A stretch of DNA of 64,000 bases, taken from assembly GCA_027081405.1 (NCBI GenBank), contig JALWKO010000049.1:43090-107089 (forward strand), written 5' to 3'. Below are positions 1 through 64,000 of the stretch, in pieces (the stretch's first letter is position 1; every line of letters starts with the position of its first letter). The position numbers were made by a program, and so were the translations under genes. The notes below the pieces were generated by a model. The model had not been told where the DNA came from. It ran no database searches and worked only from the letters and a program-made list of their open reading frames with translations. The stretch comes from Campylobacteraceae bacterium. Its GTDB lineage: Bacteria; Campylobacterota; Campylobacteria; Campylobacterales; Sulfurovaceae.

Positions 1-18
1 CGGATAGATTGCGTTCAT
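1..18 (-). CDS. Start of a leftward phage gene (partial, 6 codons visible)
   Basis: Only the first six codons (M-N-A-I-Y-P) lie in the window; the rest runs off the left edge. The start is supported by a perfect AGGAGG Shine-Dalgarno sequence on the minus strand at 25-30, six bases upstream of the ATG. It is divergent from the late operon and preceded by a 19-bp palindrome, as expected for a regulatory or early phage gene. The function cannot be told. Confidence 0.55.
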
Positions 19-45
19 CGTGTGCCTCCTGTGGTGATTCTGTGC

Positions 46-64
46 AGCTATCTATTAGATAGCT
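46..64. promoter_or_regulatory. 19-bp perfect palindrome upstream of the leftward gene
   Basis: AGCTATCTA and TAGATAGCT flank a single T. It lies 28 bp upstream of the ATG of the leftward gene. The one-base centre argues for a protein-binding operator, not an RNA hairpin. The regulator is unknown. Confidence 0.5.
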
Positions 65-147
65 CCATCGGATCACCTTCGCGCTCTCTCCCCTGCTCGC
101 GCTCGCTTTAGTCCGTTGCTCGGGACGGACTGTTAAGTAAAAGATCG

Positions 148-353
148 TTGACCGATAGATCAACTAATGCAAGTATTTCACACTTTAGCTTAAACGAAAA
201 TAAAATCCGTTGATTCTTAGATCAATTTTTTACGGATAGCGACAAAATGCCTATAAAATGGGGGTTTAGCTACGAATACTTTTTTATTAGTTACTATCCG
301 GTGCGATATTGTGGCTGCTTATTTCCACCCGCTATAATTGACCCTAGGGTCAA
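148..353. promoter_or_regulatory. Three TTGA-N8-TCAA operator-like sites
   Basis: Sites at 148-163, 210-225 and 338-353 share outer TTGA and TCAA arms with exactly eight bases between. The third, TTGACCCTAGGGTCAA, is a perfect 16-bp palindrome; the first two share AGATCAA in the right half. Repeated operators of one length between divergent transcription units are typical of a phage CI/Cro-type repressor region. The repressor gene itself is not in the window, so the assignment is inference. Confidence 0.5.
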
Positions 354-556
354 TTTTTGATACCATTCGGTAAGGGGGGATATAGGGGGGTTAAATCTTT
401 TTGATGCTCTTTTGGTTGTAGTGGTTGCTGGAGTTGATGCCCCTATAAGGGTAGATGCTTCAGTAGTTGTTTCTCTATCTCTTTTCCCGTTAGCTAAAAA
501 AGTAGGGGGGCTTCGCATTGACAGCATCGAGGACGGTTGGCGGCTTTGGCTTTGGC

Positions 557-602
557 GATAAGTTAGGCGATAAGTTAGGCGATAAGTTAGGCGATAAGTT
601 AG
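557..602. repeat. 12-bp tandem repeat, about four copies
   Basis: The unit GATAAGTTAGGC occurs at 557-568, 569-580 and 581-592, with a fourth copy lacking its last two bases at 593-602. Perfect head-to-tail copies with about one helical turn per unit resemble iterons of replication origins or multiple regulator sites. No replication gene is visible in the window, so the role is open. Confidence 0.6.
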
Positions 603-726
603 CGGCTCGTTGCGGTTGCAGGTTGGGGGGGCGGGGCCGGCTCCAGCTTTTCCGCGTCGCCTCGCGCGTGGGCGTGCGTGCGTGCGCGATTGAAGGGCAA
701 CGGTCGGCGCTGGCGGCGTCTGTTTG

Positions 727-773
727 GTGTCAAAATGGGACACAGTAGCGTTAAAGTGCCCATTTTATGGGGG
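727..773. repeat. GTGTC/GACAC palindrome followed by 17-bp repeat (left copy)
   Basis: GTGTC and GACAC flank seven bases at 727-743. The 17-mer at 757-773 (core CCCATTTTATGGG, itself an inverted repeat) recurs exactly at 26580-26596 just past the last phage gene. An ACACAGT motif lies 10 bp before the left copy and 22 bp before the right one. A related sequence (21 of 25 bases alike) sits at 244-268 compared with 26577-26601. These could be end-recognition, attachment or regulatory sites. Confidence 0.55.
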
Positions 774-955
774 ATTGCATCGGGCATTGTATCCGATACG
801 GTGGGGGAAGCGGCCCGATCGTTGCTTCGTCGGGGGACCCCCTCCCCCCTCCGCCGCGCGCCAGATACCCATATCGCCCCACCTCAACCCTATGCAAATT
901 TTTCCGCATGGCCCAACCTTATTGCAATCTTAAATTGCCCTCTCCAAAACGGCCC

Positions 956-970
956 CCGAAAAATTTTCGG
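956..970. promoter_or_regulatory. 15-bp palindrome before the late operon
   Basis: CCGAAAA and TTTTCGG flank one A, 46 bp upstream of the first small gene of the operon. No T-tract follows, so an operator is more likely than a terminator. Confidence 0.35.
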
Positions 971-1015
971 ATTTCTCTCTATGGGCCGACTTAATCGAAT
1001 CTTAAAGGCTTTTAC

Positions 1016-1156
1016 ATGAACGTCCTTAAATTTGCCGCCGCACTTGCCGTAAATATCGTTTTTGCTATCGGGAATATTTTGATTATCGCCGTAGCGCTCC
1101 CAGCCCTGATTGTTGCGAAGTCTATCGACGAAGCAAAGGACTCCTGTGAACGGTAA
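1016..1156 (+). CDS. Small single-span membrane protein, unknown
   Basis: A 46-residue ORF too short for routine prediction. An AAAGG Shine-Dalgarno at 1004-1008 is 7 bp from the ATG. After MNVLK, residues 6-35 are almost all hydrophobic and form one transmembrane helix, followed by a short charged tail with one cysteine. Its end overlaps the GTG start of the small terminase gene by 11 bases, which suggests translational coupling. It may be a small phage membrane or lysis-related protein; nothing in the sequence fixes the role. Confidence 0.55.
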   Translation: MNVLKFAAALAVNIVFAIGNILIIAVALPALIVAKSIDEAKDSCER

Positions 1157-1739
1157 GCCCGCCCCCAAATTCCTCACCCGTTTCGACAAGCAATATCTTG
1201 CAAAGCTCGTGGAGCTGGGAGACGAACGAAAAGCGCTGCGGGAGGTATTCGGCCCCGGCACCCCAATGACGAAACACGACGAGATCATGCGCAAGCCGCT
1301 GGCGCAAAAAGAGCTGCGGCGGATGATGAAGGAGGCCGACGCGAACATGGAAGTAGCGGCGTCGCTGGCTCTGCGCTACCTCCAGCGGGTGATGGCCGTG
1401 AACGTGAACGACATCATCGACCCGGAAACCGGACAGCCGAGGAAGGATGTGCCGGACGAATACTGGGCGGCGGTAAACCAGTTCGAGAAAAGCGAAACGG
1501 AGTCGGGGTCGAAAACCAAGGTGGTGATGGCCGACAAGCTCCGGGCGGCGACCCAGATTCTCAAGATTCACGGATTGACGCAGCCAAAACAGGACGTCAA
1601 CGTCAACATCGGGATCGTGCAGCAGTTGAAAAGTGCGGACGTGGACGAAGAGGCGGGCGCGTTGCTCGAGAGCTTTTTCGCTTCACGCGGTGCCCTCGAT
1701 GCGGAAATCGTCGAAAGGGAAGACGATGAGAACGCTTGA
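1146..1739 (+). CDS. terS: Phage terminase small subunit (probable)
   Basis: 197 residues if started at GTG 1146, which has an AAAGGA Shine-Dalgarno five to six bases upstream; an ATG at 1110 in the same frame lies inside the preceding small ORF and has no site. The protein is charged and helical. An N-terminal section around residues 10-60 has helix-turn-helix character (LVELGDERKALREVFG), and a second helical part runs to about residue 150. The assignment rests mainly on position directly upstream of the large terminase gene and on the DNA-binding look of the N terminus. TerS oligomers recognise phage DNA and hand it to the motor. Confidence 0.6.
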   Translation: MNGKPAPKFLTRFDKQYLAKLVELGDERKALREVFGPGTPMTKHDEIMRKPLAQKELRRMMKEADANMEVAASLALRYLQRVMAVNVNDIIDPETGQPRKDVPDEYWAAVNQFEKSETESGSKTKVVMADKLRAATQILKIHGLTQPKQDVNVNIGIVQQLKSADVDEEAGALLESFFASRGALDAEIVEREDDENA

Positions 1740-2022
1740 TGTGTATGTCACCGACGCTTCGTCTATCGCCGAATCGGTTTCGGAATTGTTCGACGCCAGG
1801 CCGGTCGCCGTACTGGTGCCGATCGAAGACTGGGTGCGGATCGACGGAAAAGAGTCGGTCCGTTGTGTCGATATGGAAGCGGAGCTCCCGACCATCGACG
1901 ATCTTTTGCGAAACGACGTCCTGTTCATCCACTACGGGGAGGAAGCGGAACGCGACTGGACCGAAGAGCTTTGGAGCGGAGCGATCGGAGATTCGATCAT
2001 TGAGGTGAGGCTGGCCGAATGA
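1726..2022 (+). CDS. Small acidic phage protein, unknown
   Basis: A 98-residue acidic protein starting MRTLDVYVTDAS. The chosen ATG overlaps the end of the terminase small-subunit gene by 14 bases, and its stop overlaps the next ATG by four bases (ATGA). The sequence alternates short beta-like segments with acidic turns and has no motif I recognise. Its place between the two terminase genes suggests a packaging accessory factor, but this is only positional. Confidence 0.6.
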   Translation: MRTLDVYVTDASSIAESVSELFDARPVAVLVPIEDWVRIDGKESVRCVDMEAELPTIDDLLRNDVLFIHYGEEAERDWTEELWSGAIGDSIIEVRLAE

Positions 2023-3836
2023 GCGAAATGAACCGTGACGACGCGATTTTTCTCAAAGCGTGTGCAAAGAGCCTCGAATTTTTTACCGTGATGGCACTGA
2101 AGGCAAAGCCGACGCAGCAGCAGTTGCAAGTGATCCGCGCGATCGACAAAGGGAAGCGGCACATCTCGATTCGATCAGGGCATGGCTGTTTCGCAAAAGG
2201 GCATCCGGTGATGATGTTCGACGGTTCGGTGAAGCCAGTCGAGAAGGTGCGGGTGGGCGACCTGCTGATGGGCGACGACGGCAAAACGCCCCGCACCGTG
2301 CTGGAATTAAAGCGCGGACGGGAGGAGATGTACCGCTTCACGTTCAACAGTGGGGACGTCCACACCTACAACGCTTCGCACAAGCTGGTGCTGGCCGGAA
2401 TGCACGGAACCGTCGAGGTGGAGGTTAGGCATTGGCTCGACTGGCCTGCCGATATTGTGCAGAAGTTTCATCCATACAAGCGATATCCCGACGGCAGAAT
2501 CGAGCCGCTGAAAATAGCGACGGTCGAAGCTCTCGGCGTCGGTGACTACTACGGCTTCACCCTCAACGGAAACCACCGCTTTCTCTCCGGCGATTTCATC
2601 GTTACGCGGAACACCGGAAAAACGACCCTTCTTTCCTGGATCGTTCTATGGTGGGGAACGTTTCGTGAGGACGTGCGAATCCCAATGACCGCTCCGACGT
2701 CGCACCAGCTCAACGATCTACTCATGCCGGAGATTCGGAAGTGGTGGGAAAAACTGCCGGACCTACTCAAGAGCTCCGTCGAGATAAAGACGGAAAAGAT
2801 CGACTTCCCGCAGGGCTTCGCCGTAGCCCGGACGGCGCGGAAGGAGCAGCCCGAAGCGCTCCAGGGCTTCCACGCCACGAACCTGGCGTTCATCATCGAC
2901 GAGGCGTCGGGTATCCCGCAGATAATCTTCGAGGTCGCAGAGGGTGCCATGACGGGAGAGGAGACCCTTGCGATCATGGCGGCGAACCCCACGCGAACCG
3001 AAGGGTATTTTTATGACTCCCACCACAAGAACCGCTGGATGTGGGAATGTTTCCAGTTCAACGCCGAAGAGTCGGAAAACGTTTCACGCGAGTGGATCGA
3101 GCAGAAAAAGCGGCAATACGGGTATGACAGCGACGTGTATCGCGTGCGGGTAAAGGGGGAGTTTCCGTCCGCAAGCTCAAACTCCGTTTTCAGGCTGGCC
3201 GACATCGAAGACGCAATCGCAAGGGAGCAGTTCGACGATAGCGGCGCGGAGGTGTGGGCGCTCGACATCGCCGACTACGGGGACGACCGCTCCGTGCTGG
3301 TCAAGCGGAAGGGGAAGCACTTTTACTTCATCGAGGCAAGACGCGGCCTCAACCTCCCCGATCTCGTCGGATGGCTCCTGTACGAATACAAAAAAGCGCA
3401 ACGCAAGCCCGCCGTGATCTATTACGACGCGATCGGGGTCGGATCGTCGCTCGGCGCGGTCGCCTACGAAAAAGGGCTTCAGTGCGTCCACGGGGTCAAG
3501 GCTTCCAACACCGCCATCGACTATCACACATACGAGAACAAGCGTGCCGAGTGGTACTACGCCCTCTCCGAAATCCTCAAGGACGGGAAGCTCCCGGACG
3601 ACGACGAGCTCGTAGGGGAGCTGATGGCCAACAAATACAAGATTTCGGCAAGCGGGAAACTTCAACTCATCGACAAAAAGGAGATCAAGAATGAACTGGG
3701 ACGGTCGCCCGACAAGGCCGATGCACTGGCAATGTGCTGCGAGAGCTTCTCCGCTTTGGACGTTTTGGCGATCGAGGAGGAAATGGATGAAGAATATTCC
3801 GCTCCGGAGCCAATGGAAGGAAGGGCCGCATGGTAG
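2019..3836 (+). CDS. terL: Phage terminase large subunit containing an in-frame mini-intein
   Basis: This is the DNA-packaging motor ATPase and nuclease. The 605-residue precursor carries an intein at residues 57-198; the spliced protein would be 463 residues. The Walker A loop is split: SGHG precedes the intein and TGKTT follows it, giving SGHGTGKTT after splicing. Walker B is FIIDEAS near residue 291. The C-terminal RNase H-like nuclease shows its acidic residues in LDIADYGDD (about 415), YYDAIGVG (about 468) and DKADALAM (about 565). The start overlaps the previous stop (ATGA). Without splicing the P-loop cannot form, so packaging should depend on intein excision. Confidence 0.92.
   Translation: MSEMNRDDAIFLKACAKSLEFFTVMALKAKPTQQQLQVIRAIDKGKRHISIRSGHGCFAKGHPVMMFDGSVKPVEKVRVGDLLMGDDGKTPRTVLELKRGREEMYRFTFNSGDVHTYNASHKLVLAGMHGTVEVEVRHWLDWPADIVQKFHPYKRYPDGRIEPLKIATVEALGVGDYYGFTLNGNHRFLSGDFIVTRNTGKTTLLSWIVLWWGTFREDVRIPMTAPTSHQLNDLLMPEIRKWWEKLPDLLKSSVEIKTEKIDFPQGFAVARTARKEQPEALQGFHATNLAFIIDEASGIPQIIFEVAEGAMTGEETLAIMAANPTRTEGYFYDSHHKNRWMWECFQFNAEESENVSREWIEQKKRQYGYDSDVYRVRVKGEFPSASSNSVFRLADIEDAIAREQFDDSGAEVWALDIADYGDDRSVLVKRKGKHFYFIEARRGLNLPDLVGWLLYEYKKAQRKPAVIYYDAIGVGSSLGAVAYEKGLQCVHGVKASNTAIDYHTYENKRAEWYYALSEILKDGKLPDDDELVGELMANKYKISASGKLQLIDKKEIKNELGRSPDKADALAMCCESFSALDVLAIEEEMDEEYSAPEPMEGRAAW
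2187..2612 (+). other. Mini-intein in the terminase P-loop
   Basis: The intein spans 142 codons. Block A begins with the splicing nucleophile Cys57 (CFAKGHPVMMFDGSVKPVEK, then VGDLLMG). A block B-like NASHKLVL follows near residue 118. Block F/G is NGNHRFLSGDFIVTRN, ending in the terminal Asn198. The next extein residue is Thr. The usual penultimate histidine is arginine (RN in place of HN). There is no room for a homing endonuclease between blocks B and F, so this is a minimal splicing-only form. Confidence 0.9.
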
Positions 3837-4300
3837 CAGGGCAGGAGTGGGCACGGGAGCAACTTTACGATCTGGTGGACGGGGACCTGCTTCGGCTGTA
3901 CGCATTCGTACTCAAAAACGGGAATTGTCGCGTAGCGTTGTCAAAAGAGCTTGCGGTAGCGAAGATCGCTCGAGACATGGAAAGCCGTGGCGCACCAAGA
4001 AAAGCGATTCGGGAAACAGTGCGACGCTACGGTGTAAGCAGAATACCGAAGAGAAAAGCATTTCCGAAAGGATTCCTGGCTGCCGTCAGGCTTTTTGGAG
4101 ATCCAGAGCGGGTCCTCGAAAAGAGTGCCGAAGATGTAACGCTCGTCTACGTGCTCAAGCGTCGTCATATCGAATACCTCATCATCGAGGCGCTTGCAAA
4201 AGCCGGGTGGTCCCCGAGTCAGATCGTCGCCGCGACAGGCTTCGGTCGCCGCCGCGTACAAAGGATCGTCAAAAAAGTCAAGGAGCAACACAATGAGTAG
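3830..4300 (+). CDS. Probable DNA-binding phage protein with two HTH-like segments
   Basis: 156 residues, basic. The segment at about 41-70 (LAVAKIARDMESRGAPRKAIRETVRRYGVSRI) and the C-terminal segment at about 125-150 (GWSPSQIVAATGFGRRRVQRIVKK) both have helix-turn-helix spacing; the second resembles resolvase or Mor-type HTHs. The gene overlaps terL by 7 bases and the portal gene by 8 (ATGAGTAG). Position between terminase and portal suggests a packaging or late regulatory factor. I do not recognise the family. Confidence 0.55.
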   Translation: MVAGQEWAREQLYDLVDGDLLRLYAFVLKNGNCRVALSKELAVAKIARDMESRGAPRKAIRETVRRYGVSRIPKRKAFPKGFLAAVRLFGDPERVLEKSAEDVTLVYVLKRRHIEYLIIEALAKAGWSPSQIVAATGFGRRRVQRIVKKVKEQHNE

Positions 4301-5957
4301 AAAAACGAAGCAGCGCAAGCAGGCCCAAATCCTCCAGCTTATCGAGGAGGCGAAAAAGGGCTATCAGCGCTATAAAAACGACTTTGCGAAACTCGAAGAG
4401 GGATACCTCAACATCCTCGACCCAAAGCTCGTCAGAAGCCTGAAAATTCGCCGCAAGAGCCACATCACCCCACAGATCATCCGGGCCAAGGTTCGGCGCG
4501 TCGCGATTTCGATCATGAAAACGTATTTCGAGAACGACCGCTTCGCCGCCGTAACACCGGAGACGTTCGACAAGGAAATAATCGAACAGGCGAGTCGCGT
4601 GCAAGCTCGGCTCGATGTGTGGACGACAAAGAAGATCAACCTCTATTCCAGGTTCAAGCCCGCCGTGATCGACGCGCTCGTGTACGGAACGGCGATCGCC
4701 AAGGTGTGGTGGGGCAAAGGCGGGCTCAGGGTGTCAAGGGTGAAGGTGCGTGATCTGTATATCGACCCGAACGCCACGAACGTGGAGGACATCCAATATT
4801 GCGTCCATCGCGTTACGACCACAGTAGGAAAGTTGCGACGCCAATACGGTCGAAAATTCAAGTGGAAAAACTACATCGGTCAGCACGAAAACGGGAAGCT
4901 CGTAACGATTGATATCGGCGATGCGTCCCGCGTCGAGGTGCTGGATGTGTATCGCTATGAAGGGGGCAAGTGGCTCGTCTCCACCGTACTCCCGGATCAG
5001 ACCTTCATCCGTACCGACGTGGAGCTAAAAGACGGCCTGCCGTTCGTCATTGGAAACGTCGAACCCCAGTTCATTCGGTTGAGCGAAGGGAACGCCGTGG
5101 AGGCTTACGGCGGGAGCTTCATCGAGCCGATGATCCCGCTGCAAGAGGAATACACCGTCACGCGCAACCAGCAGATCGACGCGATCGACGGGATTTTCCA
5201 GCACCGCTTTTTGGCCACACGCGAATCCGGGCTCAAAGAAGAGGACCTGACCTCGAACCGGAAAAAGATCACAGTGTCCAATCTCAACATGGTCAAAGAG
5301 CTTCCGATCCCGAGGATTGACCCGTCAATCTTCGGAATCGACCGGCTCGATTCCGAAATGCAGGAGGTGAGCGGAGTAACAAAATACAACCAGGGGCTCA
5401 ACGACCCCAAAAACCTGAACCAGACGGCAACCGGAGTCTCGATTCTGACGGAAGAAGGAAACGCGGTGATCGCCGACATCACCCGCGCATTGAACGAGTC
5501 GTTTTTTGAGCCTGCGGTACGCCGCATGGCGAGACTGATCTGGAAGTACGATGAAGCGCCGGAGCTTTACGGCATCGACCGAAGCGCCGTCCCGCTTTTG
5601 CACGTCCAGATCAACGCGGGGGTCGGGGCGGTCAACAACGAGCTGCTGCTGAACAATATTTCGGCGGCTGAAGGGGTAGCGCTCCAGCTGGCTAACACCT
5701 ATGCTTCGCTCGGTGACGCCGTAGGGGCACAACGGTATCTCAGGGTGCTGGATGCGCTTTTTGAGGAGAAACTCAAAGCGCTCAAGCTGAAGACAATTAT
5801 TCCAATTGCGAAGGGAGAAGATGATGAGCGAGAGCGGATTGAAGACAGCGCAGCAGGAGCCGTTATCGGCGATGGAACTGCTGGCGGAAATGGAGGCGAC
5901 CAGGGGGTCGCTGGGCTTCCAGGTGCTGCTCCGGGAGATGGAGCAGAGATTCAATGA
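4293..5957 (+). CDS. Portal protein, podovirus type
   Basis: 554 residues from the ATG at 4293, which follows an AAGGAG site; longer in-frame extension has no site. The portal forms the dodecameric ring through which DNA is packaged and which connects head and tail. Supporting features are the length, position after terL and before scaffold and capsid, and the central helical region around residues 285-440 (EEYTVTRNQQIDAIDG, then GVTKYNQGLNDPKNLNQTATG), which matches P22/T7-like connectors. The last roughly 45 residues are Gly/Ala/Asp-rich and overlap a second gene in another frame. Confidence 0.8.
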   Translation: MSRKTKQRKQAQILQLIEEAKKGYQRYKNDFAKLEEGYLNILDPKLVRSLKIRRKSHITPQIIRAKVRRVAISIMKTYFENDRFAAVTPETFDKEIIEQASRVQARLDVWTTKKINLYSRFKPAVIDALVYGTAIAKVWWGKGGLRVSRVKVRDLYIDPNATNVEDIQYCVHRVTTTVGKLRRQYGRKFKWKNYIGQHENGKLVTIDIGDASRVEVLDVYRYEGGKWLVSTVLPDQTFIRTDVELKDGLPFVIGNVEPQFIRLSEGNAVEAYGGSFIEPMIPLQEEYTVTRNQQIDAIDGIFQHRFLATRESGLKEEDLTSNRKKITVSNLNMVKELPIPRIDPSIFGIDRLDSEMQEVSGVTKYNQGLNDPKNLNQTATGVSILTEEGNAVIADITRALNESFFEPAVRRMARLIWKYDEAPELYGIDRSAVPLLHVQINAGVGAVNNELLLNNISAAEGVALQLANTYASLGDAVGAQRYLRVLDALFEEKLKALKLKTIIPIAKGEDDERERIEDSAAGAVIGDGTAGGNGGDQGVAGLPGAAPGDGAEIQ

Positions 5958-6138
5958 CCTGCACCGGGAGGCTGGAGACGAAAGTCTCGACCCCGTTGCG
6001 GTGGTCCGCAGAATCGAGCGCGCAAAAGGGATTGCATGGTCGATGGCGCTCATCGACGCTTTGATCTCCACGCTCGAGGACGAGGCGGAAGAAGAAAAGC
6101 GACAAAAAGAAATCGAAAAGGAGTACGACAATGGCTGA
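5824..6138 (+). CDS. Small helical phage protein overlapping the portal gene
   Basis: 104 residues. I prefer ATG 5824 over 5821 because the GGGAG site then sits six bases upstream. The first 134 bases are read in a different frame from the portal C terminus. The protein is strongly helical and charged (METTRG-like start to EDEAEEEKRQKEIEKEYDNG end), with no recognised domain. Coupling to the next gene is tight, with an 8-base overlap. It could be a head accessory or chaperone-like factor; function unknown. Confidence 0.5.
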   Translation: MSESGLKTAQQEPLSAMELLAEMEATRGSLGFQVLLREMEQRFNDLHREAGDESLDPVAVVRRIERAKGIAWSMALIDALISTLEDEAEEEKRQKEIEKEYDNG

Positions 6139-6484
6139 AGCACAAAAGACGAAAGGCCGGGGGCGCGCCAAGGCCCCTGCTGCCCCTGAAGTACAGGACG
6201 CTGCCCCTGAAGTACAGGACGCTGCCCCTGAAGTACAGGACACAGAAGAAAATGCGAACCAGGGCATGAGCTTTTGTGAGGCGATGGAGGCCGCCAGAAA
6301 AGGCGCCAGACTGCGGCGCAGAAAGTGGGGAGAGCGCATCCTCCCCGGTGGTGCCGTTGTGATCCGCCGTGGCGAAACGCTCCCGACCGTCGCCTACGAA
6401 ACCTACTATGCCGTGTTCACGGTGAGCACCGAGGACGCAATGGCCAACGATTGGTATGAAGTGAAAGGAGACGATAATGCCTGA
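6131..6484 (+). CDS. Tad2-like (DUF2829) protein, candidate anti-Thoeris protein
   Basis: 117 residues. Residues 46-115 match what I know of the DUF2829/Tad2 family: an N-terminal MSFCEAMEAARKGARLRRRKW block (aliphatic helix, Gly, basic cluster, Trp) and a C-terminal DAMANDWYEV block that matches the usual D-x-x-A-x-D-W ending. Tad2 proteins sequester the cyclic-ADP-ribose-type signal of Thoeris immunity. Ahead of the domain is a basic, Ala/Pro-rich leader with three perfect copies of the heptapeptide APEVQDA. ATG 6266 (Met46) is a possible internal start that would give the bare domain. Location inside the head operon suggests expression with, or incorporation into, the particle. Confidence 0.7.
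   Translation: MAEAQKTKGRGRAKAPAAPEVQDAAPEVQDAAPEVQDTEENANQGMSFCEAMEAARKGARLRRRKWGERILPGGAVVIRRGETLPTVAYETYYAVFTVSTEDAMANDWYEVKGDDNA
6179..6241 (+). repeat. Three perfect 21-bp in-frame repeats
   Basis: Units at 6179-6199, 6200-6220 and 6221-6241 are identical and each encodes a seven-residue linker unit rich in Ala, Pro, Glu and Val. Identity at the DNA level implies recent duplication or slippage, so copy number may vary between strains. Confidence 0.85.
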
Positions 6485-7085
6485 TCCCAGAATCGACCCT
6501 GCGGCATACGCCGCCTTGTTGCAGGATGAAGGACAGCAGCCCCAGACGCAGACGAACGATGGGGGACAGCAACCGCAGATGCAGGCGACCATGACCCCGG
6601 AGGAGATTGCGGCAGCCCAAGCCGCCATGCAAATGCAGGCTGCACAGATGCAGCAGGCTCCCGCAGGCTCCCAGCCGGATACGGAGGATCAACTCGAAGA
6701 GGCAAAAAGGCTCCTCGGCCTTGACCAGACGCAAGAGCAACTCCAAGCCATGCAAGAGCGTCTGCGTCAAATGGAGCTCGAAAAAACCGAAGCGGAACTC
6801 CGGGCGAAATTCCCCGACGTTCCGAAAGAGGCCGTGGAGCAGGAGATCGAACGAATCAAGAAGTCCGACCCGAATTTCGCCGAGTCGCTGATGGCAACAC
6901 CGGCAGGTTTGGAGATGGCCTATCGCGCCGCTGCCGCCGCAATGAAGCCCAAAGAGGCTCCCGACGTCCTTACTGATGAAGGGGGCGCCGGAGCGGGCGG
7001 CGAAGATGACATTGTTGAGAAAGTCCGCACCGGAAAAGCGGACGACTTCACTCTCGGACAGTACATCCTCGGCCTGGGCGGATAA
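6477..7085 (+). CDS. Phage scaffolding protein (probable)
   Basis: 202 residues, overlapping the previous gene by 8 bases. The N-terminal 75 residues are rich in Gln, Met and Ala and look disordered. Residues about 75-130 form a charged helix (EEAKRLLGLDQTQEQLQAMQERLRQMELEKTEAELRAKFP). The C-terminal section is Gly-rich and acidic, then ends in a short amphipathic segment (FTLGQYILGLGG). Composition and position directly before the major capsid gene are typical of scaffolds that guide procapsid assembly and are later removed. Confidence 0.75.
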   Translation: MPDPRIDPAAYAALLQDEGQQPQTQTNDGGQQPQMQATMTPEEIAAAQAAMQMQAAQMQQAPAGSQPDTEDQLEEAKRLLGLDQTQEQLQAMQERLRQMELEKTEAELRAKFPDVPKEAVEQEIERIKKSDPNFAESLMATPAGLEMAYRAAAAAMKPKEAPDVLTDEGGAGAGGEDDIVEKVRTGKADDFTLGQYILGLGG

Positions 7086-7196
7086 AGTCCGCCTCCCTTC
7101 CTCCTCCAAAAAAAGTATTCACGCGACAAAACAATATCGCTCCGCGCACGTTCCATATAGAAAAATTGAGGCATCACAACAAAAAGGAGAGTTTCA

Positions 7197-8132
7197 ATGC
7201 CTCTGCTTTCGTATGGAAACATGACGAACCAAAAGCCTTCGGTGCTCGACTCCATCATCCTCCAGGGCGTGCACAGAACCCCGTTCCTGGAGTGGATGGG
7301 GCGGGGAAGCGTCGCCGCGCCCAAGCACTCCTGGATTCTCGATCGCTACCGCGAAGCGCGCGAAAACGCGAACCTCGAGGTGACCGGGCTGGAGGAGAAC
7401 ACCCAGGACACGAAGTACATGAAGGACAACGTTGTCCAGATCATCAAGAACGACTTCGGCCTTTCCAAGGAGGAGCTGAAAAACGCCAAATACGGCGAAC
7501 AGGAGTGGCCCTACCGCGTAGCCAAAGAGGGGAAGGAGCACACCAAGGACATCGAGTACGCGATCCTCGGCCTCCACAACGCTTCCGTCTACGACGGCTA
7601 TACCGCGGGGAGCAACTCGACCCCCGCAAAAATGGCCGGCATCTTCCACTTCATCGAAGACACCAACCGGAAGCACTTCGACACCAACGGGGACGGAACC
7701 GGGGACAAGACCGATCTGACCTACGACAAACTCAGCGAGGCCATTCAGCCCGTATGGGAGCGTGGCGGCCTTGAAGACGAGAGCTTCCAGCTCGTCTGTG
7801 GCCCGACGCTCAAAAAGGCGATCAACCGCTTTGCCGGGGACCAGTATTTCCGGCGTGTAAAAGAAGACGGAAAATTCGACCCCACCCTCTTCGAGCTCGA
7901 GACCGACTTCGGAACCGTTCGGGTCAAGATTCATCGACTCTTTGCCAACCCCAAGCTGGCCGACAAACTGCTCATCGGGCAGCTCAACGAGGCGCGGATC
8001 ATGTTCAAGTACATGACCGACTTCGAGGAAGTGCCCACCGACAAGACCGCCAAATTCGGACGGTACTACACCTCCTTGACCCTGGAGATGGCCCGTCCCG
8101 ACTATTTCGCCTGCGCCGACGGACTGAAGTAA
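7197..8132 (+). CDS. Major capsid protein, SU10-like (DUF5309 type)
   Basis: 311 residues, preceded by a strong AAAGGAGAG site and 111 bp after the scaffold gene, consistent with high independent expression. The layout fits the SU10/DUF5309 capsid family: an N-terminal VLDSIILQGVHRTPFLEWMG arm, a helical spine around residues 60-130, and a C-terminal beta section (FGRYYTSLTLEMARPDYF). It should build the HK97-fold head shell. The family call is by eye; the capsid role is well supported by context and length. Confidence 0.75.
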   Translation: MPLLSYGNMTNQKPSVLDSIILQGVHRTPFLEWMGRGSVAAPKHSWILDRYREARENANLEVTGLEENTQDTKYMKDNVVQIIKNDFGLSKEELKNAKYGEQEWPYRVAKEGKEHTKDIEYAILGLHNASVYDGYTAGSNSTPAKMAGIFHFIEDTNRKHFDTNGDGTGDKTDLTYDKLSEAIQPVWERGGLEDESFQLVCGPTLKKAINRFAGDQYFRRVKEDGKFDPTLFELETDFGTVRVKIHRLFANPKLADKLLIGQLNEARIMFKYMTDFEEVPTDKTAKFGRYYTSLTLEMARPDYFACADGLK

Positions 8133-8141
8133 GGGGGGCGC

Positions 8142-8549
8142 ATGACCTGGGGCGAGGTGCGCGATTTCGTCTCTTTGTCGCTCAAGGGCGACAACAGCAA
8201 TGCGGACCCGAAGCCGATCCACCTGAAGATGGCGATCATGGAGATCGAGACGCTCTGCGAACCCCGGGAGTACCGCGCCCAATACACCGGAGCGGAAACG
8301 GACGTTTTTCGGCTTCTCCCTCCTCTCGACGTCGATGAGGAGGCCAATGAGTATTTGAAGATGCCGGATATTCCCGCCGCTCTCGGCGACGATGATCCGG
8401 TCCCGATCGACCCGGGACTCGAGCCTGCCGTGATCTATATGGTCGCATCGTTTTTTTCCCATAAAAGCCGCGACTACTACGAAGCGAAAGCGAAGCGGAT
8501 CATCGACATTTTCGTATCGAACGAGCGGCCAGAGAGTCAATTCCGATAG
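8142..8549 (+). CDS. Probable head completion / head-tail adaptor protein
   Basis: 135 residues. It begins MTWGEVRDFVSLSLKG and has helical C-terminal residues (AVIYMVASFFSHKSRDYYEAKAKRII) like those of small adaptor proteins that bind under the portal. It follows the capsid gene by 9 bases, the usual place for such a gene. No strict signature is visible. Confidence 0.5.
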   Translation: MTWGEVRDFVSLSLKGDNSNADPKPIHLKMAIMEIETLCEPREYRAQYTGAETDVFRLLPPLDVDEEANEYLKMPDIPAALGDDDPVPIDPGLEPAVIYMVASFFSHKSRDYYEAKAKRIIDIFVSNERPESQFR

Positions 8550-8606
8550 CCGGGCGCAGCTTCCTCCTTCGCCTCCTGTGACATACGCCCAGCGCCCGGC
8601 TATCGG
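8543..8606 (+). other. Long intercistronic hairpin
   Basis: The 15-base arm at 8543-8557 is perfectly complementary to 8592-8606, with a 34-base loop. It overlaps the last codons and stop of the adaptor gene and lies before the first fibre gene. There is no T-tract, so it is more likely an RNA processing, stability or attenuation structure between head and tail genes than a classical terminator. Confidence 0.6.
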
Positions 8607-8644
8607 AGCGGACCAGCTCATAAAATCACCCGAAAGGACTTCAG

Positions 8645-9580
8645 ATGAATGAAATGCAAACGCTGATCGAGCAGATCGGAAAGCACTGGGGATGGGAAGT
8701 CGGCGACAAGGTGCGCCAGGAGATTCAGGCGGTGCTTGCTGCTGAAGACGTGGACATCAAGCAGCTTCAAAGCGCGATCCAGACGATCCAGGGACTGCTG
8801 GACGCAGACCCCAGCACCGAAGAGTTCGACGTCGGCCAAAACATCGTCACCCAGTTGAGCGACCACCTCTCCCGCATCACCGGGCTCGAGACCGACATGA
8901 ACCGGCTGAAGGGGGACGAAACGGTAGCCGGGTCGGTCGCGTATGCCGTCAAACAGGAGCGGGACCGTGCCCAGGCCGTAGAAGCACAGCTGCGGCAGGA
9001 TACCGACGCCAACACCGCCGCAATCAACACCCTCAACGGTGATGAAACCGTAGAGGGGTCCGTCGCAAAAAAAGTGAAAGACGCGGTTGACGCCGAAGCT
9101 GCGGCCCGCACGCAAGCCGACGCGGCCCTCCAGGCCCAGATCGACGAGATCACCGGCGGAAGCGGAAATTCGCTCTCCAGCATCCAAGGCGAACTGGACG
9201 CAACCCAGGCCGGGGCCGGGCTGAATGGCGACGGCAGCTACACCGCCGACCAGAACGCCAACTACATCAAGGACGCCACCAGCCTGATGGATGCCGACAA
9301 AAAGCTGGATGCGGCCATCAAGAACGTGGAGACTCAAGCCGCCGCGCAAGCCAAGGCCGCAGAGTCGAATGCGAAACAGTACGCCGACGATACTTTCGTC
9401 ACCAAGGCGCAGATCGCGAGCATCAGCGCCGCCACGCTGGCGTCTATCTTCCGCCACGCTCTCGACTGCGGATTCGACGGCAAGCCCAAAGACGACGTAC
9501 TCAACGGTACGGGTGACTGTGCCACCGCAAACGGAGGCTCCGGCGACGGAGGAGACGGCGATGACGGCGCCGTAATCTAA
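8645..9580 (+). CDS. Coiled-coil tail/neck fibre protein
   Basis: 311 residues. It contains a tandem repeat built around LNGDETVEGSVAKKVKDAVDAEA (and RLKGDETVAGSVAYAVKQERDRAQ), a module common in trimeric phage fibres and whiskers. It is followed by Ala-rich coiled coil (residues about 215-260) and a Gly/Asp-rich C-terminal tail ending DDGAVI. It opens the tail gene block and has its own AAAGGA site. It likely assembles as an elongated trimer on the virion surface or neck. Confidence 0.6.
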   Translation: MNEMQTLIEQIGKHWGWEVGDKVRQEIQAVLAAEDVDIKQLQSAIQTIQGLLDADPSTEEFDVGQNIVTQLSDHLSRITGLETDMNRLKGDETVAGSVAYAVKQERDRAQAVEAQLRQDTDANTAAINTLNGDETVEGSVAKKVKDAVDAEAAARTQADAALQAQIDEITGGSGNSLSSIQGELDATQAGAGLNGDGSYTADQNANYIKDATSLMDADKKLDAAIKNVETQAAAQAKAAESNAKQYADDTFVTKAQIASISAATLASIFRHALDCGFDGKPKDDVLNGTGDCATANGGSGDGGDGDDGAVI

Positions 9581-9589
9581 GGGGGCGAA

Positions 9590-9988
9590 ATGGCACTCTA
9601 CAAAAAAGAGGTCCTGGTGCGGCCCAATTCTACCGCCGACTTCGAGGCGGCGATGAGCTTCGCGCAAAACTGGCTGATGAACACCTTCCAGGACAAGGCA
9701 ACCAACAAAGACGAGAACGGAAACTACATCGACTACTTTTTCGCCGACGTCTTTTTCGCACCCGGTCATGCGCTGGGCGGACAGACGTGGAGAATCTTCA
9801 CCCCTCCGTGCGCGGACAAGTATTCGATGACCCCCGATCCGAACACCGGGCGGATCGAGTTCAAGATCGCCGATTTGGCCGGTTTGCAAAGCCAGATCGC
9901 CGCAAACGCGAATGAAATTTCCGATCACGAGTCGCGCATCCAGGCGCTGGAAAACAGCTCCGATGAAGTCGAAGCAACTGTAATCTAA
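9590..9988 (+). CDS. Phage tail-region protein, unknown
   Basis: 132 residues, 9 bases after the previous gene. Residues 1-95 look globular with aromatic beta segments (YIDYFFADVFFAPGHALGGQTW). The C-terminal part is helical (LAGLQSQIAANANEISDHESRIQALEN) and could trimerise. It ends EATVI, like the DGAVI end of its neighbour. Probably structural; no family recognised. Confidence 0.5.
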   Translation: MALYKKEVLVRPNSTADFEAAMSFAQNWLMNTFQDKATNKDENGNYIDYFFADVFFAPGHALGGQTWRIFTPPCADKYSMTPDPNTGRIEFKIADLAGLQSQIAANANEISDHESRIQALENSSDEVEATVI

Positions 9989-10002
9989 AAAAAGGAGAAA
10001 TT

Positions 10003-10572
10003 ATGCCCACACCTATGAACTTGACCCTGAGAGCCGAAAAAGGCGCCCCCCTGACCCACGACGAAATGGATGCCAACTTCCTTGCATTGGCGTCGATGTT
10101 TTCGGGGGATGATCGCTACTTCCTCCCCGTGATGGTCGATGCAAGTGGGGAGCCTGCCGCTATCGACTACGAAACCGTACTGTGTACCGTCGATCCCGAC
10201 AATCCGGACTTTACCGCCACTACCCCACAGAACCCGTCATTCATATGCCATGTTCGTGGTAGCGTCATCGCGTTTTCCGAAGACGATAACGGGATCGTTA
10301 CGGAAGGGGACAACGCATTCACCAAATACGACATTAACGAGATGATGCTCGTTTCGGTAGAGATCGACAAGGACGGAAAGCTGGTTCCGACTGTAACCGG
10401 TGGGAGCGATAACGTGACGATCGAATATTACGAAGACGACGACGACAACCCCCGCAGGGAATTTGATCTGAAATTCACATTCGACGGTCACAACCGCGCC
10501 TTCGGGAGCGTGTTCGTGACGGTATACGTGGCAGAGCCTGACGGCTTCAACTTTGAAGAAATGTTTGCATAA
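10003..10572 (+). CDS. Tail fibre-associated protein
   Basis: 189 residues. The N-terminal motif GAPLTHDEMDANFLAL is the short segment found near the start of many phage tail fibre and appendage proteins. The remainder is a beta-rich, acidic domain with a run of five Asp residues around residue 145 and a final FNFEEMFA. A clear AAAGGAG site precedes the ATG. Likely a fibre connector or small appendage subunit. Confidence 0.55.
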   Translation: MPTPMNLTLRAEKGAPLTHDEMDANFLALASMFSGDDRYFLPVMVDASGEPAAIDYETVLCTVDPDNPDFTATTPQNPSFICHVRGSVIAFSEDDNGIVTEGDNAFTKYDINEMMLVSVEIDKDGKLVPTVTGGSDNVTIEYYEDDDDNPRREFDLKFTFDGHNRAFGSVFVTVYVAEPDGFNFEEMFA

Positions 10573-10581
10573 GGCGAGCTT

Positions 10582-11055
10582 ATGAGCAGCTATGTAGAGC
10601 CTGGCTACGTTGAGTCCGGATATTTTGAGGGGGATAGCGTATTGTCCATTCCCCCCGGTCCGATCGCCTTGCGCTTTTTTATCGCGCAGGGGGCTACGGC
10701 GGTGGAGGACGCGATCAAAAACGCTACGCCGGGCAGTGGAGAGATCGCCGTCGTTTATATGCCGGATGCGGGGAAAACGGTCCTGTTTGACGGGGAAAAT
10801 ACCGCCGTCATGGTCGGGGCGCCAAGCCAGGATGAGATCATCGCGGCGGTAAGCACGCCGACGTATGTGAACATGGTCGCACAGACGGTCCAGAACAGCG
10901 TATCCGTGAATATGAGCGCGTGCATCAAAGATTCCGGCGGCTCCATAGTCTCGGATGCTACGGTTCGACGAATCGACAATACAACATTCGAGGTTGAGAT
11001 CCCGCAAAATCTCGTCGGCACTCAATATCGGATCGTGCTCGGCGAACAATGCTAA
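10582..11055 (+). CDS. Phage tail-region protein, unknown
   Basis: 157 residues, 9 bases after the previous gene. The start MSSYVEPGYVESGYFEGD has a Tyr/Gly/Glu repeat. The rest is beta-rich and ends with VGTQYRIVLGEQC. No motif is recognised. The context is a run of appendage genes, so a structural role is likely. Confidence 0.5.
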   Translation: MSSYVEPGYVESGYFEGDSVLSIPPGPIALRFFIAQGATAVEDAIKNATPGSGEIAVVYMPDAGKTVLFDGENTAVMVGAPSQDEIIAAVSTPTYVNMVAQTVQNSVSVNMSACIKDSGGSIVSDATVRRIDNTTFEVEIPQNLVGTQYRIVLGEQC

Positions 11056-11067
11056 GAGGGGACATCT

Positions 11068-13791
11068 ATGGGGTGTGACGCATTTGTGAAATTCGGGGAC
11101 GGGGAAGTTGCGATCCCAGACGAGCTTAGGGAACGATTCCCCGATATCGAGATCGAGGTGGTGTCGGACACGACGATTCGGATCAAGAACGTCTGCGGCG
11201 CGGATGTTGGATTCGGAAGCGAAATCGTCCCTGCCGCGGAGGGGGCGTTTTGGGCAAACGTATCACACGGTCCAAACGTAGGGAGGATCGCCACGAGCTA
11301 TGAGGGAGACGTCACCGGGCCGTGCCCCCCAAAGCTGGTGGCGTTTTATGCTAACGCGGACGACGCCCCGCCGTTCCTTGACATCCGAGATAGGCGCTGT
11401 GATATCCCACCGATGATCGGGATGTTCATCACGGCTCCCGTTCTTGAGCATTTCACCACGGACGGGGTGACAGACTTCGACGCTCTCGAGCAGTGGGTGT
11501 ACGACAGTCTTCCCCGTGATCCGTACGGTAATCTCGAAACGAGTTACGGCGTTGACGCGCATTACGCGATTATGTCGTTGCGGTCTACACCACAGGAGAA
11601 AATCAACGAATACCTCCAGGCCAATGCTGATCCGATCGCGGCGTACAATGCGATCGTCGAGATGGCTGATATTTTCTATCGGGCCAATCCGACCGATTCA
11701 AGGCAGATCAATTTCACGTTCCGTCCGTGTACTGGAGGCTCCGGCGGAGGAGGCGCTATCGACGCAAGCTTCATCGGGAGCTACAACAGAGACGAGCCCT
11801 ATATCGGGCTCCGTATCAATTTCGGTCAATCGTTTCCCGACGCAGACAAGCTTGAACAGCGAGACTATATCGTTGTGACGCCGGATATTTCCGCCGTCTA
11901 TTCCGCTCCATGCGGCAAATCCTTCGGCCCTGTGGACGACGTAAGCTGGGGGCTTCCAGCGCCACCGAGCACGACCATCAGCTACAATCCAGACAATAAA
12001 ACGGCAACAGTTGTCGTAGAGGAGGAGGGAAGGTGGTTCGACGCCGCGATCGCGATCATTCAGGCATTTATGGCGTATCCGGAGCTTGAGGAACTTCAAG
12101 TCCACGTCAGAATGAGAGATGACCGGAAAACGTACAATGTTTTTGAATACCGTGCGTCCGGCCCTGATTTGGGGCTTTGGTATGCGCATAGTATATCGGA
12201 CAACGAAGGCGGCGGATATCGGCAGCTTGATGAAGCAGGCTATATGCTAATGCGAACTCTTGAGCATATTTTGGCTTTTGACCGTTGCGGGCATGTTCCC
12301 GCCCCGGAAAACATCCGGATGCCTGCTCCAGCCAAAGATGGCATCCTGTACTACCCCGGTAAAATTTCCAATAAAATCAGGAGACTTACAGTTACCCCGT
12401 CCTCCTGGGGTGATTTAGCAGGAGGACTCCTGATTCAGTCTAAGCATATTGAGTATTTTTATTGCGAGGGTGTTGAATATTCCATAGGTGACGACGGAAC
12501 GTCTACAATCATACTTAGAGATATAGGCGAACATGCTTATATCAATGCAGGGATCGCGGTGCACAAAAAAGCAGACGTATGCGAAATTGTTACCCTTGAA
12601 AATAGCGGCTTTGTAGCTCTTGCGCACACAGCCATCCAGAATGGGTGTGAAGTCGTCAATTTTTATGTTGGTTGGGCTGCGGCGCGACTGAAGGACGGAG
12701 TCCTTAAACTTGACTACATGACTTATGATGTGGCAAACATTGGCATGCCGACGCTGATGGCTGCCGGGTTTCGGAGGTTTTATGAAGTTGGCACAGATTG
12801 GCCGGAATTTAATCTCGCTGAGTTGGTCACGGATAAGTATGACATGCTTCCGGTCCTCTATGAGCATGGGGGGACGGCTGAACGGTATGTCTTTAATAAT
12901 CTTACAAGAAAGGTCTTTCGTTCCACAATTCGCTTCGGCGGCCTTCTTGACGAGTGCCCAGATTTTCTCGAGGAGATGCCGCTTTGGTATGGGGGGCCGC
13001 CAGACTTTATTTCTGTAAACGGAGTGTCGCTCTCCGATACGGCCTCTCTGACTAAAGCTCTTTACGAAGATGATAATGTTGTTGTGTCGATTGCCGGAGG
13101 CGAGCCGGATGGAAAAATTGTCGATCGCATCCAGCGCCTTTTCTCGGCGCTCTCGGAGTATCTTAAGTCTGGATTCGGCATAGATGCCACCCCACGAGAA
13201 ACAGTTCTTAGCTTCGGGCCCGCATTCGTTTTGAGTCTCCTTCAAAATTCAGACAAGGCTTTTAGCGGTGGGGTTATTGAGGCGCGTGTTTACGACCGTG
13301 GAGAGGACGTTTTCGATGGGGACGATGACACAGGTTGCAAAATTAGGGCAAAAATAACATGGGACGTTGATGAATGCACCATTCAGACCGAATCGTGGGT
13401 TGTTCTAAATACCATTGACCTGTATAACAAAACACACTTTCTTGGCGACGACTGGAAAGTGGTCGGGTCTGGCGATGGATGGTTGTCTGTGGCCTTCTAT
13501 TGCATGGGTGAAGGCGAGGATGCCACACGACCATGCAAAACTGCACACGTGCAAAATCCTTATCAAATCAACGATGAGACGGTGCCATGCGGCGAAACAG
13601 CCCCTCCGCCTGAGCCGATCGAAGAGCCGACGATCCATCGCGGAATGCGGGTGGAGTACACGCTCACGAAGATGGACGACGGAAGTGTGTCTGTTGGGTA
13701 TACGGCGTACGACGAAGAGGATAACGATATTACGGATCAAATCACCACCCTTCAAGTTGGGGACAAGTTCATGTATAAAGGAGCTTTCTGA
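11068..13791 (+). CDS. Large tail appendage / candidate receptor-binding protein
   Basis: 907 residues, the largest of the tail block. The first roughly 230 residues include a Gly/Ser linker (CTGGSGGGGAID at about 225). The middle (about 450-640) has short repeated beta-strand and turn segments (for example VTLENSGFVALAHTAIQNGCEVVNFYVGWAAARL) that could form a solenoid. The C-terminal part (about 700-907) is beta-rich and cysteine-containing. DNA from about 12200 to 13550 is visibly more AT-rich than neighbouring tail genes, as expected when a host-range module is exchanged. Its stop overlaps the next ATG (TGATG). Function is inferred from size and place. Confidence 0.5.
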   Translation: MGCDAFVKFGDGEVAIPDELRERFPDIEIEVVSDTTIRIKNVCGADVGFGSEIVPAAEGAFWANVSHGPNVGRIATSYEGDVTGPCPPKLVAFYANADDAPPFLDIRDRRCDIPPMIGMFITAPVLEHFTTDGVTDFDALEQWVYDSLPRDPYGNLETSYGVDAHYAIMSLRSTPQEKINEYLQANADPIAAYNAIVEMADIFYRANPTDSRQINFTFRPCTGGSGGGGAIDASFIGSYNRDEPYIGLRINFGQSFPDADKLEQRDYIVVTPDISAVYSAPCGKSFGPVDDVSWGLPAPPSTTISYNPDNKTATVVVEEEGRWFDAAIAIIQAFMAYPELEELQVHVRMRDDRKTYNVFEYRASGPDLGLWYAHSISDNEGGGYRQLDEAGYMLMRTLEHILAFDRCGHVPAPENIRMPAPAKDGILYYPGKISNKIRRLTVTPSSWGDLAGGLLIQSKHIEYFYCEGVEYSIGDDGTSTIILRDIGEHAYINAGIAVHKKADVCEIVTLENSGFVALAHTAIQNGCEVVNFYVGWAAARLKDGVLKLDYMTYDVANIGMPTLMAAGFRRFYEVGTDWPEFNLAELVTDKYDMLPVLYEHGGTAERYVFNNLTRKVFRSTIRFGGLLDECPDFLEEMPLWYGGPPDFISVNGVSLSDTASLTKALYEDDNVVVSIAGGEPDGKIVDRIQRLFSALSEYLKSGFGIDATPRETVLSFGPAFVLSLLQNSDKAFSGGVIEARVYDRGEDVFDGDDDTGCKIRAKITWDVDECTIQTESWVVLNTIDLYNKTHFLGDDWKVVGSGDGWLSVAFYCMGEGEDATRPCKTAHVQNPYQINDETVPCGETAPPPEPIEEPTIHRGMRVEYTLTKMDDGSVSVGYTAYDEEDNDITDQITTLQVGDKFMYKGAF

Positions 13792-15293
13792 TGTTGCCCA
13801 GGAGAACGGATTATAGTGGAGTGCTGATTAATTGGGACCCGGATGCAAGGAGATTTGTTGTTCGCCCAAAATATCCAGACCAAAGTATAACCCCGCTGAT
13901 CGGCCTCGGAAATGCCGCCATTCAGTTCAATATGGACCATCCGCCTCAAACGGTCGTTGCACCGATTACCGGCGAAGCGGATACGGCAAACGGGCTTGCT
14001 CCGCACAGCTTCTTTCCTTTGCATTCCCCAATTGTCGCGGCGAAGAATGTGGCGTATCGGGAAAACGTCCATATCACCGGACTCAACGGGGGGGCGGATA
14101 TCTCATTCTACGAAGCGGATTCTACCGTCGTGCTTGATTCGGTTAAGGATGCCGGTGTGATAGGAAACGGATGCAACTCAAAGCGAGGATTCATTCACGG
14201 AAGCGTAGACGGACAGTATTGGCGCCTCGATACGGTTATGGGGTTCTTCCCGGATGGAGTCAGCGGAACAAAGGTCGCGGTTGTATCCGGGGGGTATGGC
14301 GCCAAATACGTACACGCATTGGCATCCGATGGGTCGATCAAAATCGTAGCAATTGATCCGAACGGTGCAACGCACTTGGTCACGAACGAAGAAGTGCTCG
14401 AGCCGATCATGAGCCGTGTGGACAACGGATGCAAAATCGTCGAGATTGCAGGCAGCAAGAACACGCTGAAGGTGCGACTTGATGACGGACGGCTTATGAA
14501 TTTCATATACAGTGGGGCTGATCCTACGGCGGTATATGTAGGCACGGTCAGGGATATTGGTCGCGTGACGCGAAACGGTGAATATCGGTACAAGGGCGAA
14601 TATTATCACAGCGGACACGGCGACGCGCCGATCTATCCGCTGCTGGAGGGGAATATCCTCTACGTAATGGAGGCGGGAAGCACAGATATCGTCGTAAAAA
14701 TCGACAATCGGCCCGGGGATACACTGGCGACGATTCGCGGGGTGGATTTTGTCCTGATGGACGACGGCAGGATCGGGGTGCATACGCCATCGGGCTTGTC
14801 TCCAGTCTTGTCCATATCGGACTTTGCAATGCAGATGAAAATCCCAGGGGAGCCGTATTCCGCGTGCCCAGAGTGTTGCTATGGCCTATCGGGGCCTCAA
14901 GAAAGCTATCTCAAAAGCATCGGGATAGAGTGCGTCCACTCAAGCTGGAGTGGAGAAGGCGCCACCGGCCACGTCGTCGCCGGACATGTGGCCGACTTTA
15001 GTTACAGGGAGCGTCCGACCGGGTATATGAGGCAAGTAAGCGCCCTTATCGTTTCGACAGAGGCCGGAAACTTGATCCTCAAAAACGGGGCGCTCGAGCC
15101 GCTTGCCGATCACACGCAGGTTATATCCGGGGCGGATTTGGTGGCCGCCTTGTATCAGCATACGCTCTCAGACGACAAAATTCCCGTTACGTCAAACGAT
15201 GGGGTGTTTACGTCTCATGCAGTAGGTGACGGCTTGTTCCTGAGCTTTTCGGAGTGGCCATACGAAGAGGTAGACCCGACTGAGGGGGAGTAA
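13791..15293 (+). CDS. Beta-rich tail protein, possible propeller
   Basis: 500 residues, translationally coupled to the gene before it. It consists of repeated strand-turn units with DG or NG turns (SDGSIKIVAIDPNGATHLV; LDDGRLMNFIYSG; MDDGRIGVHTPSG), the look of a beta-propeller or similar repeat fold. A cysteine pair (YSACPECC) lies near residue 357. It may be distantly related to the 442-residue protein at 18800, which has similar VAVVSGG and VTRN segments. Probably part of the tail tip or appendages. Confidence 0.5.
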   Translation: MLPRRTDYSGVLINWDPDARRFVVRPKYPDQSITPLIGLGNAAIQFNMDHPPQTVVAPITGEADTANGLAPHSFFPLHSPIVAAKNVAYRENVHITGLNGGADISFYEADSTVVLDSVKDAGVIGNGCNSKRGFIHGSVDGQYWRLDTVMGFFPDGVSGTKVAVVSGGYGAKYVHALASDGSIKIVAIDPNGATHLVTNEEVLEPIMSRVDNGCKIVEIAGSKNTLKVRLDDGRLMNFIYSGADPTAVYVGTVRDIGRVTRNGEYRYKGEYYHSGHGDAPIYPLLEGNILYVMEAGSTDIVVKIDNRPGDTLATIRGVDFVLMDDGRIGVHTPSGLSPVLSISDFAMQMKIPGEPYSACPECCYGLSGPQESYLKSIGIECVHSSWSGEGATGHVVAGHVADFSYRERPTGYMRQVSALIVSTEAGNLILKNGALEPLADHTQVISGADLVAALYQHTLSDDKIPVTSNDGVFTSHAVGDGLFLSFSEWPYEEVDPTEGE

Positions 15294-15360
15294 TGCGACA
15301 AAACGCTATCGGTGTATTGCCCGATAACACCATAAACTAATCGAAAAAAAGGAGAGAGCC

Positions 15361-15927
15361 ATGACTGTTCGGAACACCGGAGAAAATTTCAATCTTGTCG
15401 TTTCGACGAAGCGGACCGTGATCGGGGCAGTGCCTCAAGATTGGATGGTTTACTATGCTCCGGCGGATGATCTTGCGAATCAAACCTCTGTGCCCGGAGA
15501 CGTGCAGGAAGCTGTGGAGGAAATCGCATCCGGGAGCGCTCATAGCGCAACGCTGACACAGCCCGCAGGATGGGGCTCCAGGCTGCTGCACATCGACGAT
15601 CAAAACTCCACCCTCCAGGAGGGGGACGTGATCGAATACGCCACCGGGAAGTACGGCTACGTTATGCGCATTGTCGGCTCGAAGCTCTACCTCAAACGCC
15701 CGATTCGAGCCAACCTCAATGCCGGGGATACGCTGACTCAGGTCGGCAACACCGGAGAGTATATGACCCCCACGATCTCCATCGGGACCGCAGGGGAGTA
15801 TCTGGTTACCGTGGAGGCCCCAGACTACGGGATTATGGTTTCGGAGCGGGTCAAGGTGGTCGATCCTTCGTCTGGAAGCCAACCCGACCCGGACGCTCCC
15901 GATGACGCGGTGGCCGTAGCGTACTGA
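15361..15927 (+). CDS. Phage tail-region protein, unknown
   Basis: 188 residues with an AAAAAGGAGAG site. An N-terminal domain of about 60 residues (KRTVIGAVPQDWMVYYAPADDLAN) is followed by a beta-rich section with Gly-Asp turns (LQEGDVIEYATGKYGYVMRIVGSKLYLKRPI) that resembles small carbohydrate-binding or fibre-tip folds. It has an acidic Pro-rich end. No firm family. Confidence 0.5.
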   Translation: MTVRNTGENFNLVVSTKRTVIGAVPQDWMVYYAPADDLANQTSVPGDVQEAVEEIASGSAHSATLTQPAGWGSRLLHIDDQNSTLQEGDVIEYATGKYGYVMRIVGSKLYLKRPIRANLNAGDTLTQVGNTGEYMTPTISIGTAGEYLVTVEAPDYGIMVSERVKVVDPSSGSQPDPDAPDDAVAVAY

Positions 15928-15928
15928 C

Positions 15929-16537
15929 ATGGTGCTACGGATCGAGACGAGCGGAATCACGAGGGGGAGGGAGTTCTCCCTTTATGCCTTTTCCGATTCC
16001 GTCCCCGCGATCGAGGCGTATGCCTACAATCCAGTGACCCGCGAAGTTGTGCCGCTGGATTGTGTGCATGGCAAATACGGAATGTTGCACAGGTTTGAAG
16101 CCGTCGCTCCCCATTTCGACGGCTTTTTAATGGCGAAGATCGGACGGCAAAAGATCGTGAAACGTATCGGCACCCCGATCCAGATCGCGTTGGTAGTCGG
16201 GTGGAAGGAGGGGTATACCGCATTCTACAAAGCGTTCGACTATCAGGGGAATGTGATCGGAGAGGGGGCGATGGATCATCTCGTCGGTCCGTTCTTTGCC
16301 TGCTCGATCCCGGACGATGCCGTAATGATGGAGGCGGCTGGTAAGCGTTTCCTTGTCAATCGAAACATCAGCCGCATGAATTACAGGATCACGATGGAGG
16401 GCGGGGAGCTCCATTCGAGCTTCGATCCTGCGATACTTGGAAACGTTGACCTGCCCGACGTGACATTTGAAGGGGCTGAGCTGGGAGACGTCACACTCGA
16501 TTCTACGCTTCCGAATATCACGATCGAGGAGTTGTAA
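15929..16537 (+). CDS. Phage tail-region protein, unknown
   Basis: 202 residues, starting one base after the previous stop. It is beta-rich throughout and ends with short repeated strand motifs (GNVDLPDVTFEGAELGDVTL, then DSTLPNITIEEL) that could form a small beta-helix or trimer tip. Its stop overlaps the ATG of the next gene (TAATG). Confidence 0.5.
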   Translation: MVLRIETSGITRGREFSLYAFSDSVPAIEAYAYNPVTREVVPLDCVHGKYGMLHRFEAVAPHFDGFLMAKIGRQKIVKRIGTPIQIALVVGWKEGYTAFYKAFDYQGNVIGEGAMDHLVGPFFACSIPDDAVMMEAAGKRFLVNRNISRMNYRITMEGGELHSSFDPAILGNVDLPDVTFEGAELGDVTLDSTLPNITIEEL

Positions 16538-17556
16538 TGGATTTGAACCTCTATAAGCAGGCGATCGCCGAGGCGCTCAACGTCGTAAACTTTGACGACG
16601 ACGCGATTATGAAGCGCGCCGAAGCACAGGTGCGTGAATTTCTCGAGACCAACACTTCGATCACAGACGACCAAAAGGCGACGATCTACGCCCAGTTCCT
16701 GACCGACACAACCACCTCCGCGATCGCGGAGGCCATACGCTCCGCTTCCCAAATTGCGCTCCAGGGGCCAGTGAACGAGCAGCAGGTCGAAAACATGCGG
16801 GGAGAGCTGGCAATCAAGCAAGCCCAGAGCGACAAAGATTTGGCCGTCAAGGATAAGCAAATCGACACGATGGAGCGCGAAACGGCGGTCAAAGAGGCGC
16901 TGAAGGATAGCGAAATCTCCGTAAACGCTCAAAAGGTCGCCTCGATGCAGGCTGAGGACAACGCCCGCAAAAACGACGTGGCCGCACGGGTGGCCAAGGC
17001 GAAGTACGAGATCGAATCGCTCCTTCCGTCCCAGACCGCAATCAACGAAAAGGAAGTTGCGCTCAAAGACAGAGAGCTGCAACTGAAAGATAAACAGATT
17101 CAGGTCGAGTCGGAGCGCATCCCGCTTATGCGCAACCAGGCGCAGACCGAAGAGAAGCGTATCGAGCTGATGAAGGTGCAGGCCGACATTGAAAAGCGCA
17201 AGCTCCCACTCATCGAAGAGCAGGCCAAGGTGGAGCACGAAAAGGTGGCGCTTACCAGAGCCCAAACCGACATCGAAAAATCGAAATTGGGCCTGATGGA
17301 GCTTGACGAGGATCTCAAAAAGGCCCAGCTTGCCATAGAAAAAGAGCGTATCTCCCTTGTCTCTACACAGGTGCTTGTAGAAGAGGAAAAAGTGCGGCTT
17401 ACCGCAAAAGAGGTGATGCTGCGTGCCGCGGAAGTTCGCTATCGGCAGGAGCAGACCGAAACGATTCGCAGGTCCCTCGAGGTAAACCTGGAGATCGAGC
17501 GCTGCAAATGCGAGACTCAGGTCAAGGTCGCCGAGCTTCAGGCAGCGAGACTATAA
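16537..17556 (+). CDS. Long helical rod protein of the virion
   Basis: 339 residues, predicted almost entirely helical from residue 80 to the end, with continuous charged segments such as KEVALKDRELQLKDKQIQVE and EKRIELMKVQADIEKRKLPL. No Pro or Gly breaks occur for long stretches, so a coiled-coil rod of up to about 35 nm is plausible. It lacks the size and transmembrane patches of a tape measure. A whisker, collar or internal rod role is likely. Confidence 0.55.
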   Translation: MDLNLYKQAIAEALNVVNFDDDAIMKRAEAQVREFLETNTSITDDQKATIYAQFLTDTTTSAIAEAIRSASQIALQGPVNEQQVENMRGELAIKQAQSDKDLAVKDKQIDTMERETAVKEALKDSEISVNAQKVASMQAEDNARKNDVAARVAKAKYEIESLLPSQTAINEKEVALKDRELQLKDKQIQVESERIPLMRNQAQTEEKRIELMKVQADIEKRKLPLIEEQAKVEHEKVALTRAQTDIEKSKLGLMELDEDLKKAQLAIEKERISLVSTQVLVEEEKVRLTAKEVMLRAAEVRYRQEQTETIRRSLEVNLEIERCKCETQVKVAELQAARL

Positions 17557-17567
17557 GGAGGTAGCAA

Positions 17568-18803
17568 ATGACCGTAGACGCCGCAGTCGATATTATCAGC
17601 AGAATCATCGGAAACACCCTCGAGGAATACGACCAGTCGCCGCAGAGCAAGGACGAGGACGGAAACCGGAAACCTCATCCGCTGGATATCGTCGATCCGG
17701 ACGATAAGCTGTTCGCCCTCGACATGGCCCTAAAAGAGGTGGCACTCAAGACCACACCGGCGACCCTAATCGAAGGGCCCGGCTCCACCGCGCCGGAGCT
17801 GAGACGCGTCAACAAAGACTACTATGTGCGGGTCCCAGCCGCCCCCCAGAGCGGGCAGAATCTCGACATTGACGACGGACTGGCGTATGCGGTCGTATTT
17901 CGTGCGCTCTCTATGCTCTGGAGCGACTATGGACGCTATGAGCAGCAGGCAGACAGCATTATCGGGACATACGACCATGCCTATCGGGACTACATCAAAG
18001 CGCTTACAAGCGGGCAGCTGGCAAGCCAGGACGCAGCCTATATCCGCTTCAGTGCGGACGGGCAGGAGTGGCACGATGGATACCAGCCGGGAGACCTGTA
18101 TATCAGCTTCAAACGGATCGACACCGACAGCTGGACTCCGGCGATCCGCTTCGTGGGGCGCGACGGAGAGGACGGTCAGGACGGCACGCCTTGCAGCGAC
18201 ACGCAATTTACCGCACTTCATGACACTCCTGCCTCGTATTCCGGTATGGGCGGCAAGATTGTCGCGGTAAAAGACAGCGAGGACGGAGTGGAGTTTGTCG
18301 ATCCGCCATCTGGCAGCGGAGGTGCCTCGACGTTTCTCGATCTATCGGATACCCCGGCTTCGTATACGGCAGGGAAATACGTTGCCGTAAACTCCGAGGG
18401 CGACGCGCTTGAGTTTGTCGATCCCCCCTCCGGGGGTTCGCAAAGCGTGTCGCAGTTTGGGGATAATGTGTTCTACGACGATTCCGCAACGGGGACGATC
18501 AGCCTTGATGCCGATACGTACAACAGTTTCTATCTCTATCCGAACGACGATCTCACGATTTCGTTTGCAAAATTCGACGATGATGGACAGCAGGTGTCCG
18601 CGCATTTTGGAAGCGTCTATACCTTCGCAATCGTAAACGGGAACAGCTTCAATATTGCGTTCGACAGCAACGAAACGATTTACGGGGACGCTTCTATTGC
18701 CGGGGACGCCAACGGCTATCCCCTCACCCTACTGCGAATGTACTACGATGGCGTTGCCTGGATTGTGGTTGACCGGGTTGTAGTATCCGACTATGCGCCA
18801 TGA
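17568..18803 (+). CDS. Tail fibre with duplicated fibre module
   Basis: 411 residues after an AAGGAGG site. Residues about 205-285 carry two copies of a known fibre repeat: FTALHDTPASYSGMGGKIVA ending VEFVDPPSG, and FLDLSDTPASYTAGKYVA ending LEFVDPPSG. A short collagen-like GRDGEDGQDGTP precedes them. The C-terminal 120 residues form a beta-rich tip. The stop overlaps the next start by four bases (ATGA). Such fibres usually contact the host surface. Confidence 0.7.
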   Translation: MTVDAAVDIISRIIGNTLEEYDQSPQSKDEDGNRKPHPLDIVDPDDKLFALDMALKEVALKTTPATLIEGPGSTAPELRRVNKDYYVRVPAAPQSGQNLDIDDGLAYAVVFRALSMLWSDYGRYEQQADSIIGTYDHAYRDYIKALTSGQLASQDAAYIRFSADGQEWHDGYQPGDLYISFKRIDTDSWTPAIRFVGRDGEDGQDGTPCSDTQFTALHDTPASYSGMGGKIVAVKDSEDGVEFVDPPSGSGGASTFLDLSDTPASYTAGKYVAVNSEGDALEFVDPPSGGSQSVSQFGDNVFYDDSATGTISLDADTYNSFYLYPNDDLTISFAKFDDDGQQVSAHFGSVYTFAIVNGNSFNIAFDSNETIYGDASIAGDANGYPLTLLRMYYDGVAWIVVDRVVVSDYAP

Positions 18804-20128
18804 TCGACACGGTAGCTCCGTATCCCAGTCCGGACTTTTCAGATCCCGAGCTGCTCGACAAAGAATTGTTGGGCGGCGCATTTCCACATGCAATCTTTGC
18901 TGAGCTACGCAGCTTCACCCCAGCAATGAGCAGATATGAAGCTTCGCTGCGAGAAATACAATTTGATTTGCTGCGGCATGACGGGCTCAATTTGCAGGGG
19001 GTGGATGTGACGATGCACGGGAACGGCATCGGGTTTCTGAAACAAGTAGCGTACCTTCCGTATAGAATACGCCGGGCCGATCCGGAGCCGATCGTGGTGT
19101 ATGACCCGCTCGACCACTATACATCTATCGAATATCACGGTAGATCGTCGCGCATTTTGGGGGATGCGCCGATCCGTGATTTTTACTGCTCCACGATCTA
19201 CTATGATCCGGAGAACCCCGGCCTGTTTGGCACAAAATTCGTCAGGGACGATGACGGAAATGTGGTGGAGCGATACGAGGCGTTCGTGTCATTGCTTGAC
19301 TTCAGCGTATATTTACTTGGACGCTGGCCGGGGGATGCGGTTTTTGACTCAAGGAGTTTCGTCGGGTACACAAAAGGTGCCGCAATCTACAAGTGCTATG
19401 TCAATGACGATTATGACGAACTCGTCTCGTTTACCTTCGATGGCGCGGTGTATCGGGTCGGAGGCGTTGAAAAACTTGCGCTCCCCCTCGGGGATTCTGG
19501 ATGTGTTGCGGTTGTATCCGGCGGCGTGACAATCATTTTTGACCAAACGCTCAGCGCAGTCCACCATACAAATGGCGATTACGTAACGCGAAACATCAGC
19601 GAATCCCAGCCGCAATCCAGCTATCCGTTCGGTGCAAAGATCGGTGGGACGATCTATTATCCGAGAGACGCTGAAAGTGCCTACGCGTACCGCCGTAGAC
19701 AAGACGGAAGTTGGTCTATCAGGGTCGTTGAATATCCGTTGTGGATGTTTCAAAAGGCTACAAAGTACGACTATGTGACCGACGGATGGCTTCACCCGCT
19801 TCGATCACTCGGGTACAACCTGATTGTCCGTGGAGTGTGGGCGCCTTCAGGGATTCACCGTGGAGACCAGCTCAAGGGAGCCGATCGCTACGGAGACCTT
19901 GTTGAACGAAACAACACCCTTTATCACACATTCGATTTTAGGCGCTATACAGAGGTGACCGACACACGGGCGCGGGATTCGTTTTACGGCTTTTGCGAGA
20001 GAGTGTGGACTGGAGGGGTTGGTGGGATCGCTGGGTATCTGCCTTATGTGATCGCCGTATTCGACCAAGACGACAAAACAGTATTGCAATTCGAGGGGTT
20101 TGTATTTAGAATCGACCAAACTCCTTAA
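18800..20128 (+). CDS. Beta-rich tail protein, unknown
   Basis: 442 residues, overlapping the fibre gene by four bases. It is rich in Tyr, Asp and Gly with many short strands (YNLIVRGVWAPSGIHRGDQL; YVTRNISESQPQSSYPFGAK). Fold and some motifs recall the 500-residue protein at 13791. It is the last surface-type gene before the internal virion genes and may act as a fibre tip or chaperone. No family recognised. Confidence 0.5.
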   Translation: MIDTVAPYPSPDFSDPELLDKELLGGAFPHAIFAELRSFTPAMSRYEASLREIQFDLLRHDGLNLQGVDVTMHGNGIGFLKQVAYLPYRIRRADPEPIVVYDPLDHYTSIEYHGRSSRILGDAPIRDFYCSTIYYDPENPGLFGTKFVRDDDGNVVERYEAFVSLLDFSVYLLGRWPGDAVFDSRSFVGYTKGAAIYKCYVNDDYDELVSFTFDGAVYRVGGVEKLALPLGDSGCVAVVSGGVTIIFDQTLSAVHHTNGDYVTRNISESQPQSSYPFGAKIGGTIYYPRDAESAYAYRRRQDGSWSIRVVEYPLWMFQKATKYDYVTDGWLHPLRSLGYNLIVRGVWAPSGIHRGDQLKGADRYGDLVERNNTLYHTFDFRRYTEVTDTRARDSFYGFCERVWTGGVGGIAGYLPYVIAVFDQDDKTVLQFEGFVFRIDQTP

Positions 20129-20141
20129 TTTTGGAGGCAGC

Positions 20142-21083
20142 ATGAATTTCCTCGAAGTAGTCGATCCTTTGACCGGAAAAAAGACGCGCCGGGAGATGCA
20201 CCCCTCGAAGTACCAGCTCGGCAAAAGCCGGGAGCAGGGGCCGATGGGAGCATCCCAGGGGGCGCAGGGGTGGAGAGCTCAGTACGGCGATGCCGTAGGG
20301 AGATTGCTCGGAGGTATCACAGCGCAAAACGATACGCCGAAGTTCACCCCTATCACCCACTCCCTCTTGACGAACGAAGGATACAACCAAGCGCTGCAAA
20401 ACGTCTATGTGCGCAACCTCCAAAAGCTGGCTGCCCAACGCCGCCAGGCCCTCGTCGGGGCGCTCGGTAGCCTCCTCCGCCACAATGCGGCCATCAACAC
20501 GGCCAGGATTGGTGCGGCTTCCAGAATGTACGCGACCGACAAAGATTTCAAGGCCAAGACACTCGGACTTGAAGAGCAGCGTCGCTATCACGACCTTCTC
20601 AATAGCTACAATCGCGGGATGTTGCAAAACCAGCAGGAGAGGCTTCGGCTTGAGCGGGAAAAGCTGACCGCTCCCCAAAATCCGCGTCCGATCAATCCCC
20701 TTGACGCTGCAATCAAGCGCGCAAAAATCGTTCCGGATGCAAGCACATTCAAAGCGCTTATTCCGGACCGAGAGATAGCAGACGAGATCGGGAGCAAGAA
20801 TCTCAAAAAAGCCCGGATGTATTACATCCAGACTGGGAAAATGCCGAAATTCGAGAAAGAGAGCGGCTTCTTTGACGACTATGCCCCGATACCTCCGGGG
20901 CAAAAGCCCGCACCGAAGATCACCAAAGACCACATCCTATCAGTTCGCTCTGAAATCGCGAAAGACTTCGGTGTGCCGGAGGAGCAGATAGCCTTCGATC
21001 CTAAAAGGAAGATGTACGTTCTTCCTAACGGGTATGACGTTCCACTGAATAAAGCTTATGAGCGTGTTTTTGGGGACCGATAA
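20142..21083 (+). CDS. Probable internal virion / DNA ejection protein
   Basis: 313 residues from ATG 20142, which follows a GGAGG site seven bases upstream. Residues 60-200 are helical and basic with many Ala, Gln and Arg (NVYVRNLQKLAAQRRQALVG and EEQRRYHDLLNSYNRGMLQN). This is the composition of ejection proteins that line the capsid core. Its stop overlaps the start of the giant gene (TAATG); in podoviruses ejection proteins are often adjacent and co-packaged. Assignment is by context. Confidence 0.5.
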   Translation: MNFLEVVDPLTGKKTRREMHPSKYQLGKSREQGPMGASQGAQGWRAQYGDAVGRLLGGITAQNDTPKFTPITHSLLTNEGYNQALQNVYVRNLQKLAAQRRQALVGALGSLLRHNAAINTARIGAASRMYATDKDFKAKTLGLEEQRRYHDLLNSYNRGMLQNQQERLRLEREKLTAPQNPRPINPLDAAIKRAKIVPDASTFKALIPDREIADEIGSKNLKKARMYYIQTGKMPKFEKESGFFDDYAPIPPGQKPAPKITKDHILSVRSEIAKDFGVPEEQIAFDPKRKMYVLPNGYDVPLNKAYERVFGDR

Positions 21084-24000
21084 TGGCAAACGGTAAAAAT
21101 CGTTTTTTGGACATCGCCGTAAAGCGTGATGCTGAACCGAAAAATCGTTTTTTGGACATCGCCGTAAAATCCGACAATTCCCGCATAGACACGATGCCGG
21201 TAGAGGACTATGCCGAAGCAATCGATAACAAAAGCGGCACCATCGGCAGTTTCTTCAAAGGCTTCACCCACACCTTCGACGAATACGCGGCTACCCTGAA
21301 CAAGGGGCTGGATTGGGCTGCCGACAAAATCGCGGGACGCGACACCCACTACTTTGACCAGAATGTCGATTACTGGAATCGGCAGCGAAAGCAAAACGAG
21401 ATCGAAACAGCGGATCACCCTTTTGCGCATTTGGCCGGCGAGCTGCTGCTCGATCCGATCAACTTCACTCCGGCGGGGATCGCGTCGAAGGGGACGAAGC
21501 TGGCGCGAATCGCCAAGTCTGCGGCAGGAGGAGCGGCTATCGGGGCCGGAGCAACGTTCGCCCACGACTACGGAAACGTTTCGGTAAATGACGAGCAAAA
21601 AATCAAGAACATGGAGTTCGGGGCCGGGCTCGTCGCACTTGCGAATGCAGCGATCGCCGCCCTGACGAGGGGGAAGGTCTGGGATGCGATCAAGACTCCG
21701 GAGGACATTGAAAGCCCACACGCGAAAGCGGCGATCCAGGCGCTGATCGAGCGGCCCGAGGCGTTCGGGCTCGACAAGGGAAGTGTCGAGAAGATCAAGC
21801 GCGAGGCGGCGGCGAAAGAGCAAAGCGCCAAATCTGACGAGGCGTTCGATTGGGCGCGATTCGCGGAGGATTACGCGGAGCCGGATCACGGAACGGTTCT
21901 TGATGCAGAAGGGAACGTTTTGTATAGCGGAGAGGGGGCGTGGCGGGAGCTGCACACAATCGACGAGCCCCACGAGCTCCGCGCTCATGAGCAGGAGTCC
22001 GATCCTACCCCAGAGCCCGATATGGATGTGGATGCTATTTTGTCTGCGCCAATTGAGAATCTATCGGATAATCCGCTATTTCAGTATGTAGTCGATCGTG
22101 CACGAAAACGAAGCGCATCCGATATTCGGCATGGTCGGAAGCTTGAGTTCGATCGTGACTTTCGTTACACGCATGACGGCGCGAAGTGGGGCGCGGAGAT
22201 CAGCCCCGCCGTGTACTCCCCAAACTACGAAGCCGATTTTGCGCTGACGAAGGGGGACGTCAAAAAGATCGAGGCGGGCAAGATCACGCCGGAGATCGAG
22301 GAAAAGATTCGGCACGATATGCGGGTAATGCTCGAGCATCCCGACTGGGCCGATGAAGGGACGGCGATTCTCTCGGGTAAACGAGGGGCTCCGCTTGATG
22401 AGGTGCGGCTCAACGAAAACGGAGAGCTCGTAGGCCCCGACGGTGTACCAATCTTTGCAAATGGGATTCCGAGCCTGGCCGTAGGCGTTGGAGCCGGGAC
22501 CTACAACGCCATTTCCGGTGAGTACGATCCGAACCGGGACTTCATGAGCCAGATCGAGCAGAAGTTCCTCCAGGGACTGATCTACGGAACCCTTGGAACC
22601 CTTGCACTGAAACAGTTGCGTCACATTGCGCCAGAAAGCTATGAACGTGTGCGAAAAGCTGTGCTTGAAAATTCTTATCGGGACGCGGACGGTTCGATTC
22701 GGCTCAACGCCAACGCCCTGGAGTCGAAGTACCTGCGCAGGGGACGCGGCGGTGAGCGCGTCAACGAGTCGGCGCTGATGCGCGAAGCCGCCACGCTGCC
22801 GGAACCTATCAAGAGTTATCAGGAGTTTAAGGCAAACTTCTTATCGGCCCCAGATGGGCGCACATATATCGAAACGCCCGTTGGAAGAGTCTACGCCAAC
22901 GCAATGAAAGTATGGGGACATTTGACGGACAATACGCATTTTGACGATAGGGGGTATATCAGCGGCGCCTTCGCGGATACGATGCGCGATCCGCTCTTTG
23001 TGGTGAAGCAGCCGTATAAAGATGATTGGAATATCGTTTTCTATAAGCCGTTCAAGGGAGAAGACGGACACTATCATATCGCCGCTTTTGCGGTAGATAG
23101 AAACGGGGAGTTGGTCAACAAAACTTTTTTTGAGTTGAGCGATCTTTCCAAATTAAAGAAGATGATAAAAGTACCGGATAGGAACCTATTGTATGAGAAG
23201 CGCCTCAATCAGCCGACTCCCGAAGGAAGCCCTGATTACACTTCGCACGCTAAAAGCAGCGTGGAAAAAGACGCTAATGCAATTGTAGCAGATGACGACA
23301 ACGGCGTCAAGATCGGGATGTTTGCCGGAGACAAGCCTTATACGAGACCGAGCGGGCCGGACGATTTCAAATTTGAAAAGGCCGTAGTCAGACACGCAAA
23401 AGAGTGGGCGCAGGAGCTCAATCCGTTTTCAAAATCCGACACGAGCGCGCACTTGAAGCGGATCATCGACGATCAGTTTACAAGGGAATGGAAAAAGATC
23501 GACAACAGCCTGAAGGGGTCGTTCAACCGGTGGTTTAGAAACACCCTCTCTGGGGAATATATGAGCAAGCGCGAAGAGGTGATGTCCGGACGCCACGAGG
23601 CGATCAAAGAGGCCGAAAAGCTGCACGCCGCGTTGATGCACTTGAGCGAATCTGACCGGAAGATGCTGCATGAGTATATCGTCGGCGACATCGACGACGC
23701 GCCGGAGCACGTCAAGGCGATTGCAGAAAATATCCGCGCAACGGTCCACGACCTCCAGGAGAAAATCCGGGATGCCGGGATTCTGCCGGACGAGGCGATC
23801 GACGCGTGGGGCAAATACTACCTCAAGCGGCTCTACGACCCCTACTACAACGCAGACAATCCGGTACAGTGGGTCAAGCGCTCCATGACGATCCCGAAAA
23901 TGAAGCGTCGGGGGAAAGAAGAGATTGTCACGATGGATGAATTTCGGCAGATGGTCGAAGACGGCGAAATCCCCACAGAGAATCTGACAATCGACCCAGA

Positions 24001-25624
24001 AAGCGGGGAGCTTGTGCCCACACGCGCACTATCGCTAAAAGACGGCGGGGTAGAAATCGACTTCATCGGCAAGAATCGGGTGCGAATCCGCCGCGACTGG
24101 ACCAAAGAGGAGCGGGAGGCGATGGGGGAGATCACCGATGCGGCGATCACCGTGCCCGAAACGGTGCTCCACCTCAAGCTGCTCCTCGAGCATTCAAAAT
24201 TCCTCGATGCCGTCGCAAGAGTGGATGGCTCGGTCGTCCTCCCGGATGAGGCGGCAAAGCTCGGGGAGGACTGGCTCAAGGCAAACGGATACACGAAGCT
24301 CGGCTCCGATCCGCGCTATGGCCCGCTTGCCGGGCAGTGGGTGCGCGACGACGTGGCCAATGACATCAAAGGGGTGTCTGAGATCAACTTTGGAAAAGAC
24401 GGGGATGCGCTGATCCACCTGTGGCGCCGCTATCTGGCGCTCTGGAAAAAGTCCAAAACCGTCTGGAACGCGACAACACACCTGAACAACCTCGTGTCGA
24501 ACTTTTTCCTGATGCACCTTGCAGGGCTTGGGTGGAAAGACATCGGGCAGCGCTTCGTGCAGGCGGCGGCGGAGATGAAGGCGGGATCGAGATTGGACGA
24601 TCTCGAGAAGAAGGCGGCGATCAATGCACTCTCCGAAAGTGAAAGGGCCGAACTTGCGCGATTATCTGAGGAGCTGAAATACTACAAAGAGGCGTCCAGG
24701 ATGGGGCTGCTCAACACCTCCTTCGTCGAAGATATTGCAGCCGGAGAGGGGAAGGGAGCGCATTTTGGTGTGCGTTCAAAGCTCGGGGAGCTGGACAAAT
24801 GGCTTTCCGATCGATACCAGGCCGAAGACGCTGTGAACAAGCTGGCAATGTATAGACACCTCCGTGAGCAGGGCTGGAGCCCTTCCGAGGCGCGACGGGG
24901 AGTCGAAGCGATCATGCCGGACTATTCGGCTCCGATGGCAAAAGGGATCAAAGCGGCCCGTGACACTGGAGTGACCCCGTTTATCGCATGGGCCTATTTC
25001 ACCTATCCGAAAATCCTTTCGATGCTCAAAACGAAGCGGGGAATGATCCAGGCCGGGAAGGTGATCGGCACCTTTTACGGATTGAGCTACCTCCTAACCG
25101 GGATCGGGAACCCCTACTCGAATGCTCTCCCCGACGATGCGAAAGCGAAGCGTGTGCCGGTCTGGCGCGACGGAAACAAAATAACTACCGTCAAGATGGA
25201 TCGGTTGGTGCCCTATATGCAATTCATGAGTCCTCTATCGACTGGGGCGGAGTTTATCGGGCAGGGCATCCCCCAGGCTGTGTTGTCGAACGTCGTCGGA
25301 ACGAAAATCTACAATAGCCGACCTGTAACATCGACAACGAAACCGGCTGGGCAGCAGCTCTACGATAAGGCGAAGTATTTCGTGCAGAGCCTAACCCCGA
25401 TCCCGCAGCAGGTCAACAGCGGGTGGGATTTTATCGAGTCTCTCCTCCGGTCCGAAAATAACCGGAAGCGCTCCAGCGACATCGTTCCCAGGACGCCGGC
25501 ACAGCAGATCATCAAACTGTTTCCGGGGATCAACATTCTCACGTATGACGAAGAGCGGGTGCGAAAACGGAACAAACGACAAAACACCGTTTCGTCGTTC
25601 CTCGGAGACCTGTTAGGGTACTAA
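21083..25624 (+). CDS. Giant polyvalent internal virion protein with PBECR-like nuclease domain
   Basis: 1,513 residues. The N terminus repeats KNRFLDIAVK twice. Two hydrophobic Ala/Gly stretches lie near residues 143-160 and 178-195. Residues about 580-715 resemble the phage-encoded Barnase/EndoU/colicin/RelE-like (PBECR) nuclease families: a YIETPVGRVYAN strand, a candidate catalytic His613 in WGHL, RGYISGAFADTMRDPLFVV, then strands ending in an LLYEKR motif. Residues about 820-930 and 1040-1500 are helical and look like large polyvalent-protein associated domains. A hydrophobic helix lies near 1325-1345. Such proteins are packaged and injected with DNA. The length fits an ejection protein; the nuclease call is by eye. 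Confidence 0.65.
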   Translation: MANGKNRFLDIAVKRDAEPKNRFLDIAVKSDNSRIDTMPVEDYAEAIDNKSGTIGSFFKGFTHTFDEYAATLNKGLDWAADKIAGRDTHYFDQNVDYWNRQRKQNEIETADHPFAHLAGELLLDPINFTPAGIASKGTKLARIAKSAAGGAAIGAGATFAHDYGNVSVNDEQKIKNMEFGAGLVALANAAIAALTRGKVWDAIKTPEDIESPHAKAAIQALIERPEAFGLDKGSVEKIKREAAAKEQSAKSDEAFDWARFAEDYAEPDHGTVLDAEGNVLYSGEGAWRELHTIDEPHELRAHEQESDPTPEPDMDVDAILSAPIENLSDNPLFQYVVDRARKRSASDIRHGRKLEFDRDFRYTHDGAKWGAEISPAVYSPNYEADFALTKGDVKKIEAGKITPEIEEKIRHDMRVMLEHPDWADEGTAILSGKRGAPLDEVRLNENGELVGPDGVPIFANGIPSLAVGVGAGTYNAISGEYDPNRDFMSQIEQKFLQGLIYGTLGTLALKQLRHIAPESYERVRKAVLENSYRDADGSIRLNANALESKYLRRGRGGERVNESALMREAATLPEPIKSYQEFKANFLSAPDGRTYIETPVGRVYANAMKVWGHLTDNTHFDDRGYISGAFADTMRDPLFVVKQPYKDDWNIVFYKPFKGEDGHYHIAAFAVDRNGELVNKTFFELSDLSKLKKMIKVPDRNLLYEKRLNQPTPEGSPDYTSHAKSSVEKDANAIVADDDNGVKIGMFAGDKPYTRPSGPDDFKFEKAVVRHAKEWAQELNPFSKSDTSAHLKRIIDDQFTREWKKIDNSLKGSFNRWFRNTLSGEYMSKREEVMSGRHEAIKEAEKLHAALMHLSESDRKMLHEYIVGDIDDAPEHVKAIAENIRATVHDLQEKIRDAGILPDEAIDAWGKYYLKRLYDPYYNADNPVQWVKRSMTIPKMKRRGKEEIVTMDEFRQMVEDGEIPTENLTIDPESGELVPTRALSLKDGGVEIDFIGKNRVRIRRDWTKEEREAMGEITDAAITVPETVLHLKLLLEHSKFLDAVARVDGSVVLPDEAAKLGEDWLKANGYTKLGSDPRYGPLAGQWVRDDVANDIKGVSEINFGKDGDALIHLWRRYLALWKKSKTVWNATTHLNNLVSNFFLMHLAGLGWKDIGQRFVQAAAEMKAGSRLDDLEKKAAINALSESERAELARLSEELKYYKEASRMGLLNTSFVEDIAAGEGKGAHFGVRSKLGELDKWLSDRYQAEDAVNKLAMYRHLREQGWSPSEARRGVEAIMPDYSAPMAKGIKAARDTGVTPFIAWAYFTYPKILSMLKTKRGMIQAGKVIGTFYGLSYLLTGIGNPYSNALPDDAKAKRVPVWRDGNKITTVKMDRLVPYMQFMSPLSTGAEFIGQGIPQAVLSNVVGTKIYNSRPVTSTTKPAGQQLYDKAKYFVQSLTPIPQQVNSGWDFIESLLRSENNRKRSSDIVPRTPAQQIIKLFPGINILTYDEERVRKRNKRQNTVSSFLGDLLGY
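21095..21168 (+). repeat. 29-bp direct repeat encoding a duplicated N-terminal motif
   Basis: Identical 29-bp copies at 21095-21123 and 21140-21168 are 45 bp apart, so both stay in frame and each encodes KNRFLDIAVK. Exact DNA identity suggests a recent duplication. The peptide may be a packaging or processing tag. Confidence 0.85.
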
Positions 25625-25641
25625 TCAAAAAAGGAGATCGA

Positions 25642-26058
25642 ATGGGCCTGCTTGATTTCAATATTTCCGACATCGGCGACGTGCTGATAAAGGCACGGGA
25701 GGCAATCACCGGCAAGGGGGTTGAGGACCCTGTTAAAAAAGCGGAAATTGCTCTGAAGCTCCAGCAATTGGAGCAGGCGATCAATATGGGGCAAATCGAA
25801 GTCAACAAAGAGGAGGCGAAGAGCCCGAATCTCTTTGTGGCTGGGTGGCGTCCTTTCATCGGCTGGGTTGGGGGTGTGGCGATCGCCTACAATTTCATCG
25901 TCGCCCCCACGGCGGTTTGGATTGCCGCCCTCAACGGCGCTCAAGCCACGCTGCCGACCATAGACACCGGAGTGCTCTTCAATCTCGTGTTGGCAATGCT
26001 CGGCTTCGGCGGCCTCCGCACGTACGAAAAACTAAAGAACGTCCAGGGGAATCACTGA
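25642..26058 (+). CDS. Holin, GTA_holin_3TM-like
   Basis: 138 residues with an AAAAGGAG site. After an amphipathic N-terminal half (residues 1-65), the signature GWRPFIGWVGGVAIAYNFIV begins the first membrane segment. A second hydrophobic stretch (AVWIAALNGA, then TGVLFNLVLAMLGFGG) and the RTYEKLK end complete the pattern known from the 3TM holin family of gene transfer agents and phages. Holins form inner-membrane lesions that release or activate the endolysin. No endolysin gene is adjacent. The stop overlaps the next start (TGATG). Confidence 0.85.
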   Translation: MGLLDFNISDIGDVLIKAREAITGKGVEDPVKKAEIALKLQQLEQAINMGQIEVNKEEAKSPNLFVAGWRPFIGWVGGVAIAYNFIVAPTAVWIAALNGAQATLPTIDTGVLFNLVLAMLGFGGLRTYEKLKNVQGNH

Positions 26059-26477
26059 TGGAGCTTGGAATCAAGGACATTATCGAGGGAATTGCCCTCG
26101 TAAGCGGCTGGGTCGCAGCATTCACAGCCGTTCGGGTAAAAACGAATCATCTCATCGAGGCGCTTGAGCGATCAAACAACGAGCATCGTGATGCGATCCA
26201 ACGCACAGAGGACCTTTTACGAAAAGAGAACCGAGCGCTCCATGACCGAATCGACGACAAGAAGCAGCAATTTGACAATTTCCAGAACGAGGTCAAAAAA
26301 GACATGGAGCGGCTATGGAAGATGAGCAATAGGTTTATCGAAGCCGCCGAAGCAGAAAAGCGATTTGTCCTAAAGACCGAATTGAAACTGATGATGGAAA
26401 AGCTCGAAGTGCAGTACAAGCATCTTGATGAAAAACTCGAGATGCTCCTTGCTTCAACAGGCGCAAAACAAAAGTAA
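26058..26477 (+). CDS. Membrane-anchored coiled-coil protein, possible spanin or antiholin
   Basis: 139 residues from the coupled ATG at 26058. One hydrophobic segment (residues 7-25, IIEGIALVSGWVAAFTAVRV) is followed by about 110 residues of continuous charged helix. This topology is that of an i-spanin or antiholin, and the place after the holin agrees. There is no lipoprotein partner ORF nearby. It is the last phage gene. Confidence 0.55.
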   Translation: MELGIKDIIEGIALVSGWVAAFTAVRVKTNHLIEALERSNNEHRDAIQRTEDLLRKENRALHDRIDDKKQQFDNFQNEVKKDMERLWKMSNRFIEAAEAEKRFVLKTELKLMMEKLEVQYKHLDEKLEMLLASTGAKQK

Positions 26478-26496
26478 TTCATGAAAAATAGATGGG

Positions 26497-26560
26497 AAAA
26501 CTGTGTACCAAACTGTGTCCAAAAATACCCGATTTTACCCGCTCCTCCGTACACAGTTTT
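26497..26560. repeat. 12-bp inverted repeat with three AAACTGTGT boxes
   Basis: AAAACTGTGTAC at 26497-26508 is mirrored by GTACACAGTTTT at 26549-26560. A further AAACTGTGT lies at 26510-26518, exactly 12 bp from the first. Two phased direct copies plus one inverted copy look like recombinase, transposase or regulator sites at the element end. A weak long-loop terminator is the alternative. Confidence 0.6.
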
Positions 26561-26579
26561 GAAATGTGCTTCTTGAAAA

Positions 26580-26596
26580 TGCCCATTTTATGGGGG
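26580..26596. repeat. 17-bp repeat, right copy
   Basis: Identical to 757-773 and in the same orientation, 103 bp after the last phage gene. The pair brackets the whole structural operon. Confidence 0.75.
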
Positions 26597-26668
26597 TTTA
26601 TGAGAAGAGGCTACGGATAGGCGTTTCGATCCCGCATTATACCTTATGTGCGATGCTCGGCAGTGCGT

Positions 26669-27892
26669 TCACTTCGCCGGGACGGTGGCGAAGAAGTCGG
26701 GGAGCTTCTCCACGTAGATCGACTGGGAGGGGAACGCGAAATCGCTGCCGTGCTCCCGTACGATCTCCATGATCCGGATATGGACGTCCTCGCGGATTTC
26801 GAGGTATTTTTCCCAGTCGGAGGTGTTGGTGAAGGTGTAGACGAAAATCCCCAGCGCACTGTCTCCGAAGCGGTCGAAGCGTACCAGCAGGGTCTGGTCG
26901 TGTGCGATGCCGGGGTGGGAGGCGAGCATGGCGCGGATCGCCTCGGTGATGGCGCGGATCTGCGTGGGCGTCGTATCGTAGGTGAGCCCTACCACCATCT
27001 TGATCCGGCGGATCCCCCGGCGGGAGAAATTCTCGATGTTGGAGTTGGCGACGATGGAATTGGGGACGACGACGAAGGATTTTTCGAAGGTGCGGATCTT
27101 GGTGGTCCGCATCCCGATATCCTCCACGATCCCCTCCACGCCGTTGACACGGATCCACTCGCCCACCTTGATCGACTGATCGAGCATCAGCGCGATGGAG
27201 CCGAAAAGGTTCGCGGCGGTGTCTTTGGCCGCCAGGGCGAACGCCATCCCCACGAGCCCCAGGGAAGCGACGAAGGCGGTGACGTTGACCCCGAAGTTGT
27301 ACAGCAGGCTGATGATCCCCAGCGCCACGATCAACAGCCGGACCATCCGGATGATGAAATTGCCCAGTTCGTAGGAGATCCTGCCGGTGCTTTCCCCGTA
27401 AAGATGCAGCGCGGTGCGGATGGCGGGGGTGAAGGCATAGAGCATCCAATACAGATCGACGATGAACATGGAGCTCAGCAGCAGCTCCACGTAGGGATTG
27501 TGGCGCAGAAAGAGGAAATGGAAAAACAGATCCAGCCCGATGATGACGAAAAGGAAGCGGATGGGAGAGCGCAGCTCCCGAATGATCAGATCGTCGATCA
27601 CCGTTTCGGTTTTCCGGGCCAAATGGAGCAGAAACCGGAGCACCACCCGGGTGAGGAATTTCCGAAAAAGATAGATGAGGAAAAAGACTCCGAACGCCGC
27701 GACCCAGTTGCCCAGGGGGATTCCCAGGAAGGATTTGGCCAGATAGGCGCCGTAATGGCTCCCGTAAATCCTGTTGATCCATTCCTGAACGTACCAGTAG
27801 ATGTCCTGGTCGACGATATCGAGGATCTGCTGACCGCTTTGGGCCACTTTCTGCAAGCCCGCGGTGGCGTTGTGTTCGACCGATGGGGCCAT
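26669..27892 (-). CDS. mscS: MscS-family mechanosensitive ion channel
   Basis: 407 residues. Small MscS-type channels open under membrane tension to release solutes during osmotic downshock. Several transmembrane helices lie in residues 60-200. The pore-lining helix and following beta domain are recognisable: FVASLGLVGMAFALAAKDTA, then NLFGSIALMLDQSIKVGEWI, VEDIGMRTTKIRT and VVVPNSIVANSNIENFSRR. The C-terminal alpha/beta domain is complete. It is transcribed toward the phage junction and divergently from the DUF3108 gene; its stop is the first chromosomal feature right of the phage. Confidence 0.9.
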   Translation of the reverse strand: MAPSVEHNATAGLQKVAQSGQQILDIVDQDIYWYVQEWINRIYGSHYGAYLAKSFLGIPLGNWVAAFGVFFLIYLFRKFLTRVVLRFLLHLARKTETVIDDLIIRELRSPIRFLFVIIGLDLFFHFLFLRHNPYVELLLSSMFIVDLYWMLYAFTPAIRTALHLYGESTGRISYELGNFIIRMVRLLIVALGIISLLYNFGVNVTAFVASLGLVGMAFALAAKDTAANLFGSIALMLDQSIKVGEWIRVNGVEGIVEDIGMRTTKIRTFEKSFVVVPNSIVANSNIENFSRRGIRRIKMVVGLTYDTTPTQIRAITEAIRAMLASHPGIAHDQTLLVRFDRFGDSALGIFVYTFTNTSDWEKYLEIREDVHIRIMEIVREHGSDFAFPSQSIYVEKLPDFFATVPAK

Positions 27893-27925
27893 CGCAACCC
27901 TTTTGGAAAAATTCTCCGATTATTC

Positions 27926-28011
27926 TACAATTTTTGGGTTGAATGGGGAGAGCGACGATTCAACCCAAATTATGCAGATGGCGTGCTGTCTAATGCATAG
28001 TTTGGGTTCAA
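27926..28011 (+). promoter_or_regulatory. Promoter and leader palindrome of the DUF3108 gene
   Basis: A TACAAT -10 box lies at 27926-27931. Just after it, TTTGGGTTGAA (27933-27943) pairs with TTCAACCCAAA (27959-27969) over a 15-base loop, and a third related copy TTTGGGTTCAA is at 28001-28011. This could be an operator overlapping the start site or a leader hairpin. Confidence 0.4.
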
Positions 28012-28023
28012 AGGGGGCTGACA

Positions 28024-28740
28024 ATGGGACGGTTGGTAATCGCACTCGCACTGACGGTATACGGTTTTATCTCGGCGGAGACGATCCGCTACGAAGTCCG
28101 TTCGCCCCTTTTTGGGAAGCTCGGAGACGTACGACTGGACTACCGTTTGGCCAAAGGGCGCTACGAAGCGACGCTGGAGGCCGCCACACGGGGGATCGCC
28201 AAAACCCTTACTCGGCATCGGCGGGACCGGTATCGCTCTGTGGGGACGATCACTTCCCGCGGACTCCGCTCGTCCCGTTACGAAGCGCAGATGGAGAAAA
28301 AAGGGAAACGGGAGATCACCGATTACCGCTTCGAACCTCCCCGGCGGATCGTCAAACACAAAATCCGCCACAAACACGGCAAACTCGACAAAGACACGAG
28401 AGAAACGCTCCCGTACTACAGCTCCCGGGACGTCCTGGCGCTCTATCTGGATCTCTTCTGCCGGGGGCGTCCCCCCCGGCCGGGTAGTTACTACGCCGTG
28501 GGGATCAAACGGCGCTACGGGCCGATCCGGATCGCGACGACCCCTCCGAAAAAAGCCCGCTCCATCCGCCGCAAACTCGACGCCCCAAAGGATGCGCCGG
28601 TGATGACCCTGGTGATTCCCGGGAAAAAAGGATCCCATACCCTCTACACGATCCTCGACTCCCGAGGATTCGTCACCCGGGCCTACACGGTCGCGATCCC
28701 GGTCGTGGGGACGCTGATTCTGCGCCGGATCGGGAAGTGA
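28024..28740 (+). CDS. DUF3108-family periplasmic protein
   Basis: 238 residues. A short signal peptide (MGRLVIALALTVYGFISAET) is followed by a beta-rich, very basic domain of the DUF3108 type: an early YEVRSPLFGKLGDVRLDYRL strand pair, a central YYSSRDVLALYLDLFC, and a final section ending SHTLYTILDSRGFVTRA. The biochemical role of this family is not established; it is usually secreted. It sits 40 bp upstream of kdsA, though kdsA has its own promoter. Confidence 0.75.
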   Translation: MGRLVIALALTVYGFISAETIRYEVRSPLFGKLGDVRLDYRLAKGRYEATLEAATRGIAKTLTRHRRDRYRSVGTITSRGLRSSRYEAQMEKKGKREITDYRFEPPRRIVKHKIRHKHGKLDKDTRETLPYYSSRDVLALYLDLFCRGRPPRPGSYYAVGIKRRYGPIRIATTPPKKARSIRRKLDAPKDAPVMTLVIPGKKGSHTLYTILDSRGFVTRAYTVAIPVVGTLILRRIGK

Positions 28741-28749
28741 CCCTTTGGG

Positions 28750-28755
28750 TATAAT
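28750..28755 (+). promoter_or_regulatory. -10 box for kdsA-ribH-nusB
   Basis: TATAAT follows the stop of the DUF3108 gene by 9 bases and lies 24 bases before the kdsA ATG, with an AAGGAG site between. No clear -35 box is present, as is common in Campylobacterota housekeeping promoters. Confidence 0.6.
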
Positions 28756-28779
28756 CCCCCAAAACCCCAAGGAGTCTGG

Positions 28780-29580
28780 ATGATCCTCATCGCCGGTCCC
28801 TGCGTCATCGAAAGCCGCGAAAACGTCCTACGCATCGCCGAGGCGTTGCGCCCCTACCACGACGATCCGAGCAAGGATTTCTATTTCAAGGCCAGTTTCG
28901 ACAAGGCCAACCGCACCTCCCTCGAGAGCTTCCGGGGCCCCGGCCTCGAAGAGGGGCTCAAGATCCTGCAGGAGGTCAAGGAGCGTTTCGGCTATCGGGT
29001 GCTCACCGACATCCACCTCCCCGAGCAAGCCGCTCCCGTGGCGGAAGTGGCCGACGTGCTCCAGATCCCCGCCTTCCTGTGCCGTCAGACCGATCTCCTC
29101 GTCGCCGCGGCGAAAACCCCCGCCACGGTCAACATCAAAAAGGGGCAGTTTCTCGCCCCCCAGGCGATGGAACATTCGGTGGCGAAGGTGCTGCGTACCC
29201 GCGGCTACGACGGTCCGATCGTCCATGACGCCGCCCGAAAGCTGGGGGTCTGGCTCACCGAACGGGGGACGACCTTCGGCTACGGCAATCTGGTGGTCGA
29301 CATGCGGGGCTTTCCGATCATGCGCCGATTCGCGCCGGTGATTTTCGACGCGACCCACGCCGTGCAGATGCCCGCCAGCGGAGCGGCCGCCAGCGGAGGA
29401 GACAGCCGTTTCGTCCCCTATCTGGCACGAGCCGCGGCAGGTGCGGGGGTCGACGGCTTTTTCTTCGAAACCCATTTCGATCCCTCCGTGGCACTCAGCG
29501 ACGGCCCCAATATGATAAAATTGCACGAACTTGAACGATTGGTCCCCCAACTGGAGGCAATCGCCCGAATCGTCGAATAA
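28780..29580 (+). CDS. kdsA: 3-deoxy-D-manno-octulosonate 8-phosphate synthase
   Basis: 266 residues, normal length. It condenses phosphoenolpyruvate with arabinose 5-phosphate to give KDO-8-phosphate, a precursor of lipopolysaccharide inner core, in the cytoplasm. The TIM-barrel motifs are clear: AGPCVIES at the start, [30 protein letters not shown] and the [10 protein letters not shown] loop. The cysteine at position 8 in GPCVIES is the metal ligand of the metal-dependent class; the E. coli-type metal-free enzymes have Asn there. It is the first gene of an operon with ribH and nusB. Confidence 0.97.
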
Positions 29581-29589
29581 AGGAACGCT

Positions 29590-30060
29590 ATGAACGTCAT
29601 CGAAGGGACCCTCCGGGTCGATCCGAGCCAGAAAGTCGCGATCATCTCGGCGCGCTTCAACCATTTCATCACCGATCGCCTCGTCGAAGGGGCCAAAGAC
29701 ACCTACGCCCGGCTGGGGGGCGATCCGGATGCGCTGGATCTGATCCTGGTGCCCGGAGCCTTCGAGATCCCCTTCGCCCTGGAGCGGGCGCTCGCTTCGG
29801 GCCGATACGACGGGGTTTGCTGCCTGGGGGCGGTGATCCGGGGGGCCACGCCCCATTTCGACTATGTCTCCGCCGAAGCCACCAAAGGGATCGCCAACGT
29901 CACCCTCAAATACGGCAAGCCGGTCTCCTTCGGCGTCCTCACCGTCGACAGCATCGAACAGGCGATCGAACGGGCCGGGACCAAGGCGGGCAACAAAGGG
30001 GGTGAGGCGATGAGCAGCCTCGTCGAGCTGATGAATCTCTACCCCCGGCTGGAAGGCTGA
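29590..30060 (+). CDS. ribH: 6,7-dimethyl-8-ribityllumazine synthase
   Basis: 156 residues. It makes lumazine from 5-amino-6-ribitylaminouracil and dihydroxybutanone phosphate, the penultimate step of riboflavin synthesis. Family motifs are [10 protein letters not shown] (substrate loop), VPGAFEIP, and [14 protein letters not shown] with the catalytic histidine. It starts 9 bases after kdsA with an AAGGAACGCT site. Confidence 0.97.
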
Positions 30061-30103
30061 GTAGTTCCTCCCGGCTACGAAACAAATCAAGACAAGGAAT
30101 ACG

Positions 30104-30523
30104 ATGGCGACACGGCATCAGGCCCGAAAAGCGGTCATCGGACTGCTTTATGCCTACGATCTGGGCAACGACGGGATCGAAAAATTCGCCGAAGAGATCC
30201 TCGAGGCCGACAAGATCCGAAATAGACAGCGGGAATTTTCTCTCCGCCTGTTCAAAGGGACGCTGGAGCATCTGGACGAACTCGACGCGGAGATCACCCG
30301 GCATCTGGAGAGTTGGGACTATACGAAGATCGGCAAGGTCGAAAAGGCGATTTTGCGCCTGGGGGCTTACGAGATCCTCGTGGAGAAGAACGAGCGCCCC
30401 GTCGTGATCGACGAAGCGGTCGAACTGGCCAAAGAACTCGCCGACGAAAAATCTCCCCAGTTCGTCAACGGCGTGCTGGACGCCATCGGCAAGCCGGTGA
30501 AACCGGTGGGAAACGAGGAGTAA
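30104..30523 (+). CDS. nusB: Transcription antitermination factor NusB
   Basis: 139 residues. NusB pairs with NusE (S10) on boxA RNA to support rRNA antitermination. The N terminus ATRHQARKAVIGLLYAYD and the C-terminal RLGAYEILVEK and EAVELAKELADEKSPQFVNGVLDAI signatures are complete. It follows ribH as in many Campylobacterota. Its stop runs into a GAGTGAG heptamer repeat. Confidence 0.96.
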   Translation: MATRHQARKAVIGLLYAYDLGNDGIEKFAEEILEADKIRNRQREFSLRLFKGTLEHLDELDAEITRHLESWDYTKIGKVEKAILRLGAYEILVEKNERPVVIDEAVELAKELADEKSPQFVNGVLDAIGKPVKPVGNEE

Positions 30524-30645
30524 GGAGTGAGGAGTGAGGAATTGAAGGCGCCTTCGGCGCAGTTGTTGCAAAACATTTTAATCCAAAATCCAAAATCCAA
30601 AATCCAACATTCGTCGATCGTCTTATATCACGAGGATAATCAGCA
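30524..30645. repeat. Heptamer repeats and hairpin between nusB and mqnC
   Basis: The stretch begins with GAGTGAG heptamers (around 30525-30540). It continues with a small GGCGCC-TTC-GGCGC hairpin near 30548-30560 and ends with four head-to-tail AATCCAA units near 30580-30608. It has no coding potential. The same layout recurs at other chromosomal gene borders. Confidence 0.7.
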
Positions 30646-31695
30646 ATGAGAATGACGATCGACGAAGCGGTAGATCTGATCCGCCACGCCGACCTCAAGG
30701 AGCTGGGCGAAATGGCCTACGCCCGCAAAAAAGAGCTCCATCCCGAGGGGATCACCACCTTCGTCGTCGACCGGAACATCAACTACACCAACATCTGCTG
30801 GGTCGATTGCAAATTCTGCGCCTTCTATCGCCACGAGAAAAACGACGACGCCTATGTGCTGAGTTTTGAGGAGATCGACCAAAAGATCGAGGAGCTCCTG
30901 GCGATCGGGGGGACACAGATCCTTTTTCAGGGCGGGGTGCACCCCAAACTGGAGATCGAGTGGTACGAGGATCTGGTCGAGCACATCCATACCAAATACC
31001 CCCAGATCACGATCCACGGTTTCAGCGCCATCGAGATCGACTACATCGCCCGCCGCAGCGGCATCTCCATCCGGGAAGTGCTCCGGCGCCTCCACGCCAA
31101 GGGGCTCTCCTCGATTCCGGGAGCCGGAGCCGAAATCCTCTCGGATCGGGTGCGGGACATCGTCGCCCCCAAAAAACTCGACAAAGACACCTGGCTGGAG
31201 GTCCACCGCGAAGCCCACAAACTGGGGATCAAATCGACCGCGACGATGATGTTCGGTACCGTCGAGACCGACCGGGAGATCGTCGAACATCTGGATCATG
31301 TCCGCCGGCTCCAGGACGAAACCGGGGGATTTCGAGCCTTCATCATGTGGTCGTTTCAGGGGAAAAACACCCGGCTCATGGAGGAGATCCCCACGATCAC
31401 CAAGCAATCCTCCAACCGCTATCTCCGCCTCCTGGCGGTGGCCCGCCTCTTCCTGGACAACGTCCCCAACATCCAGAGCTCCTGGGTCACCCAGGGAAGC
31501 TACATCGGTCAGATGGCCCTGCTGTGGGGGGCCAACGACCTGGGGAGTACGATGATGGAAGAGAACGTCGTCTCCGCCGCGGGGGCGACGAACCGGATGA
31601 ACCAGGAGGAGATGATCCGCCTCATCCGGGACATCGGAGAAACCCCCGCCAAGCGCAATACCGCATACGAAATCCTGGAGATCTTTGACCAATGA
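30646..31695 (+). CDS. mqnC: Cyclic dehypoxanthinyl futalosine synthase (radical SAM)
   Basis: 349 residues. MqnC cyclises dehypoxanthine futalosine in the futalosine route to menaquinone, the quinone pathway used by Campylobacterota. The radical SAM cluster motif is C51-x3-C55-x2-C58 within NINYTNICWVDCKFCAFYR. Other matching features are GGTQILFQGGVHP, the IPGAGAEIL loop and SSWVTQGSYIGQMALLWGAND near the end, which separates MqnC from MqnE. The other mqn genes are not in this window. Confidence 0.93.
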   Translation: MRMTIDEAVDLIRHADLKELGEMAYARKKELHPEGITTFVVDRNINYTNICWVDCKFCAFYRHEKNDDAYVLSFEEIDQKIEELLAIGGTQILFQGGVHPKLEIEWYEDLVEHIHTKYPQITIHGFSAIEIDYIARRSGISIREVLRRLHAKGLSSIPGAGAEILSDRVRDIVAPKKLDKDTWLEVHREAHKLGIKSTATMMFGTVETDREIVEHLDHVRRLQDETGGFRAFIMWSFQGKNTRLMEEIPTITKQSSNRYLRLLAVARLFLDNVPNIQSSWVTQGSYIGQMALLWGANDLGSTMMEENVVSAAGATNRMNQEEMIRLIRDIGETPAKRNTAYEILEIFDQ

Positions 31696-31728
31696 GGAGT
31701 GAGGAGTGAGGAGTGAGGAGCAGGTGAT
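31690..31728 (+). repeat. GAGTGAG heptamer repeat
   Basis: Several head-to-tail GAGTGAG units start within the mqnC stop codon region and run to about 31722. They supply an in-frame ATG for a long version of the next gene, which I consider spurious. Confidence 0.75.
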
Positions 31729-31819
31729 AGCGGTGCAGCGGCTCCGCTCTTTTTTCAGACGACAAGGAACCCCATTCAAAAAATTACTCGTGACGATACT
31801 CTTTTTTCAAGGATTTGCC

Positions 31820-33067
31820 ATGGCCGCTACACTCCTGCATATCGACGTGAAAGGGATCAAGATTCCGGTCGTTTTCGAACGGGATAGCCGTTTGCCGCTG
31901 GCTTCGCTGGAGCTGGTCTTCCAAAACAGCGGCTCTCTGGCCGATACCGTCCCGGGGATCGCCTCGTTGGGGGCCAAGCTCCTCGAAGAAGGGACCCGAA
32001 AAGAGGGGGCGATCCGCTTCGCCGAAGCGTTGGAGAACCGGGCGATCCATTTCAGCGCCGCCGCCGGACGGGAGACGCTGGTACTCAGTGTCGAATCGCT
32101 CGCCGATCAGTTCCCGTTCGCCCTGGAGAAACTCCACGCGTTGCTGCGAGATCCCAACTTTACCCCCGACGCTTTCGCGAAAGTCCAAACCCAGCGGCTG
32201 GGGGAGCTGGAGCGGAAAAAAAGCGACCTGGACTATGTGGCGGCGATGCAGCTGCGAAGCGTCCTTTTTGAAGGGACCCCGCTGGAGCACCCCGATCTGG
32301 GGACCGAAGAGAGCGTACGGTCCATGACGCTGCAGCAGGTACAAGACTATCTGCTGGCCCATATGAAGCTGGGGAACCTCATCGTCGTGGCGGGGGGAGA
32401 TCTGACTCCCGAGACCATCGAGACGGCGCTGCGAAAACTCCTCGACCCCCTCGAGCCCGGCACGGTCGATCCGATCCGCCCTTTCGAAGCCTCCGACAAG
32501 GGGCGGAGCAAGACCCGCTACGAGGAGACCGATCAGGCCTATATCTATTTCGGTTCCCCCTATCATATGGATCTCAACGACACCCGCCGGGTCCTGGGGA
32601 AAGTGGCCGCCTATATCCTGGGAAGCGGCGGATTCGGCAGCCGGCTCATGGAGGAGGTGCGGGTCAAACGGGGACTGGCCTATTCGGCCTACGGACGTTT
32701 CATGCTCGGACGCAGCTACCACTACTTCTCGGGCTATCTGCAGACCAAGATCGCCAGCGCCGACGAAGCGATCGGCGTGGTCCGCTCCGTGATCGACGAT
32801 TTTCTCGCCCATGGGGCCACCGAGGAGGAGCTCGAAGCGGCGAAGAAGTTTTTCCTCGGGAGCGAACCGCTGCGGACCGAAACCCTCTCCCAGAGGATGA
32901 ACCGGGCGTTTCGGGAGTATTACGACGGTTTGGGGCTGGGGTGGTCGCAAAAGGAGCTGGAGATGATCCGGACGATGAAGCTCAACGATCTCAACGCCTT
33001 CATCCAAGCCCACCCCGAGATCGGCAGACTCAGCTGGTCGATCGTGACGAAGAAGGGTAAGCGTTGA
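31820..33067 (+). CDS. M16-family peptidase homologue lacking the zinc-binding motif
   Basis: 415 residues from ATG 31820, which has an AAGGA site; upstream in-frame starts fall in heptamer repeats, though the region just before would resemble a weak signal peptide. The fold is that of M16 peptidases: N-terminal VKGIKIPVVFERDSRLPLAS, and a C-terminal half with GSGGFGSRLMEEVRVKRGLAY. Where active members have HxxEH the sequence reads SLGAK (in GIASLGAKLLEEGT), so the metal site is missing. It may act as a non-catalytic partner of another M16 protein. It precedes recG. Confidence 0.8.
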   Translation: MAATLLHIDVKGIKIPVVFERDSRLPLASLELVFQNSGSLADTVPGIASLGAKLLEEGTRKEGAIRFAEALENRAIHFSAAAGRETLVLSVESLADQFPFALEKLHALLRDPNFTPDAFAKVQTQRLGELERKKSDLDYVAAMQLRSVLFEGTPLEHPDLGTEESVRSMTLQQVQDYLLAHMKLGNLIVVAGGDLTPETIETALRKLLDPLEPGTVDPIRPFEASDKGRSKTRYEETDQAYIYFGSPYHMDLNDTRRVLGKVAAYILGSGGFGSRLMEEVRVKRGLAYSAYGRFMLGRSYHYFSGYLQTKIASADEAIGVVRSVIDDFLAHGATEEELEAAKKFFLGSEPLRTETLSQRMNRAFREYYDGLGLGWSQKELEMIRTMKLNDLNAFIQAHPEIGRLSWSIVTKKGKR

Positions 33068-33200
33068 GTGGTGAGCGTTGAGAGTTGAGGAGAATCGTGC
33101 GTTTTCTTTCTCTGAAATGACGTTGTGCCATTCGCCGCTTCGGTATTGCCGTTTCCTGCTAAGATAACGGAAACGGCGATCCCCGCACGAAGGAGCTTCG

Positions 33201-35033
33201 ATGGACGAGGCGGAGGCCAAAGCGCTTTTTCGCAAACTGAAAATCCGCACCCTTCTGGATCTGGCACTGATCCTGCCGAGCTCCTACGAAGACACCCGAC
33301 TGAGCCCCCGGATCGAGGCGGGGAAGACCCAGACTTTCGAAGCGGAGGTGATCGATCGGCGGATCCGGGGGGCGCGGATGCAGGTACGCTTCCGTCTCCC
33401 GGCACTGGGGCGGCAGATCGCGGGGGTGTTTTTCAAAGCGACCCCGTATCATCAGCGCCTCTTCGAACCGGGGAGCCGCCATATCATCCACGGCAAGGTG
33501 ACTCTCTACAACGGCTGGCCCCAGATGGCCCAGCCCCGCTCCCTCAAAGAGTACGGACGGATCCTCCCCCGATACAAAACCCCTCTGACCGAATCGAAAA
33601 TGCGCGAACTGATCCGCACCTACGTCACCGAACGCAATCTCTACGCCGAAGGGCTCCAAAGCGCCGAAATCCAGATGCTTATGCGGCGCCATTTCCCCGA
33701 TCTTTTTGCCGGAGCGGGGGAGCTCTCTACCGTCCCCGAAGGGGAGGAGCTGCGCCTGCTCAAATTCGTCGAAGCCTTCAACCATCTGCGCAAGCTCCGC
33801 TCCAAACGCCGGGAGTATCCGGCACTCAAAGCTCTGGATGCCTCCCCCGAGCCGTTTCTTCGATCGCTTCCCTTTTCATTGACCGAAGATCAGGAGCGGG
33901 TGATCGGGGAGATCCGCAGGGATCTGGCCCGCGACGATCGGGCCGCCCGCCGGATGGTAATCGGAGACGTGGGCAGCGGCAAGACGATCGTCATCCTTGC
34001 CGCGGCTTTCATCGCCGGGTCCGCGCGATCCTATCTCATGGCCCCCACCTCGATCCTGGCCCGGCAGCTCTACGAGGAGGCGCGCCGATTTCTCCCCGCC
34101 GATTTCCCCGTCGCCCTGCTCACCCAGTCGTCCCGGGAGGGGGAGCCGCAAAAGGCCCATCTGATCATCGGCACCCATGCGCTGCTCTACCAAGACGAAC
34201 TCCCCGAAGCGGCCCTGGTGATGGTGGACGAACAACACCGCTTCGGGACCCGCCAGCGCGCCGCCCTCGAAGCCCTCGTCAGCCGCGGGGAGCGGCGTCC
34301 CCACTATCTGCAGTTTTCGGCCACCCCGATCCCCCGGACCCAGGCGATGATGGAATCGGAGCTCGTGGACGTGAGCCTCATCACCCAAACTCCGTTCGAA
34401 AAGGAGATCGAATCGCGGATCGTCTCCCGGGAGGACTTCCCGGCGCTGATGGAACATATCCGCTCCGAAGTCGTCGCGGGAAGGCAGGTGCTCATCGTCT
34501 ATCCTCTCGTCGAGGAGAGTGAAGAGATCCCCTACCAGTCGATCGACGAGGCACGGGGATTCTGGGAGAACCGTTTCGAGGGGGTCTACATCACCCACGG
34601 AAAGGACAAAAACAAAGAAGCGATCCTCCTGGAATTCCGGGAAAAGGGTTCGATCCTCCTGGCGACCACGGTGATCGAAGTGGGGATCAGCCTCCCACGA
34701 TTGGATACCGTCGTCATCGTCGGTGCCGAACGGCTGGGGTTGGCCACGCTCCATCAGCTCCGGGGACGGGTGGGGCGCTACGGCCGGAAAGGGTGGTGCT
34801 ACCTTTTTACCCGTCATCCCGAGAGCAGCCGCTTACGCGATTTTTGCCGGACGACCAGCGGCTTCGAGATCGCCCGGCTCGATCTGGCCTACCGAGACAG
34901 CGGAGACATCCTGGACGGAACGATTCAGAGCGGGCAGAAATTCCGCTGGCTCGATCTGGCCGAGGACGAGGCGATCATCGCCGAAGCGAAGGGGCGGATC
35001 GAAGCGCTTTCGCGTAGAGAGCGATCGTCGTAG
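33201..35033 (+). CDS. recG: ATP-dependent DNA helicase RecG
   Basis: 610 residues, shorter than the enterobacterial 690 but normal for Campylobacterota. It reverses stalled forks and processes recombination intermediates. The wedge/OB domain is at about 40-130. The helicase core has GDVGSGKT (about 255), a DEQH box (about 343), FSATPIPRT, TTVIEVGISLP and LHQLRGRVGRYGRKGWCYL. The C-terminal TSGFEIARLDLAYRDSGDILD is diagnostic of RecG. The last 59 bases overlap the convergent transglycosylase gene. Confidence 0.95.
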   Translation: MDEAEAKALFRKLKIRTLLDLALILPSSYEDTRLSPRIEAGKTQTFEAEVIDRRIRGARMQVRFRLPALGRQIAGVFFKATPYHQRLFEPGSRHIIHGKVTLYNGWPQMAQPRSLKEYGRILPRYKTPLTESKMRELIRTYVTERNLYAEGLQSAEIQMLMRRHFPDLFAGAGELSTVPEGEELRLLKFVEAFNHLRKLRSKRREYPALKALDASPEPFLRSLPFSLTEDQERVIGEIRRDLARDDRAARRMVIGDVGSGKTIVILAAAFIAGSARSYLMAPTSILARQLYEEARRFLPADFPVALLTQSSREGEPQKAHLIIGTHALLYQDELPEAALVMVDEQHRFGTRQRAALEALVSRGERRPHYLQFSATPIPRTQAMMESELVDVSLITQTPFEKEIESRIVSREDFPALMEHIRSEVVAGRQVLIVYPLVEESEEIPYQSIDEARGFWENRFEGVYITHGKDKNKEAILLEFREKGSILLATTVIEVGISLPRLDTVVIVGAERLGLATLHQLRGRVGRYGRKGWCYLFTRHPESSRLRDFCRTTSGFEIARLDLAYRDSGDILDGTIQSGQKFRWLDLAEDEAIIAEAKGRIEALSRRERSS

Positions 35034-36108
35034 CGTAGCGCTTGGAGGCGTTGTAGAGGGTGATGATCCGGTAGTTGCGATCCCCAAGGAAAAGATCCCA
35101 CCGTTTCCCGTCCCGCATCCGGATGAAATAGGCTTTCGGATCCACGAAACGCCCGGCGGGGGTGATCCCGTAGCGCCGCAGCGTCGCGAGGGGGTAGAGG
35201 CTTTTGTAGGAGCTGCGTAGCCGCAAAAACCCCTCCCCCTCATGACGCGCCCGCACCAGCGTGGGGCGGTCGTCACGCCAGCCGTGGCGATGGAGGAAGT
35301 GGGCGATGGAGCCGATGCAGTCGGCCATGGAGTCGGGATCCTTGCGCCCGTCCCCGTCCAGGTCGACCCCGTAGCGCAGCTGAATCGAGGGGACCTGCTG
35401 CACGCACCCCATCGCCCCGGCGAACGATCCGCGCAGTTTCGTCACGTCCAGTCGGTTTTTTCGGGCCAGGATCAGGAGATCTTCGAGTTCGTGGCGGAAA
35501 AAGCGCTGCTTGCGGTTGGGGTTGAAAGCCAACGTCACCAATGAGTCGAAAACCGGATATTCGCGGCCGTAGAGGCCGAATTTGCTCTCGACCCGGATGA
35601 AGGCGGTGATGATCTCGGGCGAGACGCCGTAGCGGCGGGAGGCTTTGGCCAGCCAGCGACGGTAGCGGTGCATGAAGCGGCGTCCCAGCTCCACACTGTC
35701 GCGTACGAGGATTTTGCTCTTGTAGCGGTGCCAGCTGTAGTCGGTCTTGCCCACTTTGACCCGCCCCTGATAACGGGCCAGCGTCTCCCCCTGGTGGCGG
35801 ACCGTTTGAAGCAGCCCGAGCAGCCGCCCCTCGTCGAAGCCGTGGCGCAGGTGCATCCGGTGGACGAACGCCCGGGCGGCCGGGAGGCGGGAGTAGTCGA
35901 TGCGCTCCGCCTGCAAGGGAACGAGGGTGAGGAATACAAAGAAAATGAGGAACCGAAGTTTGGAAACGAGTAACTGATTTTCGATGGAGAATGGAGAATG
36001 GAGAATGGAGAATTTCGGGGCGCTGCTGCGCAACGCGTATTTTTGGAGACGGGACTTCAGTCCCGTTTTGCAGGGTTGAACCCCCGCCTTCTGTTCCTTA
36101 CTCTTCAC
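34975..36108 (-). CDS. mltB: Lytic murein transglycosylase, MltB type
   Basis: Up to 377 residues from a GTG at 36108, but the first roughly 45 are encoded by repeat DNA, so the true start is uncertain. No ATG precedes the signal peptide-like LVSKLRFLIFFVFLTLVPLQ; the next ATG is near residue 84. The catalytic domain is clear: IITAFIRVESKFGLYG with the catalytic Glu, the GSFAGAMGCVQQVPS motif, and DLDGDGRKDPDSMADCIGSIAHFLHRHGW. It cleaves peptidoglycan to 1,6-anhydro products in the periplasm. It converges on and overlaps recG. Confidence 0.88.
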   Translation of the reverse strand: MKSKEQKAGVQPCKTGLKSRLQKYALRSSAPKFSILHSPFSIENQLLVSKLRFLIFFVFLTLVPLQAERIDYSRLPAARAFVHRMHLRHGFDEGRLLGLLQTVRHQGETLARYQGRVKVGKTDYSWHRYKSKILVRDSVELGRRFMHRYRRWLAKASRRYGVSPEIITAFIRVESKFGLYGREYPVFDSLVTLAFNPNRKQRFFRHELEDLLILARKNRLDVTKLRGSFAGAMGCVQQVPSIQLRYGVDLDGDGRKDPDSMADCIGSIAHFLHRHGWRDDRPTLVRARHEGEGFLRLRSSYKSLYPLATLRRYGITPAGRFVDPKAYFIRMRDGKRWDLFLGDRNYRIITLYNASKRYATTIALYAKALRSAPSLRR

Positions 36109-36122
36109 TCCTCACTCCTCAC
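35982..36122. repeat. Mosaic repeat element at the mltB start
   Basis: It is made of GGAGAAT heptamers (35983-36012), an 18-bp palindrome ACGGGACTTCAGTCCCGT (36049-36066) and CTCCTCA-type heptamers (about 36097-36121, the GAGTGAG unit on the other strand). The element seems to have replaced the normal upstream region of mltB. Confidence 0.75.
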
Positions 36123-36130
36123 TCGGCGAT

Positions 36131-37207
36131 TTACCGTCGGTAAATCGCCGCCAGGTGTTCCATCCGGCTGGTGGCGTTGAGCAGGAGCATATCGGCGATC
36201 ACCAGCGCCGCCATCGCTTCGCAGACCGGTACGGCCCGGATCGCGACGCAGGGGTCGTGGCGCCCTTTGAGTTGGAAGCGCACCGGGTTTCCCTCCATGT
36301 CGATCGTCTCCTGTTCCCGGAAGATCGAGGGGGTGGGTTTGAACCAGGTTTTGACAACGATCGCGTCGCCGTTGCTGATCCCTCCGAGGATCCCCCCGCT
36401 GTGGTTGGAGGCGAACCCCTCCGGACGGATCGGATCGTTGTTTTCGCTCCCGCGCATCCGCGCCGCGGCGATCCCCTCTCCGATCTCCACCGCCTTGGCG
36501 GCGTTGATCGACATCATCGCCTCGGCCAGCTTGGCATCGAGCTTGCCGTAGATCGGCTCCCCGAGCCCCGCCGGGACGCCGCGGGCCCGCACAAGCACCC
36601 CGCCTCCGACCGAGTCGTGGGCCTCTTTGGCTTCCAGCACCGCCGCCTCCCAGCGACTCTGGAGATCGGGATCGAGGGCGAAGAGGGGACTGGTTTTGGC
36701 GTAGTCGAAATCGTTGCGCTTCGCGGGGATCCCCGCGATTTCGAAAATCCCCCCCTCGATCGTGATCCCCAGCGTCGCGAGGAGCTGCTTGGCTACCGCC
36801 CCCGCCGCGACCCGGGCGGCGGTTTCTCTGGCCGAGGAGCGCCCTCCGCCCCGGTAGTCCCGGATCCCGTATTTGTGCCAGTAGGTGAAGTCGGCGTGCC
36901 CCGGCCGGAAGATCCGCTTGACGTTTTCGTAGTCGCGGCTTTTCTGATCGGTGTTGAAGATCACCATCGCGATGGGGGTTCCGGTGCTTTGGCCTTCGAA
37001 GACCCCCGAGAGGATCTCGACCCGGTCGGGCTCTTTGCGGGCGGTGGTGAGTGCGCTCTGCCCCGGGCGGCGCCGGTCGAGCTCGGCCTGGATCGCCGCT
37101 TCGTCGATCGCCAGCCCGGCGGGAACCCCGTCGAGCACGCAGCCGATCGCCCATCCGTGGGATTCCCCGAAGGTGGTCATCACCAGCCGCCGTCCGAAAC
37201 TGTTCAT
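36131..37207 (-). CDS. aroC: Chorismate synthase
   Basis: 358 residues. It performs the FMN-dependent final step of the shikimate pathway, from EPSP to chorismate. Signatures are [19 protein letters not shown] near the N terminus, the RRRPGQS segment, [34 protein letters not shown] and the C-terminal [17 protein letters not shown]. The start overlaps the rnc stop by four bases, and it is the last gene of the TPR-rnhA-rnc-aroC operon. Confidence 0.97.
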
Positions 37208-37887
37208 CCCCGCTCCTTCTTGAGTTTTTTCAGCGCGATTTCGGCCGCTTTCTGCTGGGCGGCTTTCTTGCTCCTTCCTTTGGCGGTGGCGATCACCCTA
37301 CCGTCGAGTTCCACGGCCACCTCGAACTCCTTGCGGTGATCGGGACCGCTGCTGGAGACGAGGCGGTAGTCGGGGGTAACCCCGTGGCTGGCCTGGGTGA
37401 GCTCCTGCAGGGCGGTTTTGTAATCCTTGCACAGGGTGTCCAGGTCGATCCGGGGGTAGGTCTTCTCCAGCAGATCGACGACGATGGAACGGACCTTCTC
37501 CAACCCCGCCTCCAGATAGATCGCTCCGATCACCGCCTCGAAGGCGTTGGAAAGAAGCGAAGGCTTCTCCCTCCCTCGGTTGTTCTCCTCCGCGGGGGAG
37601 AGGTAGATGTAGCGCCCCAGGTCGAGCTCCCGGGCCAGCCGGGCGAAGCCGCTTTCGTTGACCAGGGAGGCGCGGATCTTGGAGAGGACCCCTTCGTCGC
37701 TTTTGGGGAACTTGTGAAAAAGGAATTCCCCGACCACCAGGTCGAGCACCGCGTCGCCGAGAAATTCGAGCCGTTCGTTGTTGTAGGGCTTTTTGTAGCT
37801 TTTGTGGGTGAGGGCCTCGACGATGAGACGGGGGTTTTGGAAGGTATATCCCAGCCGCCGTTCGAGATCGCGGTATTCACGCTCCAT
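37204..37887 (-). CDS. rnc: Ribonuclease III
   Basis: 227 residues. This double-strand-specific RNase processes rRNA and structured mRNAs. The catalytic signature [16 protein letters not shown] lies near residue 38, and the second acidic cluster in [17 protein letters not shown] near residue 115. The C-terminal dsRNA-binding domain (from about 155, [11 protein letters not shown], ending in [20 protein letters not shown]) is complete. Overlaps rnhA by 11 bases and aroC by four. Confidence 0.97.
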
Positions 37888-38329
37888 GAGCCTGCTCCTT
37901 TTGGCGTTGCGCCTCCCGGGTCGCCAGGAAGTCGCACCGTTCGTTTTCGGGGTGTCCGTTGTGGCCGCGGACCCATTCGGCCCGCACTTCGTGGGGGGCC
38001 GCCACTTGGAGGTATTCCCGCCACAGATCGGGGTTTTTGACTTTGCGAAAATCCCGGGCGACCCATGCGGGGAGCCACTCGTTGATCCCCTTGGCCACGT
38101 AGCTGCTGTCGGTCACGACCCGGACCCGGCAGGGCTCCTTGAGCATCCGCAGCCCTTCGATGACCGCCCGCAGCTCCATCCGGTTGTTGGTGGTTTGGCG
38201 CTCCCCTCCGACGTACTCCTTGCGCTTGCCTTTGTACTCCAGGATCCCCGCGTAGCCGCCGGGGCCGGGATTGCCGAGGCTGGAACCGTCAGAATAGAGT
38301 GTCACTTCTTTGATCGCGTCGTTTCCCAA
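37877..38329 (-). CDS. rnhA: Ribonuclease HI
   Basis: 150 residues. It degrades RNA in RNA:DNA hybrids. The four acidic catalytic positions are visible in [45 protein letters not shown] and NERCDFLA, with the catalytic His region [11 protein letters not shown]. The start overlaps the end of the TPR gene by 41 bases. Confidence 0.96.
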
Positions 38330-39314
38330 GGGTTTCCTCTACTTCGATGGAGTTGAGCGCCATGCATCCCGGACACCGTACGAACGAAACCGGGAAGCTC
38401 CGTTTGCACTCTTTGCACAGGTAGGAAAAGCGCAGCTCCCCTTCGGCGTATCCGCATTGCCGGGCCGCCGCCAGGGTGTCGACGGCGAAGATCCCGGAGC
38501 GCTCCTGGGGGCGCGCGTCGATCTCCCCCCGGGCGAAAAAGATCGCTTCCAGCGTCGGATCGGCCGCAATTATATCCAATCGGAGCGATTCGGCGGGGAG
38601 ATACCACAGCAAATCGAGCACCTCGTTGACCCGGGAGGGATCGAGCCGCTCCCAGGCCTGGGAAGGGTCGATCCGGAACAGTTCGGCCAGAACCGGACGG
38701 TAGAAACGAGAATCTTCGTGCGCGATCCGCGTCAGAGCTTCGAAGCGATCGGCACCCGTAGCGGATCGAAGCTCCAGGAAACGGACGTAGCGTCCGATCG
38801 AGGCCACATCCTCTCCGTTGGCCCGCAGCGTCTCGATCACCTCCCGGGCGCGGGGATAGTCGCGCATCTTTTCGTAGAGGATCTCCAGTTGCAGGAGCAC
38901 GTCGGGACGCCGGGGGTGGCGGGAGAGGATCTCCAGAAAAATCTCCTCGGCCCGCTGCAGAAACCCCGCCCGCAGATAGACCTTGCCCAGATAGACCATC
39001 AGCTCGTCGTCCCGGGTGTGCCGGATCAGATAGAGCAGGATGCTGATCGTCTTGTCGTAGGTGCCGCTCTGCTCGAACGCCCGCGCCAGCAGCAGCAACG
39101 GCTTGGCCATCCCTTCCTCGAACGGCACCTCCTGCTCTTCGAGCGAACAGCTGGCGGTATCGAATTTTTCCAGGAAGGTGCGCAGCCGGGACGCCCGCTT
39201 GCGCTGACGGTAGAGATTCCAGATATGGGCCGCCAGGGCCACCGCGACGGCGATGAGGATCATCAGCGCCACGCTGACGATGGGGTCGCGGTAGTCGGGG
39301 AGAAAATCGTACAC
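38289..39314 (-). CDS. LapB-like membrane-anchored TPR protein with zinc ribbon
   Basis: 341 residues from GTG 39314, chosen for its GAGGAAG site; the ATG-led longer frame reaches back past the promoter. The N terminus has one transmembrane helix (IVSVALMILIAVAVALAAHIWNLY), followed by TPR-like helical pairs at about 50-230. The C terminus has a zinc ribbon, C-x2-C (CKECKRSF) and C-x2-C (VRCPGC). This order is the architecture of LapB/YciM, which tunes lipopolysaccharide synthesis at the inner membrane in other bacteria. The homologous function here is inferred. First gene of the rnhA-rnc-aroC operon. Confidence 0.75.
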   Translation of the reverse strand: MYDFLPDYRDPIVSVALMILIAVAVALAAHIWNLYRQRKRASRLRTFLEKFDTASCSLEEQEVPFEEGMAKPLLLLARAFEQSGTYDKTISILLYLIRHTRDDELMVYLGKVYLRAGFLQRAEEIFLEILSRHPRRPDVLLQLEILYEKMRDYPRAREVIETLRANGEDVASIGRYVRFLELRSATGADRFEALTRIAHEDSRFYRPVLAELFRIDPSQAWERLDPSRVNEVLDLLWYLPAESLRLDIIAADPTLEAIFFARGEIDARPQERSGIFAVDTLAAARQCGYAEGELRFSYLCKECKRSFPVSFVRCPGCMALNSIEVEETLGKRRDQRSDTLF

Positions 39315-39347
39315 CCTGAATCTTCCTCGTTGCGTGTTTTGTCCTGT

Positions 39348-39353
39348 ATTATA
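39348..39353 (-). promoter_or_regulatory. -10 box of the TPR-rnhA-rnc-aroC operon
   Basis: TATAAT on the minus strand lies 33 bases before the GTG start of the TPR gene, giving a short leader with its GAGGAAG site. Confidence 0.6.
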
Positions 39354-39415
39354 GCGGGTATCGCCTCCCCCATCGCCTCCTGGAGCCCGTGTCGCCGACG
39401 GCGCGGATTTTACAC

Positions 39416-39421
39416 TATAAT
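39416..39421 (+). promoter_or_regulatory. dnaG -10 box positioned for a leaderless transcript
   Basis: TATAAT ends only six bases before the dnaG ATG, so the expected start of transcription coincides with the A of the ATG. There is no Shine-Dalgarno sequence. Confidence 0.5.
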
Positions 39422-39427
39422 CCCCCC

Positions 39428-41086
39428 ATGATCGATCCCGCATCCATCGAAGCCCTCAAACAGTCCATCGACATCGTCGACGTAATCGGAAACTACCTCG
39501 AGCTCAAGAAGGCGGGGGCGAACTACAAATGCAACTGCCCCTTCCACGGCGAAAAGACCCCGAGCTTCAACGTCAACCCCCAGCGGCAGATTTTCCACTG
39601 TTTCGGATGCGGCATCGGCGGCGACGCGATCAAATTTGTCATGGAGTACGAGAAGCTCAGCTATCCCGAGGCGATCGAGAAGCTGGCCGCCATGTACAAC
39701 TTCACCCTCCGCTACACCAAAGGAAGCGGCGACTACAGCCAGGCCAAACGGGTGCTGGAGCTGATGCAGCATTTCTATACCGCCACCCTCGATCGGACCC
39801 CCCATGCGCTGGAGTACCTCCGCTCCCGGGGGGTGAGCCAGAGCTCCATCGAGGCGTTCGGGATCGGATACGCCCCCGGGACCCGGGCGATCATGGACCA
39901 TCTGGCCAAAAACCACATCCCCCTCCCCCAGGCCAAGGAGGCCGGGGTCATCGCCCAGGGGGAAGAGGGGCGCCACTATCCCCGGCTCATCGAGCGGATC
40001 ACCTTCCCCATCTACTCCCCCGCCGGGGCGCTGGTGGGGTTCGGCGGACGGACGCTGGGGGACCATCCGGCCAAATACATCAACTCCCCCCAGACCCGCC
40101 TCTTCAACAAATCCCGGCTCCTCTACGGATACCACCGGGCCAAGGAGAGCATCTACCGCCAGAAAGAGCTGATCGTCACCGAAGGGTATCTGGATGTGAT
40201 CATGCTCCACCAGGCGGGGTTCACCCAGGCGGTGGCGACGCTGGGGACGGCGTTGACGGCGGAGCACCTGCCGCTGCTGCGCAAAGGGGAGCCCTCGGTC
40301 ACCCTGGCGTACGACGGGGACGCGGCGGGGGTGGCCGCGGCCCTCAAAGCCGCCCGGCTGTTGAGCGCCCACGGCTTCGAAGGGAGAGTAGTCCTCTTCC
40401 CCGGGGGGCAGGATCCTGCCGACATGGTCCATACGGGCAGGCTCGCCGAACTGCGGAGCCTTCTGGCGGGGGGGAGCGATCTGATCGGTTTCGTCCTCGA
40501 ACGGATCGCCGCCCAACACGACCTTTCCAACCCCCGCCAGAAAGAGCGGGCCTTCAACGAAATGCGCACCTATCTGTCCACCCTCTCCCCGATCGTACGG
40601 GAGAGCGTCATCCCCCGGGCCGCCGGACTACTGGGGGTCTCGGCGGCGCTCTTTGGGAAACGACAGCCTCCACGCTTTGAGGAGCGCACCCCCGAAACGG
40701 CCGAAGATCCGGTCTGGCTCTCGATCCTCCGGACGATGCTCGAACGAGAACGCCTCGTGGAGGAGGTGCTCGACCTGATCAACCCTTCGATGGCCGGCAC
40801 CCACGCTCCGGCGCTGGAGGCTCTGGCCCGGGGCGATCGGAACCATCCGGGGCTGCGTCGGATCGCCGTGGACGAATCGATCCCCGTTTTGGACGATGAG
40901 GCCTTTTACGACACCCTCCGCGCCCAGATCGAACGCCGTTACCGCCTCGCCCTGGCCCGCCTGAGTCGGGATACCTCGATCCCCTACACGAAAAAAAGCT
41001 ACTGGATCCGGAAAATCAAAACCGATATACTTCCCCGACTGAAAAAAGGAGAACTGGTACCCTATGCAAGCGATTTCACTCTTTAG
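39428..41086 (+). CDS. dnaG: DNA primase
   Basis: 552 residues from ATG 39428 (MIDPASIEALK, the usual primase beginning); a longer frame from 39389 crosses the promoter. DnaG makes RNA primers for replication. The CHC2 zinc finger is C37-x2-H40...C58-x2-C61. The TOPRIM core shows VTEGYLDVIMLHQAGF and YDGDAAGVAAALKAA. The C-terminal helicase-interacting part is short and divergent, as in other Campylobacterota. The apparent leaderless start suggests unusual initiation. Overlaps the next gene by 23 bases. Confidence 0.95.
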   Translation: MIDPASIEALKQSIDIVDVIGNYLELKKAGANYKCNCPFHGEKTPSFNVNPQRQIFHCFGCGIGGDAIKFVMEYEKLSYPEAIEKLAAMYNFTLRYTKGSGDYSQAKRVLELMQHFYTATLDRTPHALEYLRSRGVSQSSIEAFGIGYAPGTRAIMDHLAKNHIPLPQAKEAGVIAQGEEGRHYPRLIERITFPIYSPAGALVGFGGRTLGDHPAKYINSPQTRLFNKSRLLYGYHRAKESIYRQKELIVTEGYLDVIMLHQAGFTQAVATLGTALTAEHLPLLRKGEPSVTLAYDGDAAGVAAALKAARLLSAHGFEGRVVLFPGGQDPADMVHTGRLAELRSLLAGGSDLIGFVLERIAAQHDLSNPRQKERAFNEMRTYLSTLSPIVRESVIPRAAGLLGVSAALFGKRQPPRFEERTPETAEDPVWLSILRTMLERERLVEEVLDLINPSMAGTHAPALEALARGDRNHPGLRRIAVDESIPVLDDEAFYDTLRAQIERRYRLALARLSRDTSIPYTKKSYWIRKIKTDILPRLKKGELVPYASDFTL

Positions 41087-42047
41087 CGGCGGCCTGGACA
41101 GCATGCTGGCGATCCGGCTCATCGCCGATCAGGGGATCGACATGATCGCCCTGCACGTACGCACCGGCTTCGGCTCGACCCGGGACGTCACCGAGGAGCT
41201 ACGCCGACGGGCCGAGATGGCCGGGGCCGAACTCCGCATCGCCGACGTCCGAGAGGAGTACATCCAGAAAATCCTTTTCGATCCGGTCTACGGCTACGGG
41301 AAAAACTTCAACCCCTGCATCGACTGCCACGGATACATGTTCCGGATCGCCCGAAAGCTGATGGAGGACTGGGACGCGTCGTTTCTGGTCACCGGAGAGG
41401 TGGTGGGGCAGCGCCCCATGAGCCAGCGTCCCGAAGCCCTCAAACAGGTCAGCGCCCTGGCCGGTGACGAGGAGAAGCTCATCGTCCGCCCCCTCTCGGC
41501 CAAACTGCTCGAGCCCACCACGCCGGAGATCGAAGGGTGGATCGATCGGGAGAAACTCCTGGACATTAGCGGACGCAGCCGGGAGCGGCAGTTGAAAATG
41601 GCGGCGGAGTACGGCTGGGAGGATTACGAAAGCCCCGCCGGAGGCTGCCTGCTGACCGAACCGGCCTTCAGCGCCAAACTGCGGGATTTCATCGCCCACG
41701 AGGAGTTCGGCGTGGAGGACATCGACCTGCTCAAATACGGCCGCCATTTCCGCCTGCCTGAGGGCGCCAAATTGGTCGTCGGACGCCACAAGGAGGACAA
41801 CGAGGCGTTGATGAAGATCGAAAACCCCGACTATATCCCGATCCGCCTGCCGGTGACGGGCCCCTTTTCGCTCCTGTATCGGGGCGCCTCCGAAGCCGAC
41901 CGCCGATTGGCCGCCCGGATCGCGCTGACCTACGGCAAAAGCCGCCCCGGGGAGCGCTACCGGGTCAAAGTGGGCGATGAAGAATACCAAGTAGAGCCTC
42001 TCGACAGCAAAGCCGAAGCCCAGCGGTATTTCGTCCTGAAGCCCTGA
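41064..42047 (+). CDS. PP-loop ATPase of the tRNA-thiolation type (ThiI/MnmA-like)
   Basis: 327 residues, start overlapping dnaG. The N-terminal ATP-pyrophosphatase P-loop is SGGLDS at residues 8-13. A C-x2-C pair (PCIDCHGYMF) follows near residue 85, then VTGEVVGQRPMSQR and the PAGGCLLTEPAFSAKLRDF segment typical of this group. The C-terminal roughly 100 residues resemble the NFACT-R-like tail seen in epsilonproteobacterial members. It probably activates a tRNA uridine for sulfur transfer; the exact base is not predictable. Confidence 0.75.
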   Translation: MQAISLFSGGLDSMLAIRLIADQGIDMIALHVRTGFGSTRDVTEELRRRAEMAGAELRIADVREEYIQKILFDPVYGYGKNFNPCIDCHGYMFRIARKLMEDWDASFLVTGEVVGQRPMSQRPEALKQVSALAGDEEKLIVRPLSAKLLEPTTPEIEGWIDREKLLDISGRSRERQLKMAAEYGWEDYESPAGGCLLTEPAFSAKLRDFIAHEEFGVEDIDLLKYGRHFRLPEGAKLVVGRHKEDNEALMKIENPDYIPIRLPVTGPFSLLYRGASEADRRLAARIALTYGKSRPGERYRVKVGDEEYQVEPLDSKAEAQRYFVLKP

Positions 42048-42654
42048 ATCTACTTTAACAAGGTTGAGGCTGGCGACGAAGCCAATCGGACGAAGAAAGT
42101 CTCAAAAAATATGAAATATTCATTGAATCGTTCATATCTCGAATTAGCCATTGTTCTAATTGCCGATGTTGTTTTGTATTTTAAAATAGATAACGTAGGT
42201 TTTGATCTCAAGGGATTATTTACAATATTTTTGTCAATTATCGCGTTTGTGGCCACTATAGCAGGCTTTGTTTCGCTGATAATAGATGTCGACAAATGGA
42301 TAGTAGATAACAAACCTACTTTTTTCAAGGGCTACTCATATCTCAAAATATTTCTCGGTATTCTCTTTGTCATTTTCGCGGTTTTTCTCTTGTCAGAAAT
42401 TGCTTTTGACCACTCATCTTTAGATGATTTTATCTACTCTGTTTTGGGTATTGTATTTGTTGGCTTATTTCTCTACATTGGAGGTGTTTTGATTTCAAAA
42501 GGGTATAAAAACCTCAAAGAGCAATAATTTTGGATTAAGCGTATTCATCCTGATGTTGAGTTCTTCGCGTTTTCTTTTTCCTTGCTTCGTTTCGTTTTTT
42601 CTTGTCGCAATACAAAGAAAAACAAATGAAGGAGTTACCGCAGCGGTATTTCGT
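42021..42654. repeat. 14-bp direct repeats bordering an AT-rich insertion
   Basis: CAGCGGTATTTCGT occurs at 42021-42034, inside the last codons of the PP-loop gene, and again at 42641-42654, exactly 620 bp on. The DNA between is strongly AT-rich compared with both flanks and holds one membrane-protein gene. The second copy still reads as R-Y-F-V in one frame, so it looks like a duplicated gene end left by an insertion. Confidence 0.65.
42111..42527 (+). CDS. Four-helix membrane protein in an AT-rich cassette
   Basis: 138 residues with four hydrophobic segments (about 10-26, 35-60, 80-100, 108-130) and a basic end (SKGYKNLKEQ). Base composition and codon choice (ATT, TTT, AAA, TTA) differ sharply from every neighbour. 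There is no strong Shine-Dalgarno site. No family is recognised. It appears to be acquired cargo, as in small orphan membrane genes of AT-rich insertions. Confidence 0.65.
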   Translation: MKYSLNRSYLELAIVLIADVVLYFKIDNVGFDLKGLFTIFLSIIAFVATIAGFVSLIIDVDKWIVDNKPTFFKGYSYLKIFLGILFVIFAVFLLSEIAFDHSSLDDFIYSVLGIVFVGLFLYIGGVLISKGYKNLKEQ

Positions 42655-42688
42655 GCAGTCGTCTGATGCCCGAGGGGTATCGTCGGGT

Positions 42689-43939
42689 TCAGAAACTGTC
42701 GACGATCTCGTTGTCTCTGACCCGCTCGGGGTCCAGATCGTTCAGATCCGTATGGGGGTCGTCGGTCGTGAGGAAGCGCTCGTCGCTCTTGGCCCGGATA
42801 AACCTGTTGCCCCGGATGGTGATCCCGTTGACACTCGCCGGGGAGTCGTTTTCGATCCCCGCATAGGCGTCGATCGCGATCGCGTCGCTGTGGGCTTCAT
42901 CCTCTTCACCGGTGTTGTCGAAGAGATTGCCGACGATCCGGATGTTTTGGGGTGGGAGGTAGACCCGTTCGGCACCGCACGGCGGATCGTCCCCGTAGAT
43001 GCTGTAGGCCACCGCCACATGGACGTTCCAGGCATCCCGCAGTGTCGTGAGGTGCCTGAATGTATTGCCCCGGATGATATGGGTCCAGTCCTCCGGAGGA
43101 AGGAAGCCGTTTTCGACGCTTCGACTCCCCCGATCGACGGTGTAGACGTTGCCGTAGCATTCGGAGCTGTCGGCTTTGCCGATGTAGGTGAACACTTCCC
43201 CTTCCGGATAATACCCCCGGATCGCCAGCGCGTCGTGTGTCGCCTCTTCGAAGGTCGAATCGACGACGGCCAGGTGCCACCCCATCATGTACCAGAAATG
43301 GGAATAGAGCGAATGGTGTACCGTACACCGTTCGACCGTCCAGTCGTGCGCCTGGAGGCCCGAATAGATTCCCATAAAAAGATCCTGGACTTCCAGGTTG
43401 TAGAAATAGATATTGAAGGGTCCGTACCGGGGGTTCTCCTCTCCGTAGTCGTGGAGATCGCCTCCGGAATCGACCCATCGGCCATGGACCGATTTGACGA
43501 ACTGTTTCCGGCCGTTCGGATCTCCCCGTACCGTGAAGCCCACAAAGTTGATATCGTGGACCTGATCGCCGCGCCGGGCGACGTTGGGGAGGGTGAACGC
43601 GGAATCGTCGTCTCTCCCCCGCGGGTAGATGACGGCATGCTCCCCTTTGGCTTTGATCGTGACGTGATGGAGGCCCCTGGGAAACACCACGTGGACATCG
43701 GTATAGTTCCCGTCTTCGAGTAGGATCGTCGTTTCGGAATCGGCATTCTCTATGGCGTGACGGAGCTCCCGCGTCGTAGAAACCGTGACCACTTTGCCGT
43801 TTCCATATACGTCGTCATGATCAAAATCCAGCGAAGGGCGATAAAACGCCGTATCCTGTACGTCGGATTTTCCATTCGAACCGCAACCGTTCGATATGAA
43901 TGCAGCAGTCAAAAATACAAACAAGAGCCTCCAATGCAT
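42689..43939 (-). CDS. Secreted right-handed beta-helix protein (polysaccharide lyase-like)
   Basis: 416 residues from ATG 43939, with an AAGGATGG site; an upstream ATG at 43999 has none. The N terminus MHWRLLFVFLTAAFISNGCGS is a signal peptide with a cysteine placed as in a lipoprotein, although the lipobox is weak. From about residue 50 the protein shows pectate-lyase-like coils with regular N/G/V rungs (VTIKAKGEHAVIYPRG, DINFVGFTVRGDPNG, IIRGNTFRHLTTLRDAW, IRIVGNLFDNTG, ITIRGNRFIRAKSD). Such proteins bind or cleave polysaccharides. It stands alone and transcribes toward the AT-rich cassette. Confidence 0.75.
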   Translation of the reverse strand: MHWRLLFVFLTAAFISNGCGSNGKSDVQDTAFYRPSLDFDHDDVYGNGKVVTVSTTRELRHAIENADSETTILLEDGNYTDVHVVFPRGLHHVTIKAKGEHAVIYPRGRDDDSAFTLPNVARRGDQVHDINFVGFTVRGDPNGRKQFVKSVHGRWVDSGGDLHDYGEENPRYGPFNIYFYNLEVQDLFMGIYSGLQAHDWTVERCTVHHSLYSHFWYMMGWHLAVVDSTFEEATHDALAIRGYYPEGEVFTYIGKADSSECYGNVYTVDRGSRSVENGFLPPEDWTHIIRGNTFRHLTTLRDAWNVHVAVAYSIYGDDPPCGAERVYLPPQNIRIVGNLFDNTGEEDEAHSDAIAIDAYAGIENDSPASVNGITIRGNRFIRAKSDERFLTTDDPHTDLNDLDPERVRDNEIVDSF

Positions 43940-44204
43940 GATCCATCCTTTTTTTGATCCGAATTCCGTGCCTGCAGAGATACACAAAAGTCCATCCACG
44001 CTCCGGGCGTGTTCGTTGTGACATAAGCTGCATTCGAAAACGGTTCGGGAATATCCGTAGATGAATATAACAAAAAATCGATCCTATGGGCTCTGTGGGA
44101 TTCAAAATATTTGGTATACGGCAACCCGATCACTCCGTTCGCATGGCGTGCTCCTTTATTCCACCAAAGCCTATAGATTCAATAAATTTTAATCTTCGCT
44201 CGGC

Positions 44205-44210
44205 TATAAT
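44205..44210 (+). promoter_or_regulatory. -10 box of tRNA-Ala
   Basis: TATAAT ends 16 bases before the first base of the tRNA. Confidence 0.6.
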
Positions 44211-44226
44211 GCCGTCACTTCTTTTC

Positions 44227-44302
44227 GGGCCCTTAGCTCAGTTGGGAGAGCGCCACGCTGGCAGCGTGGAGGTCACCGGTTCGAGCCCGGTAGGGTCCAC
44301 CA
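44227..44302 (+). tRNA. tRNA-Ala (anticodon GGC)
   Basis: 76 bases including an encoded CCA. The acceptor stem is GGGCCCT with AGGGTCC. The anticodon arm is CCACG-CTGGCAG-CGTGG with GGC in the loop, and the T arm has CCGGTTCGAGCCCGG. It reads GCC and GCU codons. Confidence 0.97.
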
Positions 44303-44493
44303 TCTATTTTCTTCTACTCAATCCTCTACTCGAAAATCTCCACAGTAATTTTGAATCGTGTCGATGACTTTTTGAAGCGGCAATGTTTCCAAGCGATTGA
44401 GTACGACAAAACGCAGAGCGATACTATCTCCGCATCCACGCTGCCGGCAGATGCGGAAAAATGATGATAGGGAATATTGTGGAAACCGAACGT

Positions 44494-44775
44494 TTATTGT
44501 GCGGCGGCGGCAGAAGAGAGTCCGAGTAATCCCAAAAGGACTGGCGACGTCACAAACCCCACAATGATCAAAATCCATGCCAGGATATTCACACCGATTC
44601 CGGCCATATTTCTGTTTTTGACTGCGATGATCGTTCCGATGACCGCCACGATCACGGCGATGGGGATGAAAACAACTCCCAAAAAGAGAATTCCCAATAC
44701 CGCCAGGACGCTTGCGATGATTCCGGCAATCAAGCCTGTCCCTTTTTTGGCTACCTGCACCTGTGTTTCACTCAT
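44494..44775 (-). CDS. Small hydrophobic membrane protein, unknown
   Basis: 93 residues from the second of two adjacent ATGs, which gives better spacing to the AAAGGAG site. Residues 14-85 form two or three membrane segments rich in Ile, Val, Ala and Gly (LIAGIIASVLAVLGILFLGVV; MAGIGVNILAWILIIVGFV). It ends in a short Ala-rich tail. It resembles small stress-type envelope proteins of the DUF4190 or YqaE kind in size only; no motif fixes a family. Confidence 0.65.
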   Translation of the reverse strand: MSETQVQVAKKGTGLIAGIIASVLAVLGILFLGVVFIPIAVIVAVIGTIIAVKNRNMAGIGVNILAWILIIVGFVTSPVLLGLLGLSSAAAAQ

Positions 44776-44778
44776 CAT

Positions 44779-45115
44779 AACTCCTTTAGTTGCAAAATAT
44801 TCGAAATATTACACAAGATTTTTTCAAATCTACTTAATATTGTTTTCTATGGCTCAAAAGAAATTATCAATTTTGGAACATATTCCATTGATTTAAGATT
44901 CTATTTATCAATATTCCAAACGCTTTGGACAAAAGGAACGACTGCCCCCAATCCCACAAGGAACACGTCGTACTTTTTTTTGTACACATCGCACCACATC
45001 TGGCTCTCTCAAAAATTGAGGGAGTTACTTGGTGCGGTGATAAAAGCGTTTTACATGGCGTGCAGATCAATCTTGCAAGAAAAGGCCGTACAAGAAACAC
45101 GAACGGCCGCAAAGA
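44779..45115. other. Gene-free AT-rich gap
   Basis: 337 bp between two leftward genes. An imperfect inverted repeat around 44873-44922 (TTGGAA / TTCCAA arms) is the only structure I see. The open frames here are short, lack ribosome binding sites and are judged spurious. Confidence 0.5.
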
Positions 45116-45652
45116 TTATTTGTTGATCTTGTTGAAAATCGAGCCGTCGAGGGAGAGGTTGTACATAATCCCTTTGTTGTCGAAAGCGAACGCGACGATG
45201 GAGCTTTTGAAGTTGGTGGTACTCAGATCGATCCCCCCACCCCAGTTGACGAAGGCGATCGACCCGTCTACCCCCACTTTCCATTTGGTTTTTTTCCGAA
45301 AGTTCTCCAGCGCATCCGGCGTGAGGAAGACCAGGATCACCGAACGCTTCTGCACGCCGGCCTGGAAGCCGATCGAGGCGGTGATCATGTTGTAGTATTC
45401 GACCACTTTCCCGCCTACGACGAGCCCCCCTTCTCCGTAACCGCCGCCGATGACGAGTCCGGCTTTATAAAGGTTGGGAATCACCAGGTAGCCGCTGGCC
45501 TTTTCCAAAAGGGCTTTCGCCCCTTGGGCCTCCTTTTCGAACCGCTCGACGGTCTGTTTGATCTGCAAATCGAGCACCTCTTTGGTCTCGGCGTGCACCA
45601 GCGTACCCGTCAGAAAAAATACGAACAGAAAACTCATCAAAAATCGACGCAT
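45116..45652 (-). CDS. Secreted SYLF-domain (Ysc84-like) lipid-binding protein
   Basis: 178 residues. Signal peptide MRRFLMSFLFVFFLTGTLVHAE is followed by the complete SYLF/Ysc84 domain: ASGYLVIPNLYKAGLVIGGGYGEGGLVVGG, YYNMITASIGFQAGVQKRSVILVFLTPDALENF and the final GVDGSIAFVNWGGGIDLSTTNFKSSIVAFAF. Proteins of this family bind phosphoinositide-type or other lipids; the bacterial role is not settled. It stands alone, with a GGATAGGAG-like leader. Confidence 0.85.
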   Translation of the reverse strand: MRRFLMSFLFVFFLTGTLVHAETKEVLDLQIKQTVERFEKEAQGAKALLEKASGYLVIPNLYKAGLVIGGGYGEGGLVVGGKVVEYYNMITASIGFQAGVQKRSVILVFLTPDALENFRKKTKWKVGVDGSIAFVNWGGGIDLSTTNFKSSIVAFAFDNKGIMYNLSLDGSIFNKINK

Positions 45653-45752
45653 AGAGTTCCTTTTTGCCTGGAGATGGATAGGAGAAAATGATAGCAGAAA
45701 ACCCGTGGATCAATCGTGGAATCGGATCGCCGCCGTCGGAAGCGAGGGGAGA

Positions 45753-46151
45753 TCACTCCCCTTTGGCGTGGGCTTTGTGGACTTCGATGAGGTCTTCGAT
45801 GTTGGTATCGAGCACGTAGACGTTGCTGTATCCGAGCATCTCCAGATACCCCATCACGCGGTTGGCGAACCACCCTTTCAAACACGCCACGACGATCGGA
45901 TCGGCCTTGTTGGCCGGCAATTCATCGGCATATTCGTAAAATTCGGGATACGGCATATAGTAGGCATTGGGGATGTCGGCCTCCTGGGCGTTTTCGCCGT
46001 TGACTTTCGCAGGAGGCCGCGCATCGAGCAATACCGCTCCCGCATCCTGGATCAGCTCACGAGCCTGGTGGATCGTCACATGCCCGAGATTATCTTTTTC
46101 CTTGTTGGGTTCGATTACCTCTTTGAGTTTTTCGGCGATGGTCTCTTTCAT
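45753..46151 (-). CDS. Rhodanese-like sulfurtransferase
   Basis: 132 residues from ATG 46151, preceded by AGGAGCC. It is a single rhodanese domain: HVTIHQARELIQDAGAVLLDARPPAKV, then PNAYYMPYPEFYEYA, and the active-site loop starting at Cys90 (ACLKGWFANRVMGYLEMLG). It transfers sulfane sulfur to acceptors such as cyanide or thiols. It sits 37 bp downstream of the two Hsp20 genes in the same direction and may share their promoter. Confidence 0.88.
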   Translation of the reverse strand: MKETIAEKLKEVIEPNKEKDNLGHVTIHQARELIQDAGAVLLDARPPAKVNGENAQEADIPNAYYMPYPEFYEYADELPANKADPIVVACLKGWFANRVMGYLEMLGYSNVYVLDTNIEDLIEVHKAHAKGE

Positions 46152-46188
46152 GGTCGGCTCCTTTCGTGGTTCGCTCCGACACGGAGCG

Positions 46189-46620
46189 TCATTTGACCGC
46201 AATGTCGCGGCGTTTTTTCGAGGCGACTTTCTCGAAGGTGATGATCAAGCGCCCGTTTTCGTATCGGGCCTCGATGCTATCGCGGTCGATGTCCTCGGGG
46301 AGGTAGAAGCTCCGGGTGTATTTCCCGAAGGCGCTCTCCATGAGATAGTAGTCCTCTTTTTTGACCTCCTCTTTCATCTTTCGCTCGGCGGTGACGGTGA
46401 GATAGTCTCCTTCGATGCTGACGTTGATATCCTCTTTTTTGACTCCGGGAAGGTCGATTTCGATCGTGAAATTTTCCTTTTCCCGGTTCCGGGCCAGGTT
46501 GGCACGGGGGAGGTGGCTTGCGACGTTGCTGAGGACTTCCTTCATTTTCCGGCCCGTCTCCACGACCCCTTTTTCTGCCGTCTGTTCGGTTTGGCGCAAC
46601 TCTTTTTTGGCTTCACTCAT
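46189..46620 (-). CDS. Small heat shock protein, Hsp20/alpha-crystallin
   Basis: 143 residues. The alpha-crystallin domain spans about 45-135 with the signatures FTIEIDLPGVKKEDINVSIE, YLTVTAERKM and YTRSFYLPEDIDRDSIEARYENGRLIITFEK. The N-terminal arm is short and charged, and the C-terminal IxI-type tail is absent. It is a holdase chaperone that prevents aggregation. It follows the second Hsp20 gene by 11 bases. Confidence 0.93.
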   Translation of the reverse strand: MSEAKKELRQTEQTAEKGVVETGRKMKEVLSNVASHLPRANLARNREKENFTIEIDLPGVKKEDINVSIEGDYLTVTAERKMKEEVKKEDYYLMESAFGKYTRSFYLPEDIDRDSIEARYENGRLIITFEKVASKKRRDIAVK

Positions 46621-46631
46621 GACGCACCTCC

Positions 46632-47078
46632 TTACTTGATCTCGATCTTCTTGGGGGCTTTTTCGACCACCTGGGCTTTGGGGATCCGGACGGTCAGCAC
46701 CCCGTCTTTGGCTTCTGCTTCGATCTTGTCGGCGTCCACGTCCTCGGGAAGGGTGAAACTCCGCTCGAACTTCCCGTAGACGCTCTCGACCCGGTAGAAG
46801 TCGTCCCCTTTGCGTTCCTCTTCGATTTTGCGTTCACCGGAGATCGTCAGGACGTTGTCTTTGACGTCGATGGAGATGTCCTCCTTTTTGACCCCGGGGA
46901 GATCCACTTCGATGTAATAGGCGTCGTCGGCCTCCCGGGTATTGACAGCGGGGGCGAAGTCGACGTCGGGAGCCTCTGCGGCGGCTTTTTCCACCGCTCC
47001 GAAGAGGCGGTTCATCACCTCGAAGGTCCGCTGGATGTTTTGAAATTCCCGAAACGGATCAAATTGAGTCAGATTCAT
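46632..47078 (-). CDS. Small heat shock protein, Hsp20/alpha-crystallin (paralogue)
   Basis: 148 residues from ATG 47078, which follows an AAGGAGG site; an upstream ATG is out of place relative to the promoter. The N-terminal arm is MNLTQFDPFREFQNIQRTFEVMNRLF. The domain shows YYIEVDLPGVKKEDISIDVK, NVLTISGERKIEEE, FERSFTLPEDVDADKIEAEAKDGVLTVRIPK and a typical final EKAPKKIEIK. It is the first gene of the operon and carries the fuller set of Hsp20 termini, so the pair may form mixed oligomers. Confidence 0.95.
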   Translation of the reverse strand: MNLTQFDPFREFQNIQRTFEVMNRLFGAVEKAAAEAPDVDFAPAVNTREADDAYYIEVDLPGVKKEDISIDVKDNVLTISGERKIEEERKGDDFYRVESVYGKFERSFTLPEDVDADKIEAEAKDGVLTVRIPKAQVVEKAPKKIEIK

Positions 47079-47129
47079 CACTACCTCCTTTTTCACGGAT
47101 CGCATACGATCCTGCATCGTTTCAGGACA

Positions 47130-47173
47130 ATTGTACCCCCCATCCGCAGGATCGATCTGCTACATAGGTAGCA
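47130..47173 (-). promoter_or_regulatory. Hsp20 promoter with TGCTAC-N4-GTAGCA operator
   Basis: On the minus strand a TACAAT -10 box (47135 to 47130) lies 22 bases after the perfect palindrome TGCTACCTATGTAGCA (47173 to 47158). The palindrome is centred about 42.5 bp upstream of the expected start, the place of class II activator sites of FNR/CRP-type regulators. The same palindrome occurs at 55214-55229. Confidence 0.5.
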
Positions 47174-47299
47174 TTACGAAAAAACTTCTCGCAAAAATAC
47201 AAAAACAAGGTGAAACAGAATTGGAAGATTGCAAATGGAGCATCGTTCGATCGTGATTTTGGAAAAAGGGGTTTTGATGAGGAAGAAACCAAAACGGAG

Positions 47300-47374
47300 T
47301 GGTGACCCCTAGGAGACTCGAACTCCTGTGGCCAGGATGAAAACCTGGAATCCTAACCGCTAGATGAAGGGGCC
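47300..47374 (-). tRNA. tRNA-Glu (anticodon UUC)
   Basis: 75 bases with encoded CCA. Acceptor GGCCCCT pairs with AGGGGTC. The anticodon arm is CCAGG-TTTTCAT-CCTGG, and the T arm is AGGAGTTCGAGTCTCCT. It reads GAA and GAG codons. Confidence 0.96.
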
Positions 47375-47542
47375 GTTTCGTGTTTTGGTAGGCGCAATTA
47401 TATAGATGGGATTCTTACGATTCGCTTAATCGGGAAGAAATTTTTGCCGTTTTTTCCCCTTAAAGAACTTCCGGCCGTTTCGCGATACAATCGTGAAACA
47501 GAAACATCGCAACGATCGATTAGACAAGGAAAGCGTCCACCG

Positions 47543-48436
47543 ATGGCAAAATACGTAGGAGCCCATGTCAGTGCCGCGGGAGGGGTCGAAAACGCCCCTC
47601 TCAACGCCATGAAAATCGGAGCGAAAGCCTTCGCCCTCTTCACCAAGAACCAAAAGCAGTGGAAAGCCAGGCCCCTCACCGAGGAGAGCATCGCCGCGTT
47701 CCGGGAAAACCTCCGAACCAGCGGGATCGCCCCCCGACACGTCCTCCCCCACGATAGCTATCTGATCAATCTGGGGCACCCCGAGCCCGAAAAACTGGAA
47801 CGTTCCCGGGAAGCCTTCGTCGACGAACTGGTCCGCTGCGAACAGTTGGGGCTGGAGAAACTCAATTTCCATCCCGGAAGCCACCTGGTCAAAATCCCCA
47901 AACGGGATCCCGAATACGAACGCAAACTCCAAGAGGCCGAGTATCACTGCCTCGACGTGATCGCCGAATCGATGAACCGTGCCGTCGAGGCGACCCCCGA
48001 TTCGAAGGTGAAGCTGGTGATCGAAAACACCGCGGGACAGGGGACCAATCTGGGTTATCGCTTCGAGCATCTGGCCTACCTCATCGAACGGATGGAGGAC
48101 AAAAGCCGCGTAGGCGTCTGTCTGGATACCTGCCACACCTTCACCGCAGGATACGATCTGCGGACGCCGGAGGCGTACGAAGAAACCATGCGGCTTTTTG
48201 ATGAAATCGTGGGCTTCGAGTATCTGGAGGGGATGCACATCAACGACTCCAAACCTCCGCTGGGATCCCGGGTCGATCGGCATCACTCCCTGGGAATGGG
48301 GGAGCTGGGATGGGGGGCGTTCGAGCTCATCATGAACGATCCGCGCCTGGATGACATCCCCCTCGTGCTCGAAACGATCGACGAAAGCCTCTGGCCCGAG
48401 GAGATCGCGGCGCTCTATCGCCTCAAAAAAGACTGA
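47543..48436 (+). CDS. nfo: Endonuclease IV (AP endonuclease)
   Basis: 297 residues from ATG 47543 ([14 protein letters not shown], the canonical beginning). It cleaves abasic sites in base excision repair and is zinc dependent. The metal-binding motifs are present: [63 protein letters not shown] and VLETIDES. It has AAGGAA upstream and is followed by the lipase operon. Confidence 0.96.
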
Positions 48437-48459
48437 CGTATCACAAGGAAGGAGGAACG

Positions 48460-49746
48460 ATGAGACGATTGCTCGTTTGTTTGGCCGCCGCGGCGGCCCT
48501 GGCGTTTGTCGCCACCGGATGCGGTGGGAACACCGATCCCATCCCCGACGGAACCGTCGGCGGAAAAAAAGTGGTCGATTTCCCCGCCGACTTGCTCCGC
48601 AAAGAACTGATGGCCCGACACACCCCCGGGGTGGATGCCAACTCTACCCTCTTCGGATATCGGGCTTATCGTATCGAATACGAAACGGTCGACGAGGAGG
48701 GACTGCCGGTGCGGGCATCGGGGCTGATGGTGGTCCCCACCGATTACGGTACCACCGCCGCCGATGCACAAAAGATCGCCTTTATGCGGCAAAAAGGCTT
48801 CTCCCTCGTGAGCGATTCGCACGGGACGATCTTCGCCGATCGGGAAGCCCCCACGGTTGAAGCCAACCAAACCCTCGCCCCCTCGGGCGCCCCGGTGGTG
48901 CTCACGGCGATGGGGGGATTTGTCACTTTGCAGGCCGACTATATCGGCTTCGGCGCTTCTCGAGGGAAAGTCCATCCCTATCTCCTGCGTCGTTCTTCTG
49001 CCGCGGCGACAGTCGATTTCATCCGCGCCGCCCGGGAGTTCGCCGCAAAAAATCACATCCCCCTCAACGGCCAACTCTACCTGACAGGTTACAGCGAAGG
49101 GGGATACGTGGCGATGGCGGCGCTGCAGGAGCTGGAAACCGAGGGCGAACCGGTCGTCGCCGCCGCTCCGATGGCGGGGCCGTATATGCTTGATCAGATG
49201 GGTCGGGGGGTTCTCGCTTCCGATACGATCGGAGTCCCTTCGTTCATGGCCGATGTCGCATACGCTTACGCCCATTCCTACGGCCATCCAATCTCCGAAC
49301 TGGTCAAGGAACCCTACGCTTCGAAACTGCCCGCACTGTTTGACGGATCCCGCGATCGCAGCAGCATCGATGCGGCGTTGACCCACGTCACGAGTGAACT
49401 CTTCACCGATACGGTGATCACGCAGGTCCTTGATGCCAATTCGAGTTATTGGTTTTACGGCACGCTCCAAGCCAACAGCACCGCATATTGGGGACCGCAC
49501 ACCCCGGTCAAACTCGTTCAATGCATGGGGGATGATGTGGTACCGTTTCAAATCTCCCAAGCCACCGCTTCGGTGATGCACGATCGTTTCGGCGCTGCGG
49601 ATGTATCGGTCGTACCGGTCGAGGCGGCGTTGACCGGGGATCCCGCCACAACGCTGCGATACGGACATGCCGAATGCGCCCCCTACGCCTACGGAGTGAT
49701 CGCGCATATCTTTTCGCAAATCCGCCGTGCGACGGTGGGATACTAA
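48460..49746 (+). CDS. Secreted lipoprotein, alpha/beta hydrolase of the secretory-lipase type
   Basis: 428 residues. A lipoprotein signal peptide ends in the lipobox FVATGC. The hydrolase core shows the nucleophile elbow GYSEGGYVAMAALQEL with Ser212, an oxyanion-region DYIGFGASRGKVHPYL, and a late acidic site VQCMGDDVVPFQ followed by the His region RYGHAECAP. It would hydrolyse acyl esters outside the inner membrane. Immediately downstream are a fatty-acid porin and an acyl-CoA ligase, so the set reads as ester hydrolysis, uptake and activation. Confidence 0.8.
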   Translation: MRRLLVCLAAAAALAFVATGCGGNTDPIPDGTVGGKKVVDFPADLLRKELMARHTPGVDANSTLFGYRAYRIEYETVDEEGLPVRASGLMVVPTDYGTTAADAQKIAFMRQKGFSLVSDSHGTIFADREAPTVEANQTLAPSGAPVVLTAMGGFVTLQADYIGFGASRGKVHPYLLRRSSAAATVDFIRAAREFAAKNHIPLNGQLYLTGYSEGGYVAMAALQELETEGEPVVAAAPMAGPYMLDQMGRGVLASDTIGVPSFMADVAYAYAHSYGHPISELVKEPYASKLPALFDGSRDRSSIDAALTHVTSELFTDTVITQVLDANSSYWFYGTLQANSTAYWGPHTPVKLVQCMGDDVVPFQISQATASVMHDRFGAADVSVVPVEAALTGDPATTLRYGHAECAPYAYGVIAHIFSQIRRATVGY

Positions 49747-49755
49747 GGAGGAGAC

Positions 49756-50991
49756 ATGAAACGATCGATTCTCGTCATTTGTTCGAGTGCGGTAGTGATA
49801 GCCGGAGGATACAAGATTCCCGAACAGTCCCTGGAAGGGATGGCCCTTTCAGCCGCACGCATCGCACACGGAACCGGTGCCGACACCGCCTATTACAACC
49901 CGGCCAATATGGCCTTCCTCGTTCCACAACTGCATTTCCTCGAAACCGATTTGACCTTTGTGACATTGCCGAAAATCGATTACGACGGCATGCAGATCTT
50001 CCCTCCGGCCACGATCGTACCGGCCGATGCCAAGAGCGAAAAGGAATTCGCGGTATTCCCTACCTTTCATTACGTCGACCGTGCACACGGGAAATGGCGC
50101 TGGGGAGTGAGCCTCACCGCTCCGGTGGGACAGACCCATCGATGGCATTCCCCGATACAGGGGGCATTCGCCCAAAAATTCTATCTCATGACCGCAGAGC
50201 TCAACCCTTCGCTCTCTTATCGACTCAGCGACACTCTCGCCATCGCCGCGGGGCTGCGCCTCGTCTATAGCGAAGGGGAGGTCGACAGCGACGCAAACGC
50301 GATCGGTGTCCCGATCAAAAGACAAATGAAAGGCGACACCGTCGAAGCGGGGTACAACCTGGCGCTAGCATGGCATCCGGGCAACGGCTGGGAACTGGGA
50401 ATCACTTACCGCTCCAAAATCGATCTGGCCGAAAAAGGAACGGCCAATCTCTACCTGGGAGGCGCGGGCAACCGCTACAGCGCCCGGGTCACCGTCCCCA
50501 TGCCCGCCGCTTTGGATATCGGAATCGCCAAGAGTTTCGACAATTGGACGGTGGAACTCGATTACGAACGGACCTTCTGGTCCTCGTACAAAACCCTCGA
50601 TTTCCGATACGATACGCCGATCCCCCCCGCACTCGTTCCCTATTTTGACGATCCCAAACCCAAAAACTGGCGCGACACCAATACCTATCGTCTGGGGATC
50701 ACCTACCGCTACAGCGACCGGCTCACTCTAATGGGAGGGCTGGCCTACGACGAGACTCCGGTACCGGCCCACTCACTGAGCTACGAACTTCCCGATGCCG
50801 ATGCCTGGATCGTCAGCGCCGGATTCCGCTGGAAACAAAACGATCATCTCCACTGGGGCGTCGCCCTCCTCTACGACCACAAGAAAAAGCGGACGATTAC
50901 CCTGCAAGATCGCAACGAATACGGAATCGACGGAACCTTCAAACACGAACAGGCGATTCTCGTAACCGCCGGATTCGAATACACCTTCTGA
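49756..50991 (+). CDS. fadL: Outer-membrane long-chain fatty acid transporter FadL/TodX family
   Basis: 411 residues, 9 bases after the lipase gene, with a GGAGG site. A signal peptide (MKRSILVICSSAVVIAGG) precedes the family hatch signature KIPEQSLEGMALSAARIAHGTGADTAYYNPANMAFL. The remainder alternates aromatic strands of a 14-strand barrel and ends in a terminal Phe (FEYTF), the outer-membrane insertion signal. It moves hydrophobic compounds across the outer membrane. Confidence 0.92.
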   Translation: MKRSILVICSSAVVIAGGYKIPEQSLEGMALSAARIAHGTGADTAYYNPANMAFLVPQLHFLETDLTFVTLPKIDYDGMQIFPPATIVPADAKSEKEFAVFPTFHYVDRAHGKWRWGVSLTAPVGQTHRWHSPIQGAFAQKFYLMTAELNPSLSYRLSDTLAIAAGLRLVYSEGEVDSDANAIGVPIKRQMKGDTVEAGYNLALAWHPGNGWELGITYRSKIDLAEKGTANLYLGGAGNRYSARVTVPMPAALDIGIAKSFDNWTVELDYERTFWSSYKTLDFRYDTPIPPALVPYFDDPKPKNWRDTNTYRLGITYRYSDRLTLMGGLAYDETPVPAHSLSYELPDADAWIVSAGFRWKQNDHLHWGVALLYDHKKKRTITLQDRNEYGIDGTFKHEQAILVTAGFEYTF

Positions 50992-51002
50992 CGAGGGAGA
51001 CG

Positions 51003-52562
51003 ATGGGGAAGCTGCAGTATCGCTACAACAACTTTTATGAGATGCTCTTCGAGCAAGCGCATAAACGCCCCCGCAAAAAAGCCCTCTTTGTCGGTGACCG
51101 GGCCGTACCGTACCGGGAGCTCCTCGATCTGGTGGATCGTTTCGCGGGCTATCTGCACGGCATCGGCGTCCGGCCCGAAGATCGGGTGGCGATCTTCATG
51201 CGCAACTCGCTCGAATTCGTCGTAGGGATCCTGGCGATCTCGAAGGTAGGAGCGATCACTGTTCCGATCAATACCTTCCTCAAAGCTGAAGAGCTCGACT
51301 ATATCCTCCAAGACAGCGGAGCCAAGGTACTGCTGGCCTCCGCGACACACGAAAAGGTGATCCACGACTCCCAAGCCGCCGTACGGTGCCGCGCCATCGT
51401 CTGGGAAGGGGGACTCCGCCTGGCTGAAGATCCCCATATCTCCTTCGAAGAGGCCTTCGAAAACGGGGAGATCCACCGTCCCGTGATGCGCACACTGGAC
51501 GAACTGGCGGTCTTTTTCTACACCTCGGGAACCACCGGCAAACCAAAAGGAGCGATGCTCAGTTACAAAAACATCTTCTCCAACGCCCAGTCGGCGGTCG
51601 AACTGCTCCATATCACCCCCAAAGACCGCAATATCGTCTTTTTGCCCATGTTCCACTCCTTTACCTTTTCGATCGGAACGATCCTCCCCCTCTACGCCGG
51701 GATGAGTATCGTCATCATCCCTTCGGTACGTCCCTTTAGCAACATTTTCAAACAGATCCTCACCAAACGGGTGACGATCTTCTTGGGGGTCCCCGACGTC
51801 TACAACGCCCTGGCAAAAGCCAAACTCCCCTGGTATTTCATGGCCTTTCACCGGCTGCGGATCTTCGTTTCCGGGGCCGCGGCATTGCAACCCAAGACCC
51901 TCGAAGCGATGCAGCGAAAATTCCGGCGGACCAAAATGCTCGAGGGGTACGGCCTGAGCGAAAGCTCCCCGGCGGTGTGCATCAACCCCCTGCACAAACA
52001 AAAACCCCGATCGGTGGGCCCCGCGATGCCGGGATACGAAATCAAGATCGTGGACGAAAACATGCTCGAACTCCCGCGGGGCGAAGTGGGGGAGATCATC
52101 ATCCACGGCGACAACGTCATGCAGGGCTACCTCAACCGACCCGAGGCAACCGCCGAGACGATCGTCAACGGCTGGCTGCGTACCGGAGACATGGGGTATA
52201 TGGATGAAGAAGGCTACCTCTACATCGTCGATCGGAAAAAAGATCTCATCATCTCCAAGGGGATCAACATCTACCCCCGGGAGATCGAAGAGGTGATCGA
52301 CCGCTATCCGGGGGTGGGAGTCAGTGCCGTGGTGGGGATCCCCGACGAAAAAAGCGGCGAAATCCCCGTCGCCTACATCGAACCCGACGAGGAGGGGCCC
52401 GCCGTCGATCCGGCGGCGTTGCGACGCCATCTGCGCGAACACCTGGCCGACTACAAAATCCCCCGACAAATCCATCTCGTCGAATCGTTGCCCAAAAACG
52501 CCACCGGGAAGGTCCTCAAACGGGAACTTCGCCGCCAAATCACTCACGAGGAGACAGACTAA
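51003..52562 (+). CDS. fadD: Long-chain acyl-CoA ligase (AMP-forming)
   Basis: 519 residues, 11 bases after fadL. It activates fatty acids with ATP and CoA. The adenylation motifs are [17 protein letters not shown] (about 171), [42 protein letters not shown] and the C-terminal lysine motif [13 protein letters not shown]. The family is broad, so related carboxylic acids are possible substrates, but pairing with FadL and a lipase supports long-chain fatty acids. Confidence 0.85.
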
Positions 52563-52564
52563 GG

Positions 52565-53581
52565 ATGAAACGGATTTTCGTAACGGGAGGAGCGGGGTAC
52601 ATCGGTTCGCACACCTGCGTCGAACTGCTCGATGCGGGCTATGACGTGACCATCTACGACAATCTCTCCAACGCCCATGAAGGGGTGATCGACCGGATCG
52701 GACAAATCACCGGGAAACGCCCCCGTTTCGTCCAAGGGGACATCCGGGACACCCAGGCACTACGCCAGGCGTTACCCGGACACGATGCGGTGATCCATTT
52801 CGCCGGACTCAAGGCGGTCGGTGAGTCGGTGGAAAAACCGTTGATGTATTACGACAACAACGTCAGCGGAACGATCCGGCTCCTGGAAGCGATGGAAGAG
52901 GCTTCGATCCGCACGATCGTTTTTAGTTCGTCGGCCACGGTCTACGGAGAACCCGAATTCCTCCCCTTCACCGAAACGCACCCGCTGCGCACCACCAACC
53001 CCTACGGACAGACCAAACTGGTCATCGAAGAGATCCTGCGCGATCTTTATCGCAGCGACGGAAGGTGGCGGATCTCGATCCTGCGCTATTTCAACCCCGT
53101 CGGCGCACACGAAAGCGGCCTCATCGGCGAAGATCCCGAAGGGATCCCCAACAACCTCATGCCCTTTATCGCTCAGGTGGCGGTCGGAAGACGGGAGAAG
53201 CTGCATGTATTCGGCGGAGATTACGATACGCCCGATGGGACCGGAGTGCGGGACTATATCCATGTGGTCGATCTTGCCCAAGGGCACCTCAAAGCCCTCC
53301 AGGCCCTCGACGAGCCACAATGTGAAGCCTTCAATCTCGGACGGGGGGAAGGGTGCAGCGTTTTGGAGATGATCCGCGCCTTCGAAGAGGCCTCGGGTCG
53401 GACGATCCCCTACGAGATCGTCGATCGCCGCCCCGGGGACATCGCCTCCAGCTACGCCGACCCGCGCAAAGCGGAGGAAATTCTCGGCTGGGAAGCGACC
53501 CGCGATCTACTGCAAATGTGTGCCGACACCTGGAACTGGCAATCGAAAAATCCGCAAGGATACAAAAGCCCCGAGAACTGA
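52565..53581 (+). CDS. galE: UDP-glucose 4-epimerase
   Basis: 338 residues, two bases after fadD. It interconverts UDP-glucose and UDP-galactose with bound NAD. The Rossmann motif is [17 protein letters not shown]. The catalytic Tyr and Lys are in [12 protein letters not shown], and the Ser/Thr partner in [13 protein letters not shown]. The substrate region [27 protein letters not shown] and [14 protein letters not shown] are typical of GalE. It supplies sugars for surface glycans; operon membership with the fatty-acid genes may be incidental. Confidence 0.95.
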
Positions 53582-54988
53582 TCAACCCCGGCGACGGGGA
53601 CGCCGGGTACGGAAATTCCCCCGCCCGTAGCGGGGTTTGCCCCGTCTGTTCCCCTGCGGACAGTCGGCCTGCTTGAGATACCGCTCGATCTCCTCCAGGC
53701 TTTTGCCGATCCGGTCGGCTCCCCGAACCGTCTCTTCGTCCCGAAGCGCCCGCAAGAGTCGGGCGGCGAGATTGGTCAGATCGTACTCCTCTTTGAGCGC
53801 TTCGAGCAGCGCGAAGTCTTCGGCCGTCGGCTCCAGAGCGTCGATCCGGGAGCGGAGGGTGTCGTCCTTGCGGGAGCGAACCTCCTCGATCCGGGGGATC
53901 AGGCGCCCTTCGATCTTGCCTCCAACCGCCTTTTGGATCCGTATCAGCGACGAAAACTCATGCGGAGTCAGGAGCGAAACCGCCGTCCCTTCCCGTCCGG
54001 CCCGGCCGGTCCGGCCGATCCGGTGGACGTAGCTTTCGCTGTCAAAAGGAAGATGGTAGTTAAACACGTGGGTGACGTCGTTGACGTCCAATCCCCGAGC
54101 CGCCACGTCGGTAGCGACGAGGATCTCCACCGAGGAGCTTTTGAAGGCCCGGATCGTCGCTTCCCGCTGCCGCTGGTCCATGTCGCCGTGCAGGCCCCGC
54201 ACGTCGTAGCCCTGTGCGGCGAGGAAGTCCCGCAGGCGGTCGACCTCTTTTTTCATCCGGCAAAAGACGATCGCCTTGTCGGGAGTTTTGTAGTCCAGCA
54301 GCCGTACGAGTGCGGCGTTGCGTTCGTGCTCGTCGATGACGTAGTAGTATTGGCGGATCTTGTCGTTGGTCACCTGCGCTCCGGTGATCCGTACCGCCGC
54401 CGGATCGCGCAGGAGCGTTTGGGCCAGTTTGCGGATCGGGTCGGACATGGTGGCCGAAAAGAGCAGACTCTGGCGCTCTTGGGGGAGATGGCGGATGATG
54501 GGCCGGATCGCCTCTAGAAAGCCCATATCGAGCATCTCGTCGGCTTCGTCGAGGACCACGAATCGGGGGGAGAGGGAGATTTTGCCGCTTTCGAGCAGAT
54601 CGAGGAGTCGACCGGGGGTGGCGATCACCACCGAGGCGTGGGCCACGTGCTGGATCTGCCGGCTGTAGGAGCTTCCGCCGTAGACGGTGGCGGTGCGGAT
54701 GCCGAGTTTCTTGCCGAAACGGTAGATCTCGTCGCTGACCTGGGTGGCCAGCTCCCGGGTCGGGACGATCACAAGTGCTTCGGGACGTCCGGTCCGCTCG
54801 AGGCGCTGGAGGATCGGGAGGGCGAAGGCGGCGGTTTTGCCCGTTCCGGTATGGGCCTGGGCGATCAGGTCTTTGCCTTCCAGAATCAACGGGATCGCCT
54901 GAGCCTGGACCGGACTGGGTTCACGAAAACCCGCTTCGCGGATCGCTTCGAGGAGTTCGGGGCGGAAATTGAATGTTTCGAATGTCAT
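53582..54988 (-). CDS. DEAD-box RNA helicase
   Basis: 468 residues from ATG 54988 (MTFETFNFRPELLEAI, the usual Q-motif start); the longer frame lacks a site. Motifs in order: Q motif EPSPVQAQAIP, AHTGTGKTAAFALPI, PTRELATQV, TPGRLLDLL, LDEADEMLD, SATMSDP, ATDVAARGLDVNDV and HRIGRTGRAGREG. The C-terminal 80 residues end in an Arg/Gly-rich tail (GKPRYGRGNFRTRRPRRRG) that would bind RNA. It acts in ribosome assembly or mRNA decay. It converges on galE with no gap. Confidence 0.94.
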   Translation of the reverse strand: MTFETFNFRPELLEAIREAGFREPSPVQAQAIPLILEGKDLIAQAHTGTGKTAAFALPILQRLERTGRPEALVIVPTRELATQVSDEIYRFGKKLGIRTATVYGGSSYSRQIQHVAHASVVIATPGRLLDLLESGKISLSPRFVVLDEADEMLDMGFLEAIRPIIRHLPQERQSLLFSATMSDPIRKLAQTLLRDPAAVRITGAQVTNDKIRQYYYVIDEHERNAALVRLLDYKTPDKAIVFCRMKKEVDRLRDFLAAQGYDVRGLHGDMDQRQREATIRAFKSSSVEILVATDVAARGLDVNDVTHVFNYHLPFDSESYVHRIGRTGRAGREGTAVSLLTPHEFSSLIRIQKAVGGKIEGRLIPRIEEVRSRKDDTLRSRIDALEPTAEDFALLEALKEEYDLTNLAARLLRALRDEETVRGADRIGKSLEEIERYLKQADCPQGNRRGKPRYGRGNFRTRRPRRRG

Positions 54989-55323
54989 GTTGCTCACTTT
55001 CGGGGTAACGGAGCAAAAGCATCGCGTCCAAACGGGGCATGCTATCGGAAACTCGGAAGAATCAAACGCAGGCGGTCGTATCGTCGCTTTTGTGCGGCTA
55101 CCGGAATAGGTTTTCCATTTCGTCTCTTTGCCGCGACACGCGACGCTCAAGCCAAGAGGGGGAACGGTTGGGGGGATTGTAGCGGCTTTGGGGAAATGAT
55201 GCAAGGGGAGCTTTGCTACCCAGGTAGCATCCCGATCGGCGCAGCTGTGCTATGGTCAATACAAACCCGCCGCACGGAAACGGGAGGAGAACGACCGATG
55301 CGGTGACGAAGAAGGAGGAAACA
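54989..55323. other. Divergent regulatory gap between helicase and AmmeMemoRadiSam genes
   Basis: 335 bp without a gene. The left part should hold the helicase promoter, though I cannot assign boxes with confidence. The right part contains the palindrome and -10 box listed at 55214-55256, then a 60-base leader ending in a GAAGGAGG site before the amrA ATG. Confidence 0.55.
55214..55256 (+). promoter_or_regulatory. amr operon promoter with TGCTAC-N4-GTAGCA operator
   Basis: The palindrome TGCTACCCAGGTAGCA at 55214-55229 is followed 21 bases later by a TATGGT -10 box (55251-55256). The centre lies 41.5 bp upstream of the expected start of transcription. The same palindrome at nearly the same spacing precedes the Hsp20 operon (47158-47173), which points to one activator. 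Confidence 0.5.
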
Positions 55324-55893
55324 ATGGACAAAGAAAAACAAAAGGTGCTCCTGGAAATCGCCCGCAAGGCGATCGCCGAGGAGCTCACCGGCAAAAAGCT
55401 GATCGACCGGGAGGCGCTGCTGCGCGAATACCCCTGGTTGGCCGAGCCCGGCGCGGCCTTCGTGACGCTCAACGAGAATCATCAGTTGCGCGGGTGCATC
55501 GGATCGATCGTTGCCCATCAACCGCTGATCGACGACCTGATCCACAACGCCAAAGCCGCTGCTTTCAACGATCCGCGCTTCCGTCCGGTACGGCCGGAGG
55601 AATACGACAAGCTGGAGATCGAAATCTCCCTGCTCACTCCCCCGCAGGAGATCCCCTATACCGACAAGGCCGATCTACGCCGCAAGATCCGGCCCGGCGT
55701 CGACGGGGTGATCCTGCGGCTGGGGAACTACCAGGCGACCTATCTCCCCAGCGTCTGGGAGCAGCTGCCCGATTTCGACCTCTTTTTCGCCACCCTCTGC
55801 CAAAAGGCGGGGCTGGCCCCAAACTGCCTGGATATGCATCCGGTGATCTATACCTACCAGGCCGAAAAGATCAAGAAGGAGAGCCATGACTAA
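55324..55893 (+). CDS. amrA: AmmeMemoRadiSam system protein A (AMMECR1 family)
   Basis: 189 residues from ATG 55324, which follows GAAGGAGGAAACA. The AMMECR1 fold is marked by EPGAAFVTLNENHQLRGCIGSI (with the LRGCIG core), NAKAAAFNDPRFRPV, LEIEISLLTPPQEI, the GVDGVILRLGNYQATYLPSVWEQLPDFDLFF block and LCQKAGL. Its biochemical role is unknown in any organism. It is known to co-occur with a Memo protein and a radical SAM enzyme, both of which follow here. The stop overlaps the next start by 8 bases. Confidence 0.93.
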   Translation: MDKEKQKVLLEIARKAIAEELTGKKLIDREALLREYPWLAEPGAAFVTLNENHQLRGCIGSIVAHQPLIDDLIHNAKAAAFNDPRFRPVRPEEYDKLEIEISLLTPPQEIPYTDKADLRRKIRPGVDGVILRLGNYQATYLPSVWEQLPDFDLFFATLCQKAGLAPNCLDMHPVIYTYQAEKIKKESHD

Positions 55894-56911
55894 AACCGTG
55901 ACCCCCGTAGAGGAGCGGGGATATTCGGACTTTTATCGCAAAGAGGGGGAGCGGATCGTCTGCGAGCTCTGCCGCCACTACTGCAAACTCAAAGAGGGGC
56001 AGGTGGGCATCTGCGGCGTCAACATGAACGACGGCGGACGGCTCAAAACCCTCGTATATGGCAAGGTTTCGGCGCTCAATATCGATCCGATCGAAAAAAA
56101 GCCCCTCTACCATTTCCTGCCCGGCACCACCGCCCTCTCGCTAGGGACGGTGGGGTGCAACTTCAAATGCCCCTTCTGCCAGAACTGGCAGATCTCCCAG
56201 AGCAAGGAGATCGAAGCGGGCTACGAGGTTACCCCCGAGCAGCTGGTGGCGCTGGCGCTGGAGAAAGGGTGCAAAAGCATCGCCTACACCTACAACGAGC
56301 CGACGATCTTCTACCCCTTCGCCCGGGACGTGGCGCTCCTGGCCAAAGAACACGGCATCAAAAACGTCTTCGTCAGCAACGGGCTGGAGACCCCCGAAGT
56401 GATCGAGGATATGCAAGGGGTCATCGACGGGTTCAACATCGACATCAAGGGGTTCAACCCGGAGTATTACAAAAAGACCCTCAAAGGATCCCTCGAAGGG
56501 GTCCTCGATACCCTCAAGCGGCTCAAAGAGGGGGGCTTCTGGGTCGAGTGCACCACGCTGATCGTCCCAGGGGACAACGACAGCGACGAGGAACTGGGCA
56601 AAATCGCCCACTTCATCGCCGACGAACTCGACCCCTATACCCCCTGGCACATCAGCGCCTTCCATCCCGACTACAAGCTTCAGGACAAAGGGCCCACGCC
56701 GCTTCAGACGCTGCAGCGTGCCGAGCGGATCGGCCGGGAGGCGGGACTGGCCTACATCTACATGGGCAACGTCCCCACCGACGGCATCACCCACTGCCCC
56801 GGCTGCGGCCTGGAGCTGATCGTCCGCCACGGCTATCACGTGGTCAAAAACGTCCTCGAAAATGGCCATTGCCCCGCCTGCCATCGGGCAATCGAAGGGG
56901 TCTGGGCCTGA
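55886..56911 (+). CDS. amrS: AmmeMemoRadiSam system radical SAM enzyme
   Basis: 341 residues. The radical SAM cluster is C91-x3-C95-x2-C98 (GCNFKCPFCQNW). An N-terminal cysteine cluster (CELCRHYCKL, GICG) resembles that of pyruvate-formate-lyase activating enzymes. A C-terminal zinc-type motif has CPGC and CPAC. YTYNEPTIFY, NGLETPEVI and NIDIKGFNPEYYKK are conserved in this family. It is homologous to PFL-activase-like proteins, but no glycyl-radical enzyme is nearby; the substrate may be one of the two partner proteins. Overlaps amrA by 8 bases. Confidence 0.93.
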   Translation: MTKTVTPVEERGYSDFYRKEGERIVCELCRHYCKLKEGQVGICGVNMNDGGRLKTLVYGKVSALNIDPIEKKPLYHFLPGTTALSLGTVGCNFKCPFCQNWQISQSKEIEAGYEVTPEQLVALALEKGCKSIAYTYNEPTIFYPFARDVALLAKEHGIKNVFVSNGLETPEVIEDMQGVIDGFNIDIKGFNPEYYKKTLKGSLEGVLDTLKRLKEGGFWVECTTLIVPGDNDSDEELGKIAHFIADELDPYTPWHISAFHPDYKLQDKGPTPLQTLQRAERIGREAGLAYIYMGNVPTDGITHCPGCGLELIVRHGYHVVKNVLENGHCPACHRAIEGVWA

Positions 56912-56957
56912 GAAACAGGTTTCTCAGGGATGAAGGATTGAGAATGGAAGATGGAGA

Positions 56958-57866
56958 ATGAATCGGAGAGACTTTATGCGGGGGATCGCTTATTTGATAA
57001 GTGTTCCCTCTCTCCTCCATGCCTCATCGAGCGATAGAACAGACAAGAAGAAGGAGCAGAAAATGAGCATACGCATCGCGGGAAACATGGGGGCTTTCTA
57101 CCCGGGAAGCTGCGCCGAGATCGACCGGATGATCGATCACTTCAACGGCATCCTGGACGAAGCCCTGACGGACAAAAGCGTGCTGGAAGCCAAACCCCGA
57201 GCGATTATCGCCCCCCACGCGGGCTACGTCTACAGCGGCTTCACCGCCAATGTCGCCCACCGGATCCTGGGCAACAGCCTACCCAAGCGGGTGGTGGTGA
57301 TCGGTCCCAGCCACCACGTCTATTTCGAAGGAGTTAGCGTGGGGCTCCACGATCTGTATCAGAGCCCCTGCGGCGACGTCCCCGTCGACCGGGCCTATGC
57401 CGAGGAGCTGGCGCGGCGTTTCGGGCTGGTTTTCGTCCCCGAAGCCCATGAAAAGGAGCATAGCACCGAGACCCAGATCCCCTTCGTCCACCATTACGAA
57501 CCCGAGGCGAAGGTGGTGGAGCTGATCTACGGCCGGATCGACTACACGGCCTTGGTGCCGATCATCGACGCGATCCTGGCCGATCCCGACAACGCGGTGG
57601 TGATCAGCTCCGATCTGAGCCACTTCTACACCCTGGAACAGGCCAAACGGCTGGACAACATCTGCCTCGCCGGAGTCGCCGAAGAGGATGTCTCGCTCCT
57701 GGACAAGGGGTGCGAAGCCTGTGGAATCCTGGGGATCAAGGCGATCGTCGCCGTGGCGAAAGAGCACGGCTGGAAGACCCAGCTGCTCGATTACCGCACC
57801 AGCGCCGACGCCAGCGGCGACACCAGTCGCGTCGTGGGATACATGAGCGCACTGATCCTCCCCTGA
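56958..57866 (+). CDS. amrB: AmmeMemoRadiSam system protein B (Memo family)
   Basis: 302 residues from ATG 56958, or 267 from ATG 57063, which has the better AAGGAG site six bases upstream. The Memo fold is clear: GSCAEIDRMI, APHAGYVYSGFTANVAHR, VVIGPSHHVYFEGVSV, EKEHSTETQIPFVHHYEP, VVISSDLSHFYT and the CEACGILGIKAIVAVAKE end. The His/Cys/Asp residues match an extradiol-dioxygenase-like metal site. The extra 35 residues read like a twin-arginine signal (NRRDFMRG, a hydrophobic stretch, then HASS), so export is possible if the first start is used. Confidence 0.92.
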   Translation: MNRRDFMRGIAYLISVPSLLHASSSDRTDKKKEQKMSIRIAGNMGAFYPGSCAEIDRMIDHFNGILDEALTDKSVLEAKPRAIIAPHAGYVYSGFTANVAHRILGNSLPKRVVVIGPSHHVYFEGVSVGLHDLYQSPCGDVPVDRAYAEELARRFGLVFVPEAHEKEHSTETQIPFVHHYEPEAKVVELIYGRIDYTALVPIIDAILADPDNAVVISSDLSHFYTLEQAKRLDNICLAGVAEEDVSLLDKGCEACGILGIKAIVAVAKEHGWKTQLLDYRTSADASGDTSRVVGYMSALILP

Positions 57867-58154
57867 CAGACCGCGCCGGGAAGTCGCAAGATGTGTCGCC
57901 TTCGGCGACGTTATTAGTCTATTGGTGTATTGGTATATTGGAGGCAGGGCTTTCGCCCTGCATTGCGGGACTAAAGTCCCGCCTCCAATAGAACGCGTTG
58001 TGAAACAACGCACCGAAATCCAAAATTCAACATCCAAAATCCATCATCAAACCGCTCCGCCACGCGTCGCCTCACCAATTCTCAATTCTCAACTCTCCAA
58101 AATCCTCAAGCATTGCTCATACGGTGCCTTCCGATCGGGGAAATAAACGGAGTA
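57867..58154. repeat. Composite intergenic repeat element
   Basis: This stretch has no gene. It contains a CGCC-TTC-GGCG hairpin near 57897, TATTGGTG-type repeats (about 57916-57940), and a cloverleaf-like structure. In the latter the outer stem TTGGAGGC/GCCTCCAA (57938-57945 with 57981-57988) encloses a GCAGGGC-TTTC-GCCCTGC hairpin and a GCGGGACT-AA-AGTCCCGC hairpin (57965-57982). Degenerate ATCCAAA repeats (about 58017-58046) and ATTCTCA heptamers (about 58078-58100) follow. The GGGACT-AGTCCC hairpin is shared with the element at 36049. Confidence 0.75.
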
Positions 58155-58192
58155 GCGAAAAAAAGAAAGGGGGATGGACGGGAAGTCCGTCC
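58155..58192 (-). terminator. Rho-independent terminator of the por operon
   Basis: On the minus strand a GGACGG-5-CCGTCC stem (58192 to 58176) is followed by a C-run and a T-rich tract ending about 58158. It lies 33 bases after the porB stop codon. Confidence 0.75.
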
Positions 58193-58224
58193 GTAGAAGA
58201 TGTTTCCGGGGAGGAAGGGGTCCG

Positions 58225-59181
58225 TCAGACTCCCGCTTCTTCCCGGCGCTGGAGATACTCCCAGCGCTCGTTGACCTCTTTTTGAATCATATCGATGACG
58301 TGGCGGTTTTCGGGCTTGAACAGGTGCTTGTAGCGCCCCTGGGCCGCCAGGTATTCTTCGACCGGAATGACGTTTTTGGGCCGGTAGAGGATGTTGAGCT
58401 GCCGACCGTCGATGATCTCATAGATGGGGAACATCAGGCTGTCGGTGGCCAGATCGGTGATATTGATCGTATCTTTGGGGTTGAATTTCCACTCGGTGGT
58501 ACAGGCGCTCACGGTGTTGATGAAGCAGGGCCCTTCGGTCTCGAGGGCTTTTTGGAACCCTTTGGCCATGATCTTCCACTTGTTGGGGGCCAGTTGGGCC
58601 ACGTAGGGGGCACCGTGAGCCGCCATGATCGCGACGATGTCTTTTTTCTTCTGCTTTTTCCCGTAGCTCACCCGGCCCGCCTGGGCGGTGGAGGTGTGGG
58701 CCCCGACCGGGGTGGCCGAAGAGCGCTGACCCCCGGTGTTGGCGTAGTTTTCGTTGTCGAGACAGATGTAGGTGACATCGTGCCCCCGCTCGATCATCCC
58801 CGAGAGCCACTGGAATCCGATGTCGTAGGTCGCACCGTCTCCCCCGAAGGCAACGAATTTGACCGGTGCGTCGGGGTCTTTGAGGGTCCCTTTGCGTTTG
58901 CGTGCTTTGTACATCGCCTCGGCACCCGCTGCGGCGGTGGCGGCGTTTTCGAAGCCGATATGGATCCAGGAGGTGTCCCAGGAGGTGTAGGGGTAGACCG
59001 CCGTACAGACCTCCAGACATCCGGTGGCGCTGGCGATGACCAGGTTGTCGTCGGTAGCGTTCATCAACTCCCGGACGATCATCGAGTGGGCACAGCCGGG
59101 GCACAGCAGGTGCGCCCCTTCGAAACGTTCGTTGGCGGTGGAAAATTCTTTCAGGTTTTTGATCGAGGTCAGCGCCATCAT
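58225..59181 (-). CDS. porB: Pyruvate:ferredoxin oxidoreductase, beta subunit
   Basis: 318 residues. It carries the thiamine diphosphate site (GGDGATYDIGFQWLSG to LDNENYANTGGQRS) and cluster cysteines in HLLCPGCAHSM, ATGCLEVC and the later SACTTEW. With the other subunits it interconverts pyruvate and acetyl-CoA plus CO2 using ferredoxin or flavodoxin. In Campylobacterota with the reductive TCA cycle it runs in the carbon-fixing direction. The start overlaps the porA stop by four bases. Confidence 0.96.
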   Translation of the reverse strand: MMALTSIKNLKEFSTANERFEGAHLLCPGCAHSMIVRELMNATDDNLVIASATGCLEVCTAVYPYTSWDTSWIHIGFENAATAAAGAEAMYKARKRKGTLKDPDAPVKFVAFGGDGATYDIGFQWLSGMIERGHDVTYICLDNENYANTGGQRSSATPVGAHTSTAQAGRVSYGKKQKKKDIVAIMAAHGAPYVAQLAPNKWKIMAKGFQKALETEGPCFINTVSACTTEWKFNPKDTINITDLATDSLMFPIYEIIDGRQLNILYRPKNVIPVEEYLAAQGRYKHLFKPENRHVIDMIQKEVNERWEYLQRREEAGV

Positions 59182-60416
59182 TTACTCCTTTTCATCTCGT
59201 AAAATCCCAGTTTGGGACCGCGCAGGCCGCTGAACTGCTGCAGCGGAGTGGTGATGTATCCCACGTCGGCGTGCCCTTTTTGCTCCCGGAAGATCGCCTT
59301 GGCATCCTCCAGAGAGAAGTCCCGTCCCCCCAGTCCGTAGATGAAGTTGGTAATGAGCGGACGGTGGGGAGAAGCGTACATCGCGGCGCTCACTTCGTTG
59401 AAAAGCGCCCCCATGGCTCCCATCGGGCAGGAGCGATCCAGGACCGCCACCGCCTTGACGTTGGCCAGGGCGTCGCGGATTTCGTTGAAAGGGAAGGGGC
59501 GGAAGACCCGGGGAGCGACGACTCCGGCCTTGAGCCCTTCGCTTTCTCTGAGCTGTTTGGCCGCCAGCAGTGCCGTTTCCACCGTCGAACCGAGCGCCAC
59601 GATGGCCACTTCGGCATCCTCCATCAGGTAGCTCTCCAGCCGCTTGTACTCCCGGCCGGTTTTTTCCTTGAATTCGGCGAAGACCCGATCGATCACCGTG
59701 TACGAATCCATCAGTGCGCGATGCTGCTTGGCCTTGTGCTCATAGTGCCAATCCTCCTCAGTCTGGGCCCCGTAGGTGACCGCACGGGTAAAATCGAGCA
59801 TCTCGTCGACCGGCTTGTAGTCCCCGATAAAGGCGTAGGCCTCGTCGTCGCTGAGGGGATAGACGTTCTGGGCGGTGTGGGAGGTGAGGAATCCGTCCTG
59901 GTGCACCATCACCGGGAGACGGACGTTGATGTCTTCTCCGATTTTGAACGCACAGAGATTCAGATCGTAGGCTTCCTGGGCGTTGAAGGCGTCCAGCTGG
60001 ATCCACCCGCTATCACGCCCCGCGTACATGTCGCCGTGATCCCCCCGAACGTTCAGCGGAGATGCGATGGCCCGGTTGACCACGTTGAGGATGATCGGCA
60101 GGCGCATCCCCGAAGCCTGATAGAGCACTTCGATCATCAGCATGAATCCCTGCGAAGAAGTGGCCGTAGCCACCCGGCCGCCTGCCGCCGCCGCACCGAC
60201 GCATCCCGACATCGCCGCATGCTCCGACTCGACCATGACGAATTCCCCGTCGATGTAGCCGTTGGCGACGAACGCTCCGTAATTCTCGACGATCGGCGTC
60301 GACGGGGTGATGGGATATGCGGCGACGACATCGACCTGCGCCTGCCGCAGCGCCTGAGCAGCGGCGTAGTTGCCGTCCCAGACTTCGACTTCGTTGAGTT
60401 CCATTTTTTCAGCCAT
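59178..60416 (-). CDS. porA: Pyruvate:ferredoxin oxidoreductase, alpha subunit
   Basis: 412 residues. The N terminus contains VWDGNYAAAQALRQAQVDVVAAYPITPSTPIVE, the substrate-binding loop of this family, and ESEHAAMSGCVGAAAAGGRVATATSSQGFMLM. The middle RDSGWIQLDAFNAQEAYDLN and the C-terminal VAVLDRSCPMGAMGALFNEV complete the transketolase-like domains. Ordered gamma-delta-alpha-beta with the other por genes. Confidence 0.96.
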   Translation of the reverse strand: MAEKMELNEVEVWDGNYAAAQALRQAQVDVVAAYPITPSTPIVENYGAFVANGYIDGEFVMVESEHAAMSGCVGAAAAGGRVATATSSQGFMLMIEVLYQASGMRLPIILNVVNRAIASPLNVRGDHGDMYAGRDSGWIQLDAFNAQEAYDLNLCAFKIGEDINVRLPVMVHQDGFLTSHTAQNVYPLSDDEAYAFIGDYKPVDEMLDFTRAVTYGAQTEEDWHYEHKAKQHRALMDSYTVIDRVFAEFKEKTGREYKRLESYLMEDAEVAIVALGSTVETALLAAKQLRESEGLKAGVVAPRVFRPFPFNEIRDALANVKAVAVLDRSCPMGAMGALFNEVSAAMYASPHRPLITNFIYGLGGRDFSLEDAKAIFREQKGHADVGYITTPLQQFSGLRGPKLGFYEMKRSK

Positions 60417-60425
60417 GATACTTCC

Positions 60426-60878
60426 TTACTTCTTCTCTTTCTTTTTCTTCTCGGGCCATTTGGCGAGGGCCGCTTCGGGCTCTTCCGCTTCGGAGAACAT
60501 CAGAAGCGATTTGGGATTGGTGGGGCACACTTCGACGCAGACGCCGCACCCTTTGCAGTGGTCGTAATCAATCCCCAGCATCTGTTTGTCCCGGGAGATG
60601 ATCGAGGTATCGGGGCACCAGACCCAGCAGTTCTGGCAGTCGATGCAGATATCCCGGTTATACACCGGCTTGATCACCCGCCAGGAGGCGACGGTGGCGG
60701 TATAGCTGCTGAAGTCGCTGTAAGGGCGCTCTTCGGGGCGGATATGGGCGACGTTCTCTTCCATCGGAACCTCGAACGATTCGAGGATCACCCCCTGGGT
60801 CACCTCGTCCCAGCCGACCAGCTCCTCGGCACCGAGCTCGCGAATTCCGCGTCGATCTGTCGCTAATACACCTTTCAT
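60426..60878 (-). CDS. porD: Pyruvate:ferredoxin oxidoreductase, delta (ferredoxin) subunit
   Basis: 150 residues. Two 4Fe-4S cluster motifs: CIDCQNCWVWCPD (about residue 80) and CKGCGVCVEVCPT (about 108). The N-terminal extension of about 70 residues (SWRVIKPVYNRDICIDC leading into the clusters) is usual in Campylobacterota. It relays electrons from the TPP centre to the external carrier. The C terminus is Lys-rich (KWPEKKKKEKK). Confidence 0.95.
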   Translation of the reverse strand: MKGVLATDRRGIRELGAEELVGWDEVTQGVILESFEVPMEENVAHIRPEERPYSDFSSYTATVASWRVIKPVYNRDICIDCQNCWVWCPDTSIISRDKQMLGIDYDHCKGCGVCVEVCPTNPKSLLMFSEAEEPEAALAKWPEKKKKEKK

Positions 60879-60888
60879 CGTTGATCCT

Positions 60889-61452
60889 TTATTTTACTTC
60901 GTTGTAGGCGCGGGTGATCGCTTCCATGTTGGCGTCGATGATCTTCTGGGGGAATTTGGCCAAAACCCGCTTCATGCTTTCGAGAAACTCGTCGAGTTGG
61001 AACATCCCCGAAACTTTGACGAAGGCGCCCAGCATTGGGGCGTTGGGGATCGCCCGACCGATCGTATCGAGAGAAATCTGCATACAATCGACCGTATAGA
61101 CCCGGTCTTTTTTGTCCTGGAGCTCGGGGATCTGGGCAATCAGCTCCGTTTTGTCCAGGTGGGTGGTGATGATGTATTTCGTCTCGGGTTTGTCGTTTTC
61201 GGTGATATTGTCGGTAAAGGCAAGCGCCGGGTCAATCACAAGTACGTAATCGGGGCGCATGAACTTGGCGTGGTTGATGATCGGCTTATCGTCGATCCGG
61301 TTGTAGGCCCGCATCGCCGCACCGCGTTTGGCGGAACCGTAGAGGGCAAACGCCTGCACCTGCTTGCCGGTGCGGGACACCACGTCTCCAAGTCCTTTGG
61401 CACCGGTCACGGCGCCCTGCCCGGCACGGGAGTGCCATCGAATCTCGATCAT
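60889..61452 (-). CDS. porG: Pyruvate:ferredoxin oxidoreductase, gamma subunit
   Basis: 187 residues, first por gene, with a CAGGAGG site. Family signatures: EIRWHSRAGQGAVTGAKGLGDVVSRTGKQVQAFALYGSAKRGA near the N terminus, the RPDYVLVIDPAL strand, and APMLGAFVKVSGMFQLDEFLESM. It completes the two-subunit core domain that binds coenzyme A. Confidence 0.96.
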   Translation of the reverse strand: MIEIRWHSRAGQGAVTGAKGLGDVVSRTGKQVQAFALYGSAKRGAAMRAYNRIDDKPIINHAKFMRPDYVLVIDPALAFTDNITENDKPETKYIITTHLDKTELIAQIPELQDKKDRVYTVDCMQISLDTIGRAIPNAPMLGAFVKVSGMFQLDEFLESMKRVLAKFPQKIIDANMEAITRAYNEVK

Positions 61453-61479
61453 AAATCCTCCTGCTTTGCGGAATGAAGT

Positions 61480-62178
61480 CTATTGTAATGGCTTGAGCTT
61501 AAAGGAGCCTTGTTTATCCCATTTTTTAAACTCTGTGCGGATATGGTGTAGCGCTTCGAAAAGGTCGCGCGCCAACGGGACGTCGTACGGGACCAGTTCC
61601 GCCTCCAAAGCGTACCCCCAGAGCATCCCCACTGCCGCGACGCCGGCCGAGCGGGCCGCTTCCAGATCCATGGGGGTGTCTCCCACCATCACACATCGGG
61701 AGGATTCCGCCCCCATGATCTCCAGTGCCCTGTGGATCGGCTCGGGGTGGGGTTTGTGCCGAGCGACGTCTTCGCTTCCCACCAACACTTCGAAGTATCC
61801 CATCAAGCCGAAATGTTCCATCAGCTCCCGGGAATAGCGGCCCGTTTTGGTGGTGACGATCCCCAGTCGGGCGAAACGGGACGCCTCTTCGATCGCCTCC
61901 CGGACGCCGGGCAGCAACACCGTCTTGGCCGTATGGACCCGGCGATAGTTCTCCTTGTAGGTGCGGACGTATGCGTCGATCCGGTCCTCCGCGACCCCCA
62001 GAGCGCGATACATGTCGGCCAGAGGATGGCCCACCAGCGCCGTGATCGCCTCGGGATCGGGCACCGATCCCCCCAGGAGCTCGAAACTCCGCCGGAAGCT
62101 CTCCAGGATCGCCTCGGTGGAATCGATGAGGGTCCCGTCGAGGTCGAAAAGGATGACGCTTCGCGTGTCATTGGTCAT
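61480..62178 (-). CDS. gph: HAD-family phosphatase, phosphoglycolate phosphatase-like
   Basis: 232 residues. HAD motifs: motif I FDLDGTLIDS (nucleophile Asp), motif II VTTKTGRYS, and motif III/IV KPHPEPIHRAL and MVGDTPMDLEAARSAGV. The cap region (about 20-80) is of the C1 type found in Gph and pyrophosphatase PpaX. It would dephosphorylate 2-phosphoglycolate or a related small phosphate ester. The ATG belongs to an ATTGGTC-type heptamer run. Confidence 0.85.
   Translation of the reverse strand: MTNDTRSVILFDLDGTLIDSTEAILESFRRSFELLGGSVPDPEAITALVGHPLADMYRALGVAEDRIDAYVRTYKENYRRVHTAKTVLLPGVREAIEEASRFARLGIVTTKTGRYSRELMEHFGLMGYFEVLVGSEDVARHKPHPEPIHRALEIMGAESSRCVMVGDTPMDLEAARSAGVAAVGMLWGYALEAELVPYDVPLARDLFEALHHIRTEFKKWDKQGSFKLKPLQ
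61482..61487 (-). promoter_or_regulatory. Probable -10 box of the por operon
   Basis: TACAAT on the minus strand lies 29 bases before the porG ATG, overlapping the last bases around the stop of the upstream HAD gene. The por genes can therefore be transcribed apart from it. Confidence 0.5.
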
Positions 62179-62350
62179 TGGGCATTGGCCATTGGGAAGA
62201 TTTCTCTACTGAAGGACATATTTTGACTCCTTTTTATTGATACATCTAACAGCCGATATAGCAGATATATAGGGCGATACAAAAACTGTCAAATCCTGCG
62301 GTATCGCACCGAAGGCTTCAACCCCACCCAATGACCAGCGACCCATGACT
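62162..62350. repeat. Heptamer repeats in facing orientation
   Basis: ATTGGTC/ATTGGGC/ATTGGCC units occupy about 62170-62195 and cover the start codon of the HAD gene. Related sequence in the opposite orientation (CCCAATGACCAGCGACCCAT) begins near 62326. The AT-rich middle, about 62220-62290, shows nothing else. Confidence 0.65.
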
Positions 62351-62357
62351 AATGACT

Positions 62358-63872
62358 TCAATCCTTGATCTTCCAGTCGATAAAGTTGTGTTCGATCCCG
62401 ATGATCGAGGGGCTCACCCCTTCGATCCGACGGCTGACGGCGGTGATGCTGTCGGGGATATAGAGAAATACGTAGGGGTGGTCGGCTACGATGAGGCGGA
62501 AGATTTTTCGATAGATGGCGCCGAAAGCCTCGGGATCCACGATCGATTCGCTCTTTTTGATGAGCTGGTCCACCTCGGGGTTGTGGTATCCCACGAAATT
62601 GAATCCCCCCTTTTTATCGCCGTCGCTGTGCCAGATCGGGTAAGCATCGGGGATGAGCGAGAGGCTCCACCCCAGCAGCACCGCCTCGAAATGCCTGGGG
62701 AAGACCACCGTATTGAGGAACGCCTGCCACTCCATGGTGCGGATTCTCATCTCCACGCCGATTTTGCGCAGTTGCTGTTGGATGATCTGTGCTGCGTAGA
62801 TCCGCGTCATATTGCCGGTATTGGTCACGAGAGTGAAACGGAGCGGATGCTTGGGAGTGTATCCGGCTTCCAGAAGGAGCGCTTTCGCCCGCTTAGGATC
62901 GTAGGTTTCGGGCCGGAAATCACTCGGATACGCCGGGCTGCCGGGCATGAACGGACCGTAACACGGTTTCCCGTGACCGAAAAAGAGCAGATCGACGATC
63001 TCCTGCCGATCGATCCCCAGAGCGATGGCGTGGCGGACCCGGGGATCGCGGAACTTGGGATCACGGAGGTTGAATCCCAGATAGGTATAGCTGTGGGAAG
63101 GTTGCTCGTAGATTTTGTATCGTTTTTTGAACTCCTCCCCCACCTGACGGTCCAGCTGCAGGGGGCTGAGTCCACCGATGTCGAGTTTGCCCGCCTTGAG
63201 CATCATGAATTCGGTAGCGGGATCACCTATATAATGGTAGATCTGCCTCCGAATGAACGGAGGATGCTCATAATACCGATCGTTCGCTTCCAGGACGATC
63301 CGCCGGTTGATCCCGAACGGCTTGCGCATCCGATAGGGGCCCGTCCCCACGGGGAGCTTGTTGAGCCTGCTGCGCATGGGATCGCTCTCCTTCTCCCACA
63401 GATGGGCCGGAAGCATCCCCATCATCCAGATCGAAAGGGCCTTGAAATAGGGGCGGCTGTAGCGGACCCGGACGGTATGGGGATCGACGATCTCCACTTC
63501 TCGAACGTATTTGAAGTCGCTTTTGTAGGGAGTGACCACTTTCTTGGAGCGCATCATCTCGTAGGTGAATTTCACGTCCCGGGCGGTAAATGGAGCTCCA
63601 TCATGCCACACGACCCCTCGGCGCAGATGAAAAAGCAATGTGCGATTGTCCTCGAATCTCCAGTCGGTCGCCAGATCGGGAGCGATGGAGCCGTTGGCGT
63701 CGAATTTGACCAGTCCGTTGAAGATCCAGTCGGTGATCTCGCTGCTGGCACTGTCGGTGGCTAGCAGCGGGTTGATCCGGGTCGGGGAAGAGGACATCGA
63801 GCGGTGGAAGTCCCCGCTTCCCGCACCCAGCGACGCGACCAGAAGTACCAGCAGGAGGAATGCCCGCGTCAC
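62358..63872 (-). CDS. ABC transporter substrate-binding protein, family 5 (peptide/nickel type)
   Basis: 504 residues from GTG 63872, which has an AAAGGA site and starts a signal peptide (VTRAFLLLVLLVASLGAGSG); the longer ATG frame overlaps the promoter. SBP family 5 features: RINPLLATDSASSEITDWIFNGLVKFD, LRRGVVWHDGAPFTARDVKFTYEMM, GTGPYRM, FNLRDPKFRDPRVRHAIALGIDRQEIVDLLFFGHG and WSLSLIPDAYPIWHSD. It binds peptides, nickel complexes or similar in the periplasm. No permease or ATPase gene is visible in the window. Confidence 0.9.
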   Translation of the reverse strand: MTRAFLLLVLLVASLGAGSGDFHRSMSSSPTRINPLLATDSASSEITDWIFNGLVKFDANGSIAPDLATDWRFEDNRTLLFHLRRGVVWHDGAPFTARDVKFTYEMMRSKKVVTPYKSDFKYVREVEIVDPHTVRVRYSRPYFKALSIWMMGMLPAHLWEKESDPMRSRLNKLPVGTGPYRMRKPFGINRRIVLEANDRYYEHPPFIRRQIYHYIGDPATEFMMLKAGKLDIGGLSPLQLDRQVGEEFKKRYKIYEQPSHSYTYLGFNLRDPKFRDPRVRHAIALGIDRQEIVDLLFFGHGKPCYGPFMPGSPAYPSDFRPETYDPKRAKALLLEAGYTPKHPLRFTLVTNTGNMTRIYAAQIIQQQLRKIGVEMRIRTMEWQAFLNTVVFPRHFEAVLLGWSLSLIPDAYPIWHSDGDKKGGFNFVGYHNPEVDQLIKKSESIVDPEAFGAIYRKIFRLIVADHPYVFLYIPDSITAVSRRIEGVSPSIIGIEHNFIDWKIKD

Positions 63873-64000
63873 AAGGATCCTTTCGCTCTTTTTGCGCCGA
63901 TTGTACCACACTCCTTCCCCTTTTTTCACATGCGGTGATGAATAATATATATAAGTAATAAAAATAATTTAACATTCTTTTCAGCTTTTAACATCACTTT
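63873..64000. other. Promoter region of the binding-protein gene, window edge
   Basis: A minus-strand TACAAT -10 box at 63905 to 63900 is suitably placed for the GTG start at 63872. Beyond about 63940 the DNA is very AT-rich with no gene. Confidence 0.5.

Follow-up and report, generated by a model that had tools for sequence, protein, structure and literature searches.

Among the capsid genes of a prophage, the DNA analysed here, a stretch of 64,000 nucleotides from a Campylobacteraceae bacterium (hereafter the window), encodes a member of the Tad2-like domain family, and the question arises what such a protein does in a head operon. Tad2 itself is an anti-Thoeris sponge and a homotetramer built of V-shaped dimers. 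The gene occupies positions 6131-6484 of the forward strand as an open reading frame of 117 codons plus stop with an AAGGAG ribosome-binding site just 5′ of it, at the coordinates that an earlier sequence-only reading had given. Its product consists of a leader (residues 1-45) and a Tad2-like domain (residues 46-111; positions 6266-6463, +). Eight nucleotides are shared with the upstream 110-aa gene (5806-6138, +) and another eight with the downstream 202-aa gene (6477-7085, +), and these overlaps, together with the ribosome-binding site, indicate that the gene is probably translated together with its neighbours. The gene order runs from the terminase small and large subunits through a 156-aa gene with a helix-turn-helix match, the SU10-type portal protein (4290-5957, +; PF23899, 4.5e-31 on the longer frame 4194-5957), the 110-aa gene, the Tad2-fold gene and a scaffold-like gene to the SU10-type major capsid protein (7197-8132, +; PF17236, 7.4e-53), which is the setting between portal and scaffold that had been described, with the 110-aa gene following the portal.

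The 110-aa gene has no match in Pfam or PHROG; in relatives, too, it lies between the portal and the Tad2-fold gene, and its counterpart was recovered by phmmer in 14 of 15 portal-to-capsid intervals. The 202-aa gene, found in all 15, has no Pfam family above the cut-off, and we infer that it is the scaffold from its position before the capsid gene and its composition rich in Q, E and A. The portal matches Campylobacter and Helicobacter phages, from which we infer that the group belongs to the Campylobacterota. As a separate observation, the Walker A motif (GHG...TGKTT) of the terminase large subunit (2019-3836, +) is split by an intein-like Hint domain (PF05203, 2e-18), while the corresponding protein of a relative, G011, has an unbroken GHGTGKTT; the insertion resembles a small intein in which no clear endonuclease is seen. 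An Rfam search of positions 1-15000 gave no matches. A scan of positions 4200-8700 found one promoter-like site where 1.1 were expected. The same scan gave 10 terminator-like sites, of which 8 are on the minus strand, where 6.2 (sd 2.8) were expected, and it was set aside as evidence.

The membership of the protein in the Tad2 family is supported both by profile and by predicted structure. The match of residues 46-111 to PF11195 (Tad2-like) spans all 73 positions of the profile and scores 32.3 bits (E=1.5e-7; the curated cut-off is 25 bits), which bears out the DUF2829/Tad2 layout that had been proposed for residues 46-115 from the motifs SFCEAM (47-52), GARLRRRKW (58-66) and DAMANDW (102-108), all of which are present as quoted. 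The six proteins from the same slot that were scanned with Pfam all match PF11195, five of them above the cut-off (L047 reaches 22.7 against 25). A profile built from nine members of the lineage finds Tad2 proteins in the PDB, with ModTad2 at 1.4e-6 and 1.7e-6, SPO1 Tad2 at 2.6e-4, AcrIIA7/HgmTad2 at 0.028 and SptTad2 at 0.053. In the AlphaFold2 model the Tad2-like domain has a pLDDT of about 74-88 by block, and the predicted domain, compared as a single chain, superimposes on SPO1 Tad2 (8wje_A) with a Z score of 11.2 and an rmsd of 1.6 over 67 of 88 residues. The ten best structural matches are all Tad2 or AcrIIA7/HgmTad2 proteins, and the next one scores Z 5.2. An independent model of a second member, L018, likewise matches Tad2 (Z 6.7, rmsd 2.5, 64 residues), with two designed helical proteins, which match its leader, scoring as high. 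PADLOC and NCBIfam assign no family to the window protein. In a library of predicted viral structures most of the named top matches are likewise Tad2-like proteins, some of only 60-76 residues, so short Tad2-like forms exist elsewhere too.

While the fold appears to be that of Tad2, the head-operon form differs from its characterized relatives. With the Tad2 of the Bacillus phage SPO1 (gp34.65) and with ModTad2 of a Myroides prophage it shares PF11195, the predicted fold and the positions of the R, W, S..D and DW residues; by comparison, it lacks the GWNG motif, an F or Y replaces the W before [A/P]-S, and Q gives way to I, T or H. Its leader of variable length and its location in a head operon also set it apart. 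The distance from the conserved W to S..D is 28-33 residues in 11 head-operon members compared with 38-63 in 12 canonical Tad2 proteins (51 in SPO1 Tad2). GWNG is found in none of the 11 members and in 12/12 canonical proteins, a canonical count that is biased, 9 of the 12 having been found with a GWNG-bearing query; W-x-[A/P]-S-Q is likewise absent from all 11 and present in 10 of the 12. The clade has a motif of its own, G[E/Q/H]TxP, in 9/11 members. AcrIIA7/HgmTad2 (8kbi, 8kbj, 8kbk) has the same fold as that predicted for the window protein (Z 10.1-10.8), with longer chains (99-104 residues modelled), and the ligand binding named in the titles of these entries is theirs.

These differences bear on the ligand that the protein might bind. 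Solved members of the fold bind signal molecules, according to their entry titles gcADPR, hisADPR, cADPR and cGG. An insertion in Tad2 is reported to bind cyclic dinucleotides (PMC12043709). In the alignment the shortened stretch of the head-operon form seems to correspond to that insertion, and binding of cyclic dinucleotides in this manner is therefore unlikely. ModTad2 is reported to bind His-ADPR (PMC13299392), and the lineage motif PS[I/T/H]xD is closer to the PSVSD of ModTad2 than to the ASQTD type, a likeness to one protein that is no more than a hint. The sequence-only reading had named the protein a Tad2-like anti-Thoeris candidate, of which the family assignment holds, whereas anti-Thoeris activity does not follow from it, as GWNG and W-x-[A/P]-S-Q are replaced in 11/11 members and the domain is reduced in its central part.

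The leader had been described as basic and repeat-bearing and had been proposed to target the protein to the particle. The repeat is indeed present, as three perfect 21-bp units encoding (AAPEVQD)x3 (6179-6241, +; Tandem Repeats Finder), and was not seen in the relatives compared. The leader as a whole is acidic (residues 1-44, pI 4.4, net charge -4), however, with only the first ~18 residues basic, and most of residues 1-45 are predicted to be disordered (pLDDT under 50). Among 11 relatives the leader ranges from 11 to 99 residues, and the G016 protein, 76 aa in all, is almost without one, so the proposed targeting finds no support in these features. The leaders are rich in A, E, K and Q and are modelled as helices in L018. 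Separately, seven of the 15 Tad2-fold proteins (L012:7563, L014:4183, L015:6280, L017:7838, L018:3229, L110:2669 and L115:2887) start with a conserved peptide, M[A/P]LCS[YWF][DY]N..., after which there is a second possible start; in five that were compared the M[A/P]LCS peptide is conserved as coding sequence. The window protein lacks it.

Overlooked by the sequence-only reading was that the gene, far from being a single chance insertion, is a fixed, co-inherited part of the head operon of a whole prophage clade. Relatives were found through the SU10-type portal and the capsid protein as anchors; the window protein as a direct query gave no matches in viral contigs or phage records, L018 gave none in phage records, and a portal alignment search gave none in genome contigs. 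All 15 distinct portal-to-capsid intervals examined from the clade carry the gene, with the ~100-aa gene before it and the scaffold gene after it. On the same contig, another, related prophage holds a copy with 43% identity in the corresponding slot, and the gene is likewise found there in G011, of the same genus, and in the genomes G016 and G062. A portal at 61-70% identity is present on eight viral contigs; the seven that extend beyond it all carry the gene, including the L016 copy, which was missed by tblastn and confirmed by Pfam. A scan with the capsid protein gave 12 loci, five of them on new contigs, and the gene is present in 5/5 of these. Identical pairs were counted once (L013 equals G011 in the Tad2-fold protein, and L117 equals G016) and L019, which ends inside the portal, was excluded, while the very divergent L121 copy, which has no PF11195 match and has lost the D..DW end, was counted by its match to the lineage profile (E 4.6e-15). 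The PF11195 matches in G311, G290 and G196, whose surroundings were read, did not prove to lie in a head slot, and together with the match in G267 and those with canonical scores in G150, G250 and G293 they were left out of the head-slot set; a 17-bit match on contig 84 of G000 was set aside as it overlaps a dehydrogenase-like frame. The 107-kb contig 49 of G000 is also of note for its two prophages, at 5248-7450 and 47397-49570, which are related and agree in the order of their head genes.

Outside the clade the gene was not found in this slot. A related portal occurs in 33 of the 397 genomes of the phylum that were scanned, scoring above 700 bits in four (five loci) and no higher than 302 bits in the other 29. 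The lineage profile matches the same four high-scoring genomes and, at 0.002, a stretch with stops in G130; over the whole genomes of the 29 with only more distant portals it gave no match, and in the flanks (up to 1.5 kb) of 26 distant portal loci no open frame matched at E 0.01 or better. Where these more distant relatives were read, portal, small gene and scaffold follow each other without a Tad2-fold gene between them. Since the gene is in all examined intervals of the clade and absent from the distant-portal genomes, it was probably gained once in the clade and then kept. In the open-access literature, with subscription papers mostly outside the coverage, no account of a head operon with a fixed Tad2-like gene was found.

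The co-inheritance is also evident from sequence distances, which for the Tad2-like domain over the 15 intervals correlate with those of the portal (Mantel r 0.73, reached in 0 of 2000 permutations), the scaffold (r 0.86, 0 of 2000) and the capsid protein (r 0.52, 1 of 2000). The frame is open in all 15 intervals, and seven residues are invariant across 11 members. In one close pair, L014/L018, the domain has a pN of 0.061 and a pS of 0.335, compared with 0.019 and 0.248 for the portal, 0.028 and 0.308 for the capsid protein, 0.017 and 0.333 for the scaffold end and 0.057 and 0.199 for the upstream small gene; in this pair the domain thus shows selective constraint, weaker than that on the portal, the capsid protein and the scaffold end.

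A place between portal and scaffold genes had been called unusual for an anti-defence gene, a view that the positions of canonical Tad2 genes elsewhere do not support. A canonical Tad2/DUF2829 gene lies between terminase and portal in the Klebsiella phage IME346, in the head-tail connector operon in the Bacteroides phage BS-TP2, just before the terminase small subunit in the G232 prophage, and in CBW1004C-Prop1 it is flanked by a lysis gene and the terminase genes; others are found outside late operons, among small genes in SPO1, nucleotide-metabolism genes in XC38 and replication genes in MW202475. The genes of IME346, BS-TP2 and G232 resemble the present one in standing beside terminase, portal or connector genes but, unlike it, keep GWNG. 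One prophage of the clade has both forms: in G011 the head copy is accompanied by a canonical Tad2 gene of 162 aa ~13 kb away in the early region, both copies lying inside the IMG/VR record of that prophage. In at least three of the 15 intervals the slot is shared with a second small phage accessory gene, of another Pfam family, PF13876 (Gp49/Sf6 gene 66). These PF13876 genes are located between the Tad2-fold gene and the scaffold (L014:4496-4783, L016:6282-6611 and L017:8292-8579), and by eye genes of this type are also seen at L110:3025-3327 and L115:3240-3422. On a related point, the canonical Tad2 domain of G011 (L042:7767-8255, -) is joined to an N-terminal domain of ~70 aa (MKQYIGTK...), and PHROG 9467 matches both this N-terminal domain and a Gp49/66 protein; Tad2 and Gp49/66 domains hence have a common partner, and Gp49/66 may be a counter-defence domain too.

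The host's own genome gave no match to ThsB_TIR, TIR_2 or SMODS, while among 41 genomes searched ThsB_TIR was found in five, TIR_2 in seven and SMODS in one, and in G014, of the same bacterial family, a ThsB (2e-78) adjoins a macro-domain ThsA (9e-128) as in macro-type Thoeris. Hosts related to this one thus carry such systems. The G014 locus (L099:5146-7613) has two TIR genes and the macro-domain ThsA in a row, in a type II-like Thoeris arrangement. As for what sets off the defence, Thoeris of Staphylococcus is reported to respond to the major head protein itself when this is newly made, whereas the procapsid does not act as a trigger (PMC12578639).

Taken together, the leading reading, to which we give a probability of about one half, is that the protein is a signal-binding sponge of short-form Tad2 type made in step with the capsid. 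A clade of podovirus-like Campylobacterota prophages would have acquired a short-form Tad2-fold gene, which came to lie after the 110-aa gene and before the scaffold gene and was then kept; the protein would assemble through its Tad2-like domain and keep the defence effector off by binding an alarm signal derived from a nucleotide, probably one of the ADP-ribose class. Translated directly before the scaffold and the capsid protein, the sponge would be present when the capsid protein, the Thoeris trigger, appears, and it is this timing together with the known work of the Tad2 family that puts the sponge ahead. Its late placement is compatible with counter-defence, as canonical Tad2 genes also occur in late or head operons, and the PF13876 accessory gene in the slot and a domain pN above that of portal and capsid, yet well below pS, count in its favour. 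Anti-defence genes, however, are usually patchy in distribution, and presence in 15/15 intervals with distances that track portal and scaffold is what would be expected of a head gene; neither GWNG nor W-x-[A/P]-S-Q is kept in the 11 members compared, L121 lacks the D..DW end, the host's own genome has no ThsB_TIR, TIR_2 or SMODS match, and the head copy need not do the canonical job, given that the G011 prophage has a separate canonical Tad2.

The same fixed presence, co-inheritance and changed motifs make a role in head assembly a serious rival, which we regard as the less probable of the two. Here the Tad2 fold, with an acidic helical or disordered tail, would have been taken over as a minor head, scaffold-helper or neck component and its signal binding lost, with which the gene overlaps on both sides, the clade motif G[E/Q/H]TxP, the A-, E-, K- and Q-rich leader, helical in the L018 model, and the separate canonical Tad2 of G011 would agree. 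A neck role has in addition a weak structural match to a neck protein of phage 812 (8qkh_s, Z 5.2, rmsd 3.4, 72 residues aligned), which was not relied on as it is below the trust level of the tool and absent among the matches of the second model. The distant relatives with portal, small gene and scaffold but no Tad2-fold gene, and the negative whole genomes, suggest that this type of head does not need the gene, an argument tempered by the consideration that dependence may have arisen within the clade; the variable length of the leader and the pN/pS of the domain, which in the single pair compared exceeds that of the portal, the capsid protein and the scaffold end, likewise speak against a head-building role. 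Improbable in our view is that the sponge is carried in the virion, brought into the procapsid with the scaffold by its leader and delivered with the DNA so as to disarm signalling at once: the gene does adjoin the scaffold, the leader is charged and 7/15 members share the M[A/P]LCS... peptide, but the G016 protein has hardly any leader, the window protein lacks the peptide, and we know of no packaging signal for this phage type. That the gene is a decayed, functionless Tad2 remnant is already disfavoured and very improbable, for the loss of canonical motifs, and in L121 of D..DW, is set against frames kept open in 15 intervals, seven invariant residues across 11 members and, in the close pair L014/L018, a pN far below pS.

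The fixed place of the gene among capsid genes suggests either a counter-defence produced alongside the capsid or a fold put to a new use connected with the capsid. A more far-reaching reading, in our view somewhat less likely than not, is that an immune-signal sponge fold has been fixed in the head operon either as a sponge in lock-step with the capsid or as a part of capsid assembly that may still bind the signal inside the procapsid or virion. In the first case, the clade-wide synthesis of a Tad2-fold protein immediately ahead of scaffold and capsid protein would be a natural response to the sensing of capsid protein by Thoeris, and one open to test. If the protein is structural, a sponge fold would have been drafted into head assembly, and a PF11195 domain alone would not justify naming a gene anti-Thoeris.
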